Source: Chloroflexota bacterium
GTDB taxonomy: Bacteria; Chloroflexota; UBA11872
Length of the DNA stretch: 64,000 bases
Assembly: GCA_022821905.1 (NCBI GenBank)
Contig: JAJECS010000007.1
Location: 1 to 64,000 of the forward strand
Direction of reading: 5' to 3'
This document shows, in pieces, positions 1 to 64,000 of this stretch (positions within the stretch are counted from its first letter, which is position 1; each line of letters begins with the position of its first letter). The notes beneath the pieces are model-generated. The model was not told the origin of the DNA, searched no databases, and was given only the letters and a program-made list of their open reading frames with translations. A program made the translations under genes and the position numbers.

Positions 1-140
1 GGTTATGGCCGAGGGTCTCCGACACCATCGCTTCCGCGAACGACGGTCGGCCCATATCCCGGTGCATACGCCCGCTCCTCAATCCTCCGCCTGGCGACAC
101 CCCATGGTCCGCCCCGCTCCTCGATTTATGCAAAGGTCTC

Positions 141-176
141 CTTTCGCGGGAATGACGGAGCGGAGAGGGATTCCAG
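141..176. repeat. Dispersed inverted-repeat fragment (GGAATGACGG...GGATTCC type)
   Basis: The stretch carries the halves CGCGGGAATGACGG and GGGATTCCAG, which resemble the repeat copies near 22903 and 42061. It lies just downstream of the small phage-like gene on the minus strand. It is noncoding and this copy is imperfect. Confidence 0.4.
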
Positions 177-197
177 AGGGTTTACGCCCGGGGCCCA

Positions 198-425
198 TCA
201 TTCGTCCCGCCATTGGGGCCGCTGGGCGTCGAGCCGCTCGCTGAAGGCGCTGCCGCGGTCGGCCAAACGCCGGCGCTGGCGTTCGAGCACCGCCTCGGCC
301 GCGTCGGCGGCTTCGCTGGCGTCGGGGGTCACCACGACCACCGGCGAGTGCGGCGTCGCGCCCCGGAACCGGTGCACCAGCCGCGCCCGTCGCTCGCGAG
401 GTATCCAGATGATCGGACCAGACAT
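198..425 (-). CDS. Small hypothetical protein downstream of the capsid-like gene
   Basis: This 75-residue protein has no family I recognise. It begins MSGPIIWIPRERR and continues into an Ala/Glu/Arg-rich helical second half, about residues 34-75. The ATG at 425 is supported by an AAAGGA ribosome-binding site about 8 bases upstream, of the same style as the capsid-like gene. It follows that gene on the same strand after a 261-base gap that holds a long palindrome. The position suggests a small virion or accessory protein of the capsid module, but this is inference from context. A longer overlapping reading frame on the same strand has no comparable ribosome-binding site and looks like a shadow. 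Confidence 0.5.
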   Translation of the reverse strand: MSGPIIWIPRERRARLVHRFRGATPHSPVVVVTPDASEAADAAEAVLERQRRRLADRGSAFSERLDAQRPQWRDE

Positions 426-612
426 GGACGTTTCCTTTCACAATCGGCGCCCTTCCGTAGGGGGCGTTCCTCGGACGTGGGTGGCGACCGGCGGACGCCC
501 ACCCGCCATTCCGCGCGCTGCAAGGCGTCTCGGATCGCTCATCCCGCGCCGGGGGAACCGGCGCTCGAGATTCCGCACGTCAGTTGGAATGACAGGCCCG
601 CGGGGCCGGGAG

Positions 613-640
613 GTAGGGGCGGTTCGCGAACCGCCCCTAC
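613..640. repeat. 28-bp perfect palindrome
   Basis: The palindrome GTAGGGGCGGTTCG / CGAACCGCCCCTAC has 14-bp arms and no spacer. It sits 47 bases past the stop codon of the capsid-like gene. It has no T-run on either side, so it is a repeat or RNA-stabilising hairpin rather than a classic intrinsic terminator. The flanks at 540-600 also carry pieces of the GGAATGACGG repeat. Confidence 0.75.
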
Positions 641-686
641 GCCGCGCCGGATTCGCTGCATGCGATCTCGGCCGCGGCCCCGCCGT

Positions 687-1541
687 TTAGCTGCTGGGCG
701 CCGCGGCGTCGAAGTACATCTCCACGCCCCAGGCGTCCTGGTACTCGGCGTAGCCGTAGTCGGCCACGACGTTGAGCTCCCAGGCACGCAGCGACGCGTC
801 GCGCTGACGCTCCACCGCCCAGTCCTTGAAGATCACCAGGACCAGCGCCTCGCGGGAGAACACCCCGCCCTTGGCGTCGTCGGCGTTGTCCACCGACAGG
901 TTGCCGGCCTGGAAGAGGTCGACCCCGAAGGCCCGCCCCACCCAGTGGTTCTCCAGCACCGTCTGCGAGATGCCGGTGGGCACCGGGTAGGTGCCGACGG
1001 GCGTGATGTCCGCCGCCAGGTCATGGGCCTGGTAGGGATGCAGCACGCCGAAGTAGGGCATGGGCGCCGGCTCGTCGGCCGCGTGCAGCCGCGAGACCGC
1101 GGCTCGCAAGTGACCCATCGTGATGGACTCGCCGGCCCCGCCCAACGAGGCGCCGAAGCCGTCGAGCAGCCCCAGCAGGTCCGCGTCCAGCTTCTTGGCC
1201 ACCGCGTCGCCCAGCACGCGGCCGGCGGCGCGGGCCATGTCCTCACGCGCCGTGCGCAGCGCGCGGTCCGTGATCACGATCTGCGCGCCAACCTCGGCCG
1301 GCGTGATCGTGACCTTGGTGGTCGCCAGCGTCTGCGGGTTGGTCATATCCACGCCCTCGGTGAGGGCGCCGGCCGTGACCGTGCCGAACTTGGGAATCTC
1401 CAAGGTGTCGCCGGCGCCGCGGCTGACGCGGTAGGTGCGCACCAGCGGCTCCATCACCGTGCGATGCATCTGGGTCCGGCGCGCTTCGGCGATCACCGTG
1501 TCGACGACGTCTCCAATCGAGGCGCCCGTCGTAATCGCCAT
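687..1541 (-). CDS. Phage-like major capsid protein
   Basis: This 284-residue protein looks like an HK97-fold-type major coat protein. It has an N-terminal helical stretch starting MAITTGASIGDVVDT. A middle section with LEIPKFGTVTAGALTEGVDM and VTITPAEVGAQIVITDRAL is typical of phage coat proteins, and it ends with a domain containing YGYAEYQDAWG. The ATG at 1541 is preceded by AAGGAG at ideal spacing, which rules out the longer in-frame extension. No protease, scaffold or tail gene is next to it. A candidate promoter lies at 1912-1940, leaving a leader of about 370 bases. Portal and terminase genes lie 10 kb away on the same strand under a similar promoter. The capsid family call is from motif resemblance only; the gene could be a prophage remnant, a gene-transfer-agent part or a domesticated shell protein. 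Confidence 0.7.
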   Translation of the reverse strand: MAITTGASIGDVVDTVIAEARRTQMHRTVMEPLVRTYRVSRGAGDTLEIPKFGTVTAGALTEGVDMTNPQTLATTKVTITPAEVGAQIVITDRALRTAREDMARAAGRVLGDAVAKKLDADLLGLLDGFGASLGGAGESITMGHLRAAVSRLHAADEPAPMPYFGVLHPYQAHDLAADITPVGTYPVPTGISQTVLENHWVGRAFGVDLFQAGNLSVDNADDAKGGVFSREALVLVIFKDWAVERQRDASLRAWELNVVADYGYAEYQDAWGVEMYFDAAAPSS

Positions 1542-1911
1542 GGACTCTCCTTTCACGCCTCGAACGGGCGTCATGGGAGCGATGAGCGCTCGCCGCGCGG
1601 ATGCGGGAGACGAACCCCTGCGTGTGGGCGTCCCGAAGGCGGCGACCGGGGCACCGGACCGGACTCCTGCCGGTGATGCCGCCGGACCGCCGCCTTCCAG
1701 CCGCGCGGAAGCGTGCGGCGCCTGTCGATCGGGACGCCGGAGCGCCGGCGCCGGTCCGCACGGGCGTCCATCCGCCTTGTGAGGCGCGTCCGCCGCCTGC
1801 GGGCCGGCCCGGCGGCGCCGGGCGCCGACCGAGGCGCACACTCACGGGACCCGCTCGCGCGGCTCCGGGTCCGGAGCGCCGGGCGCATCCGCGTGTGTGC
1901 TTACATGGAGA
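1542..1911. other. Long untranslated leader / intergenic region
   Basis: This GC-rich stretch lies between the capsid-like start codon and its candidate promoter. Reading frames here have Arg/Pro/Ala-rich compositions typical of noncoding high-GC DNA, and none has a convincing ribosome-binding site. It probably is the 5' leader of the capsid-like mRNA. I see no RNA family in it. Confidence 0.4.
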
Positions 1912-1940
1912 ACTCTACGTTACTTTAGTAACGTATGCAA
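1912..1940 (-). promoter_or_regulatory. Promoter with palindromic operator in the spacer (capsid module)
   Basis: On the minus strand the elements are TTGCAT (1940-1935), a 17-base spacer and TAGAGT (1917-1912). The spacer is filled by the perfect inverted repeat ACGTTAC-TTTA-GTAACGT (1917-1934 on the plus strand). The same core CGTTAC-N4-GTAACG recurs at 14859-14874 in front of the portal gene. A dimeric repressor or activator site is the likely reading. The -35 and -10 boxes are individually weak, so the palindrome is the firmer part. Confidence 0.55.
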
Positions 1941-2018
1941 ATGGAGTACGGGACGGTCGCAGGGACTTCTCGCGCCGATGAGGCTTCGGAAAGCTGGCGC
2001 CGGTGCCTCGTCAGACGT

Positions 2019-2086
2019 CGGGGCAGGGTTGCAACCTGCCCCGACCGGAATCTATGTTCGGTGGCCCACGCTGCGTGCAGCGTGGG
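2019..2086. repeat. Two adjacent palindromic repeats
   Basis: CGGGGCAGG-N7-CCTGCCCCG spans 2019-2043. CCCACGCTGC-GT-GCAGCGTGGG spans 2065-2086. The second belongs to a family of similar palindromes seen at 21194, 31847 and 36748, usually flanked by GGTGG or GCCACC. The arrangement is like a REP/BIME cluster upstream of the vapBC-like pair. Confidence 0.65.
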
Positions 2087-2201
2087 AGTGCCTCTTCAGG
2101 CCAGGACGCGCGATTCGCAAGCCGGCTCTACCTGGAAGGGGAGAGGCTAGTCGGTTGATGCTGTTATACTATCGTTTTGATATCACCTACTGGGAAGCAC
2201 C

Positions 2202-2444
2202 ATGCGGCAGATTGCGCTGCGGGGAATTCCGGACGACCTGCACCGTGAACTGAAGGCGGCGGCAGCCCGTAACCATCGCAGCCTGAACGGCGAGATCCTG
2301 GCGCGCCTCTCGGCTTCCGTACGCCCCGGCACCGCGAACATACCAGCGCTGCTGGCGAGGATTCGACAGCGGCACGAGACCGTGGGCCCGGTCGACCTCA
2401 GCGAGGCGGCACTGCGAGAGTTGCGAAACGCCGGTCGCCCGTGA
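2202..2444 (+). CDS. Ribbon-helix-helix antitoxin (FitA/VapB type)
   Basis: This 80-residue protein has an N-terminal Arc/MetJ-type motif, IALRGIPDDLHRELKAAAARN followed by SLNGEILARL. That pattern is typical of FitA-like antitoxins. Its C-terminal tail would thread into the partner PIN toxin. The ATG at 2202 follows GGAAGC. An AT-rich patch just upstream contains TATACT at 2165-2170, a candidate -10 box, but I see no good -35. The stop codon overlaps the toxin start as GTGA, so translation is coupled. The likely role is neutralising the toxin and repressing its own promoter, inferred from the family. Confidence 0.8.
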   Translation: MRQIALRGIPDDLHRELKAAAARNHRSLNGEILARLSASVRPGTANIPALLARIRQRHETVGPVDLSEAALRELRNAGRP

Positions 2445-2839
2445 TTGTGGTCGACACGAACATCATGGTCTTTCTGCTGGTCGGCGGACCAAGCGGGCCT
2501 GACGCAACACAGCTCCTGGAGCGGGATCCCATGTGGGCGGCACCCGGAATCCTGGTCAGCGAGCTGCGCAACGTGCTGGTGGGTTTCGTGCGGCGGGACG
2601 CGCTGTCGCCGGAGCATGCTGAGGTGATGTGCGCGGACGCGGCGGAGGTGCTCGGCGATCGTCTGTTCACGGTTCCGAGCAGTAACGTCTTGGACACAGC
2701 GCTGGCCTGTGGACTGAGTGCCTACGACGCTGAGTTCGTGGTCTTGGCACGGCAATTCGATGTCCCGCTGGTGACCGCTGACCGAGAGATCCTGCGTTCC
2801 GCCACGGACGTTGCGGTCTCGCTAGCCGACCTGTCGTAG
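2441..2839 (+). CDS. PIN-domain toxin (VapC family)
   Basis: This 132-residue PIN-domain ribonuclease is the toxin partner of the preceding antitoxin. Visible PIN acidic residues are VDTNIMV (Asp4), SELRNVL (Glu in the middle), and YDAEFVVLA with TADREI near the end, the usual four-acid metal site. The gene starts with GTG overlapping the antitoxin stop. Family members cleave tRNA, rRNA or mRNA; the target here is unknown. The metal-site residues look intact, so it is probably functional. The sulfatase gene begins 23 bases downstream. Confidence 0.85.
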   Translation: MIVVDTNIMVFLLVGGPSGPDATQLLERDPMWAAPGILVSELRNVLVGFVRRDALSPEHAEVMCADAAEVLGDRLFTVPSSNVLDTALACGLSAYDAEFVVLARQFDVPLVTADREILRSATDVAVSLADLS

Positions 2840-2862
2840 CGATCCCGCGCCGAGGAGCCCCA

Positions 2863-4317
2863 ATGCAACCCCAAAACCTGCTCGTCATCATGTCGGACCA
2901 GCACAACGCGCGCGTGCTCGGCTGCGCCGGGCATCCGGTGGTCCAGACGCCGCATCTCGACGCGCTGGCGGCCCGCGGCACGCGCTTCACCAACGCCTCG
3001 TGCAACATTCCCATCTGCGTGCCGTCGCGGGCCAGCTTCCTCACCGGGCGCTACGGCCACCAGATCGGCGCCTGGGACAACGCCATGCCCTACACCGGCG
3101 AGGCGGCGCCAGGCTGGGGCCACCGGCTGGGCGCCAACGGCCACCACGTCACCACCATCGGCAAGCTGCACTACCGCAACACGCGCGACGACATTGGCTT
3201 GCCGGACCAGCGCATTCCCATGCACGTGATGTTCGAGCGTGGCGACGCATTCGGCTCGATCCGCTGGGACATGCCGCCCGCGCGCCACCAGCTCGGAAAC
3301 ATCCACGCGTCCGGCCCGGGCGATTCGGAATACCTGCGCTATGACGCCACGATCGCCGACGAGGCCTGCGCCTGGTTGCGGGACGAGTCTGGACGGCACT
3401 CCGAGCCGTGGTGCCTCTTCGTCTCCTTTACGCTGCCGCACTTTCCCCTGATCGCACCGCCGGCCGACTACGCGCGCTATCCGCTGGACGACGTGCCGCT
3501 GCCGATCCAGTGGCAGCCCGACGAGTGGCCGGACCATCCGCACGTGTCGGCGTTCCGCAAGGCGCGCGTGCAAACCCCCGACGAATTCCCGGGCGGGGAG
3601 CCCACGCGCCGCGCGATCGCCGCTTACCTGGGGATGTGCACCTACCTGGACCGGCAGATCGGGCGCGTGCTGCACGCGCTGGAGGTCTGCGGGCTGGCCG
3701 AGGACACTCGCGTGATCTACACCAGCGACCACGGCGAAACCCTGGGCGACTACGGCCTGTGGGGCAAGAGCGTGATGTATGACAGCGCCGTGGCCGCGCC
3801 GCTGATCCTGGCCGGACCGGACGTGCCGGCCGGCGCAGTGCGCGACGTGAGCGTCTCGCTGGTGGACGCCTTTCCGACGATCTGCGAGGGCGTCGGCGTG
3901 CCGCTCGAAGCCGCCGACGCGGACCTGCCCGGCATGTCGCTGTGGCCGCTGGCGCGCGGCGAGGGACCGGCGTCCCGTACGACGTTTGCCGAGTACCACG
4001 CCAGCGGTTCGGTGTCGGGCGCCTTCATGCTGCGCGATGAGCGCTGGAAATACGTGCACTATCACGGCTTCCCGCCGCAGCTCTTCGACCTGGCCAACGA
4101 CCCGGAGGAGCGCCGCGACCTGGCGGGCGATCCGTCATACGCCGCCCACCTTCAGCGGTTCGAGGCGCAGCTGCGCACGATCGTCGATCCCGAGGCAGTT
4201 GAGGCCGAGGCCAAGGCGGCCCAGCGCCGGCTGGTGGAGCACCGCGGCGGCGAGGCCGCCGTGCGCGCTGCCGGCGCCCAGATCAACTTCACTCGCGCGC
4301 CGGATCAGTTCCTGTAG
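2863..4317 (+). CDS. Sulfatase (arylsulfatase/choline-sulfatase type)
   Basis: This 484-residue enzyme hydrolyses sulfate esters. The N-terminal metal site appears as LLVIMSDQH. The signature Cys52-Val-Pro-Ser-Arg is the site converted to formylglycine by a maturase, followed by ASFLTGRYG. A later YTSDHGETLGDYGLWGK supplies further metal and sulfate ligands. No signal peptide is visible, so it is probably cytoplasmic. The ATG at 2863 follows GAGGAG. The C-terminus carries the usual subdomain (WKYVHYHGFPPQLFDL). The substrate cannot be read from the sequence; sulfated glycans or small sulfate esters are plausible. No maturase gene is present in the window. Confidence 0.9.
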   Translation: MQPQNLLVIMSDQHNARVLGCAGHPVVQTPHLDALAARGTRFTNASCNIPICVPSRASFLTGRYGHQIGAWDNAMPYTGEAAPGWGHRLGANGHHVTTIGKLHYRNTRDDIGLPDQRIPMHVMFERGDAFGSIRWDMPPARHQLGNIHASGPGDSEYLRYDATIADEACAWLRDESGRHSEPWCLFVSFTLPHFPLIAPPADYARYPLDDVPLPIQWQPDEWPDHPHVSAFRKARVQTPDEFPGGEPTRRAIAAYLGMCTYLDRQIGRVLHALEVCGLAEDTRVIYTSDHGETLGDYGLWGKSVMYDSAVAAPLILAGPDVPAGAVRDVSVSLVDAFPTICEGVGVPLEAADADLPGMSLWPLARGEGPASRTTFAEYHASGSVSGAFMLRDERWKYVHYHGFPPQLFDLANDPEERRDLAGDPSYAAHLQRFEAQLRTIVDPEAVEAEAKAAQRRLVEHRGGEAAVRAAGAQINFTRAPDQFL

Positions 4318-4510
4318 GCGAGAATCGTGCTGGGTCGCGCACCACGCTGGAACTTCGCCGCGCTAGATACGCGTTCCAGCGACGGGAGCGGCGGTCTCGG
4401 CGGATTCGATGCGCCGTGCGGCCGGCCGCTGTAGCCTCAACGATCCGCCGCGTTCCCTCGAGCGCTCAACCCACACCAGTGGATCCTGACATGCTCCGCC
4501 CCCTCACTTG

Positions 4511-5932
4511 ATGATGGGAATTGCCGTTTGGCAAGTGGTGGGGTGGACGGCACGGCTGCTCCTGCTGGGCCTCGTGATCTTTTGGTGGGGCGGATATGTG
4601 GCGACGCACTTGTTCAGCCTCGCGTTCCCGGAGCTGCTCCGGCCCTCGAACCCGACGCTCGGCCGGCTGGACGCCAACAGCGAAGGGACGATCGCGAACG
4701 CGGTTTCCGCCGCGACATTGGCGAGCGTGACGCTGCTGGCGCTCGCCACGGCTGTCGTCAGCCGCCGTCGCTCGGCCGGCTGGATCACCGTCGGGGGATG
4801 GGCCGCGCTGGCGCTCACGACGGCGGTTTTGGCCTATATCGAGCTCTTGGTCGTCAAGCGAGGCAGTCCAATCCCGGTTTTTGCGTACGCGGGCCGCCTC
4901 GGCCTCCCATGGCCCGTCCTCGTGAGTCCGCTGGTCGTCATCTTTCTGCTGGCGATGTGGCTCTTTATCCGCCGGGGTTTGGTCACGCAGCCGGCCCGCG
5001 CGCCACTGACGCTTGGAATCGCCTGCTGGGTGTTTGCGCTCGTGCACGATGCGCTCGATGCAGGTCTGTTCGCCGAGCGAGCGGCGGCGACTGCCTATGT
5101 GCCCGAAGAAACCTTGGAGTTCGGCGGAGCCCTCCTGATCGGGCTGAGCGCCGTCATCGCCCTGCGCCACGGCCGTCCGCCGCCATATCCCCTGTTCGGC
5201 GGCCGCTGGCGCCGCTCGCTCGTCGGGTCGCTCGCGACGGTCGTGGTGCTTGGCGGCCTCGCGGCGGTTTTTCTCTTCCGGGCGCCGCTGGTTGAGGCAC
5301 CGGCGGCCCACATGCGTGCCGGCGCCTTCGGCGTGATCCTCGCCGACCAGGAAGCCGTCGTTCAGGAAATCCGCATGCCCGCCACGCCCGTGCAGCGCCT
5401 CAGACTCCTGCTGTCCAACTGTCAGTCATCCGGTCCTCCGGGAACTATCGCGGTTCGCGTCGCACCCATCGAGACGGCCGACCGTATCCTCGCCGAGGGG
5501 TCGGTCCAGGTTCCCGCGGGAGACTGCCCGCGCTGGTACGACATCGAGCTCCTGCCGCCACTCACCGCAGCCGAGGGCGAGGCGCTGGCCCTGCAGGTGT
5601 CGGCCGTGGTCGCCCCGGGCGCCGAGCTTCGCGTGGGCGCCACCAAGGGCGACCGCTATCCCGATGGGCGGCTATGGGTCAATGGCGCCCTGGCTTGGCC
5701 GGATCAAAATCTGGAGTTTGTCGCCTACGGTGCGCCCGACCCCACGTGGAGCAAGCTGCTGGCCATTCGGCGGCTGCTCGCCACCGACATCCGCTGGTGG
5801 CTGCTGACCGCCGATCTGGGCATCGCGCTGACCCTAGTCGCCTTCATTCCAGCTCTTCTCCTGGCAAGTATCCGCCCGCGCGCTCAGGACGCGCCCGGAT
5901 CGCCCGACAGCCACCGCCCAACCACCCCATGA
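4511..5932 (+). CDS. Multi-pass membrane protein with extracytoplasmic domain, copy A
   Basis: I do not recognise the family. The protein is about 473 residues. About seven hydrophobic segments occupy residues 8-270, starting with TARLLLLGLVIFWWGGYVA. A soluble, probably outside-facing beta-type domain follows, about residues 275-430, with GDCPRWYDIELLPPLTAAEG and LWVNGALAWPDQNLEFVAYG. A final transmembrane helix near 440-465 ends the protein. The start is ambiguous because TTG-ATG-ATG lie in a row at 4508-4516. Its stop overlaps the start of copy B (ATGA). The two copies are obvious tandem duplicates, aligned end to end. The C-terminal domain resembles the exposed domains found on some membrane glycosyltransferases, and a GT-C enzyme lies next door, so a cell-surface polysaccharide role is a guess. 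Confidence 0.75.
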   Translation: MMGIAVWQVVGWTARLLLLGLVIFWWGGYVATHLFSLAFPELLRPSNPTLGRLDANSEGTIANAVSAATLASVTLLALATAVVSRRRSAGWITVGGWAALALTTAVLAYIELLVVKRGSPIPVFAYAGRLGLPWPVLVSPLVVIFLLAMWLFIRRGLVTQPARAPLTLGIACWVFALVHDALDAGLFAERAAATAYVPEETLEFGGALLIGLSAVIALRHGRPPPYPLFGGRWRRSLVGSLATVVVLGGLAAVFLFRAPLVEAPAAHMRAGAFGVILADQEAVVQEIRMPATPVQRLRLLLSNCQSSGPPGTIAVRVAPIETADRILAEGSVQVPAGDCPRWYDIELLPPLTAAEGEALALQVSAVVAPGAELRVGATKGDRYPDGRLWVNGALAWPDQNLEFVAYGAPDPTWSKLLAIRRLLATDIRWWLLTADLGIALTLVAFIPALLLASIRPRAQDAPGSPDSHRPTTP

Positions 5933-7350
5933 CCCGACGCGCCATCTGGCAACTGGTGGAGTGGACGGCACGGCTGCTCCTGCTGGGCGCGGTGATCTTC
6001 TGGTGGGGCGGATATGTCGCGACGCACCTCTTTAGCCTGGCGTTCCCGGAACTGCTTCCGCCCTGGGACCCCACCCTGGGCCGGCTGGACGCCGACAACG
6101 AAGGCACGATTGCGAACTCCGTGTCCGCCGCCGGCTTGGCGTGCGTGACGGGGCTTGCGCTCGCGGCGGCCGGCGTCAGCTTCCGCCGCTCGGACGGCTG
6201 GATTGCCGTCGGCGGGTGGGCCGCGCTGGCCCTGACGACCGCGGCCTTGACCTTCGAGGAGCTCGCCGAGTTCAAGGAGCGAGGACCAATCTCCCTCTTC
6301 GACCAAGCCGGACGCGTGGGCCTCCCGTGGCCCGTTCTGGTGAGTCCGCTGGTCGCCATTTTCGTGCTGGCGATGTGGCTCTTTGTCCGCAAGGGTTTGG
6401 GGACGCGGGCGGTCCGCGCGCCGCTGACGCTTGGAATCGCCTGCTGGGTGTTTGCGCTCGTGCAGGAGGCGATCGGGCGATGGATGCCCACCGGCGGAGC
6501 GGTGACGCTGGGGTATGTGCTGGAAGAAACGGCGGAGTTCAGCGGGACCCTGCTGATTGGGCTCGGTGCGGTCGGCGTGTTGCGCGATGGCCGCCCACCG
6601 CCGTTTCCCCTATTCGGCGGCCGCTGGCGTCGCTCGCTCGTTGGGTCACTGGCGGCGCTGGCCATTCTTGGAAGCCTCGCGCTCGCGTTCCTGTTCCGTG
6701 CCCCACTGATCGAGGCGCTGGCCCCCTATACGCGTTCCGGCGCCTTCGAAGTGCCCCTCGGCCGCCAGGAAGCCCTGGTCCAGGAGTTCCGCATGCCGGC
6801 CACGCCCGTGCAGAGCCTGGGACTCCTGCTCTTCAATTGCGAGCGGGCCGGCGATGGGGGAGCGGTCACGGTGCGGGTCACACCCACTGACACGCCCGAC
6901 CGCACCCTTGCCGAAGGGTCGATCGAGGTCCCGGTGGGCGACTGCCCACGCTGGAAGACCGTCGAGCTCCTACCGCCACTCACCGCAGCGGAGGGCCAGC
7001 GGCTCGCCGCGCAAGTTGCGGTTGATGTCGAGCCTGGCGCGAATCTTGGCGTTGGTCTGACGAAAGGAGATCGCTACGAGGACGGCCGGCTCTGGGTCAA
7101 CGGCGAGCTGGCCTGGCCGGATCAGAACCTGGAATTCGTGGCCTACAGCGCGCCCGAGGCGACGCTCGGCAAGCTGGCCGCGATTTGGCGGCTCCTGACC
7201 ACCGATCCACGCTGGTGGCTGCTGGCGGCGGACCTTGTCATCGGGCTGACCGCGATCACGCTGATCCCGATCGTCCTCGTGGAGAGCGTTCGGTCGGGGC
7301 CGCCTGGCCGCGGGCGAGGGCCCCTGGGGCGCGGCCCGATCTCCACTTAG
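5929..7350 (+). CDS. Multi-pass membrane protein with extracytoplasmic domain, copy B
   Basis: This tandem paralog of the preceding gene is 473 residues long and has the same topology. It has about seven N-terminal helices, an outside beta-type domain with DCPRWKTVELLPPLTAAEG and LWVNGELAWPDQNLEFVAYS, and a last helix. The ATG at 5929 overlaps the stop of copy A by four bases, so the two are translationally coupled. Divergence is spread evenly, with more changes in helix-loop regions such as residues 100-115, while the outside domain core is well kept. Both copies look intact, so selection has kept two versions, perhaps as a heterodimer. Function unknown. Confidence 0.75.
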   Translation: MTRRAIWQLVEWTARLLLLGAVIFWWGGYVATHLFSLAFPELLPPWDPTLGRLDADNEGTIANSVSAAGLACVTGLALAAAGVSFRRSDGWIAVGGWAALALTTAALTFEELAEFKERGPISLFDQAGRVGLPWPVLVSPLVAIFVLAMWLFVRKGLGTRAVRAPLTLGIACWVFALVQEAIGRWMPTGGAVTLGYVLEETAEFSGTLLIGLGAVGVLRDGRPPPFPLFGGRWRRSLVGSLAALAILGSLALAFLFRAPLIEALAPYTRSGAFEVPLGRQEALVQEFRMPATPVQSLGLLLFNCERAGDGGAVTVRVTPTDTPDRTLAEGSIEVPVGDCPRWKTVELLPPLTAAEGQRLAAQVAVDVEPGANLGVGLTKGDRYEDGRLWVNGELAWPDQNLEFVAYSAPEATLGKLAAIWRLLTTDPRWWLLAADLVIGLTAITLIPIVLVESVRSGPPGRGRGPLGRGPIST

Positions 7351-7351
7351 C

Positions 7352-8815
7352 TCAGCCGCCGCGGCGGCGCCAGGCCTCGCCTGCGCCGCGGGTCTCGACC
7401 GCCCAGGCGAGGCCGAGAACCACGAGCAGTCCCGCCGCCAGCACCGCGATCGACCAAGGACCCAGGCGGTGCACCACGAAGAGATCGGGCCCGATGAATC
7501 CATCAACCCACTGGCGGGCCAGCCGCAGGTGGGCGCCGATGAGCGAGAAGTGGGGATTCCATTCGATTTGCTCCGGCCGCGCCCCGTGGTCCCAGAGATT
7601 GCGCCAGCCCGACTGGTAGTCGAACAGCACGCCCAGCACCGACAGACCCGTCGACCACGCCGCGAGCCCCAGCGTCGCCAGGCGCATGCCCAGCGTCGCC
7701 GACGCCGACTGAATCGCCAGCCCCACGCCGAGCGCCAGGAACGGCGTGACGGTGGTGAGATAGCGAGGGCCCCACGAGACGCCGCCGGACCAGTCGTCGA
7801 ATGACCCATAGCCGAGGATCGCCAGCACGATCAGCGCCAGCATCACCAGCCAGACCGGCCGACGCGACGTCGCGCCGAGGATCCCCCACAGCCCCACCGC
7901 GGCGACGGGCATGAAGACCAGCAGGCCAAAGCTGGGACTGGCCAGCACACCGAACATGCCGATATAGGCACGGTCCGTCTGCCAGAGGATCGACGCCGTC
8001 CGATAGCCGACATCGAAGAAGTCGCCGGTTCGGTAGAGGTTCCAGAGCCCGATGCCCGGGACGGCCACGACGGCCCACGCCGCGGCAAACGCCAGCCCGC
8101 GGGTCAGACCGACTCGCGACAGCCGCTCCCCGCCCAGCAGGCTCAACACACCGACCGCGGGCGCAAGGACCACGAACTCCGGCCGCGTCAGCGCGGCAAG
8201 TCCGGCGAGGACGCCGGCAAAGGTCCAGGCTCCAGCTCCCGATCGCGAGCCGGTGACCGCGACAAACGCCAGCACGCTGAACAGCGCGGCGAGCGGGATG
8301 TTGGCCAGTCCCTGGGCGTAGACCCAGAGGGGGCTGGCAAACGCCAGCACCAGCGCCGCCGCTGCGGCGTAGTGGGGCCGCAGGCCAAGATTGCGCCCCA
8401 GCAGAAACGTGGCACCCACCAGCAGGGCGGCAATCGGCGGCCCGTAGAGCAGCGCGGCCACCGGCCGCACCGCACTGGGTTGAGGAAACGTGGCCGACGG
8501 GGGCGGCGGCTTGGAATCAGTCCAGCGAGCCACCAGATAGGCCGGCGACATCCCCACCCACGACAGCAAGCCATACCGACCAGTGGTGCGGTCCATCGAC
8601 GAGTGCCGCAGCGTCAGCAGTTGCTCGCGAGGAAACGGCTGCTCGCCGGACAGATCGGCGCTGCCCGTTTCGACCAGCGCCCGGGCCGAGGCGTAGTTGG
8701 TGATCTCGTCGACGCTGTAGGCATGCGCCCCCGAGGAGAGCACATAGACCAGTCCCGCCAGCAGCGCCAGCGCCGCCGCGCGGGCGCCGTCGAGTCTCGA
8801 CGCGCCGCGCTCCAT
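7352..8815 (-). CDS. GT-C fold membrane glycosyltransferase (PMT/ArnT-like)
   Basis: This 487-residue protein has about ten or more transmembrane helices. The first outside loop contains AYSVDEITNYASARALVETG, an acidic signature like the catalytic loop of GT39/GT83 enzymes that transfer sugars from polyprenyl phosphate. The soluble C-terminal part is short. The ATG at 8815 was chosen because it begins just before the first helix. A longer in-frame extension is Arg/Ser-rich and has no hydrophobic segment. It converges with the tandem membrane proteins, two bases from copy B's stop. It probably glycosylates a lipid or protein at the outer face of the membrane; the acceptor is unknown. Confidence 0.75.
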   Translation of the reverse strand: MERGASRLDGARAAALALLAGLVYVLSSGAHAYSVDEITNYASARALVETGSADLSGEQPFPREQLLTLRHSSMDRTTGRYGLLSWVGMSPAYLVARWTDSKPPPPSATFPQPSAVRPVAALLYGPPIAALLVGATFLLGRNLGLRPHYAAAAALVLAFASPLWVYAQGLANIPLAALFSVLAFVAVTGSRSGAGAWTFAGVLAGLAALTRPEFVVLAPAVGVLSLLGGERLSRVGLTRGLAFAAAWAVVAVPGIGLWNLYRTGDFFDVGYRTASILWQTDRAYIGMFGVLASPSFGLLVFMPVAAVGLWGILGATSRRPVWLVMLALIVLAILGYGSFDDWSGGVSWGPRYLTTVTPFLALGVGLAIQSASATLGMRLATLGLAAWSTGLSVLGVLFDYQSGWRNLWDHGARPEQIEWNPHFSLIGAHLRLARQWVDGFIGPDLFVVHRLGPWSIAVLAAGLLVVLGLAWAVETRGAGEAWRRRGG

Positions 8816-9121
8816 GACGCCGCCGTCCGAGCTCGCGTCGGCGGATGACCTATTCAAGCTCCGCCAGCGCGCCGCCAGGGTGACGGTGCGCCGGGAGACC
8901 AGGAAACCTCGCGCAATCGGAAGTCGAATCGAATAGTCGCCGCAACCGACGGTGCGACTGAGTATGGCCGCGCCCGGTCCGCGCTCGCCAGCGCGACGCA
9001 CAGGCGTCCACCGATCCCGCACGCTCCGGCTCGCGGACGGCCTTCACCCGCGCTGCGGTGATGTGGGAGGTTGCCGGCACGCCTCGGATACTGCGAACCT
9101 CAGTTCGCGCTACTCAGCCTG
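8816..9121. other. Intergenic, no gene seen
   Basis: This 306-base stretch lies between the GT-C gene and the NYN gene. I see no ribosome-binding site, RNA gene or strong palindrome, only a short imperfect repeat (GCGAACCTCAGTTCGC near 9091). Confidence 0.4.
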
Positions 9122-9937
9122 CTAGCTGGAATAGTCGGGCTGCTCCGGAGCTCGCAGCGAACGGCAGCCTTCCCTGAATCCCCGCCGTGCATCGTTTATT
9201 CCGCCGGAGTCCCGCCAATTCGCCATGGCCCGGACGCGCCTCCTTAACTCCCAGTCGATGTACGGCGGCAACCACGATCCGCTACGGAGCACCGCGCGCC
9301 GCTCGAACCCTTTGAGCGAACCTACATATTCCGTCGCGAGCTGCCGGCCAAGCTCGATTGCCGTAGCCGCGGGCGTCACGATGTCGGCGAAATCCGGCTT
9401 GGAAAAATGAGGTCGTAGCATTTCCTCTCCGACGAGCAGGAGTTGATCGGCCTCCATCACCAGCGTGTCCGACAGGTTCGAGCCCTGGGGCGGCTCAATG
9501 CCGAGCAGGACAACCTCTACTCCGCGATCCTGAGCCTCGCGCACGCCCTCGCGCAGATCCTCGTCGCCACCCAGCAGAAATGCTGTCGAGATTGCCTGCC
9601 GCTCAGCCAGGATCACCAAGTCACGCACGATTAGCGAGTCAACACCTTTCTGTTCGTGGTTGACGAGGCGGCCGATCCGGAGCTTTACCCGCGGAAGCAG
9701 CCCGATCGCTTCGTGGATTCCATGGGGGATGCCGCGAACAGCACCGTCGTACCAGTAGGTACGCAGCCAGCGGCCACGTCCGTCAAGTACGAGGCCGTTG
9801 CATAACTCGGATAACGCCGGCACGAAGCTCTCGACGTCAAGAAAGATCGAACCGCGGTCGCCCGCGCCGAGGCACGCTTGACCACCCGCCATATAGAGGT
9901 AGCCCGCGTCGACGAACACACAGTAGCGATTGGTCAT
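9122..9937 (-). CDS. NYN-domain ribonuclease-like protein (LabA/DUF88)
   Basis: This 271-residue protein has an N-terminal NYN/PIN-like nuclease fold. The start YCVFVDAGYLY gives the first catalytic Asp. KGVDSLIVRDLVILAER and LLGGDEDLREGVREA supply the other conserved acids of the metal site. The C-terminal 100 residues, rich in Arg and Trp, are not recognised. The start codon ATG at 9937 is fixed by the conserved beta strand that begins five residues later. An intrinsic-terminator-like hairpin ends two bases before this ATG and leaves no room for a ribosome-binding site. A Fic gene is divergent on the other side. The likely role is RNA cleavage in stress or defence, inferred from the family. 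Confidence 0.8.
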   Translation of the reverse strand: MTNRYCVFVDAGYLYMAGGQACLGAGDRGSIFLDVESFVPALSELCNGLVLDGRGRWLRTYWYDGAVRGIPHGIHEAIGLLPRVKLRIGRLVNHEQKGVDSLIVRDLVILAERQAISTAFLLGGDEDLREGVREAQDRGVEVVLLGIEPPQGSNLSDTLVMEADQLLLVGEEMLRPHFSKPDFADIVTPAATAIELGRQLATEYVGSLKGFERRAVLRSGSWLPPYIDWELRRRVRAMANWRDSGGINDARRGFREGCRSLRAPEQPDYSS

Positions 9938-9939
9938 CT

Positions 9940-9972
9940 AAAAAAAGTGGGGGCTCCAATCAGGAGCCCCCA
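9940..9972 (-). terminator. Intrinsic terminator-like hairpin abutting the NYN start codon
   Basis: On the minus strand a perfect 10-bp stem, TGGGGGCTCC / GGAGCCCCCA with a TGATT loop, is followed by AC and seven T residues, then AG and the ATG of the NYN gene. It has every feature of a Rho-independent terminator for leftward transcription, placed exactly where the ribosome-binding site should be. It may be an attenuator, an autoregulatory cleavage target, or the end of an upstream small RNA. Confidence 0.8.
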
Positions 9973-10297
9973 ACGCGTTTCGGAATGGCCCCAATCAACG
10001 GGGCACGGGAAGTTTCCGCCATCACGCACTCAGAGTCAAGACCGCGAGCGTAGGGTGAATCCCTCTGATGAACTCGCGCACCGCTACTGAGAGGCTGATC
10101 GTATCGCGGGCGAGCATTAGCGCTGCCAGCTAGGCAGGCACGAGGCCCACTTGGCCATGAGATGCCATTCACAAGGCGCACGGTCCTCCACTGGCTCGTC
10201 AATCAACGGAGCCCGCACGCCGGAGCGGTCTTTGTAGCCGTGTAGGCGGAGCGCGACCACGCATGGGCCGCTCGATTGAATGATATATCGCGTTGCC
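9973..10297. other. Divergent intergenic region between NYN and Fic genes
   Basis: This stretch of about 325 bases holds a second small hairpin, GCCCC-AATCAAC-GGGGC at 9988-10004. I see no open frame with a ribosome-binding site. I looked for SRP RNA, tmRNA, RNase P RNA and 6S-like signatures on the minus strand, because a terminator follows, and recognised none. An unclassified small RNA here remains possible. Confidence 0.35.
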
Positions 10298-10341
10298 CAA
10301 GAGATTATTCCATTGACAAGGGAGGCTTAGCGCGTTATTTT
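10298..10341 (+). promoter_or_regulatory. Strong promoter with overlapping operator for the Fic gene
   Basis: TTGACA (10313-10318), a 17-base spacer and TATTTT (10336-10341) form a good sigma-70-type promoter. An imperfect inverted repeat, CAAGAGA-TTAT-TCCATTG (10298-10315), overlaps the -35 box. Nearly the same arrangement is found at 34402-34445 in front of a decayed Fic fragment. The promoter position rules out the upstream ATG at 10276 as the gene start. Confidence 0.8.
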
Positions 10342-10374
10342 CTCCGAGAAGGAATTGGTTCATTGGCTGAACGC

Positions 10375-11535
10375 ATGGAATTCACGCTAACGACTCACGC
10401 TGGCGAGTTCGATACGGACTCACTGTTCCGCCGGCTCTACGAGGTCCGCACGCTGATCCCCGGCGGCTACGAGCCCTATTTCCGCGAGCGCGCGCGCTAT
10501 CTGAGCACGCTCGCCTCGGCGAAGGTGGAGGGCAACCCGCTCGACTACGAAGAGGCCCGGATCGTGTTTTCGGGCGAGGCCGAGCCGGCCCGTCACGAGG
10601 AGCGCGAGCTGACGAACCTGCTGGGCGCGTATGAGCTGATGGAGCAGCTGGCGGCGGACCCGACCGCAGGGATCGACCAGGGACTGCTGCGCGCCATGAA
10701 CTTGCTGATTCTCGAGGGCTTGCCGGAGGCGATGTCACGGCGCCGCGGGCAGTACCGCACCGGACCCAGCCTGATCATGGACGATGAGTCGCGCGAGATC
10801 CGCTACCGGCCGCCGCCCCCGACCTGGGTCCCCGAGCTGATGGACCGACTGGTCGCCCACATCCAGCGGTGGACGGCCGAGGAACGCTATCCGGCGCCGA
10901 TCATCGCGGCGCTGGCGCACGCCGGACTGGTCGCGATCCATCCCTTCGAGGAGGGGAACGGTCGGACGGCCCGTCTCCTGGCCGAAATGATCCTGCACCA
11001 GGCGGGATGGTCGGCCGAGGGCATGTTGGCGCTGAACGTGGTGCTCTGGCGCAACCGCGACGGCTACTACCAGGCACTCCGCGATACGCACGGTCTGGAC
11101 TTCCAAACGGCGGTCGATGGAACGCCGTTCGCCGGGTTCCACACCGACGCCCTGAGCACGGCCGCCACGATGCTCGAACACTTCGTCGTGGCGTTCAAGG
11201 GACGTCAGGACGCGTGGCGGGACGAGTTCGGCGCACGTCTGAACGAGCGGCAGACGCTAGGCCTGACCTACATCATCGACACGGGCTCCGTGTCCAGCTC
11301 CATGTACGCGCGCCTGATCGGCGCGTCCCCGTCCACCGCCTACGCGGACCTGACGCACCTGGTGTCCTGCGGCGCCGCCGTGCGATCGGGCAAGGGACGG
11401 AATACGCGCTATGCGGTGGATCCCGACCTGTGGGCTCGGCTGCTGGCCGCCGTCGAACGGTCGGGTTGGGCGGAAGCCCAACGGAGCAAACGCCGCCGGC
11501 GCGACTCAAGCGGCAGCGACGGCTCGGAGCAGTAG
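10375..11535 (+). CDS. Fic-domain protein with inhibitory helix and winged helix-turn-helix
   Basis: This protein of about 386 residues is predicted to transfer AMP or another nucleotide group to target proteins. The Fic core motif is HPFEEGNGRTAR from His189. An N-terminal inhibitory motif, Ser48-x3-Glu52-Gly53 (SAKVEGN), makes it a class II self-inhibited Fic. The C-terminal part (MYARLIGASPSTAYADLTHL) looks like a winged helix that could bind its own operator. The start is uncertain. ATG at 10375 lacks a good ribosome-binding site, while in-frame TTG at 10363 has GAAGGA about 9 bases upstream. It is transcribed from its own promoter, divergent from the NYN gene. Confidence 0.85.
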   Translation: MEFTLTTHAGEFDTDSLFRRLYEVRTLIPGGYEPYFRERARYLSTLASAKVEGNPLDYEEARIVFSGEAEPARHEERELTNLLGAYELMEQLAADPTAGIDQGLLRAMNLLILEGLPEAMSRRRGQYRTGPSLIMDDESREIRYRPPPPTWVPELMDRLVAHIQRWTAEERYPAPIIAALAHAGLVAIHPFEEGNGRTARLLAEMILHQAGWSAEGMLALNVVLWRNRDGYYQALRDTHGLDFQTAVDGTPFAGFHTDALSTAATMLEHFVVAFKGRQDAWRDEFGARLNERQTLGLTYIIDTGSVSSSMYARLIGASPSTAYADLTHLVSCGAAVRSGKGRNTRYAVDPDLWARLLAAVERSGWAEAQRSKRRRRDSSGSDGSEQ

Positions 11536-11593
11536 CCCAGCGCTGCTCACTCGGGGGCGTCGGCCTGCCGCCGCGCTGCCGCCGGACAAGGCG

Positions 11594-12865
11594 CTAGCCC
11601 ACCAGCGCGAACGGCCGGTACGACCGCGCGGGACGCGCGACGGGGCCGAAGCGGTCGTAGAGCCAGTAGGCCAGCGCCTTGATGGCGTGGTTGTCGCGGT
11701 CGATGGGCAGCTCCGAGATGGGCCGGTCGTCCCGCGCTTCGTGGTAGCGGTAGCTGCCAAACTCATGCATGAGCGCGCGGCAGGCCGGCGCCGCGGTGAG
11801 CCGCGGCTCGCCGCTGGCCGGGTCCCGCAGAAACGTGCGCAGCCGGTCGATGCCGTCCTGTATCCGCACGGGTCGGGACCGCAGGCGCAGCCCGGCAAGG
11901 GCCTGCCAGATCTCGATCTGGCTGGCGCTGGCGTGGTGCTGGCGCCCGGCGATGTCGATCACCCCGCCGCTCACGCGGGGCCACCACCAGCGACGCCGGC
12001 ACTCGGCGATCACCTCGGCGGCCACCATTCGGCGGTGATAGACCTCGTCGATCACCCGCGCCACGCCCGCCGCCTCGGTCACCGCCAGCACGGCGTAGGC
12101 GCCGGCATACCCCGGATCGATGGCCAGCTCAACGGACTCGATGCTGGCCGGGTCGACGGATGCCACGTGCCGCGCCGGTTCGAACTCGGGGAACACGAGG
12201 GTCGCGGGCGGGCAGGGCACGCCGCCGAAGCGCTCCCGAAACACCGCCGCCGGATAGGTCGTTTCCAGCGCCTCGATCTCGGCGTCGGCGCGCCCGCCTG
12301 GAAACAGCGTCCGGTTGGACCAGGTGGGGATGGAGAAGGACGCCGCGCCGTCGACATTCGCCACCCGCCAGGCGCTGAAGTGGTCCGCGTACCAGCCGCG
12401 CGAGCCCTCGAAGGTGCCGCTCAGCCAGAGCCAGCCCCGGCGCTCCGCCACGCGACCGCGCAACCGCAGGTAGACCTCATAGGGCAACTGGGCCGCCTCG
12501 CAGCCCAGAATCCCGTCGGGCGCCTCGCCCGCCAGCCGCGCCGGATCGCGGGCCGACTTGGTCACGATCCGCGCCCCGGTGCGCAGCGTCATCCGGCACT
12601 GCTCCGAGCTTGGGAAGCTCAGACTGTCGACGGCGCCAATGACGGCGAACGCCTCGGCCAGGTAGCGAAACTCGGGCCGGCACAGCTCGTAGTCCGGGCC
12701 CACCAGCCAGTAGAGGCGGCCTTCGAGGCAGCGGCCGAACAGCTCCATGGCGGCGCTGCGACTCTTTCCGGCGCGCTCGCCGCCGGCGATCAGGCGAATA
12801 CGCGCGGACGAGTCGTGCGCCTGCCGCTGCTCGGGACTCGGGGCGTAGCCGACGCGCCGCCACAG
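11594..12865 (-). CDS. Phage-like terminase large subunit
   Basis: The protein is about 423 residues if translation starts at CTG 12865. The ATPase half has a clear Walker A, GGERAGKS (residues 28-35), a probable Walker B region ILGCEAAQ and a coupling motif LWLSGTFEG. The nuclease half begins with ELAIDPGYAGAYAVLAV and contains GGVIDIAGRQHHA. The open frame begins after a stop at about 12914, and there is no ATG, GTG or TTG before the Walker A. The first ATG (12748) would delete it. Start at CTG 12865, five bases after the upstream stop, or a frameshift from the upstream gene, are the options. The gene packages DNA into capsids in phages. The portal gene lies upstream in the same run. Confidence 0.75.
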   Translation of the reverse strand: MWRRVGYAPSPEQRQAHDSSARIRLIAGGERAGKSRSAAMELFGRCLEGRLYWLVGPDYELCRPEFRYLAEAFAVIGAVDSLSFPSSEQCRMTLRTGARIVTKSARDPARLAGEAPDGILGCEAAQLPYEVYLRLRGRVAERRGWLWLSGTFEGSRGWYADHFSAWRVANVDGAASFSIPTWSNRTLFPGGRADAEIEALETTYPAAVFRERFGGVPCPPATLVFPEFEPARHVASVDPASIESVELAIDPGYAGAYAVLAVTEAAGVARVIDEVYHRRMVAAEVIAECRRRWWWPRVSGGVIDIAGRQHHASASQIEIWQALAGLRLRSRPVRIQDGIDRLRTFLRDPASGEPRLTAAPACRALMHEFGSYRYHEARDDRPISELPIDRDNHAIKALAYWLYDRFGPVARPARSYRPFALVG

Positions 12866-12869
12866 CGCC

Positions 12870-13103
12870 TCACGCGCTGTGCGCGAGGCGGGCGCGAATC
12901 TCCTCCAGCAGGTTCACCAGCGCGTCCTCGGACGCCTCGGCGGAGCGGTCGAAGGCGTACTGCATCACCAGCTCGGTGGCCCAGCGCTCGCCTTCGCGCG
13001 CTTTGTCGATGACGGCCGTGCAAATCTGGTCCGTGTGCTTCTCGGCCAGTTCGCGAAACCGGGCCGGGAACTCGTGCGGCGACGCACGGCGCTTGACGGC
13101 CAT
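12870..13103 (-). CDS. Small protein between portal and terminase genes
   Basis: This 77-residue, charged, helical protein starts MAVKRRASPHEFPARFREL. Its ATG overlaps the portal stop (TGATG), which indicates translational coupling and fixes this start over a longer in-frame one at 13169. No family is recognised. Size and position next to the large terminase make a small terminase subunit or a packaging accessory possible, but the usual order would place that subunit before the large terminase and portal. Its 3' end overlaps the unassigned 5' end of the terminase frame. Confidence 0.55.
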   Translation of the reverse strand: MAVKRRASPHEFPARFRELAEKHTDQICTAVIDKAREGERWATELVMQYAFDRSAEASEDALVNLLEEIRARLAHSA

Positions 13104-14788
13104 CACGATCCGGCCGCCGGAGCCGCGCGCGTCGCGTCCGCCGCTTCCGCGGCGCCTTCGCGGCGCCACAGCTCGCGCCGGACCTCCGGGTCGTCCAGCA
13201 TCTCCTCGCGCAGGATCTCCGCCTGCATCTCCGCCGCGTTGGCGATGCCAAGCTTCTCCTGCATCGCCCAGCGTCGGGACGCCAGCTTGGCCGCCACCAG
13301 GTTGGCGGCGTAGGTGCCCTGGGCAATCTCATCCGCCGGGGCCAGGGCCTCCAGCTTGGCGCGCACCGCGTAGTAGCCGTTGACATCGCGTGGCGACAGG
13401 CCGAGCCACGCCGCGTCGTCATCGCCATAGACGTAGACCGTTTCCCGCACCCGGTGCTCGACCAGGCGCCAGGCCAGCTGCACGATGCGCTCCAGCGCCT
13501 GCTCGGCGTGCCGCGTGATCTGGTTGAACGACAGCCGCGCCGCGTTGATCAGCTGGTTCAGGTAGTAGCCACTGGTGTTGCCGTCGGGCGCGATGCCGAA
13601 GAGCACCGTGGGCACGCCCGCCTGGTCGATCATCGAGCGCGTGAGCGCGATCAGTTCGTCCAGATCGGGCGGCGTGCCCGACCACTGCAGCAAGCTCAGG
13701 TCCTCGCCGGGAAACAGCGGCAGAATCTCGCCCGGCCGAAACTCGATCGGCGGCGGGCGGCCGTCATCGCCCAGCGCGGCGTCGCTGCCGGCGAATCCGG
13801 TGAGCTTGGGCGTCGGATAGGCGTAGAGGTGCACGGCGTTCTGCTTCATCGTCAGCAGCCGGTCGAGCAGCGGCACGAGATATTCCACCGACGCCAGCAT
13901 GGACTCGCCGGCCTTGGCCGGATCGCGGCTGGGCGATTGGTTGCCGTGCGCCATCACGTAGGGCACCGCGCCGTAGGCGTGGCGTCCCCGACGCACCAGG
14001 TGGCCGTCCACCAGATAGGCGAAGTGCTCGCGGTCCCAATACTCGATCACGCGCACGCTGCCGCCGGCGGTTGCGGGACCCTCGCTCGCCGGCGCGCGGC
14101 CCGCCGGAGCGAGGCGGCCCGACCGGCGGTCTTCGACCAGACCGTAGCGCCGCATCATGAGCCACTTGGGTCGCTCGGAAATCTCCAGGCAGGCCTCGAT
14201 GCCGTCGTCGCCGATCAGCGGATAGAACGTGAGCACGTCCACGTCGCGCCAGGCCAGGGGGAACGGCGCCGCGCGCTTGAAGCGAGTCGACCGCTCATTG
14301 AAGCCGGCGTCCGTCTCGGGACCGGCGTCGCCGCGGCGCGGATAGCCCGTCCAGCGCTCGGGCACGTAGACCAGCTTCATCACGCCGGTGCCGTCGGCCA
14401 CCAGCGCGTCGACGAACATGCCGAAGATGTCGCGCCCGGCGTCGTTCTTCATGCGCCGCAGCGCGGCGGCCGTCCAGCGCTCGCGGCGCGAGGCGTTCGC
14501 CCGGCTCTCCGGCGTTTGGTCGGCCGGCGGCACGCTGATCGTGGGGTGGTTGGCGGTGAGGCTGCCCACGACCCGCTTGAGCTGCTCCCGCGCCAGCGGC
14601 GTCCGCACCTCGCGCGTCGTGGCCCGGTAGGCCGCCGGAATATCGACCGGCTCTTCCATGAACCGCAGCCGCCGCAAGCGCTCGATACGGGCGTTGCGCC
14701 CGCCGAATTCGGTGAGCAGATGCTGCTCCAGCTCTTGCACATGGGTCTCGGACGGCGGCGGCAATGCGTCGTGGCGGGACTCGGACAA
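13103..14788 (-). CDS. Phage-like portal protein
   Basis: This 561-residue protein has the general plan of portal proteins. A helical N-terminus (LTEFGGRNARIERLRRLRFM) is followed by a long wing/stem region with VGSLTANHPTISVPPADQT and ADGTGVMKLVYVPERW. Near residues 380-410, ELIALTRSMIDQAGVPTVLFG is typical of portal stem and tunnel segments, followed by a long helical crown. Translation starts at TTG 14788 with GGGAGG at 14792-14797. The promoter/operator at 14850-14878 gives a leader of about 55 bases. In phages the dodecameric portal is the DNA gate at one capsid vertex. The gene looks intact, and no adjacent head or tail genes are present. Confidence 0.7.
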   Translation of the reverse strand: MSESRHDALPPPSETHVQELEQHLLTEFGGRNARIERLRRLRFMEEPVDIPAAYRATTREVRTPLAREQLKRVVGSLTANHPTISVPPADQTPESRANASRRERWTAAALRRMKNDAGRDIFGMFVDALVADGTGVMKLVYVPERWTGYPRRGDAGPETDAGFNERSTRFKRAAPFPLAWRDVDVLTFYPLIGDDGIEACLEISERPKWLMMRRYGLVEDRRSGRLAPAGRAPASEGPATAGGSVRVIEYWDREHFAYLVDGHLVRRGRHAYGAVPYVMAHGNQSPSRDPAKAGESMLASVEYLVPLLDRLLTMKQNAVHLYAYPTPKLTGFAGSDAALGDDGRPPPIEFRPGEILPLFPGEDLSLLQWSGTPPDLDELIALTRSMIDQAGVPTVLFGIAPDGNTSGYYLNQLINAARLSFNQITRHAEQALERIVQLAWRLVEHRVRETVYVYGDDDAAWLGLSPRDVNGYYAVRAKLEALAPADEIAQGTYAANLVAAKLASRRWAMQEKLGIANAAEMQAEILREEMLDDPEVRRELWRREGAAEAADATRAAPAAGS

Positions 14789-14849
14789 GAGGGCCTCCCG
14801 GTGTCATTGGCGGGGCGAGCGCGGACTGCGCCTGCCGGTTACAGCCCCA

Positions 14850-14878
14850 ATCCTAGATCGTTACAATAGTAACGCCAA
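14850..14878 (-). promoter_or_regulatory. Promoter with palindromic operator in the spacer (portal-terminase module)
   Basis: On the minus strand the elements are TTGGCG (14878-14873), a 17-base spacer and TAGGAT (14855-14850). The inverted repeat CGTTAC-AATA-GTAACG (14859-14874) covers the spacer. It shares both six-base arms with the element at 1918-1933 before the capsid-like gene. It probably is a binding site for one common regulator, which is not encoded recognisably in the window. Confidence 0.6.
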
Positions 14879-14954
14879 AGGCGAGTTGGTAATCCAGCAG
14901 GCATTCTCGGACCGCGCGTTCGCCCCGCGGGGTGCTAGCCGCGAAGCGCGTCGC

Positions 14955-15719
14955 TCAGGACCGCCGCGAGCGAATGAGGTCGGCGAGACGCAGTCGCCAG
15001 ATCACGAGCAGGTATTCCACGACGTCCCGCAGGCCCAGCTTGGTCTGTCCGCGGTCGCGCTCGCGGAAGTAGATCGGCTCCTCGACGATGCGTGCGCCGC
15101 CGCGGCTCAGGCGGTGCAGCAGCACGACGTTGAAGGCGTAGCCGCGCGCGCTGACCCGGCCGACGTCCGCCGACCGCAGCGCCGCGGCCCGGATAGCCCG
15201 GAAGCCTGCCGTGCAATCGTGCACATGCCGCAAGCCGGCGACCCAGCGCGTCAGCTGGTTGCCCCAGTGCGACAGCAGCCGACGCCGCGGGCTCCAACGG
15301 TCGTCGATGGCGCCACCGGCCACATAGCGGCTCCCGATCACCGCGTCGGCGCCCGCGGCGAGACGGTCCAGCAGCCGGTGCGCGTCCGCGGGATCGTGTG
15401 AGAAGTCGGCGTCCATCTGCACCACCGTCTCCGCCCCCAGCGCGTCCAGCGCATGGCGCATGCCGCGCACGTAGGCGTGGCCCAGGCCGCGCGGGGGGCC
15501 TTCCAGCAGATGCACGCGCGGGTCGCCCGCAGCGAAGGCCCGGACCAGATCGCCCGTGCCATCGGGACTCTGATCGTCCACGACGAGAACCGCGGTGTCG
15601 TCGCCGGGATGCAGCGCGGTCAGCCGCTCCAGCAGCGGCGTGATGTTGGCTGCCTCGTTATAGGTGGGGATGACGAAGCAGACGCGAGGGTTTGTGGATG
15701 GCGACATCCGCCGCAGCAT
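14955..15719 (-). CDS. Family 2 glycosyltransferase (polyprenol-phosphate mannosyl/glucosyltransferase type)
   Basis: This 254-residue GT-A enzyme resembles dolichol-phosphate mannose synthase. Motifs are CFVIPTYNEAANI, VLVVDDQSPDGTGDLV, VVQMDADFSHDP (the DxD metal site) and a late GQTKLG. The C-terminus has only a weak hydrophobic stretch. It would load a sugar onto a polyprenyl phosphate carrier, supplying donor for GT-C enzymes such as the one at 7352-8815. Starts at 15719 or 15707 are both possible. A fragment of a second GT2 gene lies divergent, 45 bases away. Confidence 0.85.
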   Translation of the reverse strand: MLRRMSPSTNPRVCFVIPTYNEAANITPLLERLTALHPGDDTAVLVVDDQSPDGTGDLVRAFAAGDPRVHLLEGPPRGLGHAYVRGMRHALDALGAETVVQMDADFSHDPADAHRLLDRLAAGADAVIGSRYVAGGAIDDRWSPRRRLLSHWGNQLTRWVAGLRHVHDCTAGFRAIRAAALRSADVGRVSARGYAFNVVLLHRLSRGGARIVEEPIYFRERDRGQTKLGLRDVVEYLLVIWRLRLADLIRSRRS

Positions 15720-15764
15720 GCCACCGCGCGCCGCCGGCTGTCATAGGCTGACGCTGATTGAGCC

Positions 15765-15992
15765 GTGGTCTCCACGATCTCGGTCATCCTTCCCTGCCTG
15801 AACGAAGCCGTGACGGTGGCCGTGCCCGTGCAGGCAGCGATGCAGGGCGTCGCACGCACGGGATTGCCTGGCGAGGTGCTAGTCGTCGACAACGGCTCGA
15901 CGGACGACTCGGCGGCGCTCGCCGAGGCGGCGGGGTCAGGTGAATCATTTGGCCCACGGAGTCGTTCGCGAGACGCCGCAGCCGACCCTTAA
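15765..15992 (+). pseudogene. Truncated family 2 glycosyltransferase fragment
   Basis: The first 57 residues match the start of a GT2 enzyme: STISVILPCLNEAVTVAV, then GEVLVVDNGSTDDSAALAEAA. The similarity then stops at about 15937 and the frame runs into unrelated residues, ending at the 3' end of the convergent GH127 gene. A complete GT2 needs about 200 more residues, including the DxD site, so this is a 5' remnant. It differs in sequence from the intact GT2 next to it, so it is not a recent copy. Confidence 0.7.
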
Positions 15993-17977
15993 GCGCCGGG
16001 CGCCTCCTGCCGGCGCAGCCACACATCCATGGTGCTGGGTCCTCGATTGGCCCAGGCGAAGTAGGGAATAGCGCGGATGGCCACCGGAGCCGTGGGCGCA
16101 CCGTTCGCTTGGTTATCGACCGACACGCACTGATAGAGCGCACCGCGCTCGGGCGTCCCCGAGAGCGGGACAGCCGTCATGTCCAGCAGCGTCATCCCCG
16201 GCAGGCGCTCGTCGGCCGGCCCGGCAGTGACCGCCGCGTCATCGGGCAGCGCGAAGGCGTCCTGCTCCAGCCCGGGGCGGTCGTGGGATTCGACGCAATA
16301 GATCAAGGGCCCGCGCGCCAGCGCCACCCGGCCGACGTTGGCCGTCACGCGCGGGTCGCTCACCAGGCGACGCGGCGGCATGGGCAGCCGCAGGATCACC
16401 CGGTCGCCCGGGGCCCAGACTCGGCGCAGGGCGGCGTAGTCGCCGGTTGCCGGCGATCGGTGGAGATCAGCCGCTGCGGGGGCATGACCGGAGGCCCCCT
16501 CACCCCAGCCCTCTCCCTCGAAGGGAGAGGGGGCCGGAACCGAATCGGCGGGGACTACCTCAACGGTCGCGGCGTCACACCACCCGGGCACGCGCAGCCG
16601 CAGCTCCGCCGGACTCTCCGGCGCCTGGCGCACGGTGAGCCGGATCTCGCCAGACCATGGATAGTCCGTGTCCACCTCTAGGGATAGACGGCCCGCGCCC
16701 GGCACGTCGGCGTCCACCCGGCCCGCCACGAACTGGTGCACCCACAGCGCGCGCTCGGACACGCCGTAGAGGTAGCCGGACAGGCTGGCGAGCAGGCGCG
16801 CCAGGTTCGGCGGGCAGCAGGCGCACTCGAACCACTCCACTCGGGCGTGCCCCGCGGCGGCGCTGAGCGGGTTGGGATAGAAATAGTGCGCGCCGTCCAG
16901 CGACAGCCCCGCCAGCATGCCGTTGTAGAGCGTGGTTTCCAGCCAGTCGGCGTAGCGCGCCTCGCCCGTGCCGGCGAGCAGGCGCCAGTTCCACATCACG
17001 CCGGCCACGGCGGCGCACGACTCGGCATATGAGTTGCGGTTGGGAAGGTCGAAGGCGTCGCCGAACGACTCGCCGGCCCAGTGCGCCCCCAGACCGCCGG
17101 TGACGTAGACCCTGGTCTCGTAGGCGCTGCACCAGAGCCGCTCCGCCCCTTCCCACAGCGCGCCGTCCTCGAGCTCCAGGCCGGCGTCGGCCAGCCCGCA
17201 CGCCAGGTAGACCGCCCGCACCGCGTGTCCCGCAATCTCCTGCTGCTCGGCCGCCGGCTCGTGGTCCTGCAGGTAGCGATATCCACCAATCCGCGGCGGC
17301 TTCCGACCGCGCTGGTCGAGGAAGAACCTCGCCTGCTCGGCGTAGACGCGTTGGCCGGTCTCGCGCGCCAACTCGACCAGCGCCAGCTCGATTTCGGGAT
17401 GTCCGTCCGCCGTTTCTCGGGCGTCGGGGCCGAACTCGGCGCAGATGTGATCGGCCAGCCGCACGACCACGTCCAGCAGCGCGGTCGACCCGGTCGCGCG
17501 GTGGTGGGCGATGCCCGCCTGGATCAGATGCCCGGCGCAGTACAACTCGTGCTTGTTGACGAGGTCGCTGTAGCGCTGGTCGGCCCGCTCCAGCGCGAAA
17601 TAGGTATGGAGGTAGCCGTCCGGCTGCTGCGCGGCGGCGATGTCGTCGACCAGCGCGTCCACCAACGCCCGCAGCCGCCGATCGTCGCGCCCGGCCAGCG
17701 CCCAGCTGGCGGCTTCGAGCCACTTGTAAACGTCGGACTCGTCGTAGTAGCGCCCGCGAAACGGCGCATCCACGCGGCCCGAGACGCGGCGGATGTTGTC
17801 GAGGCGGCCCGTGGCCTCGCACTGCGCATGCTGCGTGGGCAGCGTGACGCCGTACAGCCGGTCGAGCCAACCGCGCCAGAACCCGTCCCCAATCCGCACC
17901 GCCTCGATGGGCACCGGCTGGACCGCGGCCCCCGGCGTGCGGCGGGTGTCGGTCACCAGCGCCGTCATGGACGCCAT
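15989..17977 (-). CDS. GH127 family glycoside hydrolase (beta-L-arabinofuranosidase-like)
   Basis: This 662-residue protein has an (alpha/alpha)6 barrel followed by beta domains. The family's zinc and catalytic residues are visible: the Glu-x-Cys of SYAESCAAVAG and the adjacent cysteines of FECACCPPNLARL. Other matching segments are RVSGRVDAPFRGRYYDESD and YVTGGLGAHWAGESFGDAFDLPN. No signal peptide is seen, so it is probably intracellular and acts on imported plant- or algal-type oligosaccharides. About 33 residues near position 490-525 (APSPFEGEGWGEG and neighbours) are encoded by an inserted palindromic repeat and are not part of the family fold. Confidence 0.9.
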   Translation of the reverse strand: MASMTALVTDTRRTPGAAVQPVPIEAVRIGDGFWRGWLDRLYGVTLPTQHAQCEATGRLDNIRRVSGRVDAPFRGRYYDESDVYKWLEAASWALAGRDDRRLRALVDALVDDIAAAQQPDGYLHTYFALERADQRYSDLVNKHELYCAGHLIQAGIAHHRATGSTALLDVVVRLADHICAEFGPDARETADGHPEIELALVELARETGQRVYAEQARFFLDQRGRKPPRIGGYRYLQDHEPAAEQQEIAGHAVRAVYLACGLADAGLELEDGALWEGAERLWCSAYETRVYVTGGLGAHWAGESFGDAFDLPNRNSYAESCAAVAGVMWNWRLLAGTGEARYADWLETTLYNGMLAGLSLDGAHYFYPNPLSAAAGHARVEWFECACCPPNLARLLASLSGYLYGVSERALWVHQFVAGRVDADVPGAGRLSLEVDTDYPWSGEIRLTVRQAPESPAELRLRVPGWCDAATVEVVPADSVPAPSPFEGEGWGEGASGHAPAAADLHRSPATGDYAALRRVWAPGDRVILRLPMPPRRLVSDPRVTANVGRVALARGPLIYCVESHDRPGLEQDAFALPDDAAVTAGPADERLPGMTLLDMTAVPLSGTPERGALYQCVSVDNQANGAPTAPVAIRAIPYFAWANRGPSTMDVWLRRQEAPGA
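16496..16532. repeat. Palindromic repeat inserted in frame inside the GH127 gene
   Basis: The core is CCCTCTCCCT-CGA-AGGGAGAGGG (16509-16531), preceded by CCCTCACCCCAG. This is the pattern of a widespread intergenic repeat of high-GC genomes; a related copy lies between genes at 31889-31951. Here it is translated in the open frame as PSPFEGEGWGEG without breaking the gene. Confidence 0.75.
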
Positions 17978-18128
17978 GCGCCGTGGTTCACCCGTATTCC
18001 CAGGCGTGTTTCGGGCAAGACAGTCACCATGCCCCGCCTAGCTCCGTGTCGCCGCCGCAGGCTCGATTGTCGTACCCGGCAAACAGCGTGGCTACTCACG
18101 CCAGGGCTGAGTATCCCGGGACCGGCTG

Positions 18129-18758
18129 TCACCACCCCGCTGGCTTGATGATGATTCCCACCTCATCCCTCAGTCTGTCGGGCAGCCGGCTTCGTCGCAG
18201 ATGGCTCTTCCAGAGGCGCTTGACGTAGGTTGCGGCGTCTGCCAGCTCCCTCGGACTGCTGTTCTTGGGGTCGGGATTGACGAGTGTGACTCGAAGGCCC
18301 AGATCGTCCCGCACGTACCGCATTGCGCCGGAGAAGTCCGCGTCATTGGACATGACCACCGCCTGCTCGTACTCCGCGTTGAATCCGTCAACCAGGAGTC
18401 GGGTGGCGAGGTTCACGTCCGATCCCTTCTCCTCCGAGTCCCTGACCAGGACGTGAGGCGGCAGCCCCACCACCGGCTCAGCCAGAGGACGGCGCTTCAC
18501 GCCGGACCGGAAGACGCCGAAGTAGGCATCGAATCCCGGCAGCGTCGCCAGAGCTCTCAGGTAGATGAGTTGACGCTGGGCTTGTCCTGGGTTGCCGGGG
18601 CGCACGTCCAGGCGGGCCGTGAAGTAGCAGATCCTGCGGATGTCGTCCTGGGGAAAGAGGGTCTCGGCCAGCTTCCGCAGGTCGAGCCACCTGAAGGGCG
18701 TGTCCTTCAGGGCGCGGTAGTAGAGATTGAAGCCGTCGATGTACAGGTTCGTAATCAA
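18129..18758 (-). CDS. NYN-domain protein (DUF88 family), second copy type
   Basis: This 209-residue protein is a shorter NYN nuclease. LYIDGFNLYYRAL gives the first catalytic Asp. EEKGSDVNLATRLLVDGF is the typical DUF88 motif, and AVVMSNDADFSGAMRYV gives the last acids. Translation starts at TTG 18758 with GGGAG about 10 bases upstream. A stable UUCG-capped hairpin lies 23 bases before the start codon, echoing the arrangement at the other NYN gene. The two NYN proteins are not close paralogs. The role is likely RNA cleavage; no partner gene is adjacent. Confidence 0.85.
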   Translation of the reverse strand: MITNLYIDGFNLYYRALKDTPFRWLDLRKLAETLFPQDDIRRICYFTARLDVRPGNPGQAQRQLIYLRALATLPGFDAYFGVFRSGVKRRPLAEPVVGLPPHVLVRDSEEKGSDVNLATRLLVDGFNAEYEQAVVMSNDADFSGAMRYVRDDLGLRVTLVNPDPKNSSPRELADAATYVKRLWKSHLRRSRLPDRLRDEVGIIIKPAGW

Positions 18759-18780
18759 ACCCTACTCCCATACAAAGACA

Positions 18781-18804
18781 GAGACCGCCCCGAAGGACGG
18801 TCTC
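18781..18804 (-). promoter_or_regulatory. UUCG-loop hairpin upstream of the NYN gene
   Basis: On the minus strand GAGACCGTCC-TTCG-GGGCGGTCTC forms a 10-bp stem, with one G-U pair, closed by a UUCG tetraloop. It is followed by TGTCTTTG, so it is only weakly terminator-like. It lies in the 5' leader of the NYN gene. Confidence 0.65.
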
Positions 18805-18890
18805 GACCCCACCGTCGAATCGATAGGGGTGGTGACCAAGCATACTACGAGCGGAAACTAGATCCCCACATCACCGAATACCCTGACGGT

Positions 18891-19025
18891 ATCGCACGGA
18901 CGCCTGCCGCCCCGCGCGCAGGGTCTTGTGGTCGAGGGGCCGCGCTGCGCCAGGAGGAGTTGCGGGAAGCTTGGTAGCGCGCCCGGCGTCTTGAGGCGCC
19001 AGGGACCATCGCCCCGATGGAGTGA
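18891..19025 (+). pseudogene. Decayed DUF4160 gene copy
   Basis: The reading HGRLPPRAQGLVVE matches the intact DUF4160 protein at 21614-21874 (HGRLPPRAHGLVVE). A frameshift follows, then AALRQEELREAW, a stop codon, RARRLEAPGTIAPME and the stop. The copy thus has one frameshift and one nonsense change and lacks the first 40 residues. It sits between the NYN gene and hisI. Confidence 0.85.
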
Positions 19026-19074
19026 GCCCAGCGCGTGGCGAACCGAGCGGAACCCAAGTAACCGGAGGACCTTG

Positions 19075-19530
19075 ATGGCCTGGAAACGTCCCAAAGAACT
19101 CACGAGCACCGACGAGCTCGAAGAAGGCTCTGACATAGCCCTCGACTTCGGGCGGTTCTCCTCTGCCAGCGGTCAGGGCGTGGTTCCGGTCGTGGCCCAG
19201 GATGTCGAGACCCGCGACGTGCTGGTGCTGGCCCACGCGAACCGGGCCGCCGTGGACCACACCCTGCGCGAGCGGGTGGCGGCGTTCTGGAGCCTGTCGC
19301 GAGACCGCCTGTGGGTAAAGGGGGAGACCTCGGGCAACCAACTCGATGTCGTCGACGTGCGCGTGAACTGCGAGCAGAACTCGCTGCTGTATCTCGTCCG
19401 CCTGCGCAAGGGCGGCGTGTGCCACACCCTGGAGGACGGAGAGGCGCGCCACAGCTGCTACTACCGCCGGATCGACGGCGATCGGCTGGAGCCCGTGGCC
19501 TGCAGCTGTTCGGGGAACCAGAACGGTTGA
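19075..19530 (+). CDS. hisI: Phosphoribosyl-AMP cyclohydrolase
   Basis: This 151-residue enzyme opens the purine ring of phosphoribosyl-AMP in histidine synthesis. It shows GVVPVVAQDVETRDVLVLAH, FWSLSRDRLWVKGETSGN and the zinc cysteines in NCEQN, GVCHT and HSCYYR. There is no HisE domain fused and no other his gene near. The usual metal-binding Asp motif (DCDxD) reads Asn-Cys-Glu-Gln-Asn here. I believe some HisI lineages carry this variant, but I cannot confirm it. The ATG at 19075 follows GGAGG at 19064-19068. The decayed DUF4160 copy lies just upstream. Confidence 0.85.
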   Translation: MAWKRPKELTSTDELEEGSDIALDFGRFSSASGQGVVPVVAQDVETRDVLVLAHANRAAVDHTLRERVAAFWSLSRDRLWVKGETSGNQLDVVDVRVNCEQNSLLYLVRLRKGGVCHTLEDGEARHSCYYRRIDGDRLEPVACSCSGNQNG

Positions 19531-19649
19531 CGCCTCCGTCGGTGGACCGCGCCGCGTGCAGCGTCGGGGCTTCGCCAGGCTGGAGTCCCTAGCGCGTATC
19601 GACGGCGGAATAGACTTGCCCTCAAGCCATTGCCGCGGGATTCCGACAG

Positions 19650-20519
19650 TTGCCCACGCCCGACGCGCCACCTGAGGTCGCCGCATACGTCGGCGAAGGC
19701 CAGTTCGGCCCGGCCTATCAGGTCATGCTGGCCGGCGACGCTAATGCTCCGGGGTCCGTGGTTCGCGAACTCTCGCAACGCATGATCCGGCTCGACGCCG
19801 CGACCGCCGACTATCTCTATGGGTCCTACACGCCCACGACGCCGCGCTATCGGACCGGATCACGGCCGGTGCTGGAGCGCTTTCTGGGCGAGGCAACCGC
19901 CGGCGCCACATTACCGGAGGAGCGCGTTGACGGCATCGCCCGCTGGTGTGCGGCCATCGCGGAGGCCGCCGACGACATGAGTCTTGACGATCTCCGGCTA
20001 GGAGGCACCGAGGAAGCCATCGTCGAGCGCGGCACCGACTGGTGCACCGATTTGTCCCGCGTTGGCTGCGTGCTGTGCCAGGTCGCCGGATTGCCGGCCA
20101 GGCTCGTGTACCTGTTCAACACCGAGGCGGCCTACAGCGGTCATGTGATCGTCGAGGTGCTGCGCCAGGGTAGGTGGGGCTGCGTCGATGTCGTGAACGG
20201 AGTCGTCTACCGCCACCAAGACGGCACGCCGGCATCGACGTGGAATCTCCAGCGCGCCCCTCACCTCATCGCCATCCACCGGCGGCTTCACGGAGGATAC
20301 GGCTCGGCTGCCCAGTTCCTGGGTGCCGCCATCGTGAACTACTTCGTGTGGGAAGCCGACCACTACGACTACACGGTCAGCGCGCTCAACCCCTACACCC
20401 GCTCGATCCTGGAGCAGTCCGTGCGCGGCTGGCCGGGCGGCCTCCGCTGGCTGCACGGCGAGGACGAGTCGCCGCCGGCCGGGCGGAAGATGTCGTCGCA
20501 CATCGCGCCGTCCCGTTGA
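19650..20519 (+). CDS. Transglutaminase-like domain protein
   Basis: This 289-residue protein has a papain-like transglutaminase core. A Cys-rich helix (DWCTDLSRVGCVLCQVAGLPARLV) is followed by YSGHVIVEVLRQGRWGCVDVVNG, giving the Cys, His and Asp expected of the triad. No signal peptide is seen. The start is probably TTG 19650; there is no strong ribosome-binding site. Such proteins act as peptidases, amidases or crosslinkers; the substrate is unknown. A TPR-containing frame follows. Confidence 0.7.
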   Translation: MPTPDAPPEVAAYVGEGQFGPAYQVMLAGDANAPGSVVRELSQRMIRLDAATADYLYGSYTPTTPRYRTGSRPVLERFLGEATAGATLPEERVDGIARWCAAIAEAADDMSLDDLRLGGTEEAIVERGTDWCTDLSRVGCVLCQVAGLPARLVYLFNTEAAYSGHVIVEVLRQGRWGCVDVVNGVVYRHQDGTPASTWNLQRAPHLIAIHRRLHGGYGSAAQFLGAAIVNYFVWEADHYDYTVSALNPYTRSILEQSVRGWPGGLRWLHGEDESPPAGRKMSSHIAPSR

Positions 20520-20557
20520 GCCCGCACGCAGCCTGGGCTACCGAGCGGTGCCTACAG

Positions 20558-20953
20558 TTGCTTGGCTGCCACTTTGACGACGGAGGGACTCCGACCTTGC
20601 AGCAGCGGCCTCGACGGCGTCGGAGCCTGGTAGCGCTCACCGCCGCGCTGGACCGGGCGACGACGCAGAGTGCGAAGGCTCGCGCCCACTATGACCTTGC
20701 CCTCTTCCATGACAACAACGGGCGAGAGGCCCAGGCGATTCCCCACTACCGGGAAGCGCTCGCGCTGGGCATCGATCCCGGTCTAGAGGCGGAGGCGTTC
20801 GCCTGGATGGCAAGCAGCCTGTTCAAGACCGGCTCGCACACGGAGGCCACTAGCAGCGCGCATCAAGCCCTTGGTCTCACGGACGACCCGTCACTCAAAC
20901 GGTTCCTCGTCCGGCTCCTTCGACGTATCGACCGAGCCATGAACGAACGGTAG
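20558..20953 (+). CDS. TPR-repeat protein, possibly 5'-truncated
   Basis: The frame encodes two to three tetratricopeptide-like repeats: ARAHYDLALFHDNNGREAQA, then IPHYREALALGI and AFAWMASSLFKTGSHTEATS. That architecture is used for protein binding. There is no ATG or GTG at the front. TTG 20558 is the best in-frame start, without a convincing ribosome-binding site, and the first 35 residues are low quality. Half of a palindromic repeat (GCACGCAGCCTGGG) lies at 20524-20537. It may be a shortened gene whose 5' end was lost. Confidence 0.5.
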   Translation: MLGCHFDDGGTPTLQQRPRRRRSLVALTAALDRATTQSAKARAHYDLALFHDNNGREAQAIPHYREALALGIDPGLEAEAFAWMASSLFKTGSHTEATSSAHQALGLTDDPSLKRFLVRLLRRIDRAMNER

Positions 20954-21324
20954 TTCGGCGAGGTACACGCCTACCGTCGGCGTGAGCCGACAATCGATGC
21001 GGCTAGCGCAGGCGGCTGGCGAGCGCCGCGACATCGTCCGCGCGCAGCGCTGCAGCGAAGCTCTCCCCGGCGCCCATTCGCTCACGACTCCATCGATCGG
21101 CTGGTTTGGATCACCATAGCCCCGTGACCCCAGCGGCTGTGCGGTCGACGGGATCTCACGCCAGCGCCGTTTCGATTGACGCCGGCCTCCTTCCCAGGCT
21201 GCACGCAGCCTGGCCCACCGCGCTGTCCTCATGCGCGAGTGGTTACCATCGGACCGACCAGCGCCGCGGCGCTGGCGGCGGTCATTCATGCGATTCCTAC
21301 GCGAATGCGTCTCGAAGGACACCA
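20954..21324. other. Intergenic with palindromic repeat
   Basis: This 371-base stretch has no convincing gene. It contains CCAGGCTGC-AC-GCAGCCTGG at 21194-21213, a member of the repeat family at 2065, 31847 and 36748. A 24-codon frame on the minus strand (M-GAGESFAAALR...) at about 21002-21077 could be a gene remnant, but I cannot name it. Confidence 0.45.
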
Positions 21325-21621
21325 ATGCCGAACACGCTGAACCGGCCAACCGACGTCGAAGCCCGAGCAGGGCATCGCCTATGGCTGCGGTACGTCGACG
21401 GCACCGACGGGGAGGTTGATCTGTCGCACCTGGCGGGGCGGGGCGTCTTCAAGATGTGGAAGTCCCCGGGATGCTTCGAATCGGTGCGCATCGCGCCGAC
21501 CGGAGGCATCGCCTGGGGAGATGACGTCGAACTCTGCCCGGATGCGCTCTTTCTTCGGCTCACCGGCAAGACCCTCGCCGACGTGATGCCGGTCGCCCAG
21601 CACTCAGCCGAGATTGCCTGA
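21325..21621 (+). CDS. DUF2442 domain protein
   Basis: This 98-residue protein has the DUF2442 pattern: LRYVDGTDGEVDLSHL, GVFKMWKSPGCFESVRI and GGIAWGDDVELCPDALF. It overlaps the following DUF4160 gene by eight bases. The DUF2442-DUF4160 pair is common in bacteria and is suspected to be a toxin-antitoxin-like module, with DUF2442 as the likely regulatory partner. The function is unproven. The ATG at 21325 follows GAAGGA. Confidence 0.8.
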   Translation: MPNTLNRPTDVEARAGHRLWLRYVDGTDGEVDLSHLAGRGVFKMWKSPGCFESVRIAPTGGIAWGDDVELCPDALFLRLTGKTLADVMPVAQHSAEIA

Positions 21622-21874
21622 GCTCTGCCGGTTCTACGGGATCGTCATCCGGATGTACTTCGACGATCACGGACCGCCGCACTTTCACGCCTTGTACGGC
21701 GGAGATGAGGCTCTTGTGGATATCGAGTCCCTGGCGGTGTTGCACGGACGTTTGCCTCCCCGCGCTCACGGACTTGTCGTCGAGTGGGCTGCGCTGCGTC
21801 AGGAGGAGTTGCAGGAAGCCTGGAAGCGCGCCAAGCGTCTCGAGGCGCCGGGCTCGATCGCCCCGTTGGACTGA
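21614..21874 (+). CDS. DUF4160 domain protein
   Basis: This 86-residue protein has the family signature GIVIRMYFDDHGPPHFHALYGG, here read over residues 10-31, followed by ALVDIESLAVLHGRLP and a helical C-terminus. It starts with TTG at 21614, overlapping the DUF2442 gene, so the pair is coupled. A decayed second copy lies at 18891-19025. Known partners suggest a small accessory or toxin-like module; the biochemical role is unknown. Confidence 0.8.
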   Translation: MPELCRFYGIVIRMYFDDHGPPHFHALYGGDEALVDIESLAVLHGRLPPRAHGLVVEWAALRQEELQEAWKRAKRLEAPGSIAPLD

Positions 21875-21923
21875 GTCCGACACGCGGCAACGATCATCGT
21901 CCGCATGTGCCCGGCTGAGCGCT

Positions 21924-22826
21924 TCAACCCGCGCTGTCCGGCCTTTCGCCGATGGCGTCCAGCCGGCGCTTGGCCTCGGCGTAGACATCCGGGGCCAACG
22001 GACCGCGCCGCTCCGTCGCCAGGTTCTCCTGCAGGTGGGCCGGATTCTTGGTTCCCACGATGATCGTGTGCACGTCCGGGTGACTCAGCGTGTACCGCAG
22101 CATGAAGGCCGTGCGGCTCTCGCCCGCGGCGCGCAGCTCGTCCAGATTGGCCTGCTCGAACTTGTCCCAGGCATCGGCCCGACCGCCGCCCTCGCCGGGC
22201 TCGCCTTTCTGGACGCCCCCTCGGATCACGGTCCCGATCCCGGCCTGAGCCGACTCGCCGATCCACTCCTCGTGCTCGCGGTTTAGCGCCGAATACGGGA
22301 TCTGAAAGAGATCGAACGACCCCCACTCGATGAACGTCGGCAGATTCGGCACCGAAGTCGACGTGGCGATGTGCCGCACCTTCCCCTGTGCGCGCATGTC
22401 GTTCAGCGTGTCCACCACGCCCTCGCGCTCCGATTCCTCGACGGACGCGCCGTGCAACTGCATCACGTCGACGTAGTCCGTCCGCAGCAGCTCCAAACTC
22501 TGCTCCAGCCCGCGCATCAGGTTCTTGCGGGTCCAGACGTGCTGACCGCCGGCGGGACCCACGCAGCCGCACTTGGTGGCCAGGAAATACTCGTCCCGCC
22601 GGTCGGCGATGAAGCGGCCGATCAGCTCCTCGCTCCGCCCGTAGTCGTTGGAGGTGTCGATGTAGTTGATCCCCGCGTCGAGCACCGCCGTGAGAATGGC
22701 TTCCGCCTCGGCATCGGTGGTGGCGCGCCCTCGCGGCCCGCCGCGGACCTCCATCGCGCCGTAACCCAGGCGCGTCACTGCTAGACCCGTTCGTCCCAAC
22801 GTCGCGGTCGCCATTTGCTCGGCCAT
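21924..22826 (-). CDS. Aldo/keto reductase
   Basis: This 300-residue NADPH-dependent oxidoreductase has a TIM-barrel fold. The catalytic Asp and Tyr are in YIDTSNDYGRSEELIG, the Lys in FLATKCG and the His in DVMQLHGASV. The NADP-binding end carries TIIVGTKNPAHLQEN. The ATG at 22826 has GGAG just upstream. A Cys-Gly-Cys after the Lys may be a small lineage insertion. It reduces aldehydes or sugars, and the substrate is not evident. It stands alone between the DUF4160 pair and rel. Confidence 0.88.
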   Translation of the reverse strand: MAEQMATATLGRTGLAVTRLGYGAMEVRGGPRGRATTDAEAEAILTAVLDAGINYIDTSNDYGRSEELIGRFIADRRDEYFLATKCGCVGPAGGQHVWTRKNLMRGLEQSLELLRTDYVDVMQLHGASVEESEREGVVDTLNDMRAQGKVRHIATSTSVPNLPTFIEWGSFDLFQIPYSALNREHEEWIGESAQAGIGTVIRGGVQKGEPGEGGGRADAWDKFEQANLDELRAAGESRTAFMLRYTLSHPDVHTIIVGTKNPAHLQENLATERRGPLAPDVYAEAKRRLDAIGERPDSAG

Positions 22827-22902
22827 GACTTCTCCAATGATGTGGTGCGTTGCTCGCCGGACTCGCCTCACGGTACCCCGCGCGCCACGCATGGCCATTT
22901 CT

Positions 22903-22930
22903 CGTCACCCCGGCGAAAGCCGGAGTCCAG
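22903..22930. repeat. Dispersed inverted repeat (CGTCACCCCGGCGAAAGCCGG type)
   Basis: A GAAA-loop stem CCGGC-GAAA-GCCGG (22910-22923) is followed by AGTCCAGG, with the mate GAAATGACGGAC at 22994-23005. This is the common 'gtcattcccgcgaaagcgg' class of intergenic repeats; related copies are near 141 and 42061. Confidence 0.6.
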
Positions 22931-23018
22931 GGTCGTGGCAGCGAGCATGGGGCGGTGCGCCCGTGCAGCGGGGCACTGGATTGAGGCCGCCGCCGAAATG
23001 ACGGACGGGGTGCGGCGA

Positions 23019-25412
23019 TTACCGCGCCCGTGCGCCTTCGCGTGAAACCGCGATCACGCCGCGGACGGTTTCGACGCGCCGCAGCAGGCGGGCCAGTTGC
23101 GCCACGCTGCGCAGGGCCACGGTGAGCCGGAACGTGGCCTCGTGCCGCCGGTTCGTCCGCACCGACATGGTGGCGATGTTGAGGCCTTCTTCGCGGATGA
23201 TGCCGGTGATGTCGTGCGTCAGCCCCTCGCGGTCGTGCGCCACCACGCGGATGCTGACCGGCAAGCTCTGGGAATCGTCCTCGATCCAGCGCACCGGCAC
23301 GCGCGTGTCGGCCGTGCCCAACAGCTCGCGGCAGTTGCGGCGGTGCACCTCCACCGCGCCGTTCGTGGCCACGCCCTCGATGCGTCGGCCGGGCCGCGGC
23401 GTGCAGCAACTCGCCAGACGCACGGGCAGGTCGGAGTCGGTCTCGACCAGCCGGTCGGCCCACGACACGGGTACCAGGCGCTCGGGCTCGGACACGTTGC
23501 GCACGTTGGCGCAGTTGCGGCGGTGGATGCTGACTCCGTGCCCGCGGGTGATGAACCCCGTGATCTCGTCACCGGGCAGGGGGTTGCAGCACGCCGCGAC
23601 GCGCGTGAGCAGATTGCCGGCGCCCAGCACATTGACCAGCGGCTGCACCTCGCGCCGCTCGTCCGGTTCCAGCGTTTCCGGCAGCTCCGGCTCCGCCACT
23701 TCCGGGGTGAGCCGCAGCCGCGTCACGACCTGGTGCACGGTGGTGGCGCCGTAGCCGACGCCGGCCAGCAGGCTCTCGACGTCCAGGTAGCCCAGCGACG
23801 TGGCAATCGCCTTCAGGTCGGCGTCCGGCACGTTCGCGACCCCGCCCTGACCGACCCGCCGCAGTTCACGGTCGAGCAGCGCGCGGCCCGAGACGACGTT
23901 TTCGGCCTTTTCGTGCCGCTTGAACCAGCGCCGAATCTTGTCCCGGGCATGCGCCGTGCGCACCTGCGACAGCCACGCCCGGCTCGGCCCCTTGCTGCTG
24001 GTGCTCGTCAGGATTTCCACCACGTCGCCGTTCTCCAGCTCGTGGTCCAGCGGCACCAGGCGGCGGTTGACCTTGGCCCCGATGCAGGAGTGGCCCACGT
24101 CGCTGTGAATGCGATACGCAAAGTCCAGCGGCGTGCTGCCGATGGGAAAGTCCTTGACCTCGCCCTTCGGCGTGAACACGAACACGGTGTCGCTGAAGAA
24201 GTCGGTCTTGACGGCGTCCACGAAGGCCCCCGCCGAGTCGCCGTCCTCCTGCCAGCTGAGGATCTGTCGAATCCACGCCAGCTTGTCCAGGAAGGCCTCC
24301 GGCCCCAGCGGCCCGCCCTCCTTGTAGCGCCAGTGGGCCGCCACGCCGTACTCCGCGTTCTGATGCATCTCGCGGGTGCGGATCTGCACTTCGACCGGCT
24401 TGCCGTCGGGCCCCAGCACGGCGGTATGCAGCGACTGGTAGCCGTTTTCCTTGGGCGCCGAGATGTAGTCGTCGAACTCAACCGGGATATGTCGCCAGGC
24501 GCCGTGCACCACGCCCAGTGCGCCGTAGCAATCCTGCTGGGAGTTCACGATCACGCGGATGGCCAGGATGTCGTAGATCGACTCGCGGTCGGCGCCCTTG
24601 CGCCGGATCTTCCGCTCGATGCTGTAGATGTGCTTGACCCGGCTCTGGATATGGGCGTCGATGCCCGCCTCGTCCAGTCCGCGGCGCAGCTGCTCCTGCA
24701 CCTCGGCGATGGCGGCCTCTCGCGCGCGCCGCTCGGCCAGCAGCCAGCGGGCCAGGTCGCGGTAGCGGTCGGGATCCAGCAGCTTGAGCGCGTAGTCCTC
24801 GAGCTGCCAGCGCCATTCCTCGATGCCGAGCCGCCCGGCCAGCGGCGCGAAGATCTCGAGCGTTTCCTGCCCGTACCTCGCGCGCTTTTCGGCTGAGTAG
24901 ACCCAGGCCGTGCGCACGTTGTGCAGCCGGTCGGCGAGCTTGATCAGCACCACGCGCACGTCGCGCGCCATGGCCAGCAGCACCTTGCGCAGGTTCTGGG
25001 CCTGCTGCTCGTCCAGGCTCGCCACGGTGACGCGCTCCAGCTTGGTCACCCCGTCGACAAGCTCGGCCACCCCGCTCCCGAACTGCCGCCGGATCACGTC
25101 CAGGCTCAGGCTCGTGTCCTCCACCGCGTCGTGCAGCAGACCGGCGGCGACCGTGTCGGCGTCGAGGTGCAGTTCGGCCACCAGCATGGCCACCGCCAGC
25201 ACGTGCTGGATGTACGGCTCGCCGGACAGCCGCTTCTGCGGCGCGTGCGCCCGCTCGGCGGCGTCGTAAGCGCGGCGGATGAGCTCGTCGGCTTCCGGCT
25301 GATCGTCGGCCGGGGTGTAGGCGGCAACCCGCTCCAGCAGCTCGTCGATGGCCAGCGCGGGCGTATCCGCGCTCACCATCGGCGCCAGCGTGGCCGTCAC
25401 GGATACCGGCAT
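23019..25412 (-). CDS. rel: Bifunctional (p)ppGpp synthetase/hydrolase (RelA/SpoT family)
   Basis: This 797-residue stringent-response enzyme has all the expected parts. The HD hydrolase domain has His70, HD at 94-95 and ED at 98-99 (LLHDAVEDT). The synthetase domain has RVKHIYSIERKIRRK and VEVQIRTREMHQNAEYGVAAHW. The TGS domain follows with VFVFTPKGEVKDFPIGSTPLDF. The zinc-finger domain has AACCNPLPGDEITG, near residue 608. A second copy of that motif follows near residue 669 (ASCCTPRPGRRIEG with HRRNC), and then a C-terminal ACT domain. The doubled motif is not usual. The enzyme senses starvation at the ribosome and sets alarmone levels. It is followed after 12 bases by recJ in antisense order, the rel end coming last. 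Confidence 0.95.
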   Translation of the reverse strand: MPVSVTATLAPMVSADTPALAIDELLERVAAYTPADDQPEADELIRRAYDAAERAHAPQKRLSGEPYIQHVLAVAMLVAELHLDADTVAAGLLHDAVEDTSLSLDVIRRQFGSGVAELVDGVTKLERVTVASLDEQQAQNLRKVLLAMARDVRVVLIKLADRLHNVRTAWVYSAEKRARYGQETLEIFAPLAGRLGIEEWRWQLEDYALKLLDPDRYRDLARWLLAERRAREAAIAEVQEQLRRGLDEAGIDAHIQSRVKHIYSIERKIRRKGADRESIYDILAIRVIVNSQQDCYGALGVVHGAWRHIPVEFDDYISAPKENGYQSLHTAVLGPDGKPVEVQIRTREMHQNAEYGVAAHWRYKEGGPLGPEAFLDKLAWIRQILSWQEDGDSAGAFVDAVKTDFFSDTVFVFTPKGEVKDFPIGSTPLDFAYRIHSDVGHSCIGAKVNRRLVPLDHELENGDVVEILTSTSSKGPSRAWLSQVRTAHARDKIRRWFKRHEKAENVVSGRALLDRELRRVGQGGVANVPDADLKAIATSLGYLDVESLLAGVGYGATTVHQVVTRLRLTPEVAEPELPETLEPDERREVQPLVNVLGAGNLLTRVAACCNPLPGDEITGFITRGHGVSIHRRNCANVRNVSEPERLVPVSWADRLVETDSDLPVRLASCCTPRPGRRIEGVATNGAVEVHRRNCRELLGTADTRVPVRWIEDDSQSLPVSIRVVAHDREGLTHDITGIIREEGLNIATMSVRTNRRHEATFRLTVALRSVAQLARLLRRVETVRGVIAVSREGARAR

Positions 25413-25424
25413 GCGGCCCCTCCG

Positions 25425-27116
25425 CTAGGTTGCCGCCGTGTGGCGGATATCGTCGATGAGCATTTGCAGCCGCGTCTCGTCGTTGAACGTGCGCAGGTTC
25501 AGACGAAACGCCGCATCGCAGCGCCGGCCCGGCGGCAGCGCGTGGCGCAACTCCGCCTGCCCGAACCAGATGGCTTCCACATCCGCGCCCAGCTCCGCAA
25601 AGCGCAGGACGAGATGCGTCGAGCCCACGACGCGAGTTTCGTCGATCGCTACATTTTCCACCACGAACCGCGGTTCGGCATGCGCCTCGCCGAACGGTCC
25701 CAGTTGCTGGGTCAACTCATAGGTCTCCCAGGTCACCGTGCGCGGATAGACGCGGCAGTCGGCCTCGAGTCGCGGCTGGTCCGGCGCCTGGACCCCCACC
25801 CGCTCCAACTCGCGCGCCAAGCCGTCGCGCAGCGCATCCACGCGCTCGGGCCGCACGGTGAAACCCGCCGCCTGGGCGTGCCCGCCCCAGGCGTCCAGCA
25901 GGTCGGCCTGGGCGCCAAGCACGTCGGCCAGCATCACGCCCTCCGGCGCCCGCGCCGATCCGCGCACGACGCCGTTCACGTGCGCCCCCACGAACGCGGG
26001 CAGCCCCGTCTGCTCCGCCAGCCGGCCCGCCGCCAGCCCAACGACGCCCAGCGGAAACTCGTCGCCGATGGCGAAAACCAGCGGCGCCGCCGGGTCGATC
26101 TGCGCCGCGGCCGCGTCGATCACCAATTGCGTCAGGCGACGCCGCTCGATGTTCAGGTTGTCAAGCTCGTGCGCCAGCGATTCGGCCTCGACGGACTGGC
26201 CGGCTCGCAGCAATTGCAGGGCCAGATCGGCGCGAGCCAGGCGGCCGGCGGCATTCAGTCGCGGCGCATAGCCGAAGGCGATATCGGCGGCGCCAACGCG
26301 TGAAACGGGGCGCCGGGCAATCTCGCCTAGCGCGTGCAGGCCGCGGCGCCGGGTTTGGCGCAGCGCCTCGAGACCCTCGGCCACGAACGTCCGGTTCTCG
26401 TCCCGCAGCGGCGCCATGTCCGCCACGGTGCCCAACGCCACGAGATCGAGGAACTCTTCGGGATACGGCAACTGCTCCGGCATCTCCTCCGCCAGCGCCT
26501 GCACCAGCTTGTAGGCCACGCCCACGCCGGAGAGCCCGGGAAACGGATATGCGCCGCCCGGCTGATTGGGATTCAGCACCGCCACCGCGCCGGCGTCGGC
26601 GCCGTCGCCCATGTGGTGGTCCGTGACGATGGTGTCGATCCCGAGGGACCGTGCGCGCGCAATCTCATCGCCGCCGCCGATTCCGCAGTCCACCGTCACC
26701 ATGAGACCCGGTCCCTGCGCGCCGATCGCGTCAATGGCGTCGTGGTTGAGGCCGTAGCCCTCGGTCAGCCGCTCCGGAATGTAGGGCGTGACCGCGGCGC
26801 CCAGCATTTCGAACGTCTCCAGCAGCAGCGCCGTGCCGGTGACGCCGTCGACGTCGTAGTCGCCGTAGACGTAGACGCGCTCGCCCTGCGCGACCGCCTG
26901 CTCCACGCGCGCCACCGCCACGTCCATGCCATCGAGCAGGTAGGGATCGTGCGGCGGCAGCGGACCGTCCAGAAACTCGCGGATTCCCGCCTCGTCGCCG
27001 TAGCCCCGGTTGTGTAGCAGCTGCACCGCCAACGGTGGAATGTCTCCCAGCCGCGCAAAGAGCTCCTTCGGCGCGCGGCGGCGGATGTCCCACACCGAGC
27101 CGGTGAGGCTGCTCAT
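25425..27116 (-). CDS. recJ: Single-stranded-DNA-specific exonuclease RecJ
   Basis: This 563-residue DHH-family nuclease degrades single-stranded DNA 5'-3' in recombination and repair. Its motifs are GDYDVDG (85-91), VDCGI (142-146), TDHH (165-168), PGLSGVGVAYKL and the DHHA1 domain with GHAQAAGFTV. The OB-like C-terminal domain ends the protein. The ATG at 27116 is chosen because the frame upstream has no family similarity. It lies directly upstream of rel and is probably co-transcribed with it. Confidence 0.93.
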   Translation of the reverse strand: MSSLTGSVWDIRRRAPKELFARLGDIPPLAVQLLHNRGYGDEAGIREFLDGPLPPHDPYLLDGMDVAVARVEQAVAQGERVYVYGDYDVDGVTGTALLLETFEMLGAAVTPYIPERLTEGYGLNHDAIDAIGAQGPGLMVTVDCGIGGGDEIARARSLGIDTIVTDHHMGDGADAGAVAVLNPNQPGGAYPFPGLSGVGVAYKLVQALAEEMPEQLPYPEEFLDLVALGTVADMAPLRDENRTFVAEGLEALRQTRRRGLHALGEIARRPVSRVGAADIAFGYAPRLNAAGRLARADLALQLLRAGQSVEAESLAHELDNLNIERRRLTQLVIDAAAAQIDPAAPLVFAIGDEFPLGVVGLAAGRLAEQTGLPAFVGAHVNGVVRGSARAPEGVMLADVLGAQADLLDAWGGHAQAAGFTVRPERVDALRDGLARELERVGVQAPDQPRLEADCRVYPRTVTWETYELTQQLGPFGEAHAEPRFVVENVAIDETRVVGSTHLVLRFAELGADVEAIWFGQAELRHALPPGRRCDAAFRLNLRTFNDETRLQMLIDDIRHTAAT

Positions 27117-27601
27117 GCCGAGTATCCAAAGTGCGGCATGGAGCCTAGGGTACTCCTGAATCGTCCGTGGAGGGTCCTCAACCATGCCGACAGCTACCCA
27201 GCCGCCCGTCCAGCCCCGATGGGCGCATCCAGGCTTTCAGCATCCTCGCCGCTGACGGCACGAGCAACCCGGACGACGGCCTACTGTCTGTCCCCCATGC
27301 GCGGCAGTGCCTCCACACGCCGCACATTGCCTGGCTTCCTGCCACCCTGAGCCCCGCGAGTACAGTAAACTCGCCACCGCCGACAGATGCCGGGATTGCC
27401 TGACGAGCGGCGTTGCCGTCCGCGACCAGAGCGATGCGAATACCTGCGGAGGAGTTCGCCAATGCCGCGTGTACGTGCCGTGCGGACAGGTATCGGTCTG
27501 GCATCACGTTCCAGCAGCCAGGCATTCTCCTCGCGAGTCAATGCAAGTTAACTTCCATCGCCAATTGAAGTTCCGAATCACGATATGGACACCATAGATT
27601 A
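27117..27601. other. Intergenic, no gene seen
   Basis: This 485-base stretch lies between recJ and the methyltransferase gene. Composition shifts from GC-rich to visibly more AT-rich after about 27,540. I see no ribosome-binding site with a plausible protein and no RNA gene. The shift probably marks one edge of an imported segment. Confidence 0.4.
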
Positions 27602-28357
27602 ATGCAAAACTATCTACCAGACACCATTCCTAGTGAAGATGAGATGCAACCGTCGACCGATATCAGCCTCGTTACTCACCCGTCGATTTGGGAGTTTATT
27701 CGCGAGCGGCTCAACTCGGGCGGCCTTGTTCTCGACGTGGGATGCGGCAATGGAGCGTTCTTGTGGAACGTTGAACACTGCACTTCATCGAAGGCGTACG
27801 GTATGGATCTTTCAGATACCAGAACAGGTATGGCGGCGGCCATCGTCGGAAACGGAAGAATTGTCAAAGCCGACGGAGCACGGGCACCATTCCCTCCGAA
27901 ATCTTTTGATGTTATCGCTTGCTTTCAGGTCATCGAGCATATTGTAGATCGACCAGGTTTTCTCGCCGGACTCTATACGATGCTCAAACCAGGCGGCATG
28001 CTAGTTATTAGCTCTGTTCGACGCGGTAAGTATCGCTGGTACTACCTGCGTAATAACGATGGAGAGATTGTCCTAGATAAGGGGCATGTACACGAGTTTA
28101 GCTCCCTCGCTGAGTTTAGCCTGCTCATAGAGTCTCCGGACACTTGTCATTCCCTATCGATCGTTCGTGCTTTCGAATATCGGGTCCGCTTTTCCCCGCT
28201 GGATTTTGTTCTCAAACGGCTACATCGGCGATTTCGCACCCGCTTTACGCGAACGGTGGCCGCCAGCCGAATGGGGACAGCCTTGCGAAAGGCGACACGA
28301 ATCCCCGTACCTGGGTATTTCAGCACGGATGTGGTGGCGATGCGAAGGGACGGATGA
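27602..28357 (+). CDS. SAM-dependent methyltransferase (class I, Methyltransf_11 type)
   Basis: This 251-residue methyltransferase has the SAM-binding motif LVLDVGCGNGAFLW near residue 40, an acidic residue in GMDLS, and FDVIACFQVIEHI with MLKPGGMLVISSVRRG as later motifs. Its codons (TTT, GAA, AAT, ATT, TCG mixed) and base composition are clearly more AT-rich than those of its neighbours, so horizontal transfer is likely. The C-terminal 60 residues are basic. The substrate is unknown; such enzymes often sit in surface-polysaccharide clusters. The ATG at 27602 has no clear ribosome-binding site. Confidence 0.8.
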   Translation: MQNYLPDTIPSEDEMQPSTDISLVTHPSIWEFIRERLNSGGLVLDVGCGNGAFLWNVEHCTSSKAYGMDLSDTRTGMAAAIVGNGRIVKADGARAPFPPKSFDVIACFQVIEHIVDRPGFLAGLYTMLKPGGMLVISSVRRGKYRWYYLRNNDGEIVLDKGHVHEFSSLAEFSLLIESPDTCHSLSIVRAFEYRVRFSPLDFVLKRLHRRFRTRFTRTVAASRMGTALRKATRIPVPGYFSTDVVAMRRDG

Positions 28358-28451
28358 GGCAAGGTTTGGGGATGAGCGACTTCAACCGATCCTGCATCAC
28401 CTAGACGATCAACTGGCCCGATCCCGACACGGTCCAAGCTTGTCCCGACGT

Positions 28452-29954
28452 CTACGCCGCCGCCTCGCGCTGGCCGATCACCTGATCGAACGTCCGCACC
28501 GTCGCCGCCTTCGGCGGCGGCGTGAGGAGTGCAACCGCAACGGCCGTGAGCAGGCCCGCCACGAATCCTGGGGTGGCCGGGTGGATGTCCATCACGCCGC
28601 CCGGACCTCCGGACGACACCCACCAGATCGAGGACACGAGCGTGCCGGTCACGATCGCCGCGCCCGCGCCCCACAGGTTGAAGCGGCGCCAGTAGAGCGC
28701 CAGGATCGTCACGGGCCCGAAGGCGGCGCCCATGCCGCCCCAGGCATACGTGACCAGCTGCAACACCGACTCCTGGGCCACCAGCGCCAGCACCGCGGCC
28801 ACAATGCCGATCACCACCAGCAAGCCGCGCCCGATCCACACACGCGCGTAGGCCGCGCGCGAGTAGGTCAGCCGTCGGATCACCGGCACGTCGTCCGCGG
28901 CGACGGCCGAGGCCAAGAGCAGCTGCGAGTCCGCCGTGCTCATGACCGCCGCGATCAGCGTGGTCATCAGCAGGCCGGTGATGACCGGATGGAAGAACGC
29001 CACCGCCACCACCAGATAGATCCGCTCCGGGTCCGCCACGGCTTCGAGCAAGTCCATCTCCGTCAGCGCGGGGAGCGCGATGACGCCCAACACCACCGCC
29101 GTCGTATACATCAACGCGATCCAAATCGTGCCTATGCTCCGCCCCGCCGGAATGCTCGACTCGCCTTCTATCGCCATGAATCGCTGCAGGATTCGCTGCG
29201 AGCCAAAGAATCCCAGGCCCCACCCGACCGCCGACAGCAGCATGACCGGCGTGATGGGGTTGTTGTCGGGATCGGTCAGCGGATTCCAGAATCCCGGCGT
29301 GTCGGAACCCGCGCGCAGCAACGAATCGCCGGCGACCACAATCAGCGTCAGCGGCACGATCATAAAGCCAACCAGCATCAACACGGATTGAAAGACATCG
29401 GTGCGGGACACGGCCAGGAATCCGCCGATGAAGGTGTAAGACGCGACGGCAATCAATGTGATCAGGATGCCGGGCGTGTACTCGACGCCAAATTCGGATT
29501 CCAGCAGCTTGGCGCCCGCGACCAATCCCGAGCTTATGTAGAAGATCACGAAGAGAATCGTCAGCAGCGCGGCCAGCGTGCGCAGGACGTGCGACGTGTC
29601 GCCAAACCGTTTCTCGAGGAACTCCGGCAGGGTCAGCGCGTCGTCGGCTGCGACCGTGTAGCGGCGCAGCCGCTTCGCCACCACGGTCCAGCAGATCCAG
29701 CTGCCGGCGACCAGGGCGACGACGGTCCACAGGTGGGTCACTCCGCCGGCAAAGGCCAGCGCAGGCAGCGCCAGGATCGTCCAGGCGCTGGTCGTCGAGG
29801 AGCTGGCGCTCAGGGCCGTGGTGAAGCTGCTGAGCTGGCGTCCTCCGAGCACATAGTCCGACATCGCGCGCATGCGCCGGGCGCGAAACACCGCGATGCC
29901 GATGAGCACCGCGAAATAGCCGATGAAGACCGCGAGTACCCAGGCATCCATCAT
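28452..29954 (-). CDS. Sodium/solute symporter (SSS family, PutP-like)
   Basis: This 500-residue protein has about 13 transmembrane helices. Features of the family are the N-terminal DYVLGGRQLSSFTTALSASSSTTSAW, which includes the Na+-binding helix, VVAKRLRRYT, and MSTADSQLLLASAVAADDV in helix 8. It should co-transport a small solute such as proline, a sugar or a carboxylate with sodium. It is divergent from the two unknown tandem genes, with which it may share regulation. The start is ATG 29954 or 29951. Confidence 0.88.
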   Translation of the reverse strand: MMDAWVLAVFIGYFAVLIGIAVFRARRMRAMSDYVLGGRQLSSFTTALSASSSTTSAWTILALPALAFAGGVTHLWTVVALVAGSWICWTVVAKRLRRYTVAADDALTLPEFLEKRFGDTSHVLRTLAALLTILFVIFYISSGLVAGAKLLESEFGVEYTPGILITLIAVASYTFIGGFLAVSRTDVFQSVLMLVGFMIVPLTLIVVAGDSLLRAGSDTPGFWNPLTDPDNNPITPVMLLSAVGWGLGFFGSQRILQRFMAIEGESSIPAGRSIGTIWIALMYTTAVVLGVIALPALTEMDLLEAVADPERIYLVVAVAFFHPVITGLLMTTLIAAVMSTADSQLLLASAVAADDVPVIRRLTYSRAAYARVWIGRGLLVVIGIVAAVLALVAQESVLQLVTYAWGGMGAAFGPVTILALYWRRFNLWGAGAAIVTGTLVSSIWWVSSGGPGGVMDIHPATPGFVAGLLTAVAVALLTPPPKAATVRTFDQVIGQREAAA

Positions 29955-30110
29955 GGCTTTGGCTTACCGACGGTCAGCGGGTCCGCTTTATTCCGAGCGG
30001 TCAGGCTATCCAAGGTCATCGCCGATATCAATCGCACCTTCGGCTAAGCTCGGCGCGGCAGCACGGCGGGACACTGCCTGGAGCATGCGCCCGGTTTGGC
30101 CGACCTCGAC

Positions 30111-30962
30111 ATGATCGACTTCAACCGCTCCTTCGCCACCTGGACCATCGATTGGGCGGAGCCCGACCCGGTCTATGCCTACGCCGGAGGATTCGTCGGC
30201 GAGACGGGCGAGGCCACGACCAGCCGGCTCCAGGTCGACGCCGCCTGCGAGATCGTCGATGAGGCGCGGGGGACGGCCTGCACGATCTATCTGACCGCGC
30301 CCTGCCGCTCCGAGTTCATCATCGCCGATGAGAACCTGTTTCAGGTACCCAACGGTGAGTACCGCGCGGCGGTCAGCGACGGGTTCACGGTTCCCATTGC
30401 CACCGAGCCCAGCTGGGAGACCGAGGGCGCGCGTCGGCAGCCCATCGCGGCGAGCTTCGCGGAGCTTGCCATCGACGTGCGCACCTGCGAAGGCGCCGTT
30501 CTGGCATCGGACGACGCCGTCGTGGCCGCCTCGCTCGCGGGCGACCGCCTCAACGCCCGGTCCACCTACCGCGACGAGGCGCACGGCCTGACCGTGACCG
30601 TCGAATACCCGATCAAACTCATCAACCTGCACGCCGGCGGCGGACGCTATCAGGTGTGCACCGGCGCGGTGGCGCTCCCCGATCTGACGACCTGGGACGG
30701 CGCGGGAGTCGACCGCGTGTTCGTGGCCCACGCGGCATTCACCGCCGACGACCACGTGGAGTTCATCCTGCGACGCAGCATCGAGGTGGCCGAGCACGAG
30801 CTGTCCTGGGCGGCAGCCGTGCGGGGGCGCGATCGGTACCGGCGGCGCGACTCCAGTGAGCCGGTCGATCGGCCCCGACCCCGCGCCGCCGGCTACCACG
30901 AAACCTGGGAGCTGGCGGCGGACAACGCCATCCTGCGGGCATGCCACGAGCCGCGCCGGTGA
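30111..30962 (+). CDS. Uncharacterised protein, tandem paralog A
   Basis: I do not recognise this family. The protein is 283 residues. It begins MIDFNRSFATWTIDW and has probable beta-rich segments: FIIADENLFQVPNGEYRAAV, HGLTVTVEYPIKLIN and GAVALPDLTTWDGAGVDRVF. No signal peptide or membrane segment is seen. The start was chosen by alignment with paralog B (both start M/V-IDF-x-RS) over a TTG 15 bases earlier. Its stop overlaps the GTG start of paralog B. It may be an enzyme or binding protein for the solute imported by the divergent symporter; that is a context guess. Confidence 0.65.
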   Translation: MIDFNRSFATWTIDWAEPDPVYAYAGGFVGETGEATTSRLQVDAACEIVDEARGTACTIYLTAPCRSEFIIADENLFQVPNGEYRAAVSDGFTVPIATEPSWETEGARRQPIAASFAELAIDVRTCEGAVLASDDAVVAASLAGDRLNARSTYRDEAHGLTVTVEYPIKLINLHAGGGRYQVCTGAVALPDLTTWDGAGVDRVFVAHAAFTADDHVEFILRRSIEVAEHELSWAAAVRGRDRYRRRDSSEPVDRPRPRAAGYHETWELAADNAILRACHEPRR

Positions 30963-31810
30963 TCGACTTCGCCCGCTCGCACTTCACCTGGGACCACCTG
31001 CCCCACGAGCCGGACCCCGACTACAAGTATCCGGGCGGCTTCGTGGGCGAGCCCGGCGACGCCTACCACGTGCGCATCGGCTACGACGCGGTTTGCACGA
31101 TCAGCCGCGACGACGACGCGCCGCCGCTGGAGATATTTCTGCTCCAGCCCTGCCTGGCCGAATACACCATCGCCGACCGCAACCTGTTCCAGGTTCCCAG
31201 CCAGGAGTTTCGCGTGGCGCTCAGCCGCACGCACGGCATCCCTATCGCCAGGAGCCCGTCAACCGAGCGCGAGCCGGCCGCCGCGACGCCGCACGCGGGC
31301 CGCTTTGCCGGCACGGATTTCACGACCCACGAGGTTCCCGACGCGCGGGTCACGCGTGACACCGGCGAAGTCATGCGGGCGGTCTTGGCCGGCCGGCGCT
31401 TGAACGCCCGCACCACGCACCACGAAAACGCCCTCGGGCTAACGGTCACGCTGGAATACCCCATTCGCACCATCAACATCGAACGCACCAAGGGCGCCTT
31501 TCAGGTCGATACCGGACCGATGGCGCTGCCCGATCTCGCGACGTGGGACGGGGCCACGGTGTCGCGGGTGTTCCTGGCCCACGCGGCCTTTAGCGCCTGG
31601 GACCGCGCCGAGTTCATCTTGCGACGCGAGGTCGAGCCGTTGGCATCCGAGCACTGGTGGTTGGAGGTGCGGGGCCGAGACCGCCGCGCCCTGCGCGACC
31701 CGTCCCAGACGCCTACCGAGCCGCCGCTGCCGCGCCGACCGCCGACGCTCTACAACGAGACGTTGGTCGTGACCGTCCGCAACGAGATTCTCATCGCGCC
31801 CGAGAGTTAG
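30959..31810 (+). CDS. Uncharacterised protein, tandem paralog B
   Basis: This 283-residue paralog of the preceding gene has the same block order: VIDFARSHFTWDHL, YTIADRNLFQVPSQEFRVAL, LGLTVTLEYPIRTIN, and GPMALPDLATWDGATVSRVFLAHAAF (quoted in pieces). The most conserved parts are NLFQVP, the LEYP-x2-x-IN strand and LPDL-x-TWDGA. Translation most likely starts at GTG 30959, overlapping the previous stop (GTGA); an ATG 18 bases upstream is an alternative. The two proteins probably form a heteromer. Function unknown. Confidence 0.65.
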   Translation: MIDFARSHFTWDHLPHEPDPDYKYPGGFVGEPGDAYHVRIGYDAVCTISRDDDAPPLEIFLLQPCLAEYTIADRNLFQVPSQEFRVALSRTHGIPIARSPSTEREPAAATPHAGRFAGTDFTTHEVPDARVTRDTGEVMRAVLAGRRLNARTTHHENALGLTVTLEYPIRTINIERTKGAFQVDTGPMALPDLATWDGATVSRVFLAHAAFSAWDRAEFILRREVEPLASEHWWLEVRGRDRRALRDPSQTPTEPPLPRRPPTLYNETLVVTVRNEILIAPES

Positions 31811-31846
31811 CCGCTCCTAATCTCAAGTTTGAGCGGAATCCGGTGG

Positions 31847-31868
31847 CCCAGGCTGCGCGCAGCCTGGG
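31847..31868. repeat. Palindromic repeat CCCAGGCTGC-GC-GCAGCCTGGG
   Basis: The repeat is a perfect palindrome with 10-bp arms, flanked by CGGTGG on the left. It is the best-preserved copy of the family seen at 2065, 21194 and 36748. It lies 37 bases past the stop of paralog B and may serve as a bidirectional transcript-end hairpin. A worn copy follows at 31965-31993. Confidence 0.75.
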
Positions 31869-31888
31869 AGCTTCAATGACGGCCGGTC

Positions 31889-31951
31889 GGGTCCCTTCTC
31901 CCCGCTGTGGGAGAGGGTTAGAGCCTGCCCCGTACTTGATACGCGGGTGAG
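31889..31951. repeat. Intergenic palindromic repeat of the 'CTCTCCC...GGGAGAGGG' type
   Basis: The stretch includes CCTTCTCCCCGCTGTGGGAGAGGG, here split by its loop, and GCGGGTGAGGGG at the right end. It is related to the element inserted inside the GH127 gene at 16496-16532. It is noncoding here. Confidence 0.6.
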
Positions 31952-32031
31952 GGGTTTGGCCGATCCCACGCTGCACGCGGCGCGGGCCACCGGACGGAGC
32001 GCAGCGGGCCGTATTCCGCGGCAGCCCGCCG

Positions 32032-32835
32032 TCAGGCGTGGCGAATTCGCACCCGGCCCAGGTGCGACGACCCCTGCACCAGCAGGTTCACGAAGCCCGC
32101 GTCCGGCTCCGGCTCGTCGTCTCCACTGATGCCGCGATTGCGGCTGCCGACCGGCCGCATGCGGCCGACCCACGTGTTCGGCCTCGGACCGCCGTGCTCC
32201 CCGGCGAGTCGCGCCTCGAGCACCAGGCGCGAGAGCGTGCTGTTCACGTTTTGGCCGATACGCCACCAGACCGGGACGACCAGGTCCAGCCGGCCCGCGA
32301 CGCACGTCACGTCGAGGATCGCCGGCGGTCGCGTGATGTCGACGTAGCGCAGATCGACCGTGACGTCACAAAGCCGGCAGGTGATCTCACCCCGCCGGAC
32401 GTCGCCCCTGGCCCGCAGCGTGTCCCCGGTATAGGTGAGATCGACGTGGCTGTTCTTCCACCCCCGCAGCCGCACCGTCCGGCGCGTGCGGATGGTCCCG
32501 CTTTGCCACAGGGCGCCAAAGGTGACGATCGCCATGGCCAACCACATGCCCAGCTGCACACCGCCGGTGAAATCGCCCAGATGACTCACCTGCACCAGGA
32601 CTCCGGCGCCAATCACCAGCCACGGAATCGGACTGCGGACACCGAGATCGTTCGCCCAGGTGAGACCGAATAGGACCAACAGCATCGTCAGCAGGTCCCA
32701 CACATCGAGGACCCCAACCATGCGCAGGATGATCCACAAAAACAGGACCATGCCAACGGCCGCTCGCATGAATCGCGGCGAGTCCAGCAGCTGGCGCCAG
32801 AAGGGCTTGGCCATCGTGTAGCGCCGGTCAGGCAT
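32032..32835 (-). CDS. LiaF-like membrane protein, copy A
   Basis: This 267-residue protein has about four transmembrane helices in residues 25-115. A C-terminal soluble beta-helix-type domain follows, with LRARGDVRRGEITCRLCDVTVDLR, DVTCVAGRLDLVVPVWW and a terminal NLLVQGSSHLGRVRIRH. This resembles DUF2154/LiaF proteins, which in Gram-positives damp cell-envelope stress signalling. Start ATG at 32835. It is a duplicate of the gene at 33253-34056, with the same length and about 80% identity by eye. No histidine kinase is nearby. Confidence 0.7.
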   Translation of the reverse strand: MPDRRYTMAKPFWRQLLDSPRFMRAAVGMVLFLWIILRMVGVLDVWDLLTMLLVLFGLTWANDLGVRSPIPWLVIGAGVLVQVSHLGDFTGGVQLGMWLAMAIVTFGALWQSGTIRTRRTVRLRGWKNSHVDLTYTGDTLRARGDVRRGEITCRLCDVTVDLRYVDITRPPAILDVTCVAGRLDLVVPVWWRIGQNVNSTLSRLVLEARLAGEHGGPRPNTWVGRMRPVGSRNRGISGDDEPEPDAGFVNLLVQGSSHLGRVRIRHA

Positions 32836-33040
32836 GGGATCGACTCTTGTGGGCGCGTGGGATGGCGCGATGGCCCTTCGAGAAATCGCGCACCGAGCCG
32901 GGCCGCAACCCGGGCTCGTCCCGTGACAAATGCCCGGTGTGGTGCATGCAGCGCTCCTCGATTCGGAGCCTAGCAAAGCGCCGCTTTCGTCAGACCGCGC
33001 CAGGGACTGAGTTTCAGGCCCGGGACGTCAGCCCGCGACA

Positions 33041-33160
33041 CCGCAGAACTCCCTCGCCGCTAGGACGTATGGCAGGGCGGTCTGGTGCAGGCGCTCGACC
33101 GACACGCGCTCATGGTCCGCGTGGGCCGTGGCATCGGTGCCGCGGCAGGCCACCGGCAGC
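33041..33160 (-). pseudogene. Fragment of an M20 peptidase 3' end
   Basis: These 120 bases are closely similar to the last part of the intact M20 gene, 34521-34645, covering the region that encodes HSDHERVSVERLHRTAALYA. It carries substitutions and lacks the rest of the gene. It lies in the 417-base gap between the two LiaF-like copies and marks the end of a duplicated segment. The remainder of the gap, 32836-33040 and 33161-33252, holds no gene that I can see. Confidence 0.85.
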
Positions 33161-33252
33161 GTTCGAGGTCACCGCGATGGCCGCAGATTCCTCGCCGGCG
33201 CTCGAAGTAAGCGGAGGATGGATGCGTGGACCGTCGTGGCGAACGCCGGTCG

Positions 33253-34056
33253 TCAGGTGTGGCGAATCCGGATGCGGCCCAGGTGGGACGACCCCTGCAC
33301 CAGCAGGTTCACGAAGCCGGCATCCGGCTCCGGATCGCCGCCCTCGCGGACGCCGCGTCTGCGGCTGCCGACTGACCGCATACGCGCATACCACGTTTGC
33401 GGCCTGGGGCTGCCGTGTTCCCCGGCAAGGCGCGCCTCGAGCACCAGGCGCGAGAGCGTGGTGTTGACGTTTCGGCCAACACGCCACCAGATCGGGACGA
33501 TCAAATCCAGCCGGCCCGCGACGCACGTCACGTCGAGGATCGCCGGTGGACGCGTGATTTCGACGTAGCGCAGATCGACCGTGACGTCGCACAGCCGGCA
33601 GGTGATCTCGCCCCGCCGGACATCGCCCCTAGCGCGAAGCGCGCCCTCGGTGGAGGTGAGATCCACGTGGCTGTCTCTCCACCCTCGCAAGCGCACCGTC
33701 CGACGCGTGCGGATGGTTCCGCTTTGCCACAGGGCGCCGAAAGCAACGATCGCAAAGGCCAGCCAAATGCCCAGCTGCACGCCGCCGCTGTACTCGCCAA
33801 GATGGCCCGCCTGCACCAGGATTCCGGCGCCGACCGCAAGCCACCCAGACGGGTTGCGCGGACCGAGTTCCATCATCCAGCCGAGACCGGCCATAACCAA
33901 GACGATTGTCAGCAGGTCCCATGCGTCGAGAATCCCCAGCAAGTAAAGAATGATCCACAGGGAGAACGCCGCCCCGACGAGACCTTGCACGAAACGCGGC
34001 GAGTCCAGCAGCTGGCGCCAGAGCGGCGTAGCCTTCGTGAAGCCCCGGTCAGACAT
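33253..34056 (-). CDS. LiaF-like membrane protein, copy B
   Basis: This 267-residue duplicate of copy A has the same four-helix plus beta-domain plan. The C-terminal half, from TIRTRRTVRLRGW on, is almost unchanged, while the helices have diverged more. This is consistent with selection on the soluble domain or with gene conversion. Start ATG at 34056. A promoter copied from a Fic gene lies about 350 bases upstream (34402-34445) and may now transcribe this gene. The envelope-stress role is inferred from the family. Confidence 0.7.
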   Translation of the reverse strand: MSDRGFTKATPLWRQLLDSPRFVQGLVGAAFSLWIILYLLGILDAWDLLTIVLVMAGLGWMMELGPRNPSGWLAVGAGILVQAGHLGEYSGGVQLGIWLAFAIVAFGALWQSGTIRTRRTVRLRGWRDSHVDLTSTEGALRARGDVRRGEITCRLCDVTVDLRYVEITRPPAILDVTCVAGRLDLIVPIWWRVGRNVNTTLSRLVLEARLAGEHGSPRPQTWYARMRSVGSRRRGVREGGDPEPDAGFVNLLVQGSSHLGRIRIRHT

Positions 34057-34249
34057 GGGATTGCCCTCGGTGCGTGCGGCGGAGCGCGCGGGCAGTTCTG
34101 GGGGAGTGCCGCGCCGAGCAGGCCCTCAGGCTGTGCTCGCCCCGTGACCAGAGCCCGGCGTGGTGCCTGCAGCGCTTCTCCACTCGGAGCCTGGCAACGA
34201 ACCGGATTCGTCGGACCAAGACGGCCACGGTCTTGGGCCGGAACGTGAC

Positions 34250-34378
34250 TCGCCAACGCCGCAGAACTTGATGGCCGCCAGGGATCAGCGTGCGGACCTC
34301 AGAGAGGCGCAGGAACAGAGAATCGGATTCAATGCCGCGCGCATCCACGGTGAAATCGAGCTTCATGTGCTTCACCAA
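34250..34378 (-). pseudogene. Chimeric remnant: Fic 5' end fused to an M20 3' end
   Basis: The frame from 34378 reads MKLDFTVDARGIESDSLFLR and then LSEVRTLIPGG. This matches the N-terminus of the Fic protein at 10375 (MEFTLTTHAG...DSLFRRLYEVRTLIPGG). At CTGGCGGCC (about 34277) the similarity switches to the last codons of the M20 peptidase (LAAIKFCGVG versus LAAMEFCGVE). It is a breakpoint between two unrelated genes at a short microhomology. It encodes nothing functional. Confidence 0.8.
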
Positions 34379-34401
34379 TGGACTAATCCCTTGCTACTAG
34401 G

Positions 34402-34445
34402 ACAATAAAGCAACGATCACCATCGGTCAAGGGAGTATTCCCTTG
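34402..34445 (-). promoter_or_regulatory. Promoter and operator copied with the Fic fragment
   Basis: On the minus strand TTGACC (34430-34425), a 17-base spacer and TATTGT (34407-34402) form a good promoter. The perfect inverted repeat CAAGGGA-N4-TCCCTTG (34428-34445) overlaps the -35 box, as at the intact Fic gene (10298-10341). About 16 of 22 bases match between the two operator/-35 regions. Confidence 0.75.
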
Positions 34446-34507
34446 GCCCAACGTCTTATTCGAACAGCTCAAGCTGTCCGACCTCGGGTCGGCGGCCGCC
34501 AAGATCA

Positions 34508-35716
34508 TCAGCCCTCGACGCCGCAGAACTCCATGGCCGCGAGGGCGTACAGCGCGGCGGTCCGGTGCAGGCGCTCGACCGACACGCGCTCGTGGTCCGA
34601 GTGGGCCGTGGCGTACTCGGGACCGCAGCACACCACCGGCAGCGAGGCGTCGTTGGCGTAGATGTTGGCGTCGGTCACCAGCGCCAGGCCGATCCGTGGC
34701 AGCGCGGCGCCGGCGGCATTGGTCGCCGCAGACTCCAGGGCGCGCACCAGCGGGTGATCGCCGGGCGTCTCGAAGGGTTCGTGCGGTGCGTCCAGGGAGA
34801 ACGTCGCCTCCAGTCCCGACCGTTCCTCGATGCGTCGGCAAATGTCTCGCAACTCCCCCTCAACGTCCGCCGCCGTCAGCCCGTGCCGCCAGCGCCGCGT
34901 GCCCCGCAGCGTGAGGGGCGTCGGCAGACGGTTCGGGTAGTCGCCGCCCGCGACCAGACCGATGTCGACCCGCTGGCGGCCGCAGAGCGGGTGCGGCGGC
35001 TCGGCCTCGAACCGCGCTTCCCATGCGGCAAACTCCTCCAGCATCGCGCCCGCCCAGCGCGCCGGGTTGTCGGCGTAGGGCACGTGCAGCGTGTGCACGA
35101 TGCCCCGCGCGCTGGTCAGCGTGACGCGGAACATCGCCGCGCCCAGCCCGGCCGTCCAGATGGCGTGGGGTCCCTCGGCGATGATCACCGCCGCCGCTGG
35201 AATGTGGCCCGCGCGGATGCGCTCCACCAGCCGCTTGGGTCCTTCCTTCTTGCCCACGGGCGTTTCGTGGCCGACGACCCCCGTCAGCCAAAGGTCCGAG
35301 CGCAGCCGCACCCCGGCGCGCCGCAGCGCCGACGCCGCGTGCACCATCGCCACCAGCCCGCCCTTCATGTCCTCCGCGCCGCGGCCCACCACCCAGCCGT
35401 TCCGCAGCTCCGGCGGATCGCTGTCGCCGCGCGGAATCGTGTCCACGTGGCCGTTCAACAGCAGCGGACGCCCCGGCTCGGTGCCCGGAAGTCGCGCGTA
35501 GACGTTGGGTCGATCGGGAATGAAGCGGTCGACCTCGACCTCGAGCCCGGCGCGCTCGCAAAGATCGGCAAAGTGCTCGCCGCCGGCGCCCTCGACGCCC
35601 GTCTCGCTGGGCACCTGGACGAATGCCAGCGTGTCCCGCGCGATGGCGTCGGCATCGAGCAGATCCAGGACTCGTTGGTGCATCACGTGCGAATTCCGCG
35701 GGCGCGGGCCGCTCAT
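34508..35716 (-). CDS. M20 family metallopeptidase/deacylase (ArgE/DapE-like)
   Basis: This 402-residue enzyme is probably zinc-dependent. LLLNGHVDTIP gives the metal His and Asp. GRGAEDMKGGLVAMVHA gives the bridging Asp. GHETPVGKK stands where most members have Asp-Glu-Glu, so the catalytic Glu is kept but its context is altered. The last metal His is in YATAHSDHERVSV. It removes acyl groups from amino-acid derivatives or cleaves small peptides. Two shortened copies of its 3' end lie downstream, at 33041-33160 and 34250-34277. The start is MSGPRPRN or the internal ATG 11 codons in. Confidence 0.87.
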   Translation of the reverse strand: MSGPRPRNSHVMHQRVLDLLDADAIARDTLAFVQVPSETGVEGAGGEHFADLCERAGLEVEVDRFIPDRPNVYARLPGTEPGRPLLLNGHVDTIPRGDSDPPELRNGWVVGRGAEDMKGGLVAMVHAASALRRAGVRLRSDLWLTGVVGHETPVGKKEGPKRLVERIRAGHIPAAAVIIAEGPHAIWTAGLGAAMFRVTLTSARGIVHTLHVPYADNPARWAGAMLEEFAAWEARFEAEPPHPLCGRQRVDIGLVAGGDYPNRLPTPLTLRGTRRWRHGLTAADVEGELRDICRRIEERSGLEATFSLDAPHEPFETPGDHPLVRALESAATNAAGAALPRIGLALVTDANIYANDASLPVVCCGPEYATAHSDHERVSVERLHRTAALYALAAMEFCGVEG

Positions 35717-35757
35717 ACTAGACTCTGCGCACGAACCACACCGACCGGGAACAGGCC

Positions 35758-36738
35758 ATGCTCAAGGCGGTGATGATCGGGGCCGGGGGGCGCGCGACGC
35801 GGGCGCACTATCCCGTGCTGTCCGACGCGGACGACGTCAGCCTCGAGGCCGTCTGCGACCTCGACCCGGAGCGGCTGGCGCACGCCGCGGACGCCTACGA
35901 CATCCCGCGACGCTACACCGACTACCGCCGCATGCTCGACGAGGTCGACTGCGACGTGGTTTACGCCATCATGCAGCCCTATCACGTGTGCCAGGTGGCC
36001 GTGGACGCGCTGGACGCGGGCAAGCACGTCCTGGTCGAGAAGCCGCCCGGCGCCAACTCGACCGAGGCCGCCCGCATCGCCGCGGCCGCCCGGCGCAACG
36101 ACCGCCTGGCGTGCGTGGCGCTGCAGCGGCGCTGGACGCCGCTGATGCGCGCCGCCAAGGAACGCATCGAGGCCCGCGGTCCCATCCGCTTCGTGCTCGC
36201 CGGCATGCACAAGCACCCCTCCATGCAGCCGCCGGAGTCGCTGCGCATCAACGTGATGTACGACCGCGACATCCACATGGTCGACTTCATCCGCTGGGTG
36301 TGCGGCGGCGAGTGGGACGAGGCCCATGCCCGCGTCGACAACGCCTACACCGAATGGACGAACGCCACGCAGTCCGTCATCGCGTTCACGTCGGGCGCGC
36401 TGGCGGTGCACACGGCCATCGGCCATGCGGGCAGCCGCTACTACCGCATCGAGCTTCACGGCAACGGCATCAGCGCCTACCTGCGCCCGCCGTCATATGG
36501 CGAGGTCTTCGCCGACGGCGCCGACGAGCCGGAGATCCTCGATGCCGCCAGCCTCACCGGCGACCCGCACGCGCAGCTGGACGACGGCGTGCCGGCGCTG
36601 CACCGCGACTTCCGGGACTGCATTCGCGAGGGTCGCGAGCCGCTCACCAGCATCCACGACGTGGTGCACAGCATGCGGCTGCTGGAGCAGGTCGCCCGGC
36701 TCGACGCCCACGGGCAGCCGCTGGCGGGCGGAGGCTAA
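35758..36738 (+). CDS. Gfo/Idh/MocA family oxidoreductase
   Basis: This 326-residue NAD(P)-dependent sugar or inositol dehydrogenase has a Rossmann start, LKAVMIGAGGRATRAHYPVL. The family EKP motif is HVLVEKPPGANSTEA, and the C-terminal alpha/beta domain has NVMYDRDIHMVDFIRWVCGG with the likely catalytic His. It is divergent from the M20 gene, 41 bases apart, so they may share a promoter region. The substrate is unknown. Confidence 0.88.
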   Translation: MLKAVMIGAGGRATRAHYPVLSDADDVSLEAVCDLDPERLAHAADAYDIPRRYTDYRRMLDEVDCDVVYAIMQPYHVCQVAVDALDAGKHVLVEKPPGANSTEAARIAAAARRNDRLACVALQRRWTPLMRAAKERIEARGPIRFVLAGMHKHPSMQPPESLRINVMYDRDIHMVDFIRWVCGGEWDEAHARVDNAYTEWTNATQSVIAFTSGALAVHTAIGHAGSRYYRIELHGNGISAYLRPPSYGEVFADGADEPEILDAASLTGDPHAQLDDGVPALHRDFRDCIREGREPLTSIHDVVHSMRLLEQVARLDAHGQPLAGGG

Positions 36739-36747
36739 GCAGGCGAT

Positions 36748-36769
36748 CCCAGACTGCACGCAGCCTGGG
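36748..36769. repeat. Palindromic repeat CCCAGACTGC-AC-GCAGCCTGGG
   Basis: One mismatch interrupts the 10-bp arms. It is flanked on the right by GCCACCGGA, the complement of the left flank of the copies at 2065 and 31847. It lies 10 bases after the oxidoreductase stop. Confidence 0.7.
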
Positions 36770-36851
36770 CCACCGGACAAGACTCCCCGTCGTCGCCCGC
36801 CGCAAATGGGGGCGGCCGTGGCGCCTGATTCAACGCCCTAGTATTTCTGGC

Positions 36852-37931
36852 ATGCGAAGCGCACTGAGGACTCTCCTGGCGGCGATCGCCGTGGCGCTGC
36901 TAGCCATCGCGTGTGGTCCGGGCGGCGCAGCGCAGCCGGCGGGACGCACCGACGTCGGAGCGTCGCCTGTGGCGCCCTCGGAGTCCGCGCCGGAGGTCGA
37001 AGCACGGTCGGCCGGAGACGACGCCGCCGCGCCGGCAACCCCACACAAACCGGCAGCGCCGATGCCGACCGACACCCCCGCCGCCGAACCCGACAACGAC
37101 ACGCCGGCGACCACGCGGGTTTGGCCGGCCGGCTGGCCCGTCCCGCCGCTCCCGGTGATGTGGCTGGTGCACCCCAGCGAGTCGGTCTGGGGTTCGCCCC
37201 AGCGCTACTGCTGGCACCTCGGAGCCGATTCCAGTCGCGTCTGCGAGGAATACAACATCTGGTCGGGGGTGAGCGCGTATCCCGAGGCCGTTCCCGGCAA
37301 GCGGATTCTCGTCAGGATCGAATCCGATACGCCGCCGGAGAATGTGTTCGCTCAGGTCTTCACCCGACGCGGGGACCTCATGGTCGAATTCCTGCAATTG
37401 GGGCCGAACCATCCCGCGCTCGATCTCGACCTGGACCCAGGCGACTACCACATCCGCGTGATCGGGCAATGGCCATACAGCGACCCGAGCGCCCCCCTCG
37501 GTCGGCGCTACAACGAAGTCGCCTACGAGTTCGGCCTGCACGTCCCCGGCGCCGTCGAGTTGATCGGCGGGTGTGACATGACGGAGATCGGTGGCGACGT
37601 GAGCATCACGCTACACTCGCTCGACGACCGGCTGCGCACGGCGGCCGACAGCGCCAACCGCGCCGGCTGCCGGTTCAACAAGCCCATCGCGCGAGTCCTG
37701 CTGACCATCGAGAACGGCGCCCAGACCACTACGGAGGTGTTCCATTTCACCCCGCCAATGCACGAGTTCGGTTTGCCGCTGCCGGAAGACCTGAACTCGG
37801 AGACCAGCGGCGGACCGCTGCCGCCCGGCGACTACTCACGCCGGCTAGTCGCGGTCACCGAGGACGGCGACGAGTTCGACCTCACGAGCCTCGACGGGGT
37901 CCTCGACTCCATCACCCTCGCCGGACGCTGA
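36852..37931 (+). CDS. Secreted lipoprotein of unknown function
   Basis: This 359-residue protein starts with MRSALRTLLAAIAVALLAIAC, a lipoprotein signal ending in the lipobox Ala-Ile-Ala-Cys. A disordered Ala/Pro/Thr-rich linker (about residues 22-95) follows, then a folded domain with tryptophans and four cysteines (YCWHLG, RVCEEYNIW, GGCDMTE, AGCRFNK). These could form two disulfides outside the cell. No family is recognised. The ATG at 36852 is the start because it begins the signal peptide. It is probably a surface-exposed, cell-envelope-anchored protein. Confidence 0.75.
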   Translation: MRSALRTLLAAIAVALLAIACGPGGAAQPAGRTDVGASPVAPSESAPEVEARSAGDDAAAPATPHKPAAPMPTDTPAAEPDNDTPATTRVWPAGWPVPPLPVMWLVHPSESVWGSPQRYCWHLGADSSRVCEEYNIWSGVSAYPEAVPGKRILVRIESDTPPENVFAQVFTRRGDLMVEFLQLGPNHPALDLDLDPGDYHIRVIGQWPYSDPSAPLGRRYNEVAYEFGLHVPGAVELIGGCDMTEIGGDVSITLHSLDDRLRTAADSANRAGCRFNKPIARVLLTIENGAQTTTEVFHFTPPMHEFGLPLPEDLNSETSGGPLPPGDYSRRLVAVTEDGDEFDLTSLDGVLDSITLAGR

Positions 37932-38019
37932 GCCGTCAGCGACTCGCTTGGTCCGGGGACCGCTAGGACCTGAGTGTCCTCGTGATCACGCCAGTGCCGG
38001 CGGAGGAGACGAGGGCGGG

Positions 38020-39231
38020 CTACACGGCCGTCTCGCCGCCCTCGAGGACACGCAGGTACGGCCCGTATCGGAACACCCGGTTGCGTCGGCTGCCGGAGAT
38101 CTCCTCCAGCACTCCGATCTGAACCAGCCGGGCCACCAGGCGATTGGCGGCGGGATAGTTGGTGCCCGTGATTTCCGGCACGCGGGCGACGGTCAGGAAC
38201 GGCCGGCGGTACAAGGAGTCGAGCACGCGGTGGCCATCTGCGGCGGCGCGGCCCAAGCGTTCCGTGACTAGCGTCCGATGTTCCTCTCGCAAAGTAAGTA
38301 TGTGACGCACGGTGTCCGCGGCTTGAGCGCTGACCTCGGCCACACCTCGCAGGAAGAAGGCCAGCCAGCCTTCCCAATCGCCGCGGTCCCGCACCGCCTG
38401 CAGCCGGTCGTAGTAGTCGCTGCGGTGCTGCCTGAAGAAGTGCGAAAGATAGAGCACCGGTTGTTTCAGGATGCCCCGTTGACACAGCAGAAACGTGATG
38501 AGCAGCCGGCCGACGCGTCCGTTCCCATCCAGGAACGGATGGATTGTCTCGAACTGGGCGTGGACCAGCCCAACTTGAATCAGCACCGGTAGCTTGGTGG
38601 GGCCATGGATAAAGCCCTCCAGCGCGCCCAGTGCGTTGGGCACCTCGCGGTGCGGCGGCGGCACGAAGGTCGCCTCATTGAGCGTGCACCCGGCGGGGCC
38701 AATCCAGTTCTGGCTAGTGCGCAGCTCGCCCAGCTGCATCTGGGATCCGCGAACGCCTTGCAACAGTTGGGCGTGGATTTCCTGGATCAGGCGGCTTGAA
38801 ATCGGCAGCGTCTCCAAGCGATCCAGGCCGTAGTTCATGGCGGTTACGTAGTTGATGACCTCGTCGACGTCGCGCGGCCGGTCCGGCGAGCGGATGCGAG
38901 CCTCCGCGGCCAGCACGTCCTGCAGGGAGCTCTGCGTGCCCTCGATCTGGCTGGAGAGCACAGCCTCCTTGCGCACGTACATGAACACCAGCAGGTCCGG
39001 GTCGGGCAGCGTCTGAATCGAGCCGTCCAGCCGGCCCAGCGCCTGATCGGTCTGCGAGAGCAAGGCCTGAAGCTCGCCCTCCAGCCGCACCGGCGGCTGT
39101 GGGGGCAGCGGACCCGGCATGAATGCCCGGTAGCCCTGCGGCTGGGCGACATAGCGGCCGGCCCGCCGGCCGGGGGCGGTGGAGACTTCCTCAACTGCGG
39201 ACGTGCCGTCTCGGGCGGAGACGCTTTCCAT
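38020..39231 (-). CDS. Fic-domain protein with N-terminal inhibitory motif and winged helix
   Basis: This 403-residue second Fic protein is unlike the one at 10375 in its N-terminus. The inhibitory motif is Ser93-x3-Glu97-Gly98 (SSQIEGTQ). The Fic core is HPFLDGNGRVGR from His231. The C-terminal region, with FLTVARVPEITGTNYPAANRL (quoted up to 20 residues), looks like a winged helix. This is the common 'Fic/DOC-DUF4172-like' plan. It AMPylates or otherwise modifies targets and is self-inhibited. The start is ATG 39231; a GTG at 39267 is an alternative. An array of inverted repeats, probably its operator, lies 117 bases upstream. Confidence 0.9.
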   Translation of the reverse strand: MESVSARDGTSAVEEVSTAPGRRAGRYVAQPQGYRAFMPGPLPPQPPVRLEGELQALLSQTDQALGRLDGSIQTLPDPDLLVFMYVRKEAVLSSQIEGTQSSLQDVLAAEARIRSPDRPRDVDEVINYVTAMNYGLDRLETLPISSRLIQEIHAQLLQGVRGSQMQLGELRTSQNWIGPAGCTLNEATFVPPPHREVPNALGALEGFIHGPTKLPVLIQVGLVHAQFETIHPFLDGNGRVGRLLITFLLCQRGILKQPVLYLSHFFRQHRSDYYDRLQAVRDRGDWEGWLAFFLRGVAEVSAQAADTVRHILTLREEHRTLVTERLGRAAADGHRVLDSLYRRPFLTVARVPEITGTNYPAANRLVARLVQIGVLEEISGSRRNRVFRYGPYLRVLEGGETAV

Positions 39232-39347
39232 ATGTTCGGAACCAATAACATGGGAGCAGAACCGCACTTATACTATCACTACGGATATGTATAGCGAAAA
39301 CTGCGCTCCTTATTATCACAAGCAGCATCTATAGATGGCAGCGCCGT

Positions 39348-39414
39348 CCATATTATCGGCAGCCGCACATATGGAAGCCTGCAGCCGCCATATTGTCGGC
39401 TGGCGACAATATGG
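39348..39414. promoter_or_regulatory. Operator array between the Fic and GPP34 genes
   Basis: CCATATTATCGGC (39348-39360) and CCATATTGTCGGC (39388-39400) are direct copies 40 bases apart. The second forms a perfect inverted repeat, CCATATTGTCG-N5-CGACAATATGG (39388-39414). The first has a shorter mate, ATATGG, at 39369-39374. The region is AT-richer than its surroundings and lies between divergent genes, so one regulator could control both. The winged helix of the Fic protein is a candidate ligand. Confidence 0.75.
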
Positions 39415-39534
39415 AACGAGCGCACGACCGCACCAGTCCTTCCCACCGCGCCCAACTCAGACACCGTCGCGGGTAGGGCGATATGCTAGCGACAGGCTTG
39501 CGAGCTGTATCAAGCACGCAAAGGAGCGTGGCCG

Positions 39535-40185
39535 GTGTTGAGATTCGCCGAAGAAATCATGCTGCTCCTGCTCGACGACGAGGGCGGGGACTTCCTGCAC
39601 GTCTCCGACTGGTCGATGCGCTGCGCCCTGGCGGGCGCGGTGCTCATGGACCTGGCCTTGGAGAACCGCATCGACACCGATCTCAAGCAACTCGTCCTGA
39701 TCGACGCGACGCCTGTCGGGGACGACCTGCTCGACCCGACGCTGGCCAGAATCGCGTCGGCCGACGAGACGCACGACGCCGCCCACTGGGTCCACCAGAC
39801 GGCCCGCCACAGCGACGTCATTCGTGACCGGGCGCTCGAACGTCTCGTGGAGCACGGCATTCTGGAGCGGCGGGACGAGAACTTCTTGTGGGTGTTCAAG
39901 TCGCGGCGCTACCCGGCCGTGGACGGCAAGGCCGACCGCGAAGTCAAGCTGCGGATCATGGGCGTGCTCTTCAGCGACGAGATCCCCGACCCGCGCGACA
40001 TCGTCATCGTCTGCCTCGCCGAGGCCTGCGGCATCTTCCAGGCGCTCCTGTCCACGCGCGAGCTGACCACGGCGTCCGCGCGCATCGAGCAGGTGCGCAA
40101 GCTCGACCTGATCGGTCAGGCCATCTCGCAGGCCGTGTGGGACATCGAGACGTCCCTGGCCATGGCCATGCACCCGCCCATGTAG
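39535..40185 (+). CDS. GPP34 (GOLPH3/Vps74-like) family phosphoprotein homolog
   Basis: This 216-residue, mostly helical protein starts LRFAEEIMLLLLDDEGG, the hallmark of the GPP34 family. It continues with LAGAVLMDLALENRIDTD and late helices. Eukaryotic GOLPH3 binds phosphatidylinositol-4-phosphate and Golgi glycosyltransferases. The bacterial members are common in actinobacteria and other lineages, and their function is unknown. Translation starts at GTG 39535 with AAGGAG upstream. It is divergent from the Fic gene, with the operator array between them. Confidence 0.88.
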   Translation: MLRFAEEIMLLLLDDEGGDFLHVSDWSMRCALAGAVLMDLALENRIDTDLKQLVLIDATPVGDDLLDPTLARIASADETHDAAHWVHQTARHSDVIRDRALERLVEHGILERRDENFLWVFKSRRYPAVDGKADREVKLRIMGVLFSDEIPDPRDIVIVCLAEACGIFQALLSTRELTTASARIEQVRKLDLIGQAISQAVWDIETSLAMAMHPPM

Positions 40186-40210
40186 CGACCGCCTCCAAGG
40201 CGGTGGTCGT

Positions 40211-41899
40211 CTAGGGCGTGAAGACGCTGGTCACGGCCCCCGCGCTCGCCGAAGACACCTGCGCGGCGTACTTGGCCATCACCCCGCCCGGATAGCGCGG
40301 CGGCGGCGGGGACCAGGCCGCCAGGCGCTCGGCGATTTCCTCGTCCGACAGCGCCACCTCCAGCCGGCGGCCCACGGGATCGAGGGTGATGCGCTCACCG
40401 TCGCGCACGATCGCGATGGGCCCGCCGTGCGCGGCCTCGGGCGCCACGTGCCCGACCATGCGTCCGTGGGAAGCGCCTGAGAACCGTCCGTCGGTCATCA
40501 GGGCCACCGACCCGCCCAGGCCCGCACCCTGGAGCGCGCCGGTCACCTGGAGCATCTCGCGCATGCCGGGCCCGCCCACCGGCCCCTCATAGCGAATCAC
40601 CACGAAGTCGCCGGGCGCGATGTCGCCCGCCTCCAACGCCGCGTAGCACGCGCCCTCGCCGTCGAAGACCCGTGCCGGTCCACTGAAGGGAGTCTCCTCC
40701 TGTCCCGACACCTTCGCGACGCAGCCGTCGGGAGCCAGATTGCCGCGCAAGATGGCGATCCCGCCGCTGGCCTTCACGGGCGCGTCGATGCTCGTGATCA
40801 CGTCGCCGGCGGCGTCCGACCGCTGCGCGGCGGCGGCAATCTCCGCCACCGTGCGTCCGTCTACGTTGCGCGCGTTGGCATGTAGCAGATCGCGCGACGT
40901 CAGCTCGGCCGCAATGACGGCCAGGCCGCCCGCCGCATAGACATCCGAGGCCACGTAGCGGCCGGTGGGCTTGAGGTCGGTGACGATCGGCGTGCGCTCG
41001 GCAATGCGGTCGAAGTCCTCCAATTCGACCTCAACCCCAGCCTCGTGGGCAATGGCCATCAAGTGCAGCACGGCGTTGGTGGAGCCGCCGGTGGCCGCCA
41101 GCGAGGCGATGGCGTTCTCCATGGACGCGCGGGTGATCACGTCGCGAGGGCGCACGTCGCGCCGCAGCAGGTCGACGGCCAGCTCCCCGGCGGCAACCGC
41201 GGCCTGGGCCTTGGCTTCATTGGTGGCTGGAACCGCGTTGGCGCCCGCTGGGCTGATTCCAAGGAACTCCAACGCGGTGGCCATGGTGTTGGCGGTGAAC
41301 TGCCCGCCGCACGCCCCGGCGCCGGGACAAGCGGCGTCCTCGATGGCCAACAGCTCGGCGTCGTCGATACGCCCCGCGGCGTGTGTGCCCACGCCTTCGA
41401 ACACGTCCTGGATCGTCACGTCCCGGCCCCGGTGAACGCCCGGGGCAATGCTGCCCGTATAGAACGCCAGCCCCGGCAGGTTCATCCGCGCCAGCACCAT
41501 GGCGCCCGCCGGAATGGTCTTGTCGCAGCCGACCAGCACCACCAATGCGTCCACGCAGTGGCCGCGAGCCGCCAGCTCGATGGAGTCGGCGATCACCTCG
41601 CGGCTGACGAGTGAAGCCCGCATCCCCTCGGTGCCCATCGCCACGCCGTCGGAGACCGAGATGGTGTTGATTTCCACCGGCATGCCGCCCGCCGCGCGCA
41701 CACCCGTCTTGACGTGCTCCGCCATCTCGCGGTGGTTGAAGTTGCACGGCATGGTCTCGATCCACTGATGCGCCACGCCGATGATGGGACGCCGCAAGTC
41801 CTCGTCGCTGAAGCCGATGGCCTTGAGCATGGAGCGGGCGGGGGCGCGGGCCGGCCCCTCGGTCATGGCGGCGCTGTTGGGTCGCGGCAGCGGAGGCAT
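40211..41899 (-). CDS. ilvD: Dihydroxy-acid dehydratase
   Basis: This 562-residue iron-sulfur dehydratase acts in valine, isoleucine and pantothenate synthesis. Cluster and metal residues are seen in [15 protein letters not shown] and [16 protein letters not shown]. The C-terminal half contains [19 protein letters not shown] and [18 protein letters not shown], with the catalytic Ser. Start ATG at 41899 ([15 protein letters not shown]). The following GPP34 gene is convergent. Other ilv genes are not in the window. Confidence 0.97.
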
Positions 41900-42060
41900 G
41901 GCAAGTCCTTCGAAGAGTCAGGAAAAGGGCCGCGGGCAGAGCCCCGCGACCGGCGGCGCGCTGAATCGCGCCGTCACGAATGATATATCCCGCGGCGCGC
42001 GACGGCTCGGCGCCGCACGAAAACTGCGCGCATCGCCGTAGGTAGGTCACTCCGGCTCCG

Positions 42061-42108
42061 TCATTCCCGCGGAGCCCGTCCCCGCGAAGGCGGGGAGCGG
42101 GAATCCAG
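42061..42108. repeat. Nested inverted repeat (ATTCCCGC...GCGGGAAT)
   Basis: The outer arms are ATTCCCGC (42063-42070) and GCGGGAAT (42097-42104). The inner arms are CCCCGC (42080-42085) and GCGGGG (42090-42095). It is a full copy of the dispersed repeat seen in parts at 141 and 22903, here between ilvD and the mutarotase-like gene. Confidence 0.7.
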
Positions 42109-42144
42109 CCCTGCACCCCAAGCCAAACCGACCCACTCGCCCCG

Positions 42145-42459
42145 TCAGTCCTGGTGGAACAGCTCCTCCAGCATCTCCAGCGGCACCAGGCCCGAGCTCA
42201 TGTCCACGTCCAGGATGTCCGTGTGCAGCTCCTGCCAGCGCAACTGGGATTCCGACTTCGCCAGATAGGCCGTCGCCGCGTCCCAGTCGTCGCACTCGAG
42301 GAGGCCGATGGCGTGGTGGCCGAAGAGCACGATGGTGTAGTTGCGAATGCCCGCGACGGTATTCTCGGCCAGCAATTCGGGCCACACGTTGGCGTGGGTT
42401 TCCCGGTAGGCGTCGATCTTGTCGGGCTTGATCGGCAGGGCGAAAGCGATGCGCGGCAT
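42145..42459 (-). CDS. L-rhamnose mutarotase-like protein (DUF718)
   Basis: This 104-residue ferredoxin-like fold protein has FALPIKPDKIDAYRETHANVWPEL (shown in part) with the conserved His, and YTIVLFGHHAIGLLECDDWDAATAYL. The family interconverts sugar anomers, classically of L-rhamnose. Start ATG at 42459 with GGAG 9 bases upstream; the longer frame lacks a ribosome-binding site. With GH127 and the Gfo/Idh enzyme it supports uptake and use of deoxy- or pentose sugars, though the genes are scattered. Confidence 0.8.
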   Translation of the reverse strand: MPRIAFALPIKPDKIDAYRETHANVWPELLAENTVAGIRNYTIVLFGHHAIGLLECDDWDAATAYLAKSESQLRWQELHTDILDVDMSSGLVPLEMLEELFHQD

Positions 42460-42510
42460 GACGTTCTCCAGTACGCATGCAATGACAGCTAGCAGCATGC
42501 GCCGCCGCCT

Positions 42511-43422
42511 GTGACTCGTCCACACACCTTCAGCGGCAACCGGCTGGACCGCGCCGAGCGGGAACGGCGCGACCCGGCCTGGATCGAGCGGCGCGAGCGG
42601 GATCCGTCCAGCGTCTTCTTGCCGCTGCGGCGACTGGATGTCCTGGTGCGCGAAACCACCGCCACGCGCCTCGACTGGCGCACGAGCCGCTGGCTGGCCG
42701 AGATGCGGGTGGACGGCCCGCGCTATCTGTTGGGGCTATCGCACGGCGTGGCGCACTTCGCCGTGGACGTCTCGGACCACCCCGACGACCTTGACCAGGA
42801 CCGTGAGCAGCGCTTCGCCGAGCTGCGCGAGGCCGCCGCAGTGCTCCCAGCGACCGAGGCCGGGATTGCCGCGCACGCCCGCGCAAATGTGGACTGGCAC
42901 GCGCGTCACCGGTTCTGCGGCGCGTGCGGCCACCCCACCGCCCCGCAGCGCGGCGGTCAGTCGCGGCGCTGCGGACACTGCGGCGCCGAGCACTTCCCCC
43001 GCACCGATCCGGTGGTGATCGTCGTCGTCTCCGACGGCGACCGCTGCCTGCTGGGGCAATCCCGCGGCCGGCTGGCGAGCCAGCGCATGTTCTCGGCGCT
43101 GGCCGGGTTCATGGACCAGGGAGAGACCATCGAGGAAGCCGTGCGGCGCGAGGTGGCCGAGGAAGCCGGCATCCAGGTCGGCGAGGTGCGCTACCACTCG
43201 TCGCAGCCCTGGCCGTTCCCCTCGTCGCTCATGATCGGCTGCCACGCCGACGCGCTCACCGTCGACGCGCGCCCCGACGACGTCGAAATGCAAGCCGTCC
43301 GCTGGTTCGACCGCGCCACCGTGCTCCGAGCCCTCGCCGGCCAAGACCCCGACCTCCGAGTCCCCGGCGAATTCGCCATCGCCCACCATCTCATTCGGGC
43401 TTGGGCGGAGGGAGAGGTCTGA
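42511..43422 (+). CDS. nudC: NADH pyrophosphatase / RNA deNADding enzyme NudC
   Basis: This 303-residue Nudix hydrolase has a zinc ribbon (RFCGACGHP and RRCGHCGAEHFPR) and the Nudix box GX5EX7REVAEEAGI (GFMDQGETIEEAVRREVAEE in part). The NudC-specific SQPWPFPSSLM lies after the box. It cleaves NADH and removes NAD caps from RNA 5' ends. Start GTG 42511. It is divergent from the mutarotase-like gene. Its C-terminus is followed by a toxin-antitoxin pair. Confidence 0.95.
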   Translation: MTRPHTFSGNRLDRAERERRDPAWIERRERDPSSVFLPLRRLDVLVRETTATRLDWRTSRWLAEMRVDGPRYLLGLSHGVAHFAVDVSDHPDDLDQDREQRFAELREAAAVLPATEAGIAAHARANVDWHARHRFCGACGHPTAPQRGGQSRRCGHCGAEHFPRTDPVVIVVVSDGDRCLLGQSRGRLASQRMFSALAGFMDQGETIEEAVRREVAEEAGIQVGEVRYHSSQPWPFPSSLMIGCHADALTVDARPDDVEMQAVRWFDRATVLRALAGQDPDLRVPGEFAIAHHLIRAWAEGEV

Positions 43423-43495
43423 CGCGCGTGACCGGGCGCCCGTTCATTGTTAGGCGTTGAGCCCCGTGGAGATAGTCATCTACCTGATCTAGAAT

Positions 43496-43750
43496 ATGAC
43501 CATGATTCGGATCAACATTGCCGAGGCCAAGGCCCATCTGTCGCGCTATCTGGGCCGCGTGGAGCGGGGTGAGACCGTCCTGCTCTGCCGACGCAACGTG
43601 CCCGTTGCCGAGATTCGACCGATTCCCAAGCCGCCGACGAAGCTGCGTCCAGTGGGCATCGACCGCGGGATGTCGATTCCACCCAGCTTCTTCGAGCCGC
43701 TTCCCCAGCACCTGATTGACGCATTTCACGGAGACGCTGACCCGGCGTGA
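43496..43750 (+). CDS. Phd/YefM-type antitoxin
   Basis: This 84-residue protein has the Phd fold signature RINIAEAKAHLSRYLGRVERG, quoted in part, and VLLCRRNVPVAEIRPI. The C-terminal tail binds the toxin. Start ATG 43496 or 43502. Its stop overlaps the toxin start (GTGA). AT-rich sequence upstream (ATCTAGAATATGACC) is a likely autoregulated promoter. Confidence 0.88.
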   Translation: MTMIRINIAEAKAHLSRYLGRVERGETVLLCRRNVPVAEIRPIPKPPTKLRPVGIDRGMSIPPSFFEPLPQHLIDAFHGDADPA

Positions 43751-44133
43751 AGCTGCTGCTGGATACCTGCACGTTTCTCTGGCTGGCGGCCGACGACCCC
43801 CAACTGAGCCAAGCGGCGCGGGCAGCCTGTCGCGACCCCGAGAACGATGTCTATCTGAGCGCACTCTCCGCGTGGGAGATTGCCATCAAGCATCGGATCG
43901 GACGCCTACCGCTGCCGGAGCCGCCAACGCGCTATGTCGTCAGCCGGCGGCAATGGCTCCAGCTAGAGCCGCTGCCGTTCGACGAAGTCTCGGCGGCACA
44001 CGACGTGCTGCTGCCCCAACTGCACCTGGACCCCTTCGATCGGGGCCTGGTCTCGCAGGCCATCCTCAACCACATGACCATCGTGACGCCGGACCCCGCG
44101 ATTTCCGAATACCCGGCGCCGGTGATCTGGTAG
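43747..44133 (+). CDS. PIN-domain toxin (VapC-like)
   Basis: This 128-residue PIN ribonuclease has the acidic residues LLDTCTFLW (first Asp), SAWEIAIKH (Glu), and DPFDRGLVSQAI with VTPDPAISEY at the end. It is coupled to the Phd-type antitoxin by a GTGA overlap. It is a different subclass from the toxin at 2441. All acids look intact. A lipoprotein transporter gene follows after about 160 bases. Confidence 0.88.
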   Translation: MKLLLDTCTFLWLAADDPQLSQAARAACRDPENDVYLSALSAWEIAIKHRIGRLPLPEPPTRYVVSRRQWLQLEPLPFDEVSAAHDVLLPQLHLDPFDRGLVSQAILNHMTIVTPDPAISEYPAPVIW

Positions 44134-44290
44134 TGCCGAAGTCGCCGCAGGCCCGACCCGAATGTCGCCACCACCGAGGTCATCGAGCGTGCCTGGCGAC
44201 GGGTGGTTTTGTCACCGCAGTTCGAGACGGGAGAACCAGACTCCGTACTATTGGCACACGGTCGCAGGCTCCAACGGCGGAGTGACATTC

Positions 44291-46381
44291 ATGGGTAGAT
44301 CCATCCGCGCATCTTTGGGATTGCTGGTCATTGGCCTTGTTGTCGCCATCTCGGCGCTCGCCTGCGGCGATACCGACGAGCCCCCGCCGGTCGAGCGAAT
44401 CGTCACGGTCGAAGTCGAAAGGCGCGTTGAGGTCCCGGTCGAGGTCGAGAAGATCGTGGAGGTCGAAAAGATCGTCGAGGTCGAGCGCGTGGTCGAGGCC
44501 ACTCCGACCCCGGCGGCGCCGGCCGAAGCTCCGGCCCCCACCGGACCGGCCATCTACAAGATGGGTCTGTTCGAGGACCCGATCTCGCGGAATGTCTGGA
44601 ACTACCTGGGCGGGCCGGCCGGGTCGGTCTGGACCGGATATGTGATCGGCGGCTACGCCACGCAGCTCTACGGCTATTCCCCGCAGCGCTTCGACTGGGT
44701 CCCGGTGGCGGCGGACGGCCTCCCGACGCCGCTGGCCAAGGAGACCGTCGACGGCACCGAGTTCTGGACGACCGAAATCACGCTAAAGCAGGGCGTGACC
44801 TGGAGCGACGGCGAGGACCTGACGGCGGATGACTTCGTCTTCACGGTCAACACCGTCATGGACATGCAGCTCGGCGGCAATTGGGCTCAGCTGGTGGACT
44901 CCGCGTTCGTCGACCGGGCCGAGGCCCTCGACAGCCATCGACTGAAGATCTATTTCAAGTCGACCGACGCCGACGGGAATCCGCAGACGCCCGGCCTCAG
45001 CGTGTGGCAGTTCGGCCTGGCCTTCATGCCGATTCTTCCGGAGCACTACTGGGCGCCCGTGGTCGAGCAGGCCAAGCAGGCCGCGGATGCGCCCAAACAG
45101 ATCGAGGCGCTGTTCGCCCACGTGCCCGACGGCGAGCCCACCGCCGGCGGTCTGGCGTTTCGCCAGTGGGAGCCGGGCGCCTTCTTCGAGAACGAGACGA
45201 TTCCGAGTCACTTCCAGATGGGGGCGGTCGTCACCGAGTTTGCGAACGGCGCCTACCAGGAAACCAACGAACGCCTCGGCTACACCGAGATCGTCTACGG
45301 CGAAGCCACCGGCGACACGGTGCTGGAGCTCGAGGTCGGCCCGCACTTCGAGACGGAGATCTTCAGCATCTACGGCAACCAGGACTCGGCGATCCTGGCC
45401 CTGACCACCGGCGATATCGACTTCCTGTTCAATCCATTAGGGCTTGAGAAGGGCTTCCTCGACCGCGTCCGCCAAGCGCCGGACCTCGAGGTGGTGACCA
45501 ATCTCGACAACGGCACCTTCTACCTGGGATTCAACACCCGCAAGGGCCCCATGAGCTTCCAGGAGTTCCGGCAGGCCGTGGCGACCATGATCGACAAGGA
45601 ATTCGTGGCGCAGTCGATCCTGCAGGACGCCGCGATTCCCATGTACGCCATGGTTCCCGAGGGCAACGCCTTCTGGCACAACGATTCGGCGGCCAAGATC
45701 GGCCAGGGCCTGAGCCTGGGCGAGCGGATCGCCCAGGCGGTCGAGCTGCTGAAGAGCGCCGGGTTCACCTATGAGCAGGAGCCGGAGGTCAGCGAGGACG
45801 GCGACTTCGTGTCCTCACCCGGCCGGGGCCTGCGCCTGCCCGACGGTTCGGAGATCCCGCAGCTCGAGCTCATCGCGCCGAGCGCCGGCTACGACCCCCT
45901 GCGGTCCACCTTCGCCATCTGGATCGAGCGCTGGCTCAACGACCTGGGCGTTCCGGTGCGGGCGCAGCTGGTCGGATTCAACGTCCTGGTGGATCGACTC
46001 TTCAGCGAGACGGTGGCCGAAGACCTCGACATGTGGATCCTGGGCTGGGGCCTCAGCGTGTTCCCGAACTACCTGGAGAACATCTTTCACAGCCGCCACG
46101 CACCAGAAAACGAGGAAGGCGGCTACAACTGGGGCGGCTACGCCAACCCGGAGTTCGACGCCCTCGCGTTCGCCCTGCTGTCCGAGACGACCATCGAGGG
46201 CGCCCGTGAATTGGTCTACCAGATGCAGGAGCTGCTCGCCGAAGACCTGCCCTATGTAACGCTGTTCACCACGCCCAAGATCGATGTGTTTCGACCCTCG
46301 CGGGTCGAATATCCCTACACCTCGGTGCTTGGCGGCATGGCGCAGCAGCAGGGGCTGCAACACGTGGTGCTGATCAAGTAG
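44291..46381 (+). CDS. ABC transporter substrate-binding lipoprotein (oligopeptide/nickel type, SBP family 5)
   Basis: This 696-residue binding protein has a lipoprotein signal with lipobox Ala-Leu-Ala-Cys. A repetitive charged linker follows, with VEVE/VEKIVEVE units (residues about 35-75). The SBP_bac_5 fold includes KQGVTWSDGEDLTADDFVFT and GFNTRKGPMSFQEFRQAVA. The ATG at 44291 follows GGAGTG. It captures peptides or similar solutes outside the membrane and hands them to the permeases encoded next. It is the first gene of a six-gene operon. Confidence 0.93.
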   Translation: MGRSIRASLGLLVIGLVVAISALACGDTDEPPPVERIVTVEVERRVEVPVEVEKIVEVEKIVEVERVVEATPTPAAPAEAPAPTGPAIYKMGLFEDPISRNVWNYLGGPAGSVWTGYVIGGYATQLYGYSPQRFDWVPVAADGLPTPLAKETVDGTEFWTTEITLKQGVTWSDGEDLTADDFVFTVNTVMDMQLGGNWAQLVDSAFVDRAEALDSHRLKIYFKSTDADGNPQTPGLSVWQFGLAFMPILPEHYWAPVVEQAKQAADAPKQIEALFAHVPDGEPTAGGLAFRQWEPGAFFENETIPSHFQMGAVVTEFANGAYQETNERLGYTEIVYGEATGDTVLELEVGPHFETEIFSIYGNQDSAILALTTGDIDFLFNPLGLEKGFLDRVRQAPDLEVVTNLDNGTFYLGFNTRKGPMSFQEFRQAVATMIDKEFVAQSILQDAAIPMYAMVPEGNAFWHNDSAAKIGQGLSLGERIAQAVELLKSAGFTYEQEPEVSEDGDFVSSPGRGLRLPDGSEIPQLELIAPSAGYDPLRSTFAIWIERWLNDLGVPVRAQLVGFNVLVDRLFSETVAEDLDMWILGWGLSVFPNYLENIFHSRHAPENEEGGYNWGGYANPEFDALAFALLSETTIEGARELVYQMQELLAEDLPYVTLFTTPKIDVFRPSRVEYPYTSVLGGMAQQQGLQHVVLIK

Positions 46382-46461
46382 CGTTTGGCCATGCGGCCAG
46401 GGCGGAGCTGTACGCGCCCCGGCACAGCGGGGAGCGATATGGGATGGCGCGGGTAGCTTGA

Positions 46462-47613
46462 ATGGCCGCCTACCTCCTGCGTCGCACCGTCCAAATCCTG
46501 CTCACGCTGTTCGTCTTTCTGACCATCGTGTTCTTCCTGGTGAGCGCGCAGCCCGGCGATATCACCCGCCTCTACTCGATGGACCCCAGTCTCCCGCCGG
46601 AGACCCGCGCGAATCTCCAGGAGCTCTTTGGCGTCAACGAGCCGCTGTGGAAGCAATACCTGGTCCACCTCAAGAACACCGTCACCGGCAACTTCGGCGT
46701 CTCTTTCAGCCTCTACCCAAGGACGGTCGGCGACGTGATCCTGGAACGCCTGCCGCGCACGCTGGTGCTGTTCGCGACGGCAACCGTGATTTCGTTCTAT
46801 CTGGGGTTTGCGCTGGGCAAGATCATCGCCTGGCGCCGCGGCGGCTGGGTGGAATACACCTCGACCATCGGCGGCGTCTCGCTATACACCGTCTTCACGC
46901 CCTGGTTCGGCCTGATGATGATCTGGCTGTTCGCCTTCAAGGCCGGTTGGCTGCCCATCGGCAAGTTCCTGGACCCGGTGGTGTGGCGCGACGCGCCGAC
47001 GGACTCGAACACGATCTTCAACCTCATGCTGGCGACCGCCGCCGTCCTGACGGTAGTAGTGTTCGCCGTCGTCCTCGCAACCAGCCGGAAGCGCCTTGCC
47101 AAGGCGCCGCTCATTCAGGCGGGGACCGTCACCGCGGCAGCCGCGGCGGTCGTGGGCGTGTGGTTGGCGTCCGGTGTCGGATACCTGGCCTTCGACCTCG
47201 TCAGACACATGATTCTGCCCATCGCCACGCTCACGCTGATCAGCTTTGCCGGAACCATGCTCCTGACGCGCAACAGCATGCTGGAGGTCATTCGCGAGGA
47301 CCACGTGATGGTGGCCCGGGCCAAGGGGCTGCCCGAAAAGGTCGTGCGTGACAAACACGTCGCCCGCAACGCCCTGCTGCCGGTGGTGACCAGCTTCGTC
47401 TTCAGCCTGGCCTTCGCCATCGACGGCGGGGTCATCATCGAGTCCATCTTCTCCTGGCCCGGAATGGGCCAAACGCTCGTGTCGGCGACGGTCAGCGAAG
47501 ACCTGCCGCTGGCGGTGGGCGCCTTCGTCTTTGTCGGCGTCTTCGTCCTCGTGGCGCATCTGGCGGCCGATGTCCTCTACGCCTACCTCGACCCGCGAGT
47601 CCGCTACCGATGA
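46462..47613 (+). CDS. Oligopeptide-type ABC permease, DppB-like
   Basis: This 383-residue membrane permease starts MAAYLLRRTVQILLTLFVFLT and has the family motifs YLVHLKNTVTGNFGVSF and the EAA loop VMVARAKGLPEKVVRDKHVARN (quoted in part). It is longer than typical DppB proteins (about 310-340). The extra is an insertion of two hydrophobic segments around residues 190-245. Its stop overlaps the next permease start by four bases. Confidence 0.92.
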   Translation: MAAYLLRRTVQILLTLFVFLTIVFFLVSAQPGDITRLYSMDPSLPPETRANLQELFGVNEPLWKQYLVHLKNTVTGNFGVSFSLYPRTVGDVILERLPRTLVLFATATVISFYLGFALGKIIAWRRGGWVEYTSTIGGVSLYTVFTPWFGLMMIWLFAFKAGWLPIGKFLDPVVWRDAPTDSNTIFNLMLATAAVLTVVVFAVVLATSRKRLAKAPLIQAGTVTAAAAAVVGVWLASGVGYLAFDLVRHMILPIATLTLISFAGTMLLTRNSMLEVIREDHVMVARAKGLPEKVVRDKHVARNALLPVVTSFVFSLAFAIDGGVIIESIFSWPGMGQTLVSATVSEDLPLAVGAFVFVGVFVLVAHLAADVLYAYLDPRVRYR

Positions 47614-48560
47614 GGCTCGACGTCGCGCGCGTGGCCTCCACGCTGGCGCTGTGGCACATGCGCCTGGCGCTGGCGGGCCGAAGCCTCAGGCAGAACTGGT
47701 CGCTGTTTCTCGGCACGCGCATCGGCATTCTGGGCCTGGCGATCATCCTCTTCTACCTGTTGCTGGCCGCGGCGCATCCGATCCTGATGCACACGATCTG
47801 GGACGAACGCACCTACGATCCGATCGTGGGCTACGCCTTCGACGAGCCCGTCCAGCCGGCGCCGCCAAGCCTGAGCCATCCGCTCGGCACCGATCCGCTC
47901 GGCCGGGACGTCCTCAGCCAGCTCATGTTCAGCACCCGGTCCGAGTTTCTGCTTGGATTGCTCGCGGCGCTCATGACGGTGTGCATCGGCACGATGGTCG
48001 GCGCCATCGCCGCCTACTTCGGCGGCTGGGTGGACACGCTGCTGATGCGACTGGCCGACATCATGATCATGATGCCGGCGATCAGCATCCTCATCGTGTT
48101 GAGCGCCCTCTTCGAGGTCGGGCACCTGGAATTGGCCGTGCTCATCGGCCTGCTCTCGGGATTCGGCGGCACGGGTGTCGTGTTGAAATCGCAGGCGCTG
48201 TCGGTCGTCGTCAAGCCTTACATCGACGCCGCGCGGGCCGCGGGCGGCGGAACGCTCCACATCCTGCTCGTCCACGTGGTCCCCAACCTGCTGCCGCTCT
48301 CATTCCTCTACATGATGTTCACCGTCACCAGCGCCATCTTCTCGGAAGCCGTGCTGAGCTTCCTGGGGCTGCTGGACGTGCGCATGAGCTGGGGCCTGAT
48401 GATTCACACCACCGAGTCCGCCGGATACCTGTTGCAAGTCACCGAATACTGGTGGCTCATATTCCCGGCCAGCCTGTCCATCACCCTCCTGTGCTCGTCG
48501 TTCTACCTGCTCGGTCGCTCGTTGGACGAGGTCGTCAACCCGCGGCTGCGACGGCTATGA
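47610..48560 (+). CDS. Oligopeptide-type ABC permease, DppC-like
   Basis: This 316-residue membrane permease has the family start LRQNWSLFLGTRIGILGLA, the GTDPLGRDVLSQLMF motif after the first loop, and the EAA-type loop YIDAARAAGGGTLHILLVHVVPN (quoted in part). It pairs with the DppB-like protein to form the channel. The start overlaps the DppB gene; the stop overlaps the Tat-exported enzyme gene (ATGA). Confidence 0.93.
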   Translation: MRLDVARVASTLALWHMRLALAGRSLRQNWSLFLGTRIGILGLAIILFYLLLAAAHPILMHTIWDERTYDPIVGYAFDEPVQPAPPSLSHPLGTDPLGRDVLSQLMFSTRSEFLLGLLAALMTVCIGTMVGAIAAYFGGWVDTLLMRLADIMIMMPAISILIVLSALFEVGHLELAVLIGLLSGFGGTGVVLKSQALSVVVKPYIDAARAAGGGTLHILLVHVVPNLLPLSFLYMMFTVTSAIFSEAVLSFLGLLDVRMSWGLMIHTTESAGYLLQVTEYWWLIFPASLSITLLCSSFYLLGRSLDEVVNPRLRRL

Positions 48561-49771
48561 CCGGCCCCGCAAGCATCAACCGGCGACGCTTCCTCCAGGC
48601 GCTATCGGCCGGTGGCGCGGCGGCGGTGCTGGCGGCGTGCGGCGATTCGGGCGACCCGGAGGCCACGCCGGCTGCCGAGCCGATAGCGGATGAGGCGGCG
48701 ACGCAACCGGCCTCCGCGTGGTTCAAGGACACCACGCCGTTCATCGCCCATGACGACGGCAAGAGCCTGGAAGCCCGCCTGGAAAACATGGATGGGCTGA
48801 TCACGCCAGAGCGCTTCTTCTTCGTACGCAACAACTCGGTCAGCCTCGACGTGGACGTGGATAGCTGGCGGCTCTCCATTGAAGGCGACGCGGTCGCAAA
48901 TCCCCGGACGTTCACCGACGACGACATCCGCGCGCTGCCCAGCCGCACGCTCGTCTGCTACCTGGAATGCGCCGGCAATCACCGCGCCATGTTTGGCCTG
49001 GTGCAGGGACGGCAGGCCAAGGGCACTCAATGGAAGACCGGGGGCGTGAGCAACGGCGAATGGGTGGGCGTCCCCCTGCGCGACGTGCTCACCCAGGCCG
49101 GAATCACCGACGACGCCGTCAGCGTGCTGCTCATCGGACTGGACGCCGAATCTCCTGAGCAGGGCTTTCGCCGCGTCCTACCCGTGGCCAAGGCGCTGCA
49201 CCCGGACACGCTGCTGGCCTATGGGCTCAACGGCGAGGAGCTGCCGCGCGACCACGGCTATCCCCTGCGTGCCCTGGTGCCCGGCTGGGTCGGCAGCAGC
49301 AACGTCAAGTGGCTGGGCCGCATCGTCGTCTCGAAGGAACGTCTCTGGACTCGCAATAACACGACCTCCTATGTGCTCATCGGCGACGACTATGCGCCGG
49401 AAGGCCAGGCGCCAGGCAAGGTCGCCACGACCCAGGTCATCAAGAGCGCGCTGGCCCTCCCGTGGCCGGCTCTCCTGAATGCCGGGGCGCACCAGGTCCA
49501 CGGCTACGCCCATTCGCCCGAAGGCCCGATTCAGCGTGTCGAATGGAGCCTGGATTCCGGCGCCACCTGGCATGAAGCCACGGTGCGCGAGGGGCAGGTG
49601 CAGTACTCATGGGCGCGCTTCGACTTCGAGTGGGATGCGCGCCCGGGCGAACACACCGTCATGACCCGCGCCACCGACGCGGCGGGGAACACGCAGCCCG
49701 ATGAGATTCCCTTCAACGAGAAGGGCTATCTCTTCAACCAACCCGTGCCCCATCCGGTCAGGGTCACCTAG
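48557..49771 (+). CDS. Tat-exported molybdopterin-dependent oxidoreductase (sulfite-oxidase family)
   Basis: This 404-residue protein has an N-terminal twin-arginine signal, INRRRFLQALSAGG, ending in a lipobox-like Leu-Ala-Ala-Cys. The molybdopterin domain has the ligand Cys in LVCYLECAGNHRAMF, and a SUOX-like C-terminal immunoglobulin-type dimerisation domain follows (HQVHGYAHSPEGPIQRVEWS). It would act outside the cytoplasm on a sulfite-like or N/S-oxide substrate. Unusually it sits inside the peptide ABC operon between permeases and ATPases, coupled by an ATGA overlap with the permease. No molybdopterin-synthesis genes are in the window. Confidence 0.87.
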   Translation: MTGPASINRRRFLQALSAGGAAAVLAACGDSGDPEATPAAEPIADEAATQPASAWFKDTTPFIAHDDGKSLEARLENMDGLITPERFFFVRNNSVSLDVDVDSWRLSIEGDAVANPRTFTDDDIRALPSRTLVCYLECAGNHRAMFGLVQGRQAKGTQWKTGGVSNGEWVGVPLRDVLTQAGITDDAVSVLLIGLDAESPEQGFRRVLPVAKALHPDTLLAYGLNGEELPRDHGYPLRALVPGWVGSSNVKWLGRIVVSKERLWTRNNTTSYVLIGDDYAPEGQAPGKVATTQVIKSALALPWPALLNAGAHQVHGYAHSPEGPIQRVEWSLDSGATWHEATVREGQVQYSWARFDFEWDARPGEHTVMTRATDAAGNTQPDEIPFNEKGYLFNQPVPHPVRVT

Positions 49772-49780
49772 CGAACAGCC

Positions 49781-50803
49781 ATGGATACCGACGTTCAACC
49801 AGTGGCAACCGAGCCAGCTGGGGGCACCGCCGCGCCCGACCCGGTTCTCGCCGTCGAGGACCTCGCCATGTACTACGCGACGCGGGCCGGCGACGTGCGC
49901 GCCGTCGATGGGATCTCCTTTTCGGTCCAGCGCGGGGAATCGGTCGGTCTGGTTGGCGAGTCCGGCTGCGGCAAATCCTCCATCGCCATGGCGCTGCTCA
50001 AGCTCCTCCCCGAGAACGCCCGCCTCATCGAGGGCAAGATCCTGCTCAACGGCGTCGACCTCGCCCCGCTCTCCGACGACGAGATGCGGGCGCATCGCTG
50101 GAACCGCATCGCCATGGTGTTCCAGGCGGCCATGAACGCGCTCAATCCGGTCTACCGGGTCGGCGATCAGATCATCGAAGCCCTCGACGCGCACATCCGA
50201 TCGACTCCTGAAATCTCCATGGAGCGCGTGCGGGAGCTCTTCGATCTCGTAAGCCTCGATCCCAGTTTCATACCGCGCTATCCGCACGAATACAGCGGCG
50301 GCATGAAGCAACGCGCCGGCATCGCCATGGCCCTGGCCTGCGAGCCCGATCTGCTTATCGCGGACGAGCCGACCACGGCGCTCGACGTCATCGTGCAGGA
50401 CCGCATTCTCAAGGAGCTGCGGAAGGTCCAGGAGGCTCTGAACATGAGCCTCGTCTATATCTCGCACGACATGGCCGTCATCGCCGAGGTCAGCCAGGTC
50501 GTGGGCGTGATGTACGCCGGCCGGATCGTGGAGTGGGGCGAGACGGTGGACGTCTTCCACCACCCCATTCATCCCTACACGCAAACGCTGATGTCGGCCT
50601 TTCCCAGCGTCACCGGACCCAAGCACAAGCTGGGGATGCTGCCCGGCGAGCCTCCCAACCTGCTCACGCCGCCGCCCGGTTGCCGCTTTCATCCGCGCTG
50701 TCCCTACGCCACCGACGTCTGCCGCTCCGAAGAGCCGCCTACGGTGCGCTCCGGCGCCCACTGGGCCGCCTGCTGGCATCCCCTGGACGGCAAGGCGGTC
50801 TGA
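49781..50803 (+). CDS. Oligopeptide-type ABC ATPase, DppD-like
   Basis: This 340-residue ATPase has Walker [10 protein letters not shown], the signature [15 protein letters not shown], Walker [15 protein letters not shown], and the C-terminal CX6CPYATDVC-type oligopeptide extension. It powers the transporter. It starts nine bases after the molybdopterin enzyme and its stop overlaps the next ATPase (TGATG). Confidence 0.94.
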
Positions 50804-51822
50804 TGGCCACCACCGCACCCCCCGCATCCGTCGGGACCAGCCCCCTGGTCAAGATCGAGGGCCTTCAGAAGCGATTTCCGGTCTCCACCGGCCTGTTCGA
50901 CCGAAGCCACAGCTTCGTCCACGCCGTGGACGACGTTTCGTTCGAGCTGGCGCGTGGCGAGAGCTTCGGCCTCGTCGGCGAGTCGGGCTGCGGCAAGACG
51001 ACCACGGGACGACTCTTGGTGCGGCTCGCCGAGCCAAGCGACGGGCGGGTGCTTTTCGACGACGGCTCGGCAGCGCCAACCGACATCACCCATTTGAGCG
51101 GGGCGGACCTCAAGGCCTTTCGACGCCGGGCCCAGATGATCTTTCAGGACCCCTACGAGTCGCTCAACCCGCGCCGCACGATCTTCGACACCGTCGCCGA
51201 GCCGCTGAAAGTGCAGCAGGCCTGCGGGCCGCACGAGTGCATGGAGCGCGTCTCCCGCATGCTGGAGCTGGTCGGGCTCACCCCGCCCGCGGCCTACCTG
51301 TTCCGCTATCCCCACGAGCTGTCCGGCGGCCAGCGGCAGCGCGCAGCCATTGCCCGGGCGCTGGTCATCGAGCCCATCTTCGTCGTCGCCGACGAACCCA
51401 CCTCGATGCTGGACGTCTCGATTCGAACCGGCGTCATGCAGCTGATGCAAGGCCTGGCCGACCGCCTGGGCATCAGCTACCTCTACATCACCCACGACCT
51501 GGCCGTCGCCCGCTACATGTGCACCCGCATCGCGGTCATGTATTCCGGCAAGATCGTGGAAATGGGGGAGACCGAGGCCGTGCTCCAGAACCCCCGGCAC
51601 CCCTATACCCAGGCGCTGCTGTCCGCCGTGCCCATTCCCGACCCCACCGTCACCCGCGCCCCGGTCCGAATCGCCGGCGGCGTCTCAACGCCCGTGGACC
51701 CCCCGCCCCGCTGCCGCTTCTACGACCGCTGTCCCATCGCCGACGACCACTGCCGCGACAACGACCACCCGCCGCTCGAAGACAAGGGCGCAGGCCAACT
51801 GGCGGCTTGCTACAAGGCGTAG
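50803..51822 (+). CDS. Oligopeptide-type ABC ATPase, DppF-like
   Basis: This 339-residue ATPase has Walker A GESGCGKTT, the signature LSGGQRQRAAIARAL, Walker B FVVADEPTSMLDV, and the Cys-rich C-terminal extension CRFYDRCPIADDHC. It is the second ATPase of the transporter. Start ATG at 50803 overlaps the previous stop, which excludes a longer frame. It ends the operon. Confidence 0.94.
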   Translation: MATTAPPASVGTSPLVKIEGLQKRFPVSTGLFDRSHSFVHAVDDVSFELARGESFGLVGESGCGKTTTGRLLVRLAEPSDGRVLFDDGSAAPTDITHLSGADLKAFRRRAQMIFQDPYESLNPRRTIFDTVAEPLKVQQACGPHECMERVSRMLELVGLTPPAAYLFRYPHELSGGQRQRAAIARALVIEPIFVVADEPTSMLDVSIRTGVMQLMQGLADRLGISYLYITHDLAVARYMCTRIAVMYSGKIVEMGETEAVLQNPRHPYTQALLSAVPIPDPTVTRAPVRIAGGVSTPVDPPPRCRFYDRCPIADDHCRDNDHPPLEDKGAGQLAACYKA

Positions 51823-51887
51823 CGCCTAATCGGTTGCTCCGGCGTCGCGGGGTTGCCGGCCCGTGCACCGTCTGACACCATCGACAC

Positions 51888-52244
51888 ATGGGAACCTTCA
51901 GCATCCCGATCGGCATCGGCGACCAGGAACGCGAGCGTTGGACGACGCTTGACGCGCTGGTAGACACGGGTGCCTCGATAACCTCGGTTCCCGCGTCGGT
52001 GCTGCGTGAGTTGGGCGTGGAGCCGTTGACCAGTCAGAGCTTTCAGTTCGGGCAGGGCGAGGTCCGGCGCATGGACGTTGGCCAGACATGGGTGCGGATC
52101 GAGGGGCGTGAGGTCGTCACCCTCGTGCTGTTCAATGAAGAGGGAACCCTTCCCCTGCTTGGCGCGCTGGCGCTCGAGGGAGTGTTCATGGGCGTCGACC
52201 CGGTGGCCAAGCGGCTGGTGCCCGTCGAAGGGCTGATGGTCTAG
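51888..52244 (+). CDS. Retropepsin-like aspartic protease domain protein
   Basis: This 118-residue protein has LDALVDTGASITSVPASVL, the Asp-Thr-Gly catalytic motif, and the second half LPLLGALALEGVFMGVDPV. It is the single-domain clan AA type that works as a dimer. No signal peptide is seen. It lies at the start of a toxin-antitoxin-rich stretch. Substrate unknown; some relatives are thought to process partner proteins. Confidence 0.8.
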   Translation: MGTFSIPIGIGDQERERWTTLDALVDTGASITSVPASVLRELGVEPLTSQSFQFGQGEVRRMDVGQTWVRIEGREVVTLVLFNEEGTLPLLGALALEGVFMGVDPVAKRLVPVEGLMV

Positions 52245-52278
52245 CGGCCAATCGCCCGGCCCATAGCGAGACCAACAC

Positions 52279-52572
52279 ATGCCGATGAAAAACCCGCCAC
52301 ATCCGGGGCTATCGGTGCGGTTCGACTGCCTCGAGCCGCTCGACCTCAGCGTCACGGAGGCGGCCAGGCGGCTAGGCGTCAGCCGCAAGCAGTTGTCGGA
52401 TGTCGTGAACGGTCGCTCGGGAATCTCACCCGAAATGGCCATCCGCTTGGACAAGGCTTTCGGCGGCGGCGCCGCCACGTGGTACCAACTGCAAGCCGCT
52501 TACGATATGGCGCAAGCGCTGAGGCGGTCGGATGAAATCCGCGTGGAGCCTATCCTCGCACCAGCGCAGTGA
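52279..52572 (+). CDS. HigA-type antitoxin, orphan
   Basis: This 97-residue protein has a helix-turn-helix near residues 28-55 ([21 protein letters not shown]) and [20 protein letters not shown], the HigA signature. A HigB toxin normally lies just upstream, but the gene here is the aspartic-protease-like one, so this is an orphan or has changed partner. The helix-turn-helix should bind its own promoter. Confidence 0.85.
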
Positions 52573-52642
52573 CGCCAGGCTGACGGTCAATAGTCCGACG
52601 CTCGGCTACCGAGCAGAGCTGGCGCTGAAGTGGAAGTGACCC

Positions 52643-52924
52643 ATGGCTGAGACGTTCACCCGTTGGGATGCGGCAGATCACCTGAAGAGCAAAGAGGACG
52701 CCCGCCTGTACCTCCAAGCCTGTGCGGAGGAAGATCCGGGCGACGGCAGCCTCATTCGCGCCGCGCTCAACGACATTGCGCGCGCAGGTCATACGCCGCC
52801 TGGCGCGCTGGCCCTGGTTGACGCTTGCGGAAACGTCGACGACCGAGAGATCGAGAAGATGGTCGCGGAAATCTATGCCACGCGCGCACAGGACACCGGC
52901 CGCGACGTGGTGCTTGAGGACTGA
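52643..52924 (+). CDS. Small antitoxin-like protein (HI1420-type N-terminus)
   Basis: This 93-residue protein resembles the 'putative addiction-module antidote' family in its first half (DAADHLKSKEDARLYLQAC and ALNDIARA). It lacks the expected helix-turn-helix end and instead has a different C-terminus. It overlaps the start of a decayed PIN toxin gene. It is either a mosaic antitoxin for that toxin or a decaying gene. Confidence 0.55.
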   Translation: MAETFTRWDAADHLKSKEDARLYLQACAEEDPGDGSLIRAALNDIARAGHTPPGALALVDACGNVDDREIEKMVAEIYATRAQDTGRDVVLED

Positions 52925-53079
52925 GGTATCTCCTCGATACCGATGTCTTGAGCAATGTGCTCGAGCGTGCGCCCTGAATCGACCTGCTAGTCAAGCTCGC
53001 CGCCGTGCCGGCGGAGTGGCAATGCAGTTCCAGCATCACCCTGGAGGAGTTGATCGATGGCGCGCAGCGGCGGGACTGA
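52921..53079 (+). pseudogene. Decayed PIN toxin (VapC) gene
   Basis: The frame reads RYLLDTDVLSNVLERAP, then a TGA at 52975-52977, then IDLLVKLAAVPAEWQCSSSI and TLEELIDGAQRRD before a stop at 53077. The first catalytic Asp and the Glu of the PIN fold are recognisable. The start codon position is CTG, there is an internal stop, and the last 70 residues are missing. It overlaps the upstream antitoxin-like gene as a normal pair would. Confidence 0.85.
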
Positions 53080-53086
53080 CAGAAAA

Positions 53087-53353
53087 TCAGCGGTAGACCT
53101 CGTCCCGTCCCGCCACCCGCAGCACCAGAACACGCAGGACCTGATCTTGAACGTCGCAGATGACGCGGCACCGGCCGATCCGATAGCGCCACAGGCCGCC
53201 CATGGGCCCGGTCAGGGCCTTGCCGCGCCGCCGCGGGTCGTCGTGGACCGCGACAAGCTCGTCCATGTAGTCGATCACACGCCGCGCCATGCGCCGGTCG
53301 AGCTTGCGGAGTTGTCTGAGCGCCGAGTCGGCGTATTCAACCGTCCAGGGCAA
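53087..53353 (-). CDS. RelE/ParE-type toxin
   Basis: This 88-residue toxin has the typical VEYADSALRQLRKLDRRM start, then GKALTGPMGGLWRYRIGRCR, quoted from within, and VLVLRVAGRDEVYR at the end. The Arg/Tyr residues match ribosome-dependent mRNases of the RelE fold. It starts with TTG inside the end of the antitoxin gene, a 17-base overlap. It is probably functional. Confidence 0.88.
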   Translation of the reverse strand: MPWTVEYADSALRQLRKLDRRMARRVIDYMDELVAVHDDPRRRGKALTGPMGGLWRYRIGRCRVICDVQDQVLRVLVLRVAGRDEVYR

Positions 53354-53564
53354 GGTCGGCCTTCACGTCGGCGGCCGGATGCAGGCGTTCCTGTCCCTTG
53401 CGCACGCGCTCGAGCACATCGGCGGCCAGGTAGTAGTCCTCGAGATCATCGATGCCGTTCTCGATGAGCTCGCGCAGGTAGAAGGCCTTCGAGCGCCCGG
53501 TTTGGGCGGCGAGGAATCGCAGCCGCTCCTCGGTTTCAGGCGACAGGCGGATCGACGTGGCCAA
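53337..53564 (-). CDS. RelB/ribbon-helix-helix antitoxin
   Basis: This 75-residue protein starts MATSIRLSPETEERLRFLAA with the ribbon-helix-helix pattern QTGRSKAFYLRELIENGIDD. It starts with TTG at 53564 with GGGAG about 8 bases upstream. It binds the RelE-type toxin encoded next and should repress the shared promoter through the operator at 53577-53599. Confidence 0.88.
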   Translation of the reverse strand: MATSIRLSPETEERLRFLAAQTGRSKAFYLRELIENGIDDLEDYYLAADVLERVRKGQERLHPAADVKADLALDG

Positions 53565-53576
53565 CAGCTACTCCCT

Positions 53577-53599
53577 GAATACTGTGAATATAAGTATTC
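53577..53599 (-). promoter_or_regulatory. Operator of the RelBE-type pair
   Basis: GAATACT-N9-AGTATTC is a perfect 7-bp inverted repeat 13 bases upstream of the antitoxin start, in the only AT-rich patch of the region. Position and symmetry match antitoxin-binding operators. Confidence 0.7.
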
Positions 53600-53782
53600 A
53601 TCATATCGCGGGCGGCGCGGGTGTGCGGGGGATCTGATGCCGTTGATGTCGCCAGCCGGTCCGAACGCCGTTTCCACGCCGCGAAGATCACCGGCTGCCG
53701 GCTGAGGATCAGAGGGGCGTAACTGGACTCAGGGCGCCGCCGCGCGGCGAGGACCCGCGCTAGGACGCGGCGATGCTGCCGG

Positions 53783-53875
53783 CGGAGGAGGTGGGATTCG
53801 AACCCACGACCGAGGGGAGCACCCCCGGTAACCGCTTAGCAGGCGGCCGCACTAGACCAACTATGCGACTCCTCC
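53783..53875 (-). tRNA. tRNA-Ser (GCT anticodon)
   Basis: A 7-bp acceptor stem, GGAGGAG / CTCCTCC, a T-loop GGTTCGAATCC, anticodon GCT (plus-strand 53838-53840) and a long variable arm (about 18 bases) identify a serine tRNA for AGC/AGT codons. The discriminator base is G. CCA is not encoded. Confidence 0.95.
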
Positions 53876-53906
53876 AAGTTCGGTCACGGCCGGATCGGGC
53901 GTCGGG

Positions 53907-53994
53907 CGGAGGGGGTGGGATTCGAACCCACGAGACGGGCAAGCCGCCTAGTGGTTTTCAAGACCACCTCCTTAAGCCACTCGGACACCCCTCC
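53907..53994 (-). tRNA. tRNA-Ser (TGA anticodon)
   Basis: The acceptor stem is GGAGGGG / CCCCTCC, the T-loop GGTTCGAATCC, the anticodon TGA (plus-strand 53958-53960) and the variable arm long. It is a serine tRNA for TCN codons. The CCA end is not encoded. It lies 31 bases upstream of the other tRNA-Ser on the same strand, so they are probably one transcript. Confidence 0.95.
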
Positions 53995-54138
53995 AGCTTT
54001 ACCGAAGTATAGCCCGGCCCGAACTGTCTGGGCCGATGCGCCGCCTGGCTATTCTGGATCGGCGCCGACGCCGGTGAGCGATCGCTCGATGGGCGCGCGG
54101 CCTGGTCCGCGGCGGCGCGACGCAAAGGGGGGAGCGGC

Positions 54139-54555
54139 GTGTGCGACGGCACGTCCGAGATCCGAGGCTGCGACGGTCCGCCGGACGAGGCCCTGCGTCG
54201 CGGCGCGGCGCTGTTCAATCAGCGCGCCTTCTACGCCCAACACGAGGTGCTCGAAGACGCGTGGCGCGCCGAAGCTGGACCCGTGCGCGATCTTTTCCGC
54301 GGCATCCTGCAGGTCGGCGTCGGCTGCTATCACCTCTCGCGCGGAAACCATCGCGGCGCCTGCAACCTGCTGCGCTACGGGCTGGCGCGCCTCGAGCCCT
54401 TCGAGCCGGTGTGCCTGGGAGTCGACGTGACCGCGCTGCGGAGCGACGCGGCGCGGGCGCTGGCGGCGCTTGAAGATCTGGGACCGGAGCGGTTGGACGA
54501 GTTCAACGAGCGTTTGCTCCCGCAAGTGGTCTTCGTGGAAGCCGGGCCGGCATAG
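54139..54555 (+). CDS. DUF309 family protein
   Basis: This 138-residue helical protein has the family motif FNQRAFYAQHEVLEDAWRAE and LFRGILQVGVGCYHLSRGN with conserved acids and His residues. The function is unknown; homologs are widespread in bacteria. Translation starts at GTG 54139 with GGGGAG upstream. It is monocistronic, after the tRNA pair. Confidence 0.85.
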   Translation: MCDGTSEIRGCDGPPDEALRRGAALFNQRAFYAQHEVLEDAWRAEAGPVRDLFRGILQVGVGCYHLSRGNHRGACNLLRYGLARLEPFEPVCLGVDVTALRSDAARALAALEDLGPERLDEFNERLLPQVVFVEAGPA

Positions 54556-54710
54556 GGTCCGCCCGCCGCGCCGATCCGCCCTCCAAACCGCGCCAATCCA
54601 CGACGGCGCGTACGATGGCGTCCTGACGGCGGTGGGCCGAGATTCCGTAGAGGTTGCAGGCCCCGAACAACTTCGGGCCTGAGGCCGGGGACTGCAGGCA
54701 GGGGGAACAA

Positions 54711-55478
54711 ATGGCGGGGGCACTGGCCATCACCGGCGCCGGCCGCGGCATCGGTCGAGCGATCGCGTTGCGCATGGCCCGGGACGGCTGGGCCGTCGCG
54801 GTGTCCGATATCAACGGCGACAGCGCCGCCGAAGTGGCGGCCGAGATCGAGCAAACCGGCGTGCGCGCGCGCGGCGACGCTTTGGACGTCACCGACCCCG
54901 ACGCCGTGTCGGCCTGGGTCAACGACGTCGACGCCGACCTCGGCGGGCTGACGGGCGCGGTGGCGAACGCCGGCATCATCACCATTCGGCCGCTGCTCGA
55001 GGTCCCGCCCGAGGAGTGGCGGCGGGTCATGGCGGTCAACCTGGACGGCGCGTTCTACTTCTGCCAGGCCGCCGGTCGGGTGATGGCGCCGCGCGGAAAG
55101 GGAAGCATCGTCATCCTTTCGTCGGCATCGTCCCGTCGCCCATCGCTCTGGCTGGGGCCTTACAGCACCAGCAAGACCGCGCTGCATGGCCTCACGCGCA
55201 ACTTCGCCCTGGAGCTCAGCGATCACCAGGTGCGCGTCAACGCCATCAGCCCCGGACTCGTGGATACCGACATGTGGGAAAAGATCGACCGCGAGCGCGC
55301 CGAGCGACAGGGACGGGAACGGGGCTCGATATTCGCCGAGATGCTCAAGATGGTCCCCTTGGGCCGCGCGGAAGTGCCCGAAGACGTGGCCACCATTGCC
55401 GCATTCCTGCTGTCCGAGGAAGCCGCCTTCATCACCGGGCAGAACATCAGCTACGACGGCGGCTTCCAAATGCCCTGA
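54711..55478 (+). CDS. Short-chain dehydrogenase/reductase
   Basis: This 255-residue NAD(P)-dependent oxidoreductase has the TGAGRGIGRAIA cofactor motif at residue 8, VANAGIIT, the catalytic Ser in LSSASSRR and YSTSKTAL (Tyr-x3-Lys). The C-terminal GQNISYDGGFQMP is typical of 3-oxoacyl or sugar dehydrogenases. The ATG at 54711 follows GGGGGAACA. A hairpin in the leader (54659-54679) and no adjacent pathway genes leave the substrate open. Confidence 0.9.
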   Translation: MAGALAITGAGRGIGRAIALRMARDGWAVAVSDINGDSAAEVAAEIEQTGVRARGDALDVTDPDAVSAWVNDVDADLGGLTGAVANAGIITIRPLLEVPPEEWRRVMAVNLDGAFYFCQAAGRVMAPRGKGSIVILSSASSRRPSLWLGPYSTSKTALHGLTRNFALELSDHQVRVNAISPGLVDTDMWEKIDRERAERQGRERGSIFAEMLKMVPLGRAEVPEDVATIAAFLLSEEAAFITGQNISYDGGFQMP

Positions 55479-55683
55479 GCGGGCCCCGACGCTGGTCGGA
55501 TCTGGCTGCGATGTCGCTCCTCCGCGCAGTGCCGCGACCCGCGCTGCGCCGTCTGACCACCACCGCGCGGTGCTCGGCGCGGCGTCGAACTCGCCAAAAG
55601 ATTGCCGGGAAACAGAAGGCCCCGTTGCTATACTCGGGTCCCAGACGACTTTTCTTCGATACCGAAGTACTAGGGGTGCGCGC

Positions 55684-56856
55684 TTGACCACAACCGACGA
55701 CGCGCCGGCCGCCGGCGCCGTCGCGGAGCCCATGCCGCCGGACGACATGCCGGCGCTGGAGTCCATGGAAGCCCTGCTGGAAGAGGCAAGCGCACAGCTG
55801 CCGAGCATTGGCCGGGGCGACGTTCTCGAGGGCGTCGTCGTCGGCATCGAGCCGGACGAGATCCTGGTGGACATCGGCCTCAAGGCCGAGGGCTTCGTGC
55901 CCGAGCGCGAGCAGTGGGACAACCGGCTCGAAGAGCCGCGCCCGACCCATGAGCTTGGCGAGACCGTGCTGGTTTACGTGGTGCAGCCGGAGGGTGATGG
56001 CCGCGCCATGCTCTCCTTCCGCCGCGCCGAGCAGGAGAAGGTCTGGCGCGCCACTGAGGAGCTGTTCGAGAACGGCACGATCATCGACGCGACGATCCTC
56101 GAATACAACAAGGGCGGCGTGTTGGTGGACGTGGGCCCGCGCGGTTTCGTGCCGCTGTCCCAACTCACCAGCCTGCGGCGCGGCGCCAGCGACGAGACCG
56201 AAGATGAGTTGGCCGCGCGGCTGGCCGAGCTGGTCGGCCGCAAGATCAACGTCAAGATCATCGAGCTTGACCGTCGCCGCAATCGCCTGATCCTCTCCGA
56301 GCGCGTCGCCGAGCGCGAGGTTCGCTCGCGCCGCCGCGAGGTGCTGCTGGACGAGTTGCAGGTCGGGCAGGTGCGCACGGGCACCGTCAGCAACATTTGC
56401 AGCTTCGGCGCCTTCGTCGACCTGGGCGGCGCGGACGGCTTGGCCCACATCTCCGAGCTCTCGTGGAGCCGGGTGGAAAGCCCCGAGGAGATCCTCAAGC
56501 CGGGCCAGGAGATCGAGGTCTACGTGCTGTCCCTCGACCGCGAGGACAAGAAGATCGCCCTCAGCCTGCGCCGCGCGACCAAGGACCCGTGGCAGTCGCT
56601 GGAGTCCAAGTACGGCGTGAATGAGATCGTCGAAGGCGAGGTGACCAAGCTGGCGCCGTTTGGGGCCTTTGTACGGCTGACCGACGGCATCGAAGGGCTG
56701 GCCCACGCCTCCGATCTCGGCGACGCGGCGCTGGACTCCATGCGCGAGGGCGACTTCGGCAAGTTCCAGATCTTGAGCATCGACGCCGGCCGGCGGCGAA
56801 TCCGGTTGTCACCCTTACCCACCGAGGTCGCTGATAGTGCGACAATGGAGGCGTAG
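55684..56856 (+). CDS. rpsA: 30S ribosomal protein S1-like protein (four S1 repeats)
   Basis: This 390-residue RNA-binding protein has four S1/OB repeats at about 40-110, 125-195, 210-280 and 297-365 (for example TGTVSNICSFGAFVDLGGAD). E. coli S1 has six; four is usual in several non-proteobacterial phyla. It helps unfold mRNA on the ribosome. Translation starts at TTG 55684 with AGGGGT 7 bases upstream. A -10-like TATACT lies at 55629-55634. Confidence 0.9.
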   Translation: MTTTDDAPAAGAVAEPMPPDDMPALESMEALLEEASAQLPSIGRGDVLEGVVVGIEPDEILVDIGLKAEGFVPEREQWDNRLEEPRPTHELGETVLVYVVQPEGDGRAMLSFRRAEQEKVWRATEELFENGTIIDATILEYNKGGVLVDVGPRGFVPLSQLTSLRRGASDETEDELAARLAELVGRKINVKIIELDRRRNRLILSERVAEREVRSRRREVLLDELQVGQVRTGTVSNICSFGAFVDLGGADGLAHISELSWSRVESPEEILKPGQEIEVYVLSLDREDKKIALSLRRATKDPWQSLESKYGVNEIVEGEVTKLAPFGAFVRLTDGIEGLAHASDLGDAALDSMREGDFGKFQILSIDAGRRRIRLSPLPTEVADSATMEA

Positions 56857-56901
56857 GCCACCGCCCACGGACCACACCGGGGCCGCTGCAGGGGATGTCA
56901 G

Positions 56902-59361
<2,460 letters not shown>

Positions 59362-59420
59362 TCGCGTCCCCGTGCCGCGCCGGCGCGCCAAGGCTTCCCA
59401 GCCCGGCCGGCGTTAGTCCG

Positions 59421-60755
59421 ATGGCTAAGCCGCGCGCCAGCTTCACCTGCGAGGACTGCGGCGCGCGCCACCAGCAGTGGAGCGGCCAGTGCGGGGCCTG
59501 CGGCGCGTGGAACAGCATCATCGAGCACCGCCCCACGCGCGCGGCGTCGACCTCCGCGGCCGTGGCCGCCGTGCCGCTCGGCGCGGTCGAGGACGATGCC
59601 GCCGCGCGGCGCTCGACCGGCATGAGCGAGTTCGACCGCGTGCTGGGCGGCGGTCTGGTTGACGGCGCGCTGATTCTCATCGGCGGCGACCCCGGCATCG
59701 GCAAGTCCACCCTCGTGCTGCGCGCCGCCGCCGCGTTGGGGACCGACCGCCGGCCCGTGCTCTACGTCGCGGCGGAGGAGTCGCCCCAACAGGTCCGCAT
59801 GCGCGCACGGCGCATGGGTCTCGAGTCCAGCGCCATTCACGTCTATCCGGACACCGAGGTCGGCGGCGCGCTGGCCGAGGCCGAGCGGCTGCGCACCGGC
59901 CTTGTCGTGGTCGACTCCATTCAGACCGTGCGCGTCGAGGGCCTGGCCGCGGCCCCCGGCAGCGTCAGCCAGGTGCGCGAGGCCACCGTCCAGATCATGC
60001 AGTTCGCCAAGACGTCCCAAACGCCCGTGATGCTGGTCGGACACGTCACCAAGGAAGGCACCGTGGCCGGACCGCGCACTCTCGAGCACATCGTGGACAC
60101 GGTGCTCTACCTCGAAGGCGACGACTTTCACGCCCAGCGGCTGCTGCGGTCGGTGAAGAACCGTTTCGGCCCGACATTCGAGGTAGCCGTGTTCGAGATG
60201 CGCGGCGACGGCCTGCACGAGGTGCCCAACCCCTCCGCGCTCTTCCTGGCCGAGCGGGACGCCCGCGCGCCGGGATCGGCGGTTGCCGTGCCGCTGGAGG
60301 GCACCCGACCGCTGGTCGTCGAGATTCAGGCGCTGACGGCGCCGACGGCCTACGCCCTGCCCAAGCGCCTCGCTACGGGATTCGACCTCAACCGATTGCA
60401 CATGCTGCTGGCCGTACTGGGCCGCCGCGCCGGGGTCCAGCTTGGCCAGCACGACGTCTACGTCAATGTGGTCGGCGGCCTGCGGCTGCGCGAGCCCGCG
60501 GTCGACCTCGCGGTGGCGGTGGCCGTCGCGTCCAGCGCGCGCGACCAGGCGCCCGGACCGCAGGTCGCGGCGATCGGGGAGCTGGGGCTCTCCGGCGAGC
60601 TGCGCTCGGTGCCCTCGGCCGCGGTGCGTGTGCGCGAGGCCGAGCGCCTGGGCTTCACTCGCTGCCTGGTGCCGGCCGCCAGCGCCCGCAACGGCGCAAC
60701 CGAGGGCCTCGGGGCCGCGAATCTGGCGGAGGCCCTCTCCCTCGCGCTGCCATGA
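59421..60755 (+). CDS. radA: DNA repair protein RadA
   Basis: This 444-residue protein has a zinc finger (Cys10, 13, 24, 27), the RecA-like Walker A GGDPGIGKST near residue 90, the RadA-specific KNRFGPTFE near 245, and a Lon-like C-terminal domain. It drives branch migration in recombinational repair. Its stop overlaps ispD (ATGA). Confidence 0.95.
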   Translation: MAKPRASFTCEDCGARHQQWSGQCGACGAWNSIIEHRPTRAASTSAAVAAVPLGAVEDDAAARRSTGMSEFDRVLGGGLVDGALILIGGDPGIGKSTLVLRAAAALGTDRRPVLYVAAEESPQQVRMRARRMGLESSAIHVYPDTEVGGALAEAERLRTGLVVVDSIQTVRVEGLAAAPGSVSQVREATVQIMQFAKTSQTPVMLVGHVTKEGTVAGPRTLEHIVDTVLYLEGDDFHAQRLLRSVKNRFGPTFEVAVFEMRGDGLHEVPNPSALFLAERDARAPGSAVAVPLEGTRPLVVEIQALTAPTAYALPKRLATGFDLNRLHMLLAVLGRRAGVQLGQHDVYVNVVGGLRLREPAVDLAVAVAVASSARDQAPGPQVAAIGELGLSGELRSVPSAAVRVREAERLGFTRCLVPAASARNGATEGLGAANLAEALSLALP

Positions 60756-61486
60756 CCGCGGGTCCAGTGGACGCCGTGGTGCTGGCCGCGGGCGGCGCAA
60801 CCCGCATGGGCGGCCAGGACAAGCTGCTGGCGTCCCTGGGCGACGCGCCGTTGATCGTTTGGAGCCTGCGCGCCTTCGAGGAAGCGCCTGAAATCCGCCA
60901 CGTGGTCGTGACCACCAGCCCGGCCAACCGCGACCATCTCGCCGATGTCGTTCGCGCGGCACGGCTCACCAAGGTGACGCGTGTCGTGCTGGGCGGCGCG
61001 TCCCGCGCCGGGTCGGTGCTGTGCGGACTTGAAGCGCTCGCCGACGGCGGCGCGGCGCTTGTGGCCATCCACGACGGGGCACGCCCCTTCGTGACGCCGG
61101 ACATCATCGCGCGCGGCGTCCGCGCGGCGCGGGCGCACGGCGCGGCTGTGGCCGCCGTGCCGTCCGTCGACACCGTCAAGCTCGTGACGCGCGAGGGCCG
61201 GGTCGACCGCACGCTGCCGCGCGATCAGGTGTGGCTGGCCCAGACGCCCCAGATCGGTCCGCTCGACGCCCTGCTCCAGGCCCATCGTCGCAATCGAGAC
61301 CGCCTGGCCGACTTCACCGACGACGTGGCGGTGCTGGAGCACGAGGGCGTGCCCGTGCACGTCTTCGAGTCCGACGCGGGCAACGTCAAGATCACACGCC
61401 CGGCGGACCTGCGCGCCGCGCGGGCCCGCGTGGCGGCCATGCCCGGCTATCCTGACGCCATGACCGACCCCGGGGGACAGCAGTGA
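60752..61486 (+). CDS. ispD: 2-C-methyl-D-erythritol 4-phosphate cytidylyltransferase
   Basis: This 244-residue nucleotidyltransferase has VVLAAGGATRMGGQDKLLA, VAIHDGARPFVTPDII and VWLAQTPQIGPLDALL. It makes CDP-methylerythritol in the non-mevalonate isoprenoid pathway. The gene overlaps radA. The next enzyme, IspF, is often encoded right downstream, but here a dead transposase and a methyltransferase fusion follow. Confidence 0.93.
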   Translation: MTAGPVDAVVLAAGGATRMGGQDKLLASLGDAPLIVWSLRAFEEAPEIRHVVVTTSPANRDHLADVVRAARLTKVTRVVLGGASRAGSVLCGLEALADGGAALVAIHDGARPFVTPDIIARGVRAARAHGAAVAAVPSVDTVKLVTREGRVDRTLPRDQVWLAQTPQIGPLDALLQAHRRNRDRLADFTDDVAVLEHEGVPVHVFESDAGNVKITRPADLRAARARVAAMPGYPDAMTDPGGQQ

Positions 61487-61492
61487 CAGCTA

Positions 61493-61859
61493 CTGTCGGT
61501 TCAAGCGCCAGCGCCGGCCGAATGGCCCCTACTGCCCTCGGTGTGGCACCTACAATGTCCAGACGGGGATCAAGCACCGGACCATGATGCACCTCCTGCG
61601 TCAGGCCCTGACGGTCAGCGGCCAAGCATTTCACGGTCCGGTCGAGGCCAAGGAGTCATGTGTGGGCAGGCGGGAGAAGACCAAACACACCGACAAGCAG
61701 CTTGATTCCGGTCGCGGTACGGTTGGCAAGTCGGCCGTCGCTCGGGTCAAGGACTGGACCACGAACTGCCTCAGTGCCGCTACGGTGCCCGCTACAACCC
61801 GCCGCCCGATGGACACAATCGTTCGAGGCCCAGCCTACCCGAAGCGGCGGGCGGCGTGA
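61493..61859 (+). pseudogene. Decayed IS1595-family transposase remnant
   Basis: One continuous frame reads a zinc ribbon (YCPRCGTYNVQTGIKHRTM), jumps to HLLRQALTVSGQAFHGPVEA and runs into GRGTVGKSAVARVKDW. Both halves match IS1595-type transposases. The central section between them is deleted, and the catalytic VE-x-DE motif reads VEAKES, so the first Asp is lost. No start codon precedes it. It is inactive. It ends exactly where the methyltransferase gene begins. No inverted repeats were found at its ends. Confidence 0.8.
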
Positions 61860-63535
61860 TGCGCAACCGGCTGTATCGCGCCGACTGCAAGGTGATTGCC
61901 GAGCAGTTGAAGCGTGAGGGCGTCCAGGCCGACCTGATTTATCTCGATCCACCGTTCAACTCTAACCGAACGTACTCGATGATCTTCAACAACCGGGGAA
62001 TCACGGCTCAGCAAAAAGCCTACCACGATATGTGGGACTTTACCGACCGCACTCAACAGCTAGTTATGGACTTTCGCAATGAACTCCATAACTGGGATTT
62101 ACCTGATGCATTCAAGTCTTTCATGCGTGCGTGGCTAAATGTGCTTGAGAGCGGATCGTCAGATGATCGCAGGCTTCTCAATTATCTGATGTATATGACG
62201 CAACGTCTTGTTCGCCTTCGGGACATCCTTAAACCTACAGGTAGCATCTACTTTCACTGCGATCCTACAGCAAGTCATTATATTAAGGTGATTTTGGATG
62301 GCGTCTTTGACCGAGACAACTTTCGCAATGAGCTGATATGGAAGCGTACGAGTGCACACAGCGGGGCGCGGCGCTACGGGCCGGTGCACGACACGATTCT
62401 GTTTTACTCAAAATCTAATCAGTACGTCTGGCACCGCATATTGCAGGAGTATGATCCGCAATACGTAGAACGGTTTTATCGCTACCGCGACGATGACGGG
62501 CGGCGCTACCGCGTCGGCGATCTCACCGGAGCTGGCACCCGCGAGGGTGACTCCGGACAGCCGTGGCGCGGGATTGATCCGACGGACGTCGGACGGCACT
62601 GGGCGGTACCACGGTCATTTCCCGACAGCGACACTATGCCAGCCGGTGTGACTGCCGGCCTTGAGCATTTGGACGCCATCGGCCGTATCCACTGGCCGTC
62701 ACGTGGCCGCGGTGTCCCGGCGTTCAAACGCTATCTGGACGATATGGACGGGATGCCTGCACAAGACATCATCATGGATATCCAACCAGCCTACGGCAGC
62801 GAACGCATGGGATATGCGACGCAGAAACCATTGGCACTACTCGAGCGGATCATCGCCGCCAGCTCGAATCCCGGTGATGTAGTGTTGGACCCATTTTGCG
62901 GCTGCGGAACTACGGTCGAAGCTGCTGAACGGCTCGGACGCAATTGGATCGGCATTGACATTAGCGGTGACGCCGTCGATGAGATTCAGGATCGCATGGC
63001 AAGACTCGGCGTCTACGACGACCAGCACTACGACTTACTCGAAGGCACGCCTGACACCGTAGCCGAATACAAGCGGCTCAATCCATTTGAGAAGCAAGAC
63101 TGGCTGATCCGAAAACTTGATGGGCTCCCGAACCCGAAGCGATCAGGAGACTTAGGCATCGATGGCGACTTAACGTTCCATGCTGGCGGCCAAGACGCCG
63201 AAAGTGATAGGTGGGGCAAGCTCGTCTTCTCAGTGAAGACCGGCAAGCAACGCAAGCCGGAACACGTGCGTGAGTTAATCGGGACAATGAAGGCCCAGGA
63301 TGCGATGATCGGTGTGCTCATTCTTGACGCTGACCCGACGCCTGGTATGGAGCAAGCCGCGCGGCAGGCTGGGCGACTGGAGTACCAGTCGCGCCCTGAC
63401 TTGCCGCCAAAGACCTACGAACGCGTTCAGCTCATCACCGCCTACGAGATCATCGACGGGGCCAAGATTGACCGGCCACCCTCCATGCAAGACGTGCGGC
63501 GCTACCGTGAGGCGCAGATGAAGATGCGGATATGA
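61859..63535 (+). CDS. Site-specific DNA methyltransferase fused to a nuclease-like domain
   Basis: This protein is about 558 residues. The N-terminal half is a beta-class N4/N6 methyltransferase. The catalytic DPPF (about 30-33) comes first and the SAM-binding DPFCGCGTT (about 344-352) comes late, giving circular order IV...I. A C-terminal segment, about 430-500, with GDLGIDGDLTFHAGG and LVFSVKTGK resembles a PD-(D/E)xK nuclease core. The gene would then both modify and restrict DNA, like a type IIG enzyme. Parts of the gene are AT-richer than the neighbourhood. Start ATG 61859 or GTG 61856. A tiny basic ORF overlaps its end. Confidence 0.78.
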   Translation: MRNRLYRADCKVIAEQLKREGVQADLIYLDPPFNSNRTYSMIFNNRGITAQQKAYHDMWDFTDRTQQLVMDFRNELHNWDLPDAFKSFMRAWLNVLESGSSDDRRLLNYLMYMTQRLVRLRDILKPTGSIYFHCDPTASHYIKVILDGVFDRDNFRNELIWKRTSAHSGARRYGPVHDTILFYSKSNQYVWHRILQEYDPQYVERFYRYRDDDGRRYRVGDLTGAGTREGDSGQPWRGIDPTDVGRHWAVPRSFPDSDTMPAGVTAGLEHLDAIGRIHWPSRGRGVPAFKRYLDDMDGMPAQDIIMDIQPAYGSERMGYATQKPLALLERIIAASSNPGDVVLDPFCGCGTTVEAAERLGRNWIGIDISGDAVDEIQDRMARLGVYDDQHYDLLEGTPDTVAEYKRLNPFEKQDWLIRKLDGLPNPKRSGDLGIDGDLTFHAGGQDAESDRWGKLVFSVKTGKQRKPEHVRELIGTMKAQDAMIGVLILDADPTPGMEQAARQAGRLEYQSRPDLPPKTYERVQLITAYEIIDGAKIDRPPSMQDVRRYREAQMKMRI

Positions 63536-63621
63536 GCAAGCACAAGCGCCGCCGCAAGCAAACTGCGCGACGCGAGGTCACGTTGACGCCGCCTGGCATC
63601 AGCCGCCAAAGGCGGCGTTAG
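63532..63621 (+). CDS. Tiny basic ORF (29 residues) overlapping the methyltransferase stop
   Basis: MSKHKRRRKQTARREVTLTP and nine more residues are encoded, with ATG overlapping the methyltransferase stop (ATGA). Nearly half the first 14 residues are Lys/Arg. Coupled translation and high charge suggest a nucleic-acid-binding peptide or a chance frame. A GCCGCC-AAA-GGCGGC hairpin at 63602-63616 lies inside its end. Confidence 0.35.
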   Translation: MSKHKRRRKQTARREVTLTPPGISRQRRR

Positions 63622-63742
63622 AGGAGGACGTGCGACTCCCCGACACGCCGACACAACTCACGACGGCGGCCATGCAGGGCGTGACCGTTACGAGGACCGA
63701 TTGCCCAGGCGGAACGTGATCTCTGTATTCAATTCTCTTTGA

Positions 63743-64000
63743 TCAATTGTCATTGGATCTTCTACGCCAGACCAACTGCTCTTGGGACACATCATCAATA
63801 ATACCGTTCAATTTAGGTGGATTGTCAGGGTCGGCGAATGCTTGATCGAGTTGGTTCTGTATCAGACCATTAATTGGCGGACTAGGCATGACGCTGTCGA
63901 ACCATGAACCGGACAAGTTGGCGTTCCGGAGAAATGCGTTCTTAAGATGTGTCCTACGGAGGTCAGCGCCTGTAAGGTCAGCACCTTGGAGATTCGCTCC
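63743..64000 (-). CDS. Pentapeptide-repeat protein, 3' part only
   Basis: The frame runs off the right edge of the window. The visible 85 C-terminal codons read ANLQGADLTGADLRRTHLKN and AFLRNANLSG, the A(D/N)Lxx repeat of right-handed quadrilateral beta-helices. A non-repeat tail of about 50 residues follows and ends in WRRRSNDN. Its composition is AT-richer than most of the window. It converges on the methyltransferase gene. Some such proteins mimic DNA and protect gyrase; the function here is unknown. Confidence 0.85.
   Translation of the reverse strand, partial: GANLQGADLTGADLRRTHLKNAFLRNANLSGSWFDSVMPSPPINGLIQNQLDQAFADPDNPPKLNGIIDDVSQEQLVWRRRSNDN

Follow-up and report, generated by a model that had tools for sequence, protein, structure and literature searches.

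A common operator dyad at the promoters of two operons of a putative gene-transfer-agent-like element in Chloroflexota

The window, a 64-kb stretch of DNA from a Chloroflexota bacterium, carries two separate groups of phage-like genes, here termed operon A (beginning with the capsid gene) and operon B (beginning with the portal gene). A predicted promoter with the same inverted repeat precedes each of them. The features are as follows.

198..425, minus strand: gene of a 75-aa protein downstream of the capsid gene; 16 of the 17 other genomes examined have relatives
687..1541, minus strand: gene of the major capsid protein (284 aa), present once in 18 of 19 genomes of the family
1542..1911, minus strand: 5' leader of the capsid gene, conserved and regarded as non-coding
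1631..1717, minus strand: predicted RNA hairpin within the leader, conserved, with stacked helices and a small hairpin
1912..1940, minus strand: predicted promoter A; -35 TTGCAT at 1935-1940, -10 TAGAGT at 1912-1917, 17-bp spacer
1918..1933, no strand: operator A, dyad CGTTAC-N4-GTAACG within the promoter A spacer
11594..12913, minus strand: large terminase (TerL) frame, 439 aa from stop to stop; the Walker A motif (GGERAGKS) and the nuclease region are conserved
12870..13103, minus strand: small protein encoded between the portal and TerL genes, likened to TerS by position only
13103..14788, minus strand: gene of the portal protein (561 aa, start codon TTG), present once in 18 of 19 genomes of the family
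14850..14878, minus strand: predicted promoter B; -35 TTGGCG at 14873-14878, -10 TAGGAT at 14850-14855, 17-bp spacer
14859..14874, no strand: operator B, dyad CGTTAC-N4-GTAACG, which shares 2 bp with the -35 box

An earlier note on this DNA had named the first gene capsid-like and the distant ones portal and terminase. The capsid identity is firm, with matches to Phage_capsid_4 (6e-10) and to PHROG families, and so is that of TerL (phrog_2, 1e-23, scored on the orthologue from genome G001). The portal matches are weak (phrog_156, E 0.029 and 0.0039), and this assignment leans also on gene order. The small TerS-like protein matched no family in profile searches. Searches limited to the DNA around the element found TerL in 15 genomes besides that of the window, but not in the examined DNA of G007 and G012.

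Besides the capsid and the 75-aa protein, operon A includes connector-like, beta-rich (approximately 785 aa) and fibre-like proteins. In six of 17 genomes it also has lysin and holin-like genes, which were not found in the remaining 11 flanks examined, all from g2, the sister genus of the window's genus (g1). No scaffold or tape-measure gene was recognised in the element. Structure models of the 785-aa protein (pLDDT 60) and the connector-like protein (pLDDT 70) are weak and provide hints only: P22 gp10-like proteins were among the matches of the former in a viral fold search, at low TM-scores, and the latter matched carbohydrate-binding modules in a PDB search, which we take to reflect an inserted domain present only in g2. 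In a PHROG scan the 785-aa protein alignment had no match and the connector-like alignment had weak matches in three member-family pairs; the 785-aa protein had no match in a phage collection.

In g1, 376-377 nt separate the end of the dyad from the capsid start codon. An N-terminal extension of the capsid protein was rejected for this leader, because the upstream frame is not consistently open across the family; in four g2 genomes the capsid open frame is just 301 aa long. The leader matched no Rfam family. Leader alignments took in 17 of 18 genomes, with the G014 leader left out. A search with the hairpin model, scoring at most 150 first-look candidates per genome, gave 18 matches, 17 of which are the sequences used to build the model.

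Both copies of CGTTAC-N4-GTAACG are exact and lie where the earlier note had placed them, 12.9 kb apart, and the window has no third copy even with up to two mismatches. Shuffled windows contain a mean of 0.79 matches at two mismatches, and 20 of 100 of them had two or more, so that the dyad is informative only through being exact and through where it lies. In the window's own assembly (2,950,031 bases, 31 contigs) the two sites are the sole exact copies (reversed-pattern control, 0); no site has exactly one mismatch, and 35 others have two, versus 111 for the control. Exact copies scattered over the genome away from phage-like genes, the outcome that the note had set against its own proposal, are absent.

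The operator is conserved in the genus. The core GTTAC-N4-GTAAC fills 11 of the 12 capsid and portal promoter slots of six g1 genomes (approximately 19.4 Mb), and each of its 11 sites is at one of these promoters (reversed-pattern control, 7). The twelfth slot, the G003 capsid site, is one mismatch away from the core. The longer pattern with one mismatch allowed has a single extra site in the six genomes, G001:C22. The two operons of G002 are on opposite strands with about 40 kb between them, and each has the dyad. The arms are kept and the centre drifts: variable columns number 2 of 24 in the arms, 4 of 8 in the centre, 15 of 40 in the 20 nt upstream and 22 of 60 in the 30 nt downstream, the last count being inflated by a 2-nt shift downstream of the dyad in the G004 portal row. 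A global regulator such as LexA has many sites, its own promoter among them; the g1 pattern differs, the core dyad being confined to two promoters in the six genomes. It occurs at no third gene there, and autoregulation through the dyad is therefore not visible.

The boxes and spacing of promoter A are identical in all six g1 genomes, and the DNA farther upstream diverges. At promoter B the -10 box is identical in all six, and the other five genomes have -35 TTGGAA with an 18-bp spacer, or 19 bp if the -35 is read as TTTGGA or CTTGGA. The dyad had been described as filling a 17-base spacer at each promoter; this is accurate for promoter A and approximate for promoter B, where it covers the last two -35 bases and ends 3 bp before the -10. 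The register of the dyad differs between the two promoters. Neither of the g1 -10 boxes, TAGAGT and TAGGAT, matches TATAAT perfectly.

The g2 genomes have a different and less specific dyad, which overlaps a near-consensus -10. Its pattern agrees with 12 of the 24 promoter slots of g2 capsid and portal genes; of its 34 matches, 18 lie elsewhere, several ahead of housekeeping-type genes. A wider g2 regulon was rejected: translations of the genes behind the extra sites read as SecD-like, hydantoinase-like and M3-peptidase-like, which are unrelated, and we do not call them regulon members. The g2 dyad stands at all three relocated g2 TerL genes and at TerL in none of the seven g2 genomes in which TerL follows the portal gene; in these the 900 bp upstream of TerL are mostly portal gene. 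The latter count is limited to these seven, because five of the 15 TerL genomes belong to g1, for which the g2 pattern is no fair control. Another sequence conserved in g2, CGTTACAACGGTAACG, was considered as a further operator and rejected, since in L057 it lies, by our own reading, inside a glycosyltransferase-like reading frame and is taken as coding.

The 18 genomes with single-copy capsid and portal genes span two genera, and none of these genes has a stop. Mean dN/dS of the element genes is 0.08-0.13, versus 0.16 and 0.08 for two host genes (four genomes for TerL, four for sulfatase and three for RelA, with TerL and sulfatase read from stop to stop). Distances correlate with those of host RelA, with r 0.98 for the capsid (18 genomes) and 0.97 for the portal (17 genomes); correlations within genera are lower, 0.36 to 0.78. 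The G007 portal was left out of the portal dN/dS and distance sets. A search of 381 other Chloroflexota, scoring at most six first-look candidates per genome, gave no capsid match at 1e-10. Capsid and portal genes that share a contig are separated by about 5 to 39 kb, a stretch that includes a sulfatase gene and others of host type. The genome G018 is a single contig, in which the element is flanked by host genes; Pfam searches of 16 of the 21 predicted non-element genes at 415-455 kb identified ATP synthase and other metabolic genes, left two of the 16 without any match, and revealed no gene for an integrase, a repressor or replication. The surroundings of the operators likewise showed no repressor gene. 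The capsid and packaging set is inherited and probably domesticated, judging from these comparisons.

Six features define a gene transfer agent (GTA) in the available excerpt of Kogay et al. 2022 (PMC9662315): tailed-phage ancestry, encapsidation of mostly random host DNA, endogenisation, a genome of its own that is not fully packable, vertical inheritance and delivery to cells. The element has tailed-phage-derived particle proteins (capsid by Pfam and PHROG, TerL, and weakly the portal), is endogenised over several loci, with host genes between its split operons and, in G018, on its flanks, and is mostly vertically inherited with host co-diversification (18 of 19 genomes, RelA correlations). 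Given the split layout, its own genome is likely not fully packable. The alphaproteobacterial and spirochaete GTAs, classed as viriforms in the same excerpt, are likewise tailed-phage-derived, endogenised, vertical and often multi-locus; they belong to other hosts, and their DNA encapsidation and delivery are known from experiments.

The layout is also similar to that of FpGTA from Faecalibacterium (Borodovich et al. 2026, PMC12946183). As described in the available part of that report, FpGTA has two separated operons, short-tail-type proteins and no replication genes. One FpGTA operon has TerS, TerL, portal and capsid and the other has tail fibre, holin and endolysin, so that the capsid is joined to TerL and portal there and to tail genes here. 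FpGTA has a Bacillota host and a scaffold gene, its particles and protected DNA were demonstrated, and that part of the report mentions no common operator, unlike the g1 element. The Caulobacter GTA, in the excerpt of Gozzi et al. 2022 (PMC9632790), shares a main cluster with distant loci under one control layer. Its repressor RogA recognises inverted repeats with a 4-bp spacer, GGAA-N4-TTCC, a similar layout with a different dyad, and targets the gafYZ activators and not structural operons.

Capsid homologues (35-37% identity) occur in Pelagibacter phages HTVC026P and HTVC112P and in Phage DSL-LC06. Of these, HTVC026P and DSL-LC06 are full phages that have tape-measure genes and whose genes run TerL, portal, scaffold, capsid; the Chloroflexota element has a different gene order, and neither scaffold nor tape measure is recognisable in it. 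In four of 22 uncultivated viral loci from IMG/VR (L109, L112, L113 and L114), a capsid with 36% identity is followed, in the order seen here, by relatives of the connector-like and 785-aa proteins (24-31% identity over part of the protein); these four have no portal or TerL match within at most 5 kb on each side.

Dyads found at two promoters only, with conserved arms, are what a single DNA-binding protein common to both would be expected to leave, in support of the proposal that a common regulator governs the distant virion genes. We consider it rather probable (about two chances in three) that operons A and B belong to one domesticated GTA-like element under a dimeric regulator dedicated to it, a repressor being the likeliest kind. 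Operon B would provide the packaging motor, and operon A the head, probably a short tail and, in some genomes, lysis functions (lysin and holin-like). Each g1 operon would begin at a sigma-70-type promoter with the common dyad in its spacer; the regulator would sit on both promoters, and on its departure the operons would fire together, possibly leading to particles that package and transfer host DNA. Weighing against this scheme are the lack of a regulator gene among those found, the differing dyad registers, the incomplete and unspecific g2 dyad, the lysin and holin-like genes found in only some genomes, the unrecognised scaffold and tape measure, and the lower correlations within genera. 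A broader reading seems to us evenly balanced: a lineage of GTAs that arose independently from phage in Chloroflexota, probably sponge symbionts, in which a private operator present at no other gene links separate head, tail and packaging operons and was switched between the genera at both promoters, moved terminase genes kept or gained a copy, and the single-copy leader hairpin adds a second control layer.

The common protein of the same element could instead be a spacer-binding activator, for example of the MerR type, as the dyad between the -35 and -10 and the imperfect g1 -10 boxes might suggest. MerR promoters have the dyad centred in an over-long spacer, typically of 19-20 bp, whereas the capsid spacer is 17 bp in all six g1 genomes, and the near-consensus -10 under the g2 dyad is a better fit to occlusion. 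We therefore find an activator conceivable but unlikely, although in the excerpt of PMC9632790 GafYZ activates the GTA genes of Caulobacter directly. The particle might also kill or otherwise serve its host in a PBSX-like or tailocin-like way, without DNA transfer; PBSX, according to the available part of PMC12946183, packages host DNA without injecting it. The constrained portal and TerL, with their conserved motor and nuclease motifs, argue for at least DNA packaging, and we rate such a role as distinctly unlikely.

Phage ancestry invites two further readings. Operators of one phage repressor can occupy several promoters, and a decaying prophage remnant, kept by chance, could have retained the common operator as a relic of such control; the lack of recognisable scaffold and replication genes is consistent with decay. 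Intact single copies in 18 of 19 genomes of two genera, dN/dS near 0.1, operator arms kept while their flanks diverge, and no repressor gene beside the operators make this very improbable. An active temperate phage of the window's genus, reacquired repeatedly, finds some support in the capsid relatives in the 22 IMG/VR loci (31-47% identity), four Pelagibacter phages (34-36%), Phage DSL-LC06 (37%) and a Microcystis phage (29%). It is extremely improbable in view of the single copies in 18 of 19 genomes, the absence of a 1e-10 match in the 381 other Chloroflexota searched, divergence that follows host RelA, operons split by host-type genes, and no integration or replication genes seen around the element in G018. 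A chance match of the two dyads would be unremarkable at two mismatches, as the shuffles demonstrate; it is refuted by dyads that are exact and unique in the assembly and that six species have kept at both promoters.

GTAs have been characterised in few lineages and are hard to separate from prophage remnants by sequence alone, as stated in the excerpt of PMC11841831; no report of a Chloroflexota GTA was among the matches listed in a search of titles and abstract beginnings of the open-licence literature. The GTA-like element described here belongs to an uncultured Chloroflexota family, probably sponge-associated, that keeps capsid and packaging genes under purifying selection. Because the operator is unique in the assembly, its regulon is directly readable, and one 16-bp site provides a concrete handle for the regulator search. 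If gene transfer is true, protected Chloroflexota DNA would be expected in virus-like particles of the host sponge.

The dyad CGTTAC-N4-GTAACG occurs in two promoters of the window.

1918-1933, within minus-strand promoter A (TTGCAT-17-TAGAGT): dyad with centre TTTA on the plus strand, directly abutting the -10 box and ending one base short of the -35 box
14859-14874, within minus-strand promoter B (TTGGCG-17-TAGGAT): dyad with centre AATA, moved 3 bp relative to A and reaching two bases inside the -35 box

The earlier note had reported both copies, and no third exact copy was found in the entire assembly (31 contigs totalling 2,950,031 bases, one of which begins with the window). The scan revealed no scattered copies, only the capsid-side and portal-side promoters. 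The note's description of the dyad as filling the 17-base spacer is correct for promoter A and approximate for promoter B. Sites with one mismatch are absent from the assembly; sites with two mismatches number 35, versus 111 for a reversed-pattern control.

Promoter A is followed by the capsid gene (Phage_capsid_4, 6e-10; phrog_267, 3e-12) and a 75-aa gene, after which the contig ends. In related genomes operon A goes on with a 273-407-aa protein, named connector-like as a guess, followed by a beta-rich protein of ~785 aa and one that is fibre-like (phrog_892, 2e-8). The ~785-aa protein gene is present in 17 of the 19 family genomes and was found neither in the window's own assembly (G000) nor in G006. 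A second, g1-like copy lies inside G010, a genome of the sister genus g2 (L191, G010:C24:1177-3501), and is probably contamination (listed contamination 8). An M23+SLT lysin and a small membrane protein, which we read as holin-like, come next in 6 of 17 genomes examined (G001-G005 and G018); the remaining 11 flanks, all from g2, yielded neither. A ~333-aa gene of operon A, glycosidase-like by reading (L085:15338-16411), occurs in 5 of 17 genomes examined, all from the window's genus, g1. The connector-like proteins of g2 (L096:11139-12350 and others) carry an inserted stretch, absent from three aligned g1 proteins, with a predicted fold similar to carbohydrate-binding modules.

Promoter B precedes the genes for portal, for a small protein called TerS-like solely from its position, and for TerL, which shows the Walker A sequence GGERAGKS and conservation across its nuclease region. 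The reading frame of TerL overlaps the 3' end of the TerS-like gene (12870-12913, minus strand), and neither G000 nor G005 has an ATG, GTG or TTG close to where that frame opens; translation may begin at a CTG, be coupled or involve a frameshift. A sulfatase gene lies between the operons on the other strand, where g1 adds a Fic-domain gene. In the window the latter (10276-11535, plus strand; PF02661, 2e-16; phrog_5978, 4e-36) is convergent with TerL, which it also adjoins in G001, G002 and G005; it was not seen in four g2 regions compared. Other genes of the window include an NYN-domain gene (9122-9937, minus strand; PF01936, 3e-9), an NYN-like gene judged by reading (18129-18758, minus strand), with a relative in other g1 regions, and two related membrane-protein-like genes in tandem (4508-5932 and 5674-7350, plus strand).

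The six g1 genomes contain 11 sites of the core GTTAC-N4-GTAAC, all at a capsid or portal promoter (reversed-pattern control, 7); the twelfth slot, the G003 capsid site, is one mismatch from the core. The full dyad with at most one mismatch adds a single site, in G001:C22. In G002 the capsid and portal genes are ~40 kb apart on opposite strands, and both retain the site. Variable columns make up 2/24 of the arms, 4/8 of the centre, 15/40 of the upstream 20 nt and 22/60 of the downstream 30 nt; conserved arms around a variable centre are as expected for a putative dimer site.

The two-promoter finding is real, and the interpretation offered earlier, that one regulator would switch both modules, is well supported by comparison, the core being restricted to these promoters. 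Since the core lies at two promoters only in six genomes, in the RNA polymerase binding zone and with both arms conserved, the best explanation is a dimeric regulator dedicated to these promoters, which would bind both. A global regulator such as LexA acting at both sites is unlikely, because none of the g1 genomes has a third core site. No gene for the proposed dedicated regulator was seen beside either dyad. Occlusion of the spacer argues for control by repression, and release of the regulator would start expression of the genes for packaging, head, tail and lysis at the same time. A similar arrangement is described for RogA of Caulobacter, a repressor whose target is an inverted repeat with an N4 spacer, although RogA acts one step higher than the regulator proposed here (PMC9632790).

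The dyad, with at most one mismatch, is absent from the capsid and portal promoters of g2. Aligned promoters suggest a different spacer dyad there, GTAYNC-N5-GNRTAC, which would extend into the -10 box. Including the -10 box, this pattern has 34 matches in 19 genomes (control, 1): 12 at capsid or portal promoters, for which 12 genomes offer 24 slots, 3 at TerL genes that have been displaced, 1 overlapping on the opposite strand and 18 elsewhere, several before unrelated genes. With half the slots matched and 18 of 34 matches elsewhere, the g2 signal is a feature of promoters that is not confined to this element and not present at all of its promoters. For TerL genes that come after portal, the pattern is absent from up to 900 bp upstream of TerL (0/7 g2 genomes); it is also absent before portal-linked TerL in g1 (0/5), for which it is no fair test. 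All three displaced TerL genes (G010, G014, G015) have it 630-890 bp upstream. The relocated TerLs of G014 and G015 (L138:6809-8308 and L144:153-1652) carry an extra N-terminal stretch which, in our own reading, looks helix-turn-helix-like, as if a DNA-binding part had been fused.

In g1, 376-377 nt separate the dyad from the capsid start codon, and this leader contains an RNA element.

1631-1717, minus strand: conserved hairpin in the capsid 5' leader

On 17 leaders, one of which served to draw the structure, 89.4% of cells pair (shuffles 84.5, 0/500 as high; 37-46% when slid 1-3 columns). Both-side changes (26 cells; shuffles 12.8, 0/500) and the covariation score (0.199; shuffles 0.128, 0/500) also exceed shuffles. 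Two counts speak against it: pairs with double changes (6) do not exceed shuffles (294/500 as high), and further pair types (13) fall short of the shuffled number (496/500 as high). A covariance model of the 17 leaders, with 150 candidates scored per genome, was run on 24 genomes of the order and found a single copy in 18 of them, always in the capsid leader; 17 of these matches are training sequences and the independent one is G014. The model has no match in the sister family. In window 1-16000 Rfam gave nothing but a single sub-threshold snoRNA match, which lies outside the hairpin. Translational control of capsid synthesis is our guess at its role.

Capsid and portal genes are each present in 18 of 19 family genomes as a single copy without internal stop; the genome lacking both, G006, is 76% complete. 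The capsid was found neither in the sister family (0/5 genomes) nor in 381 Chloroflexota genomes outside the family (400 searched at 1e-10; all 18 matches belong to the family). In named records, all 15 loci of close relatives are Chloroflexota MAGs; the RHO, COS and similar prefixes of their isolate names presumably denote sponges. Mean dN/dS is 0.093 (g1) and 0.099 (g2) for capsid, 0.079 and 0.131 for portal, 0.103 for TerL (4 genomes), 0.160 for sulfatase (4) and 0.081 for RelA (3). Nucleotide distances for RelA/SpoT, a host gene found in 19/19 family genomes (Pfam RelA_SpoT, 2e-43), are correlated with capsid distances at r 0.978 (18 genomes) and with portal distances at r 0.973 (17 genomes). 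The correlations are weaker inside g1 (capsid r 0.36, p 0.09; portal r 0.78, p 0.01) and inside g2 with G018 left out (r 0.69, p 0.0005; r 0.43, p 0.045), and tip groupings disagree in places. The element is therefore inherited vertically across genera, with some exchange possible within them. Around the element in G018, a one-contig genome, 16 of 21 predicted non-element genes at 415-455 kb were Pfam-scanned, and none of the 16 was recognised as an integrase, as a repressor or as serving replication; two gave no match, and the others include ATP synthase and further metabolic genes.

Six features define gene transfer agents (GTAs) in PMC9662315; the element has three, and the other three are a matter for experiment. 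The nearest published layout seen is FpGTA, described as having two operons, a short-tail type and lysis genes in the tail operon (PMC12946183). GTAs are often spread across several loci and hard to distinguish from remnants by sequence alone, according to PMC11841831, a caution that holds for the Chloroflexota element too. Judged by titles and abstract openings, the literature searched reports no Chloroflexota GTA. The bigger finding is a GTA-like element that occurs throughout the family, with a putative GTA function, a putative regulator and a putative sign of control.
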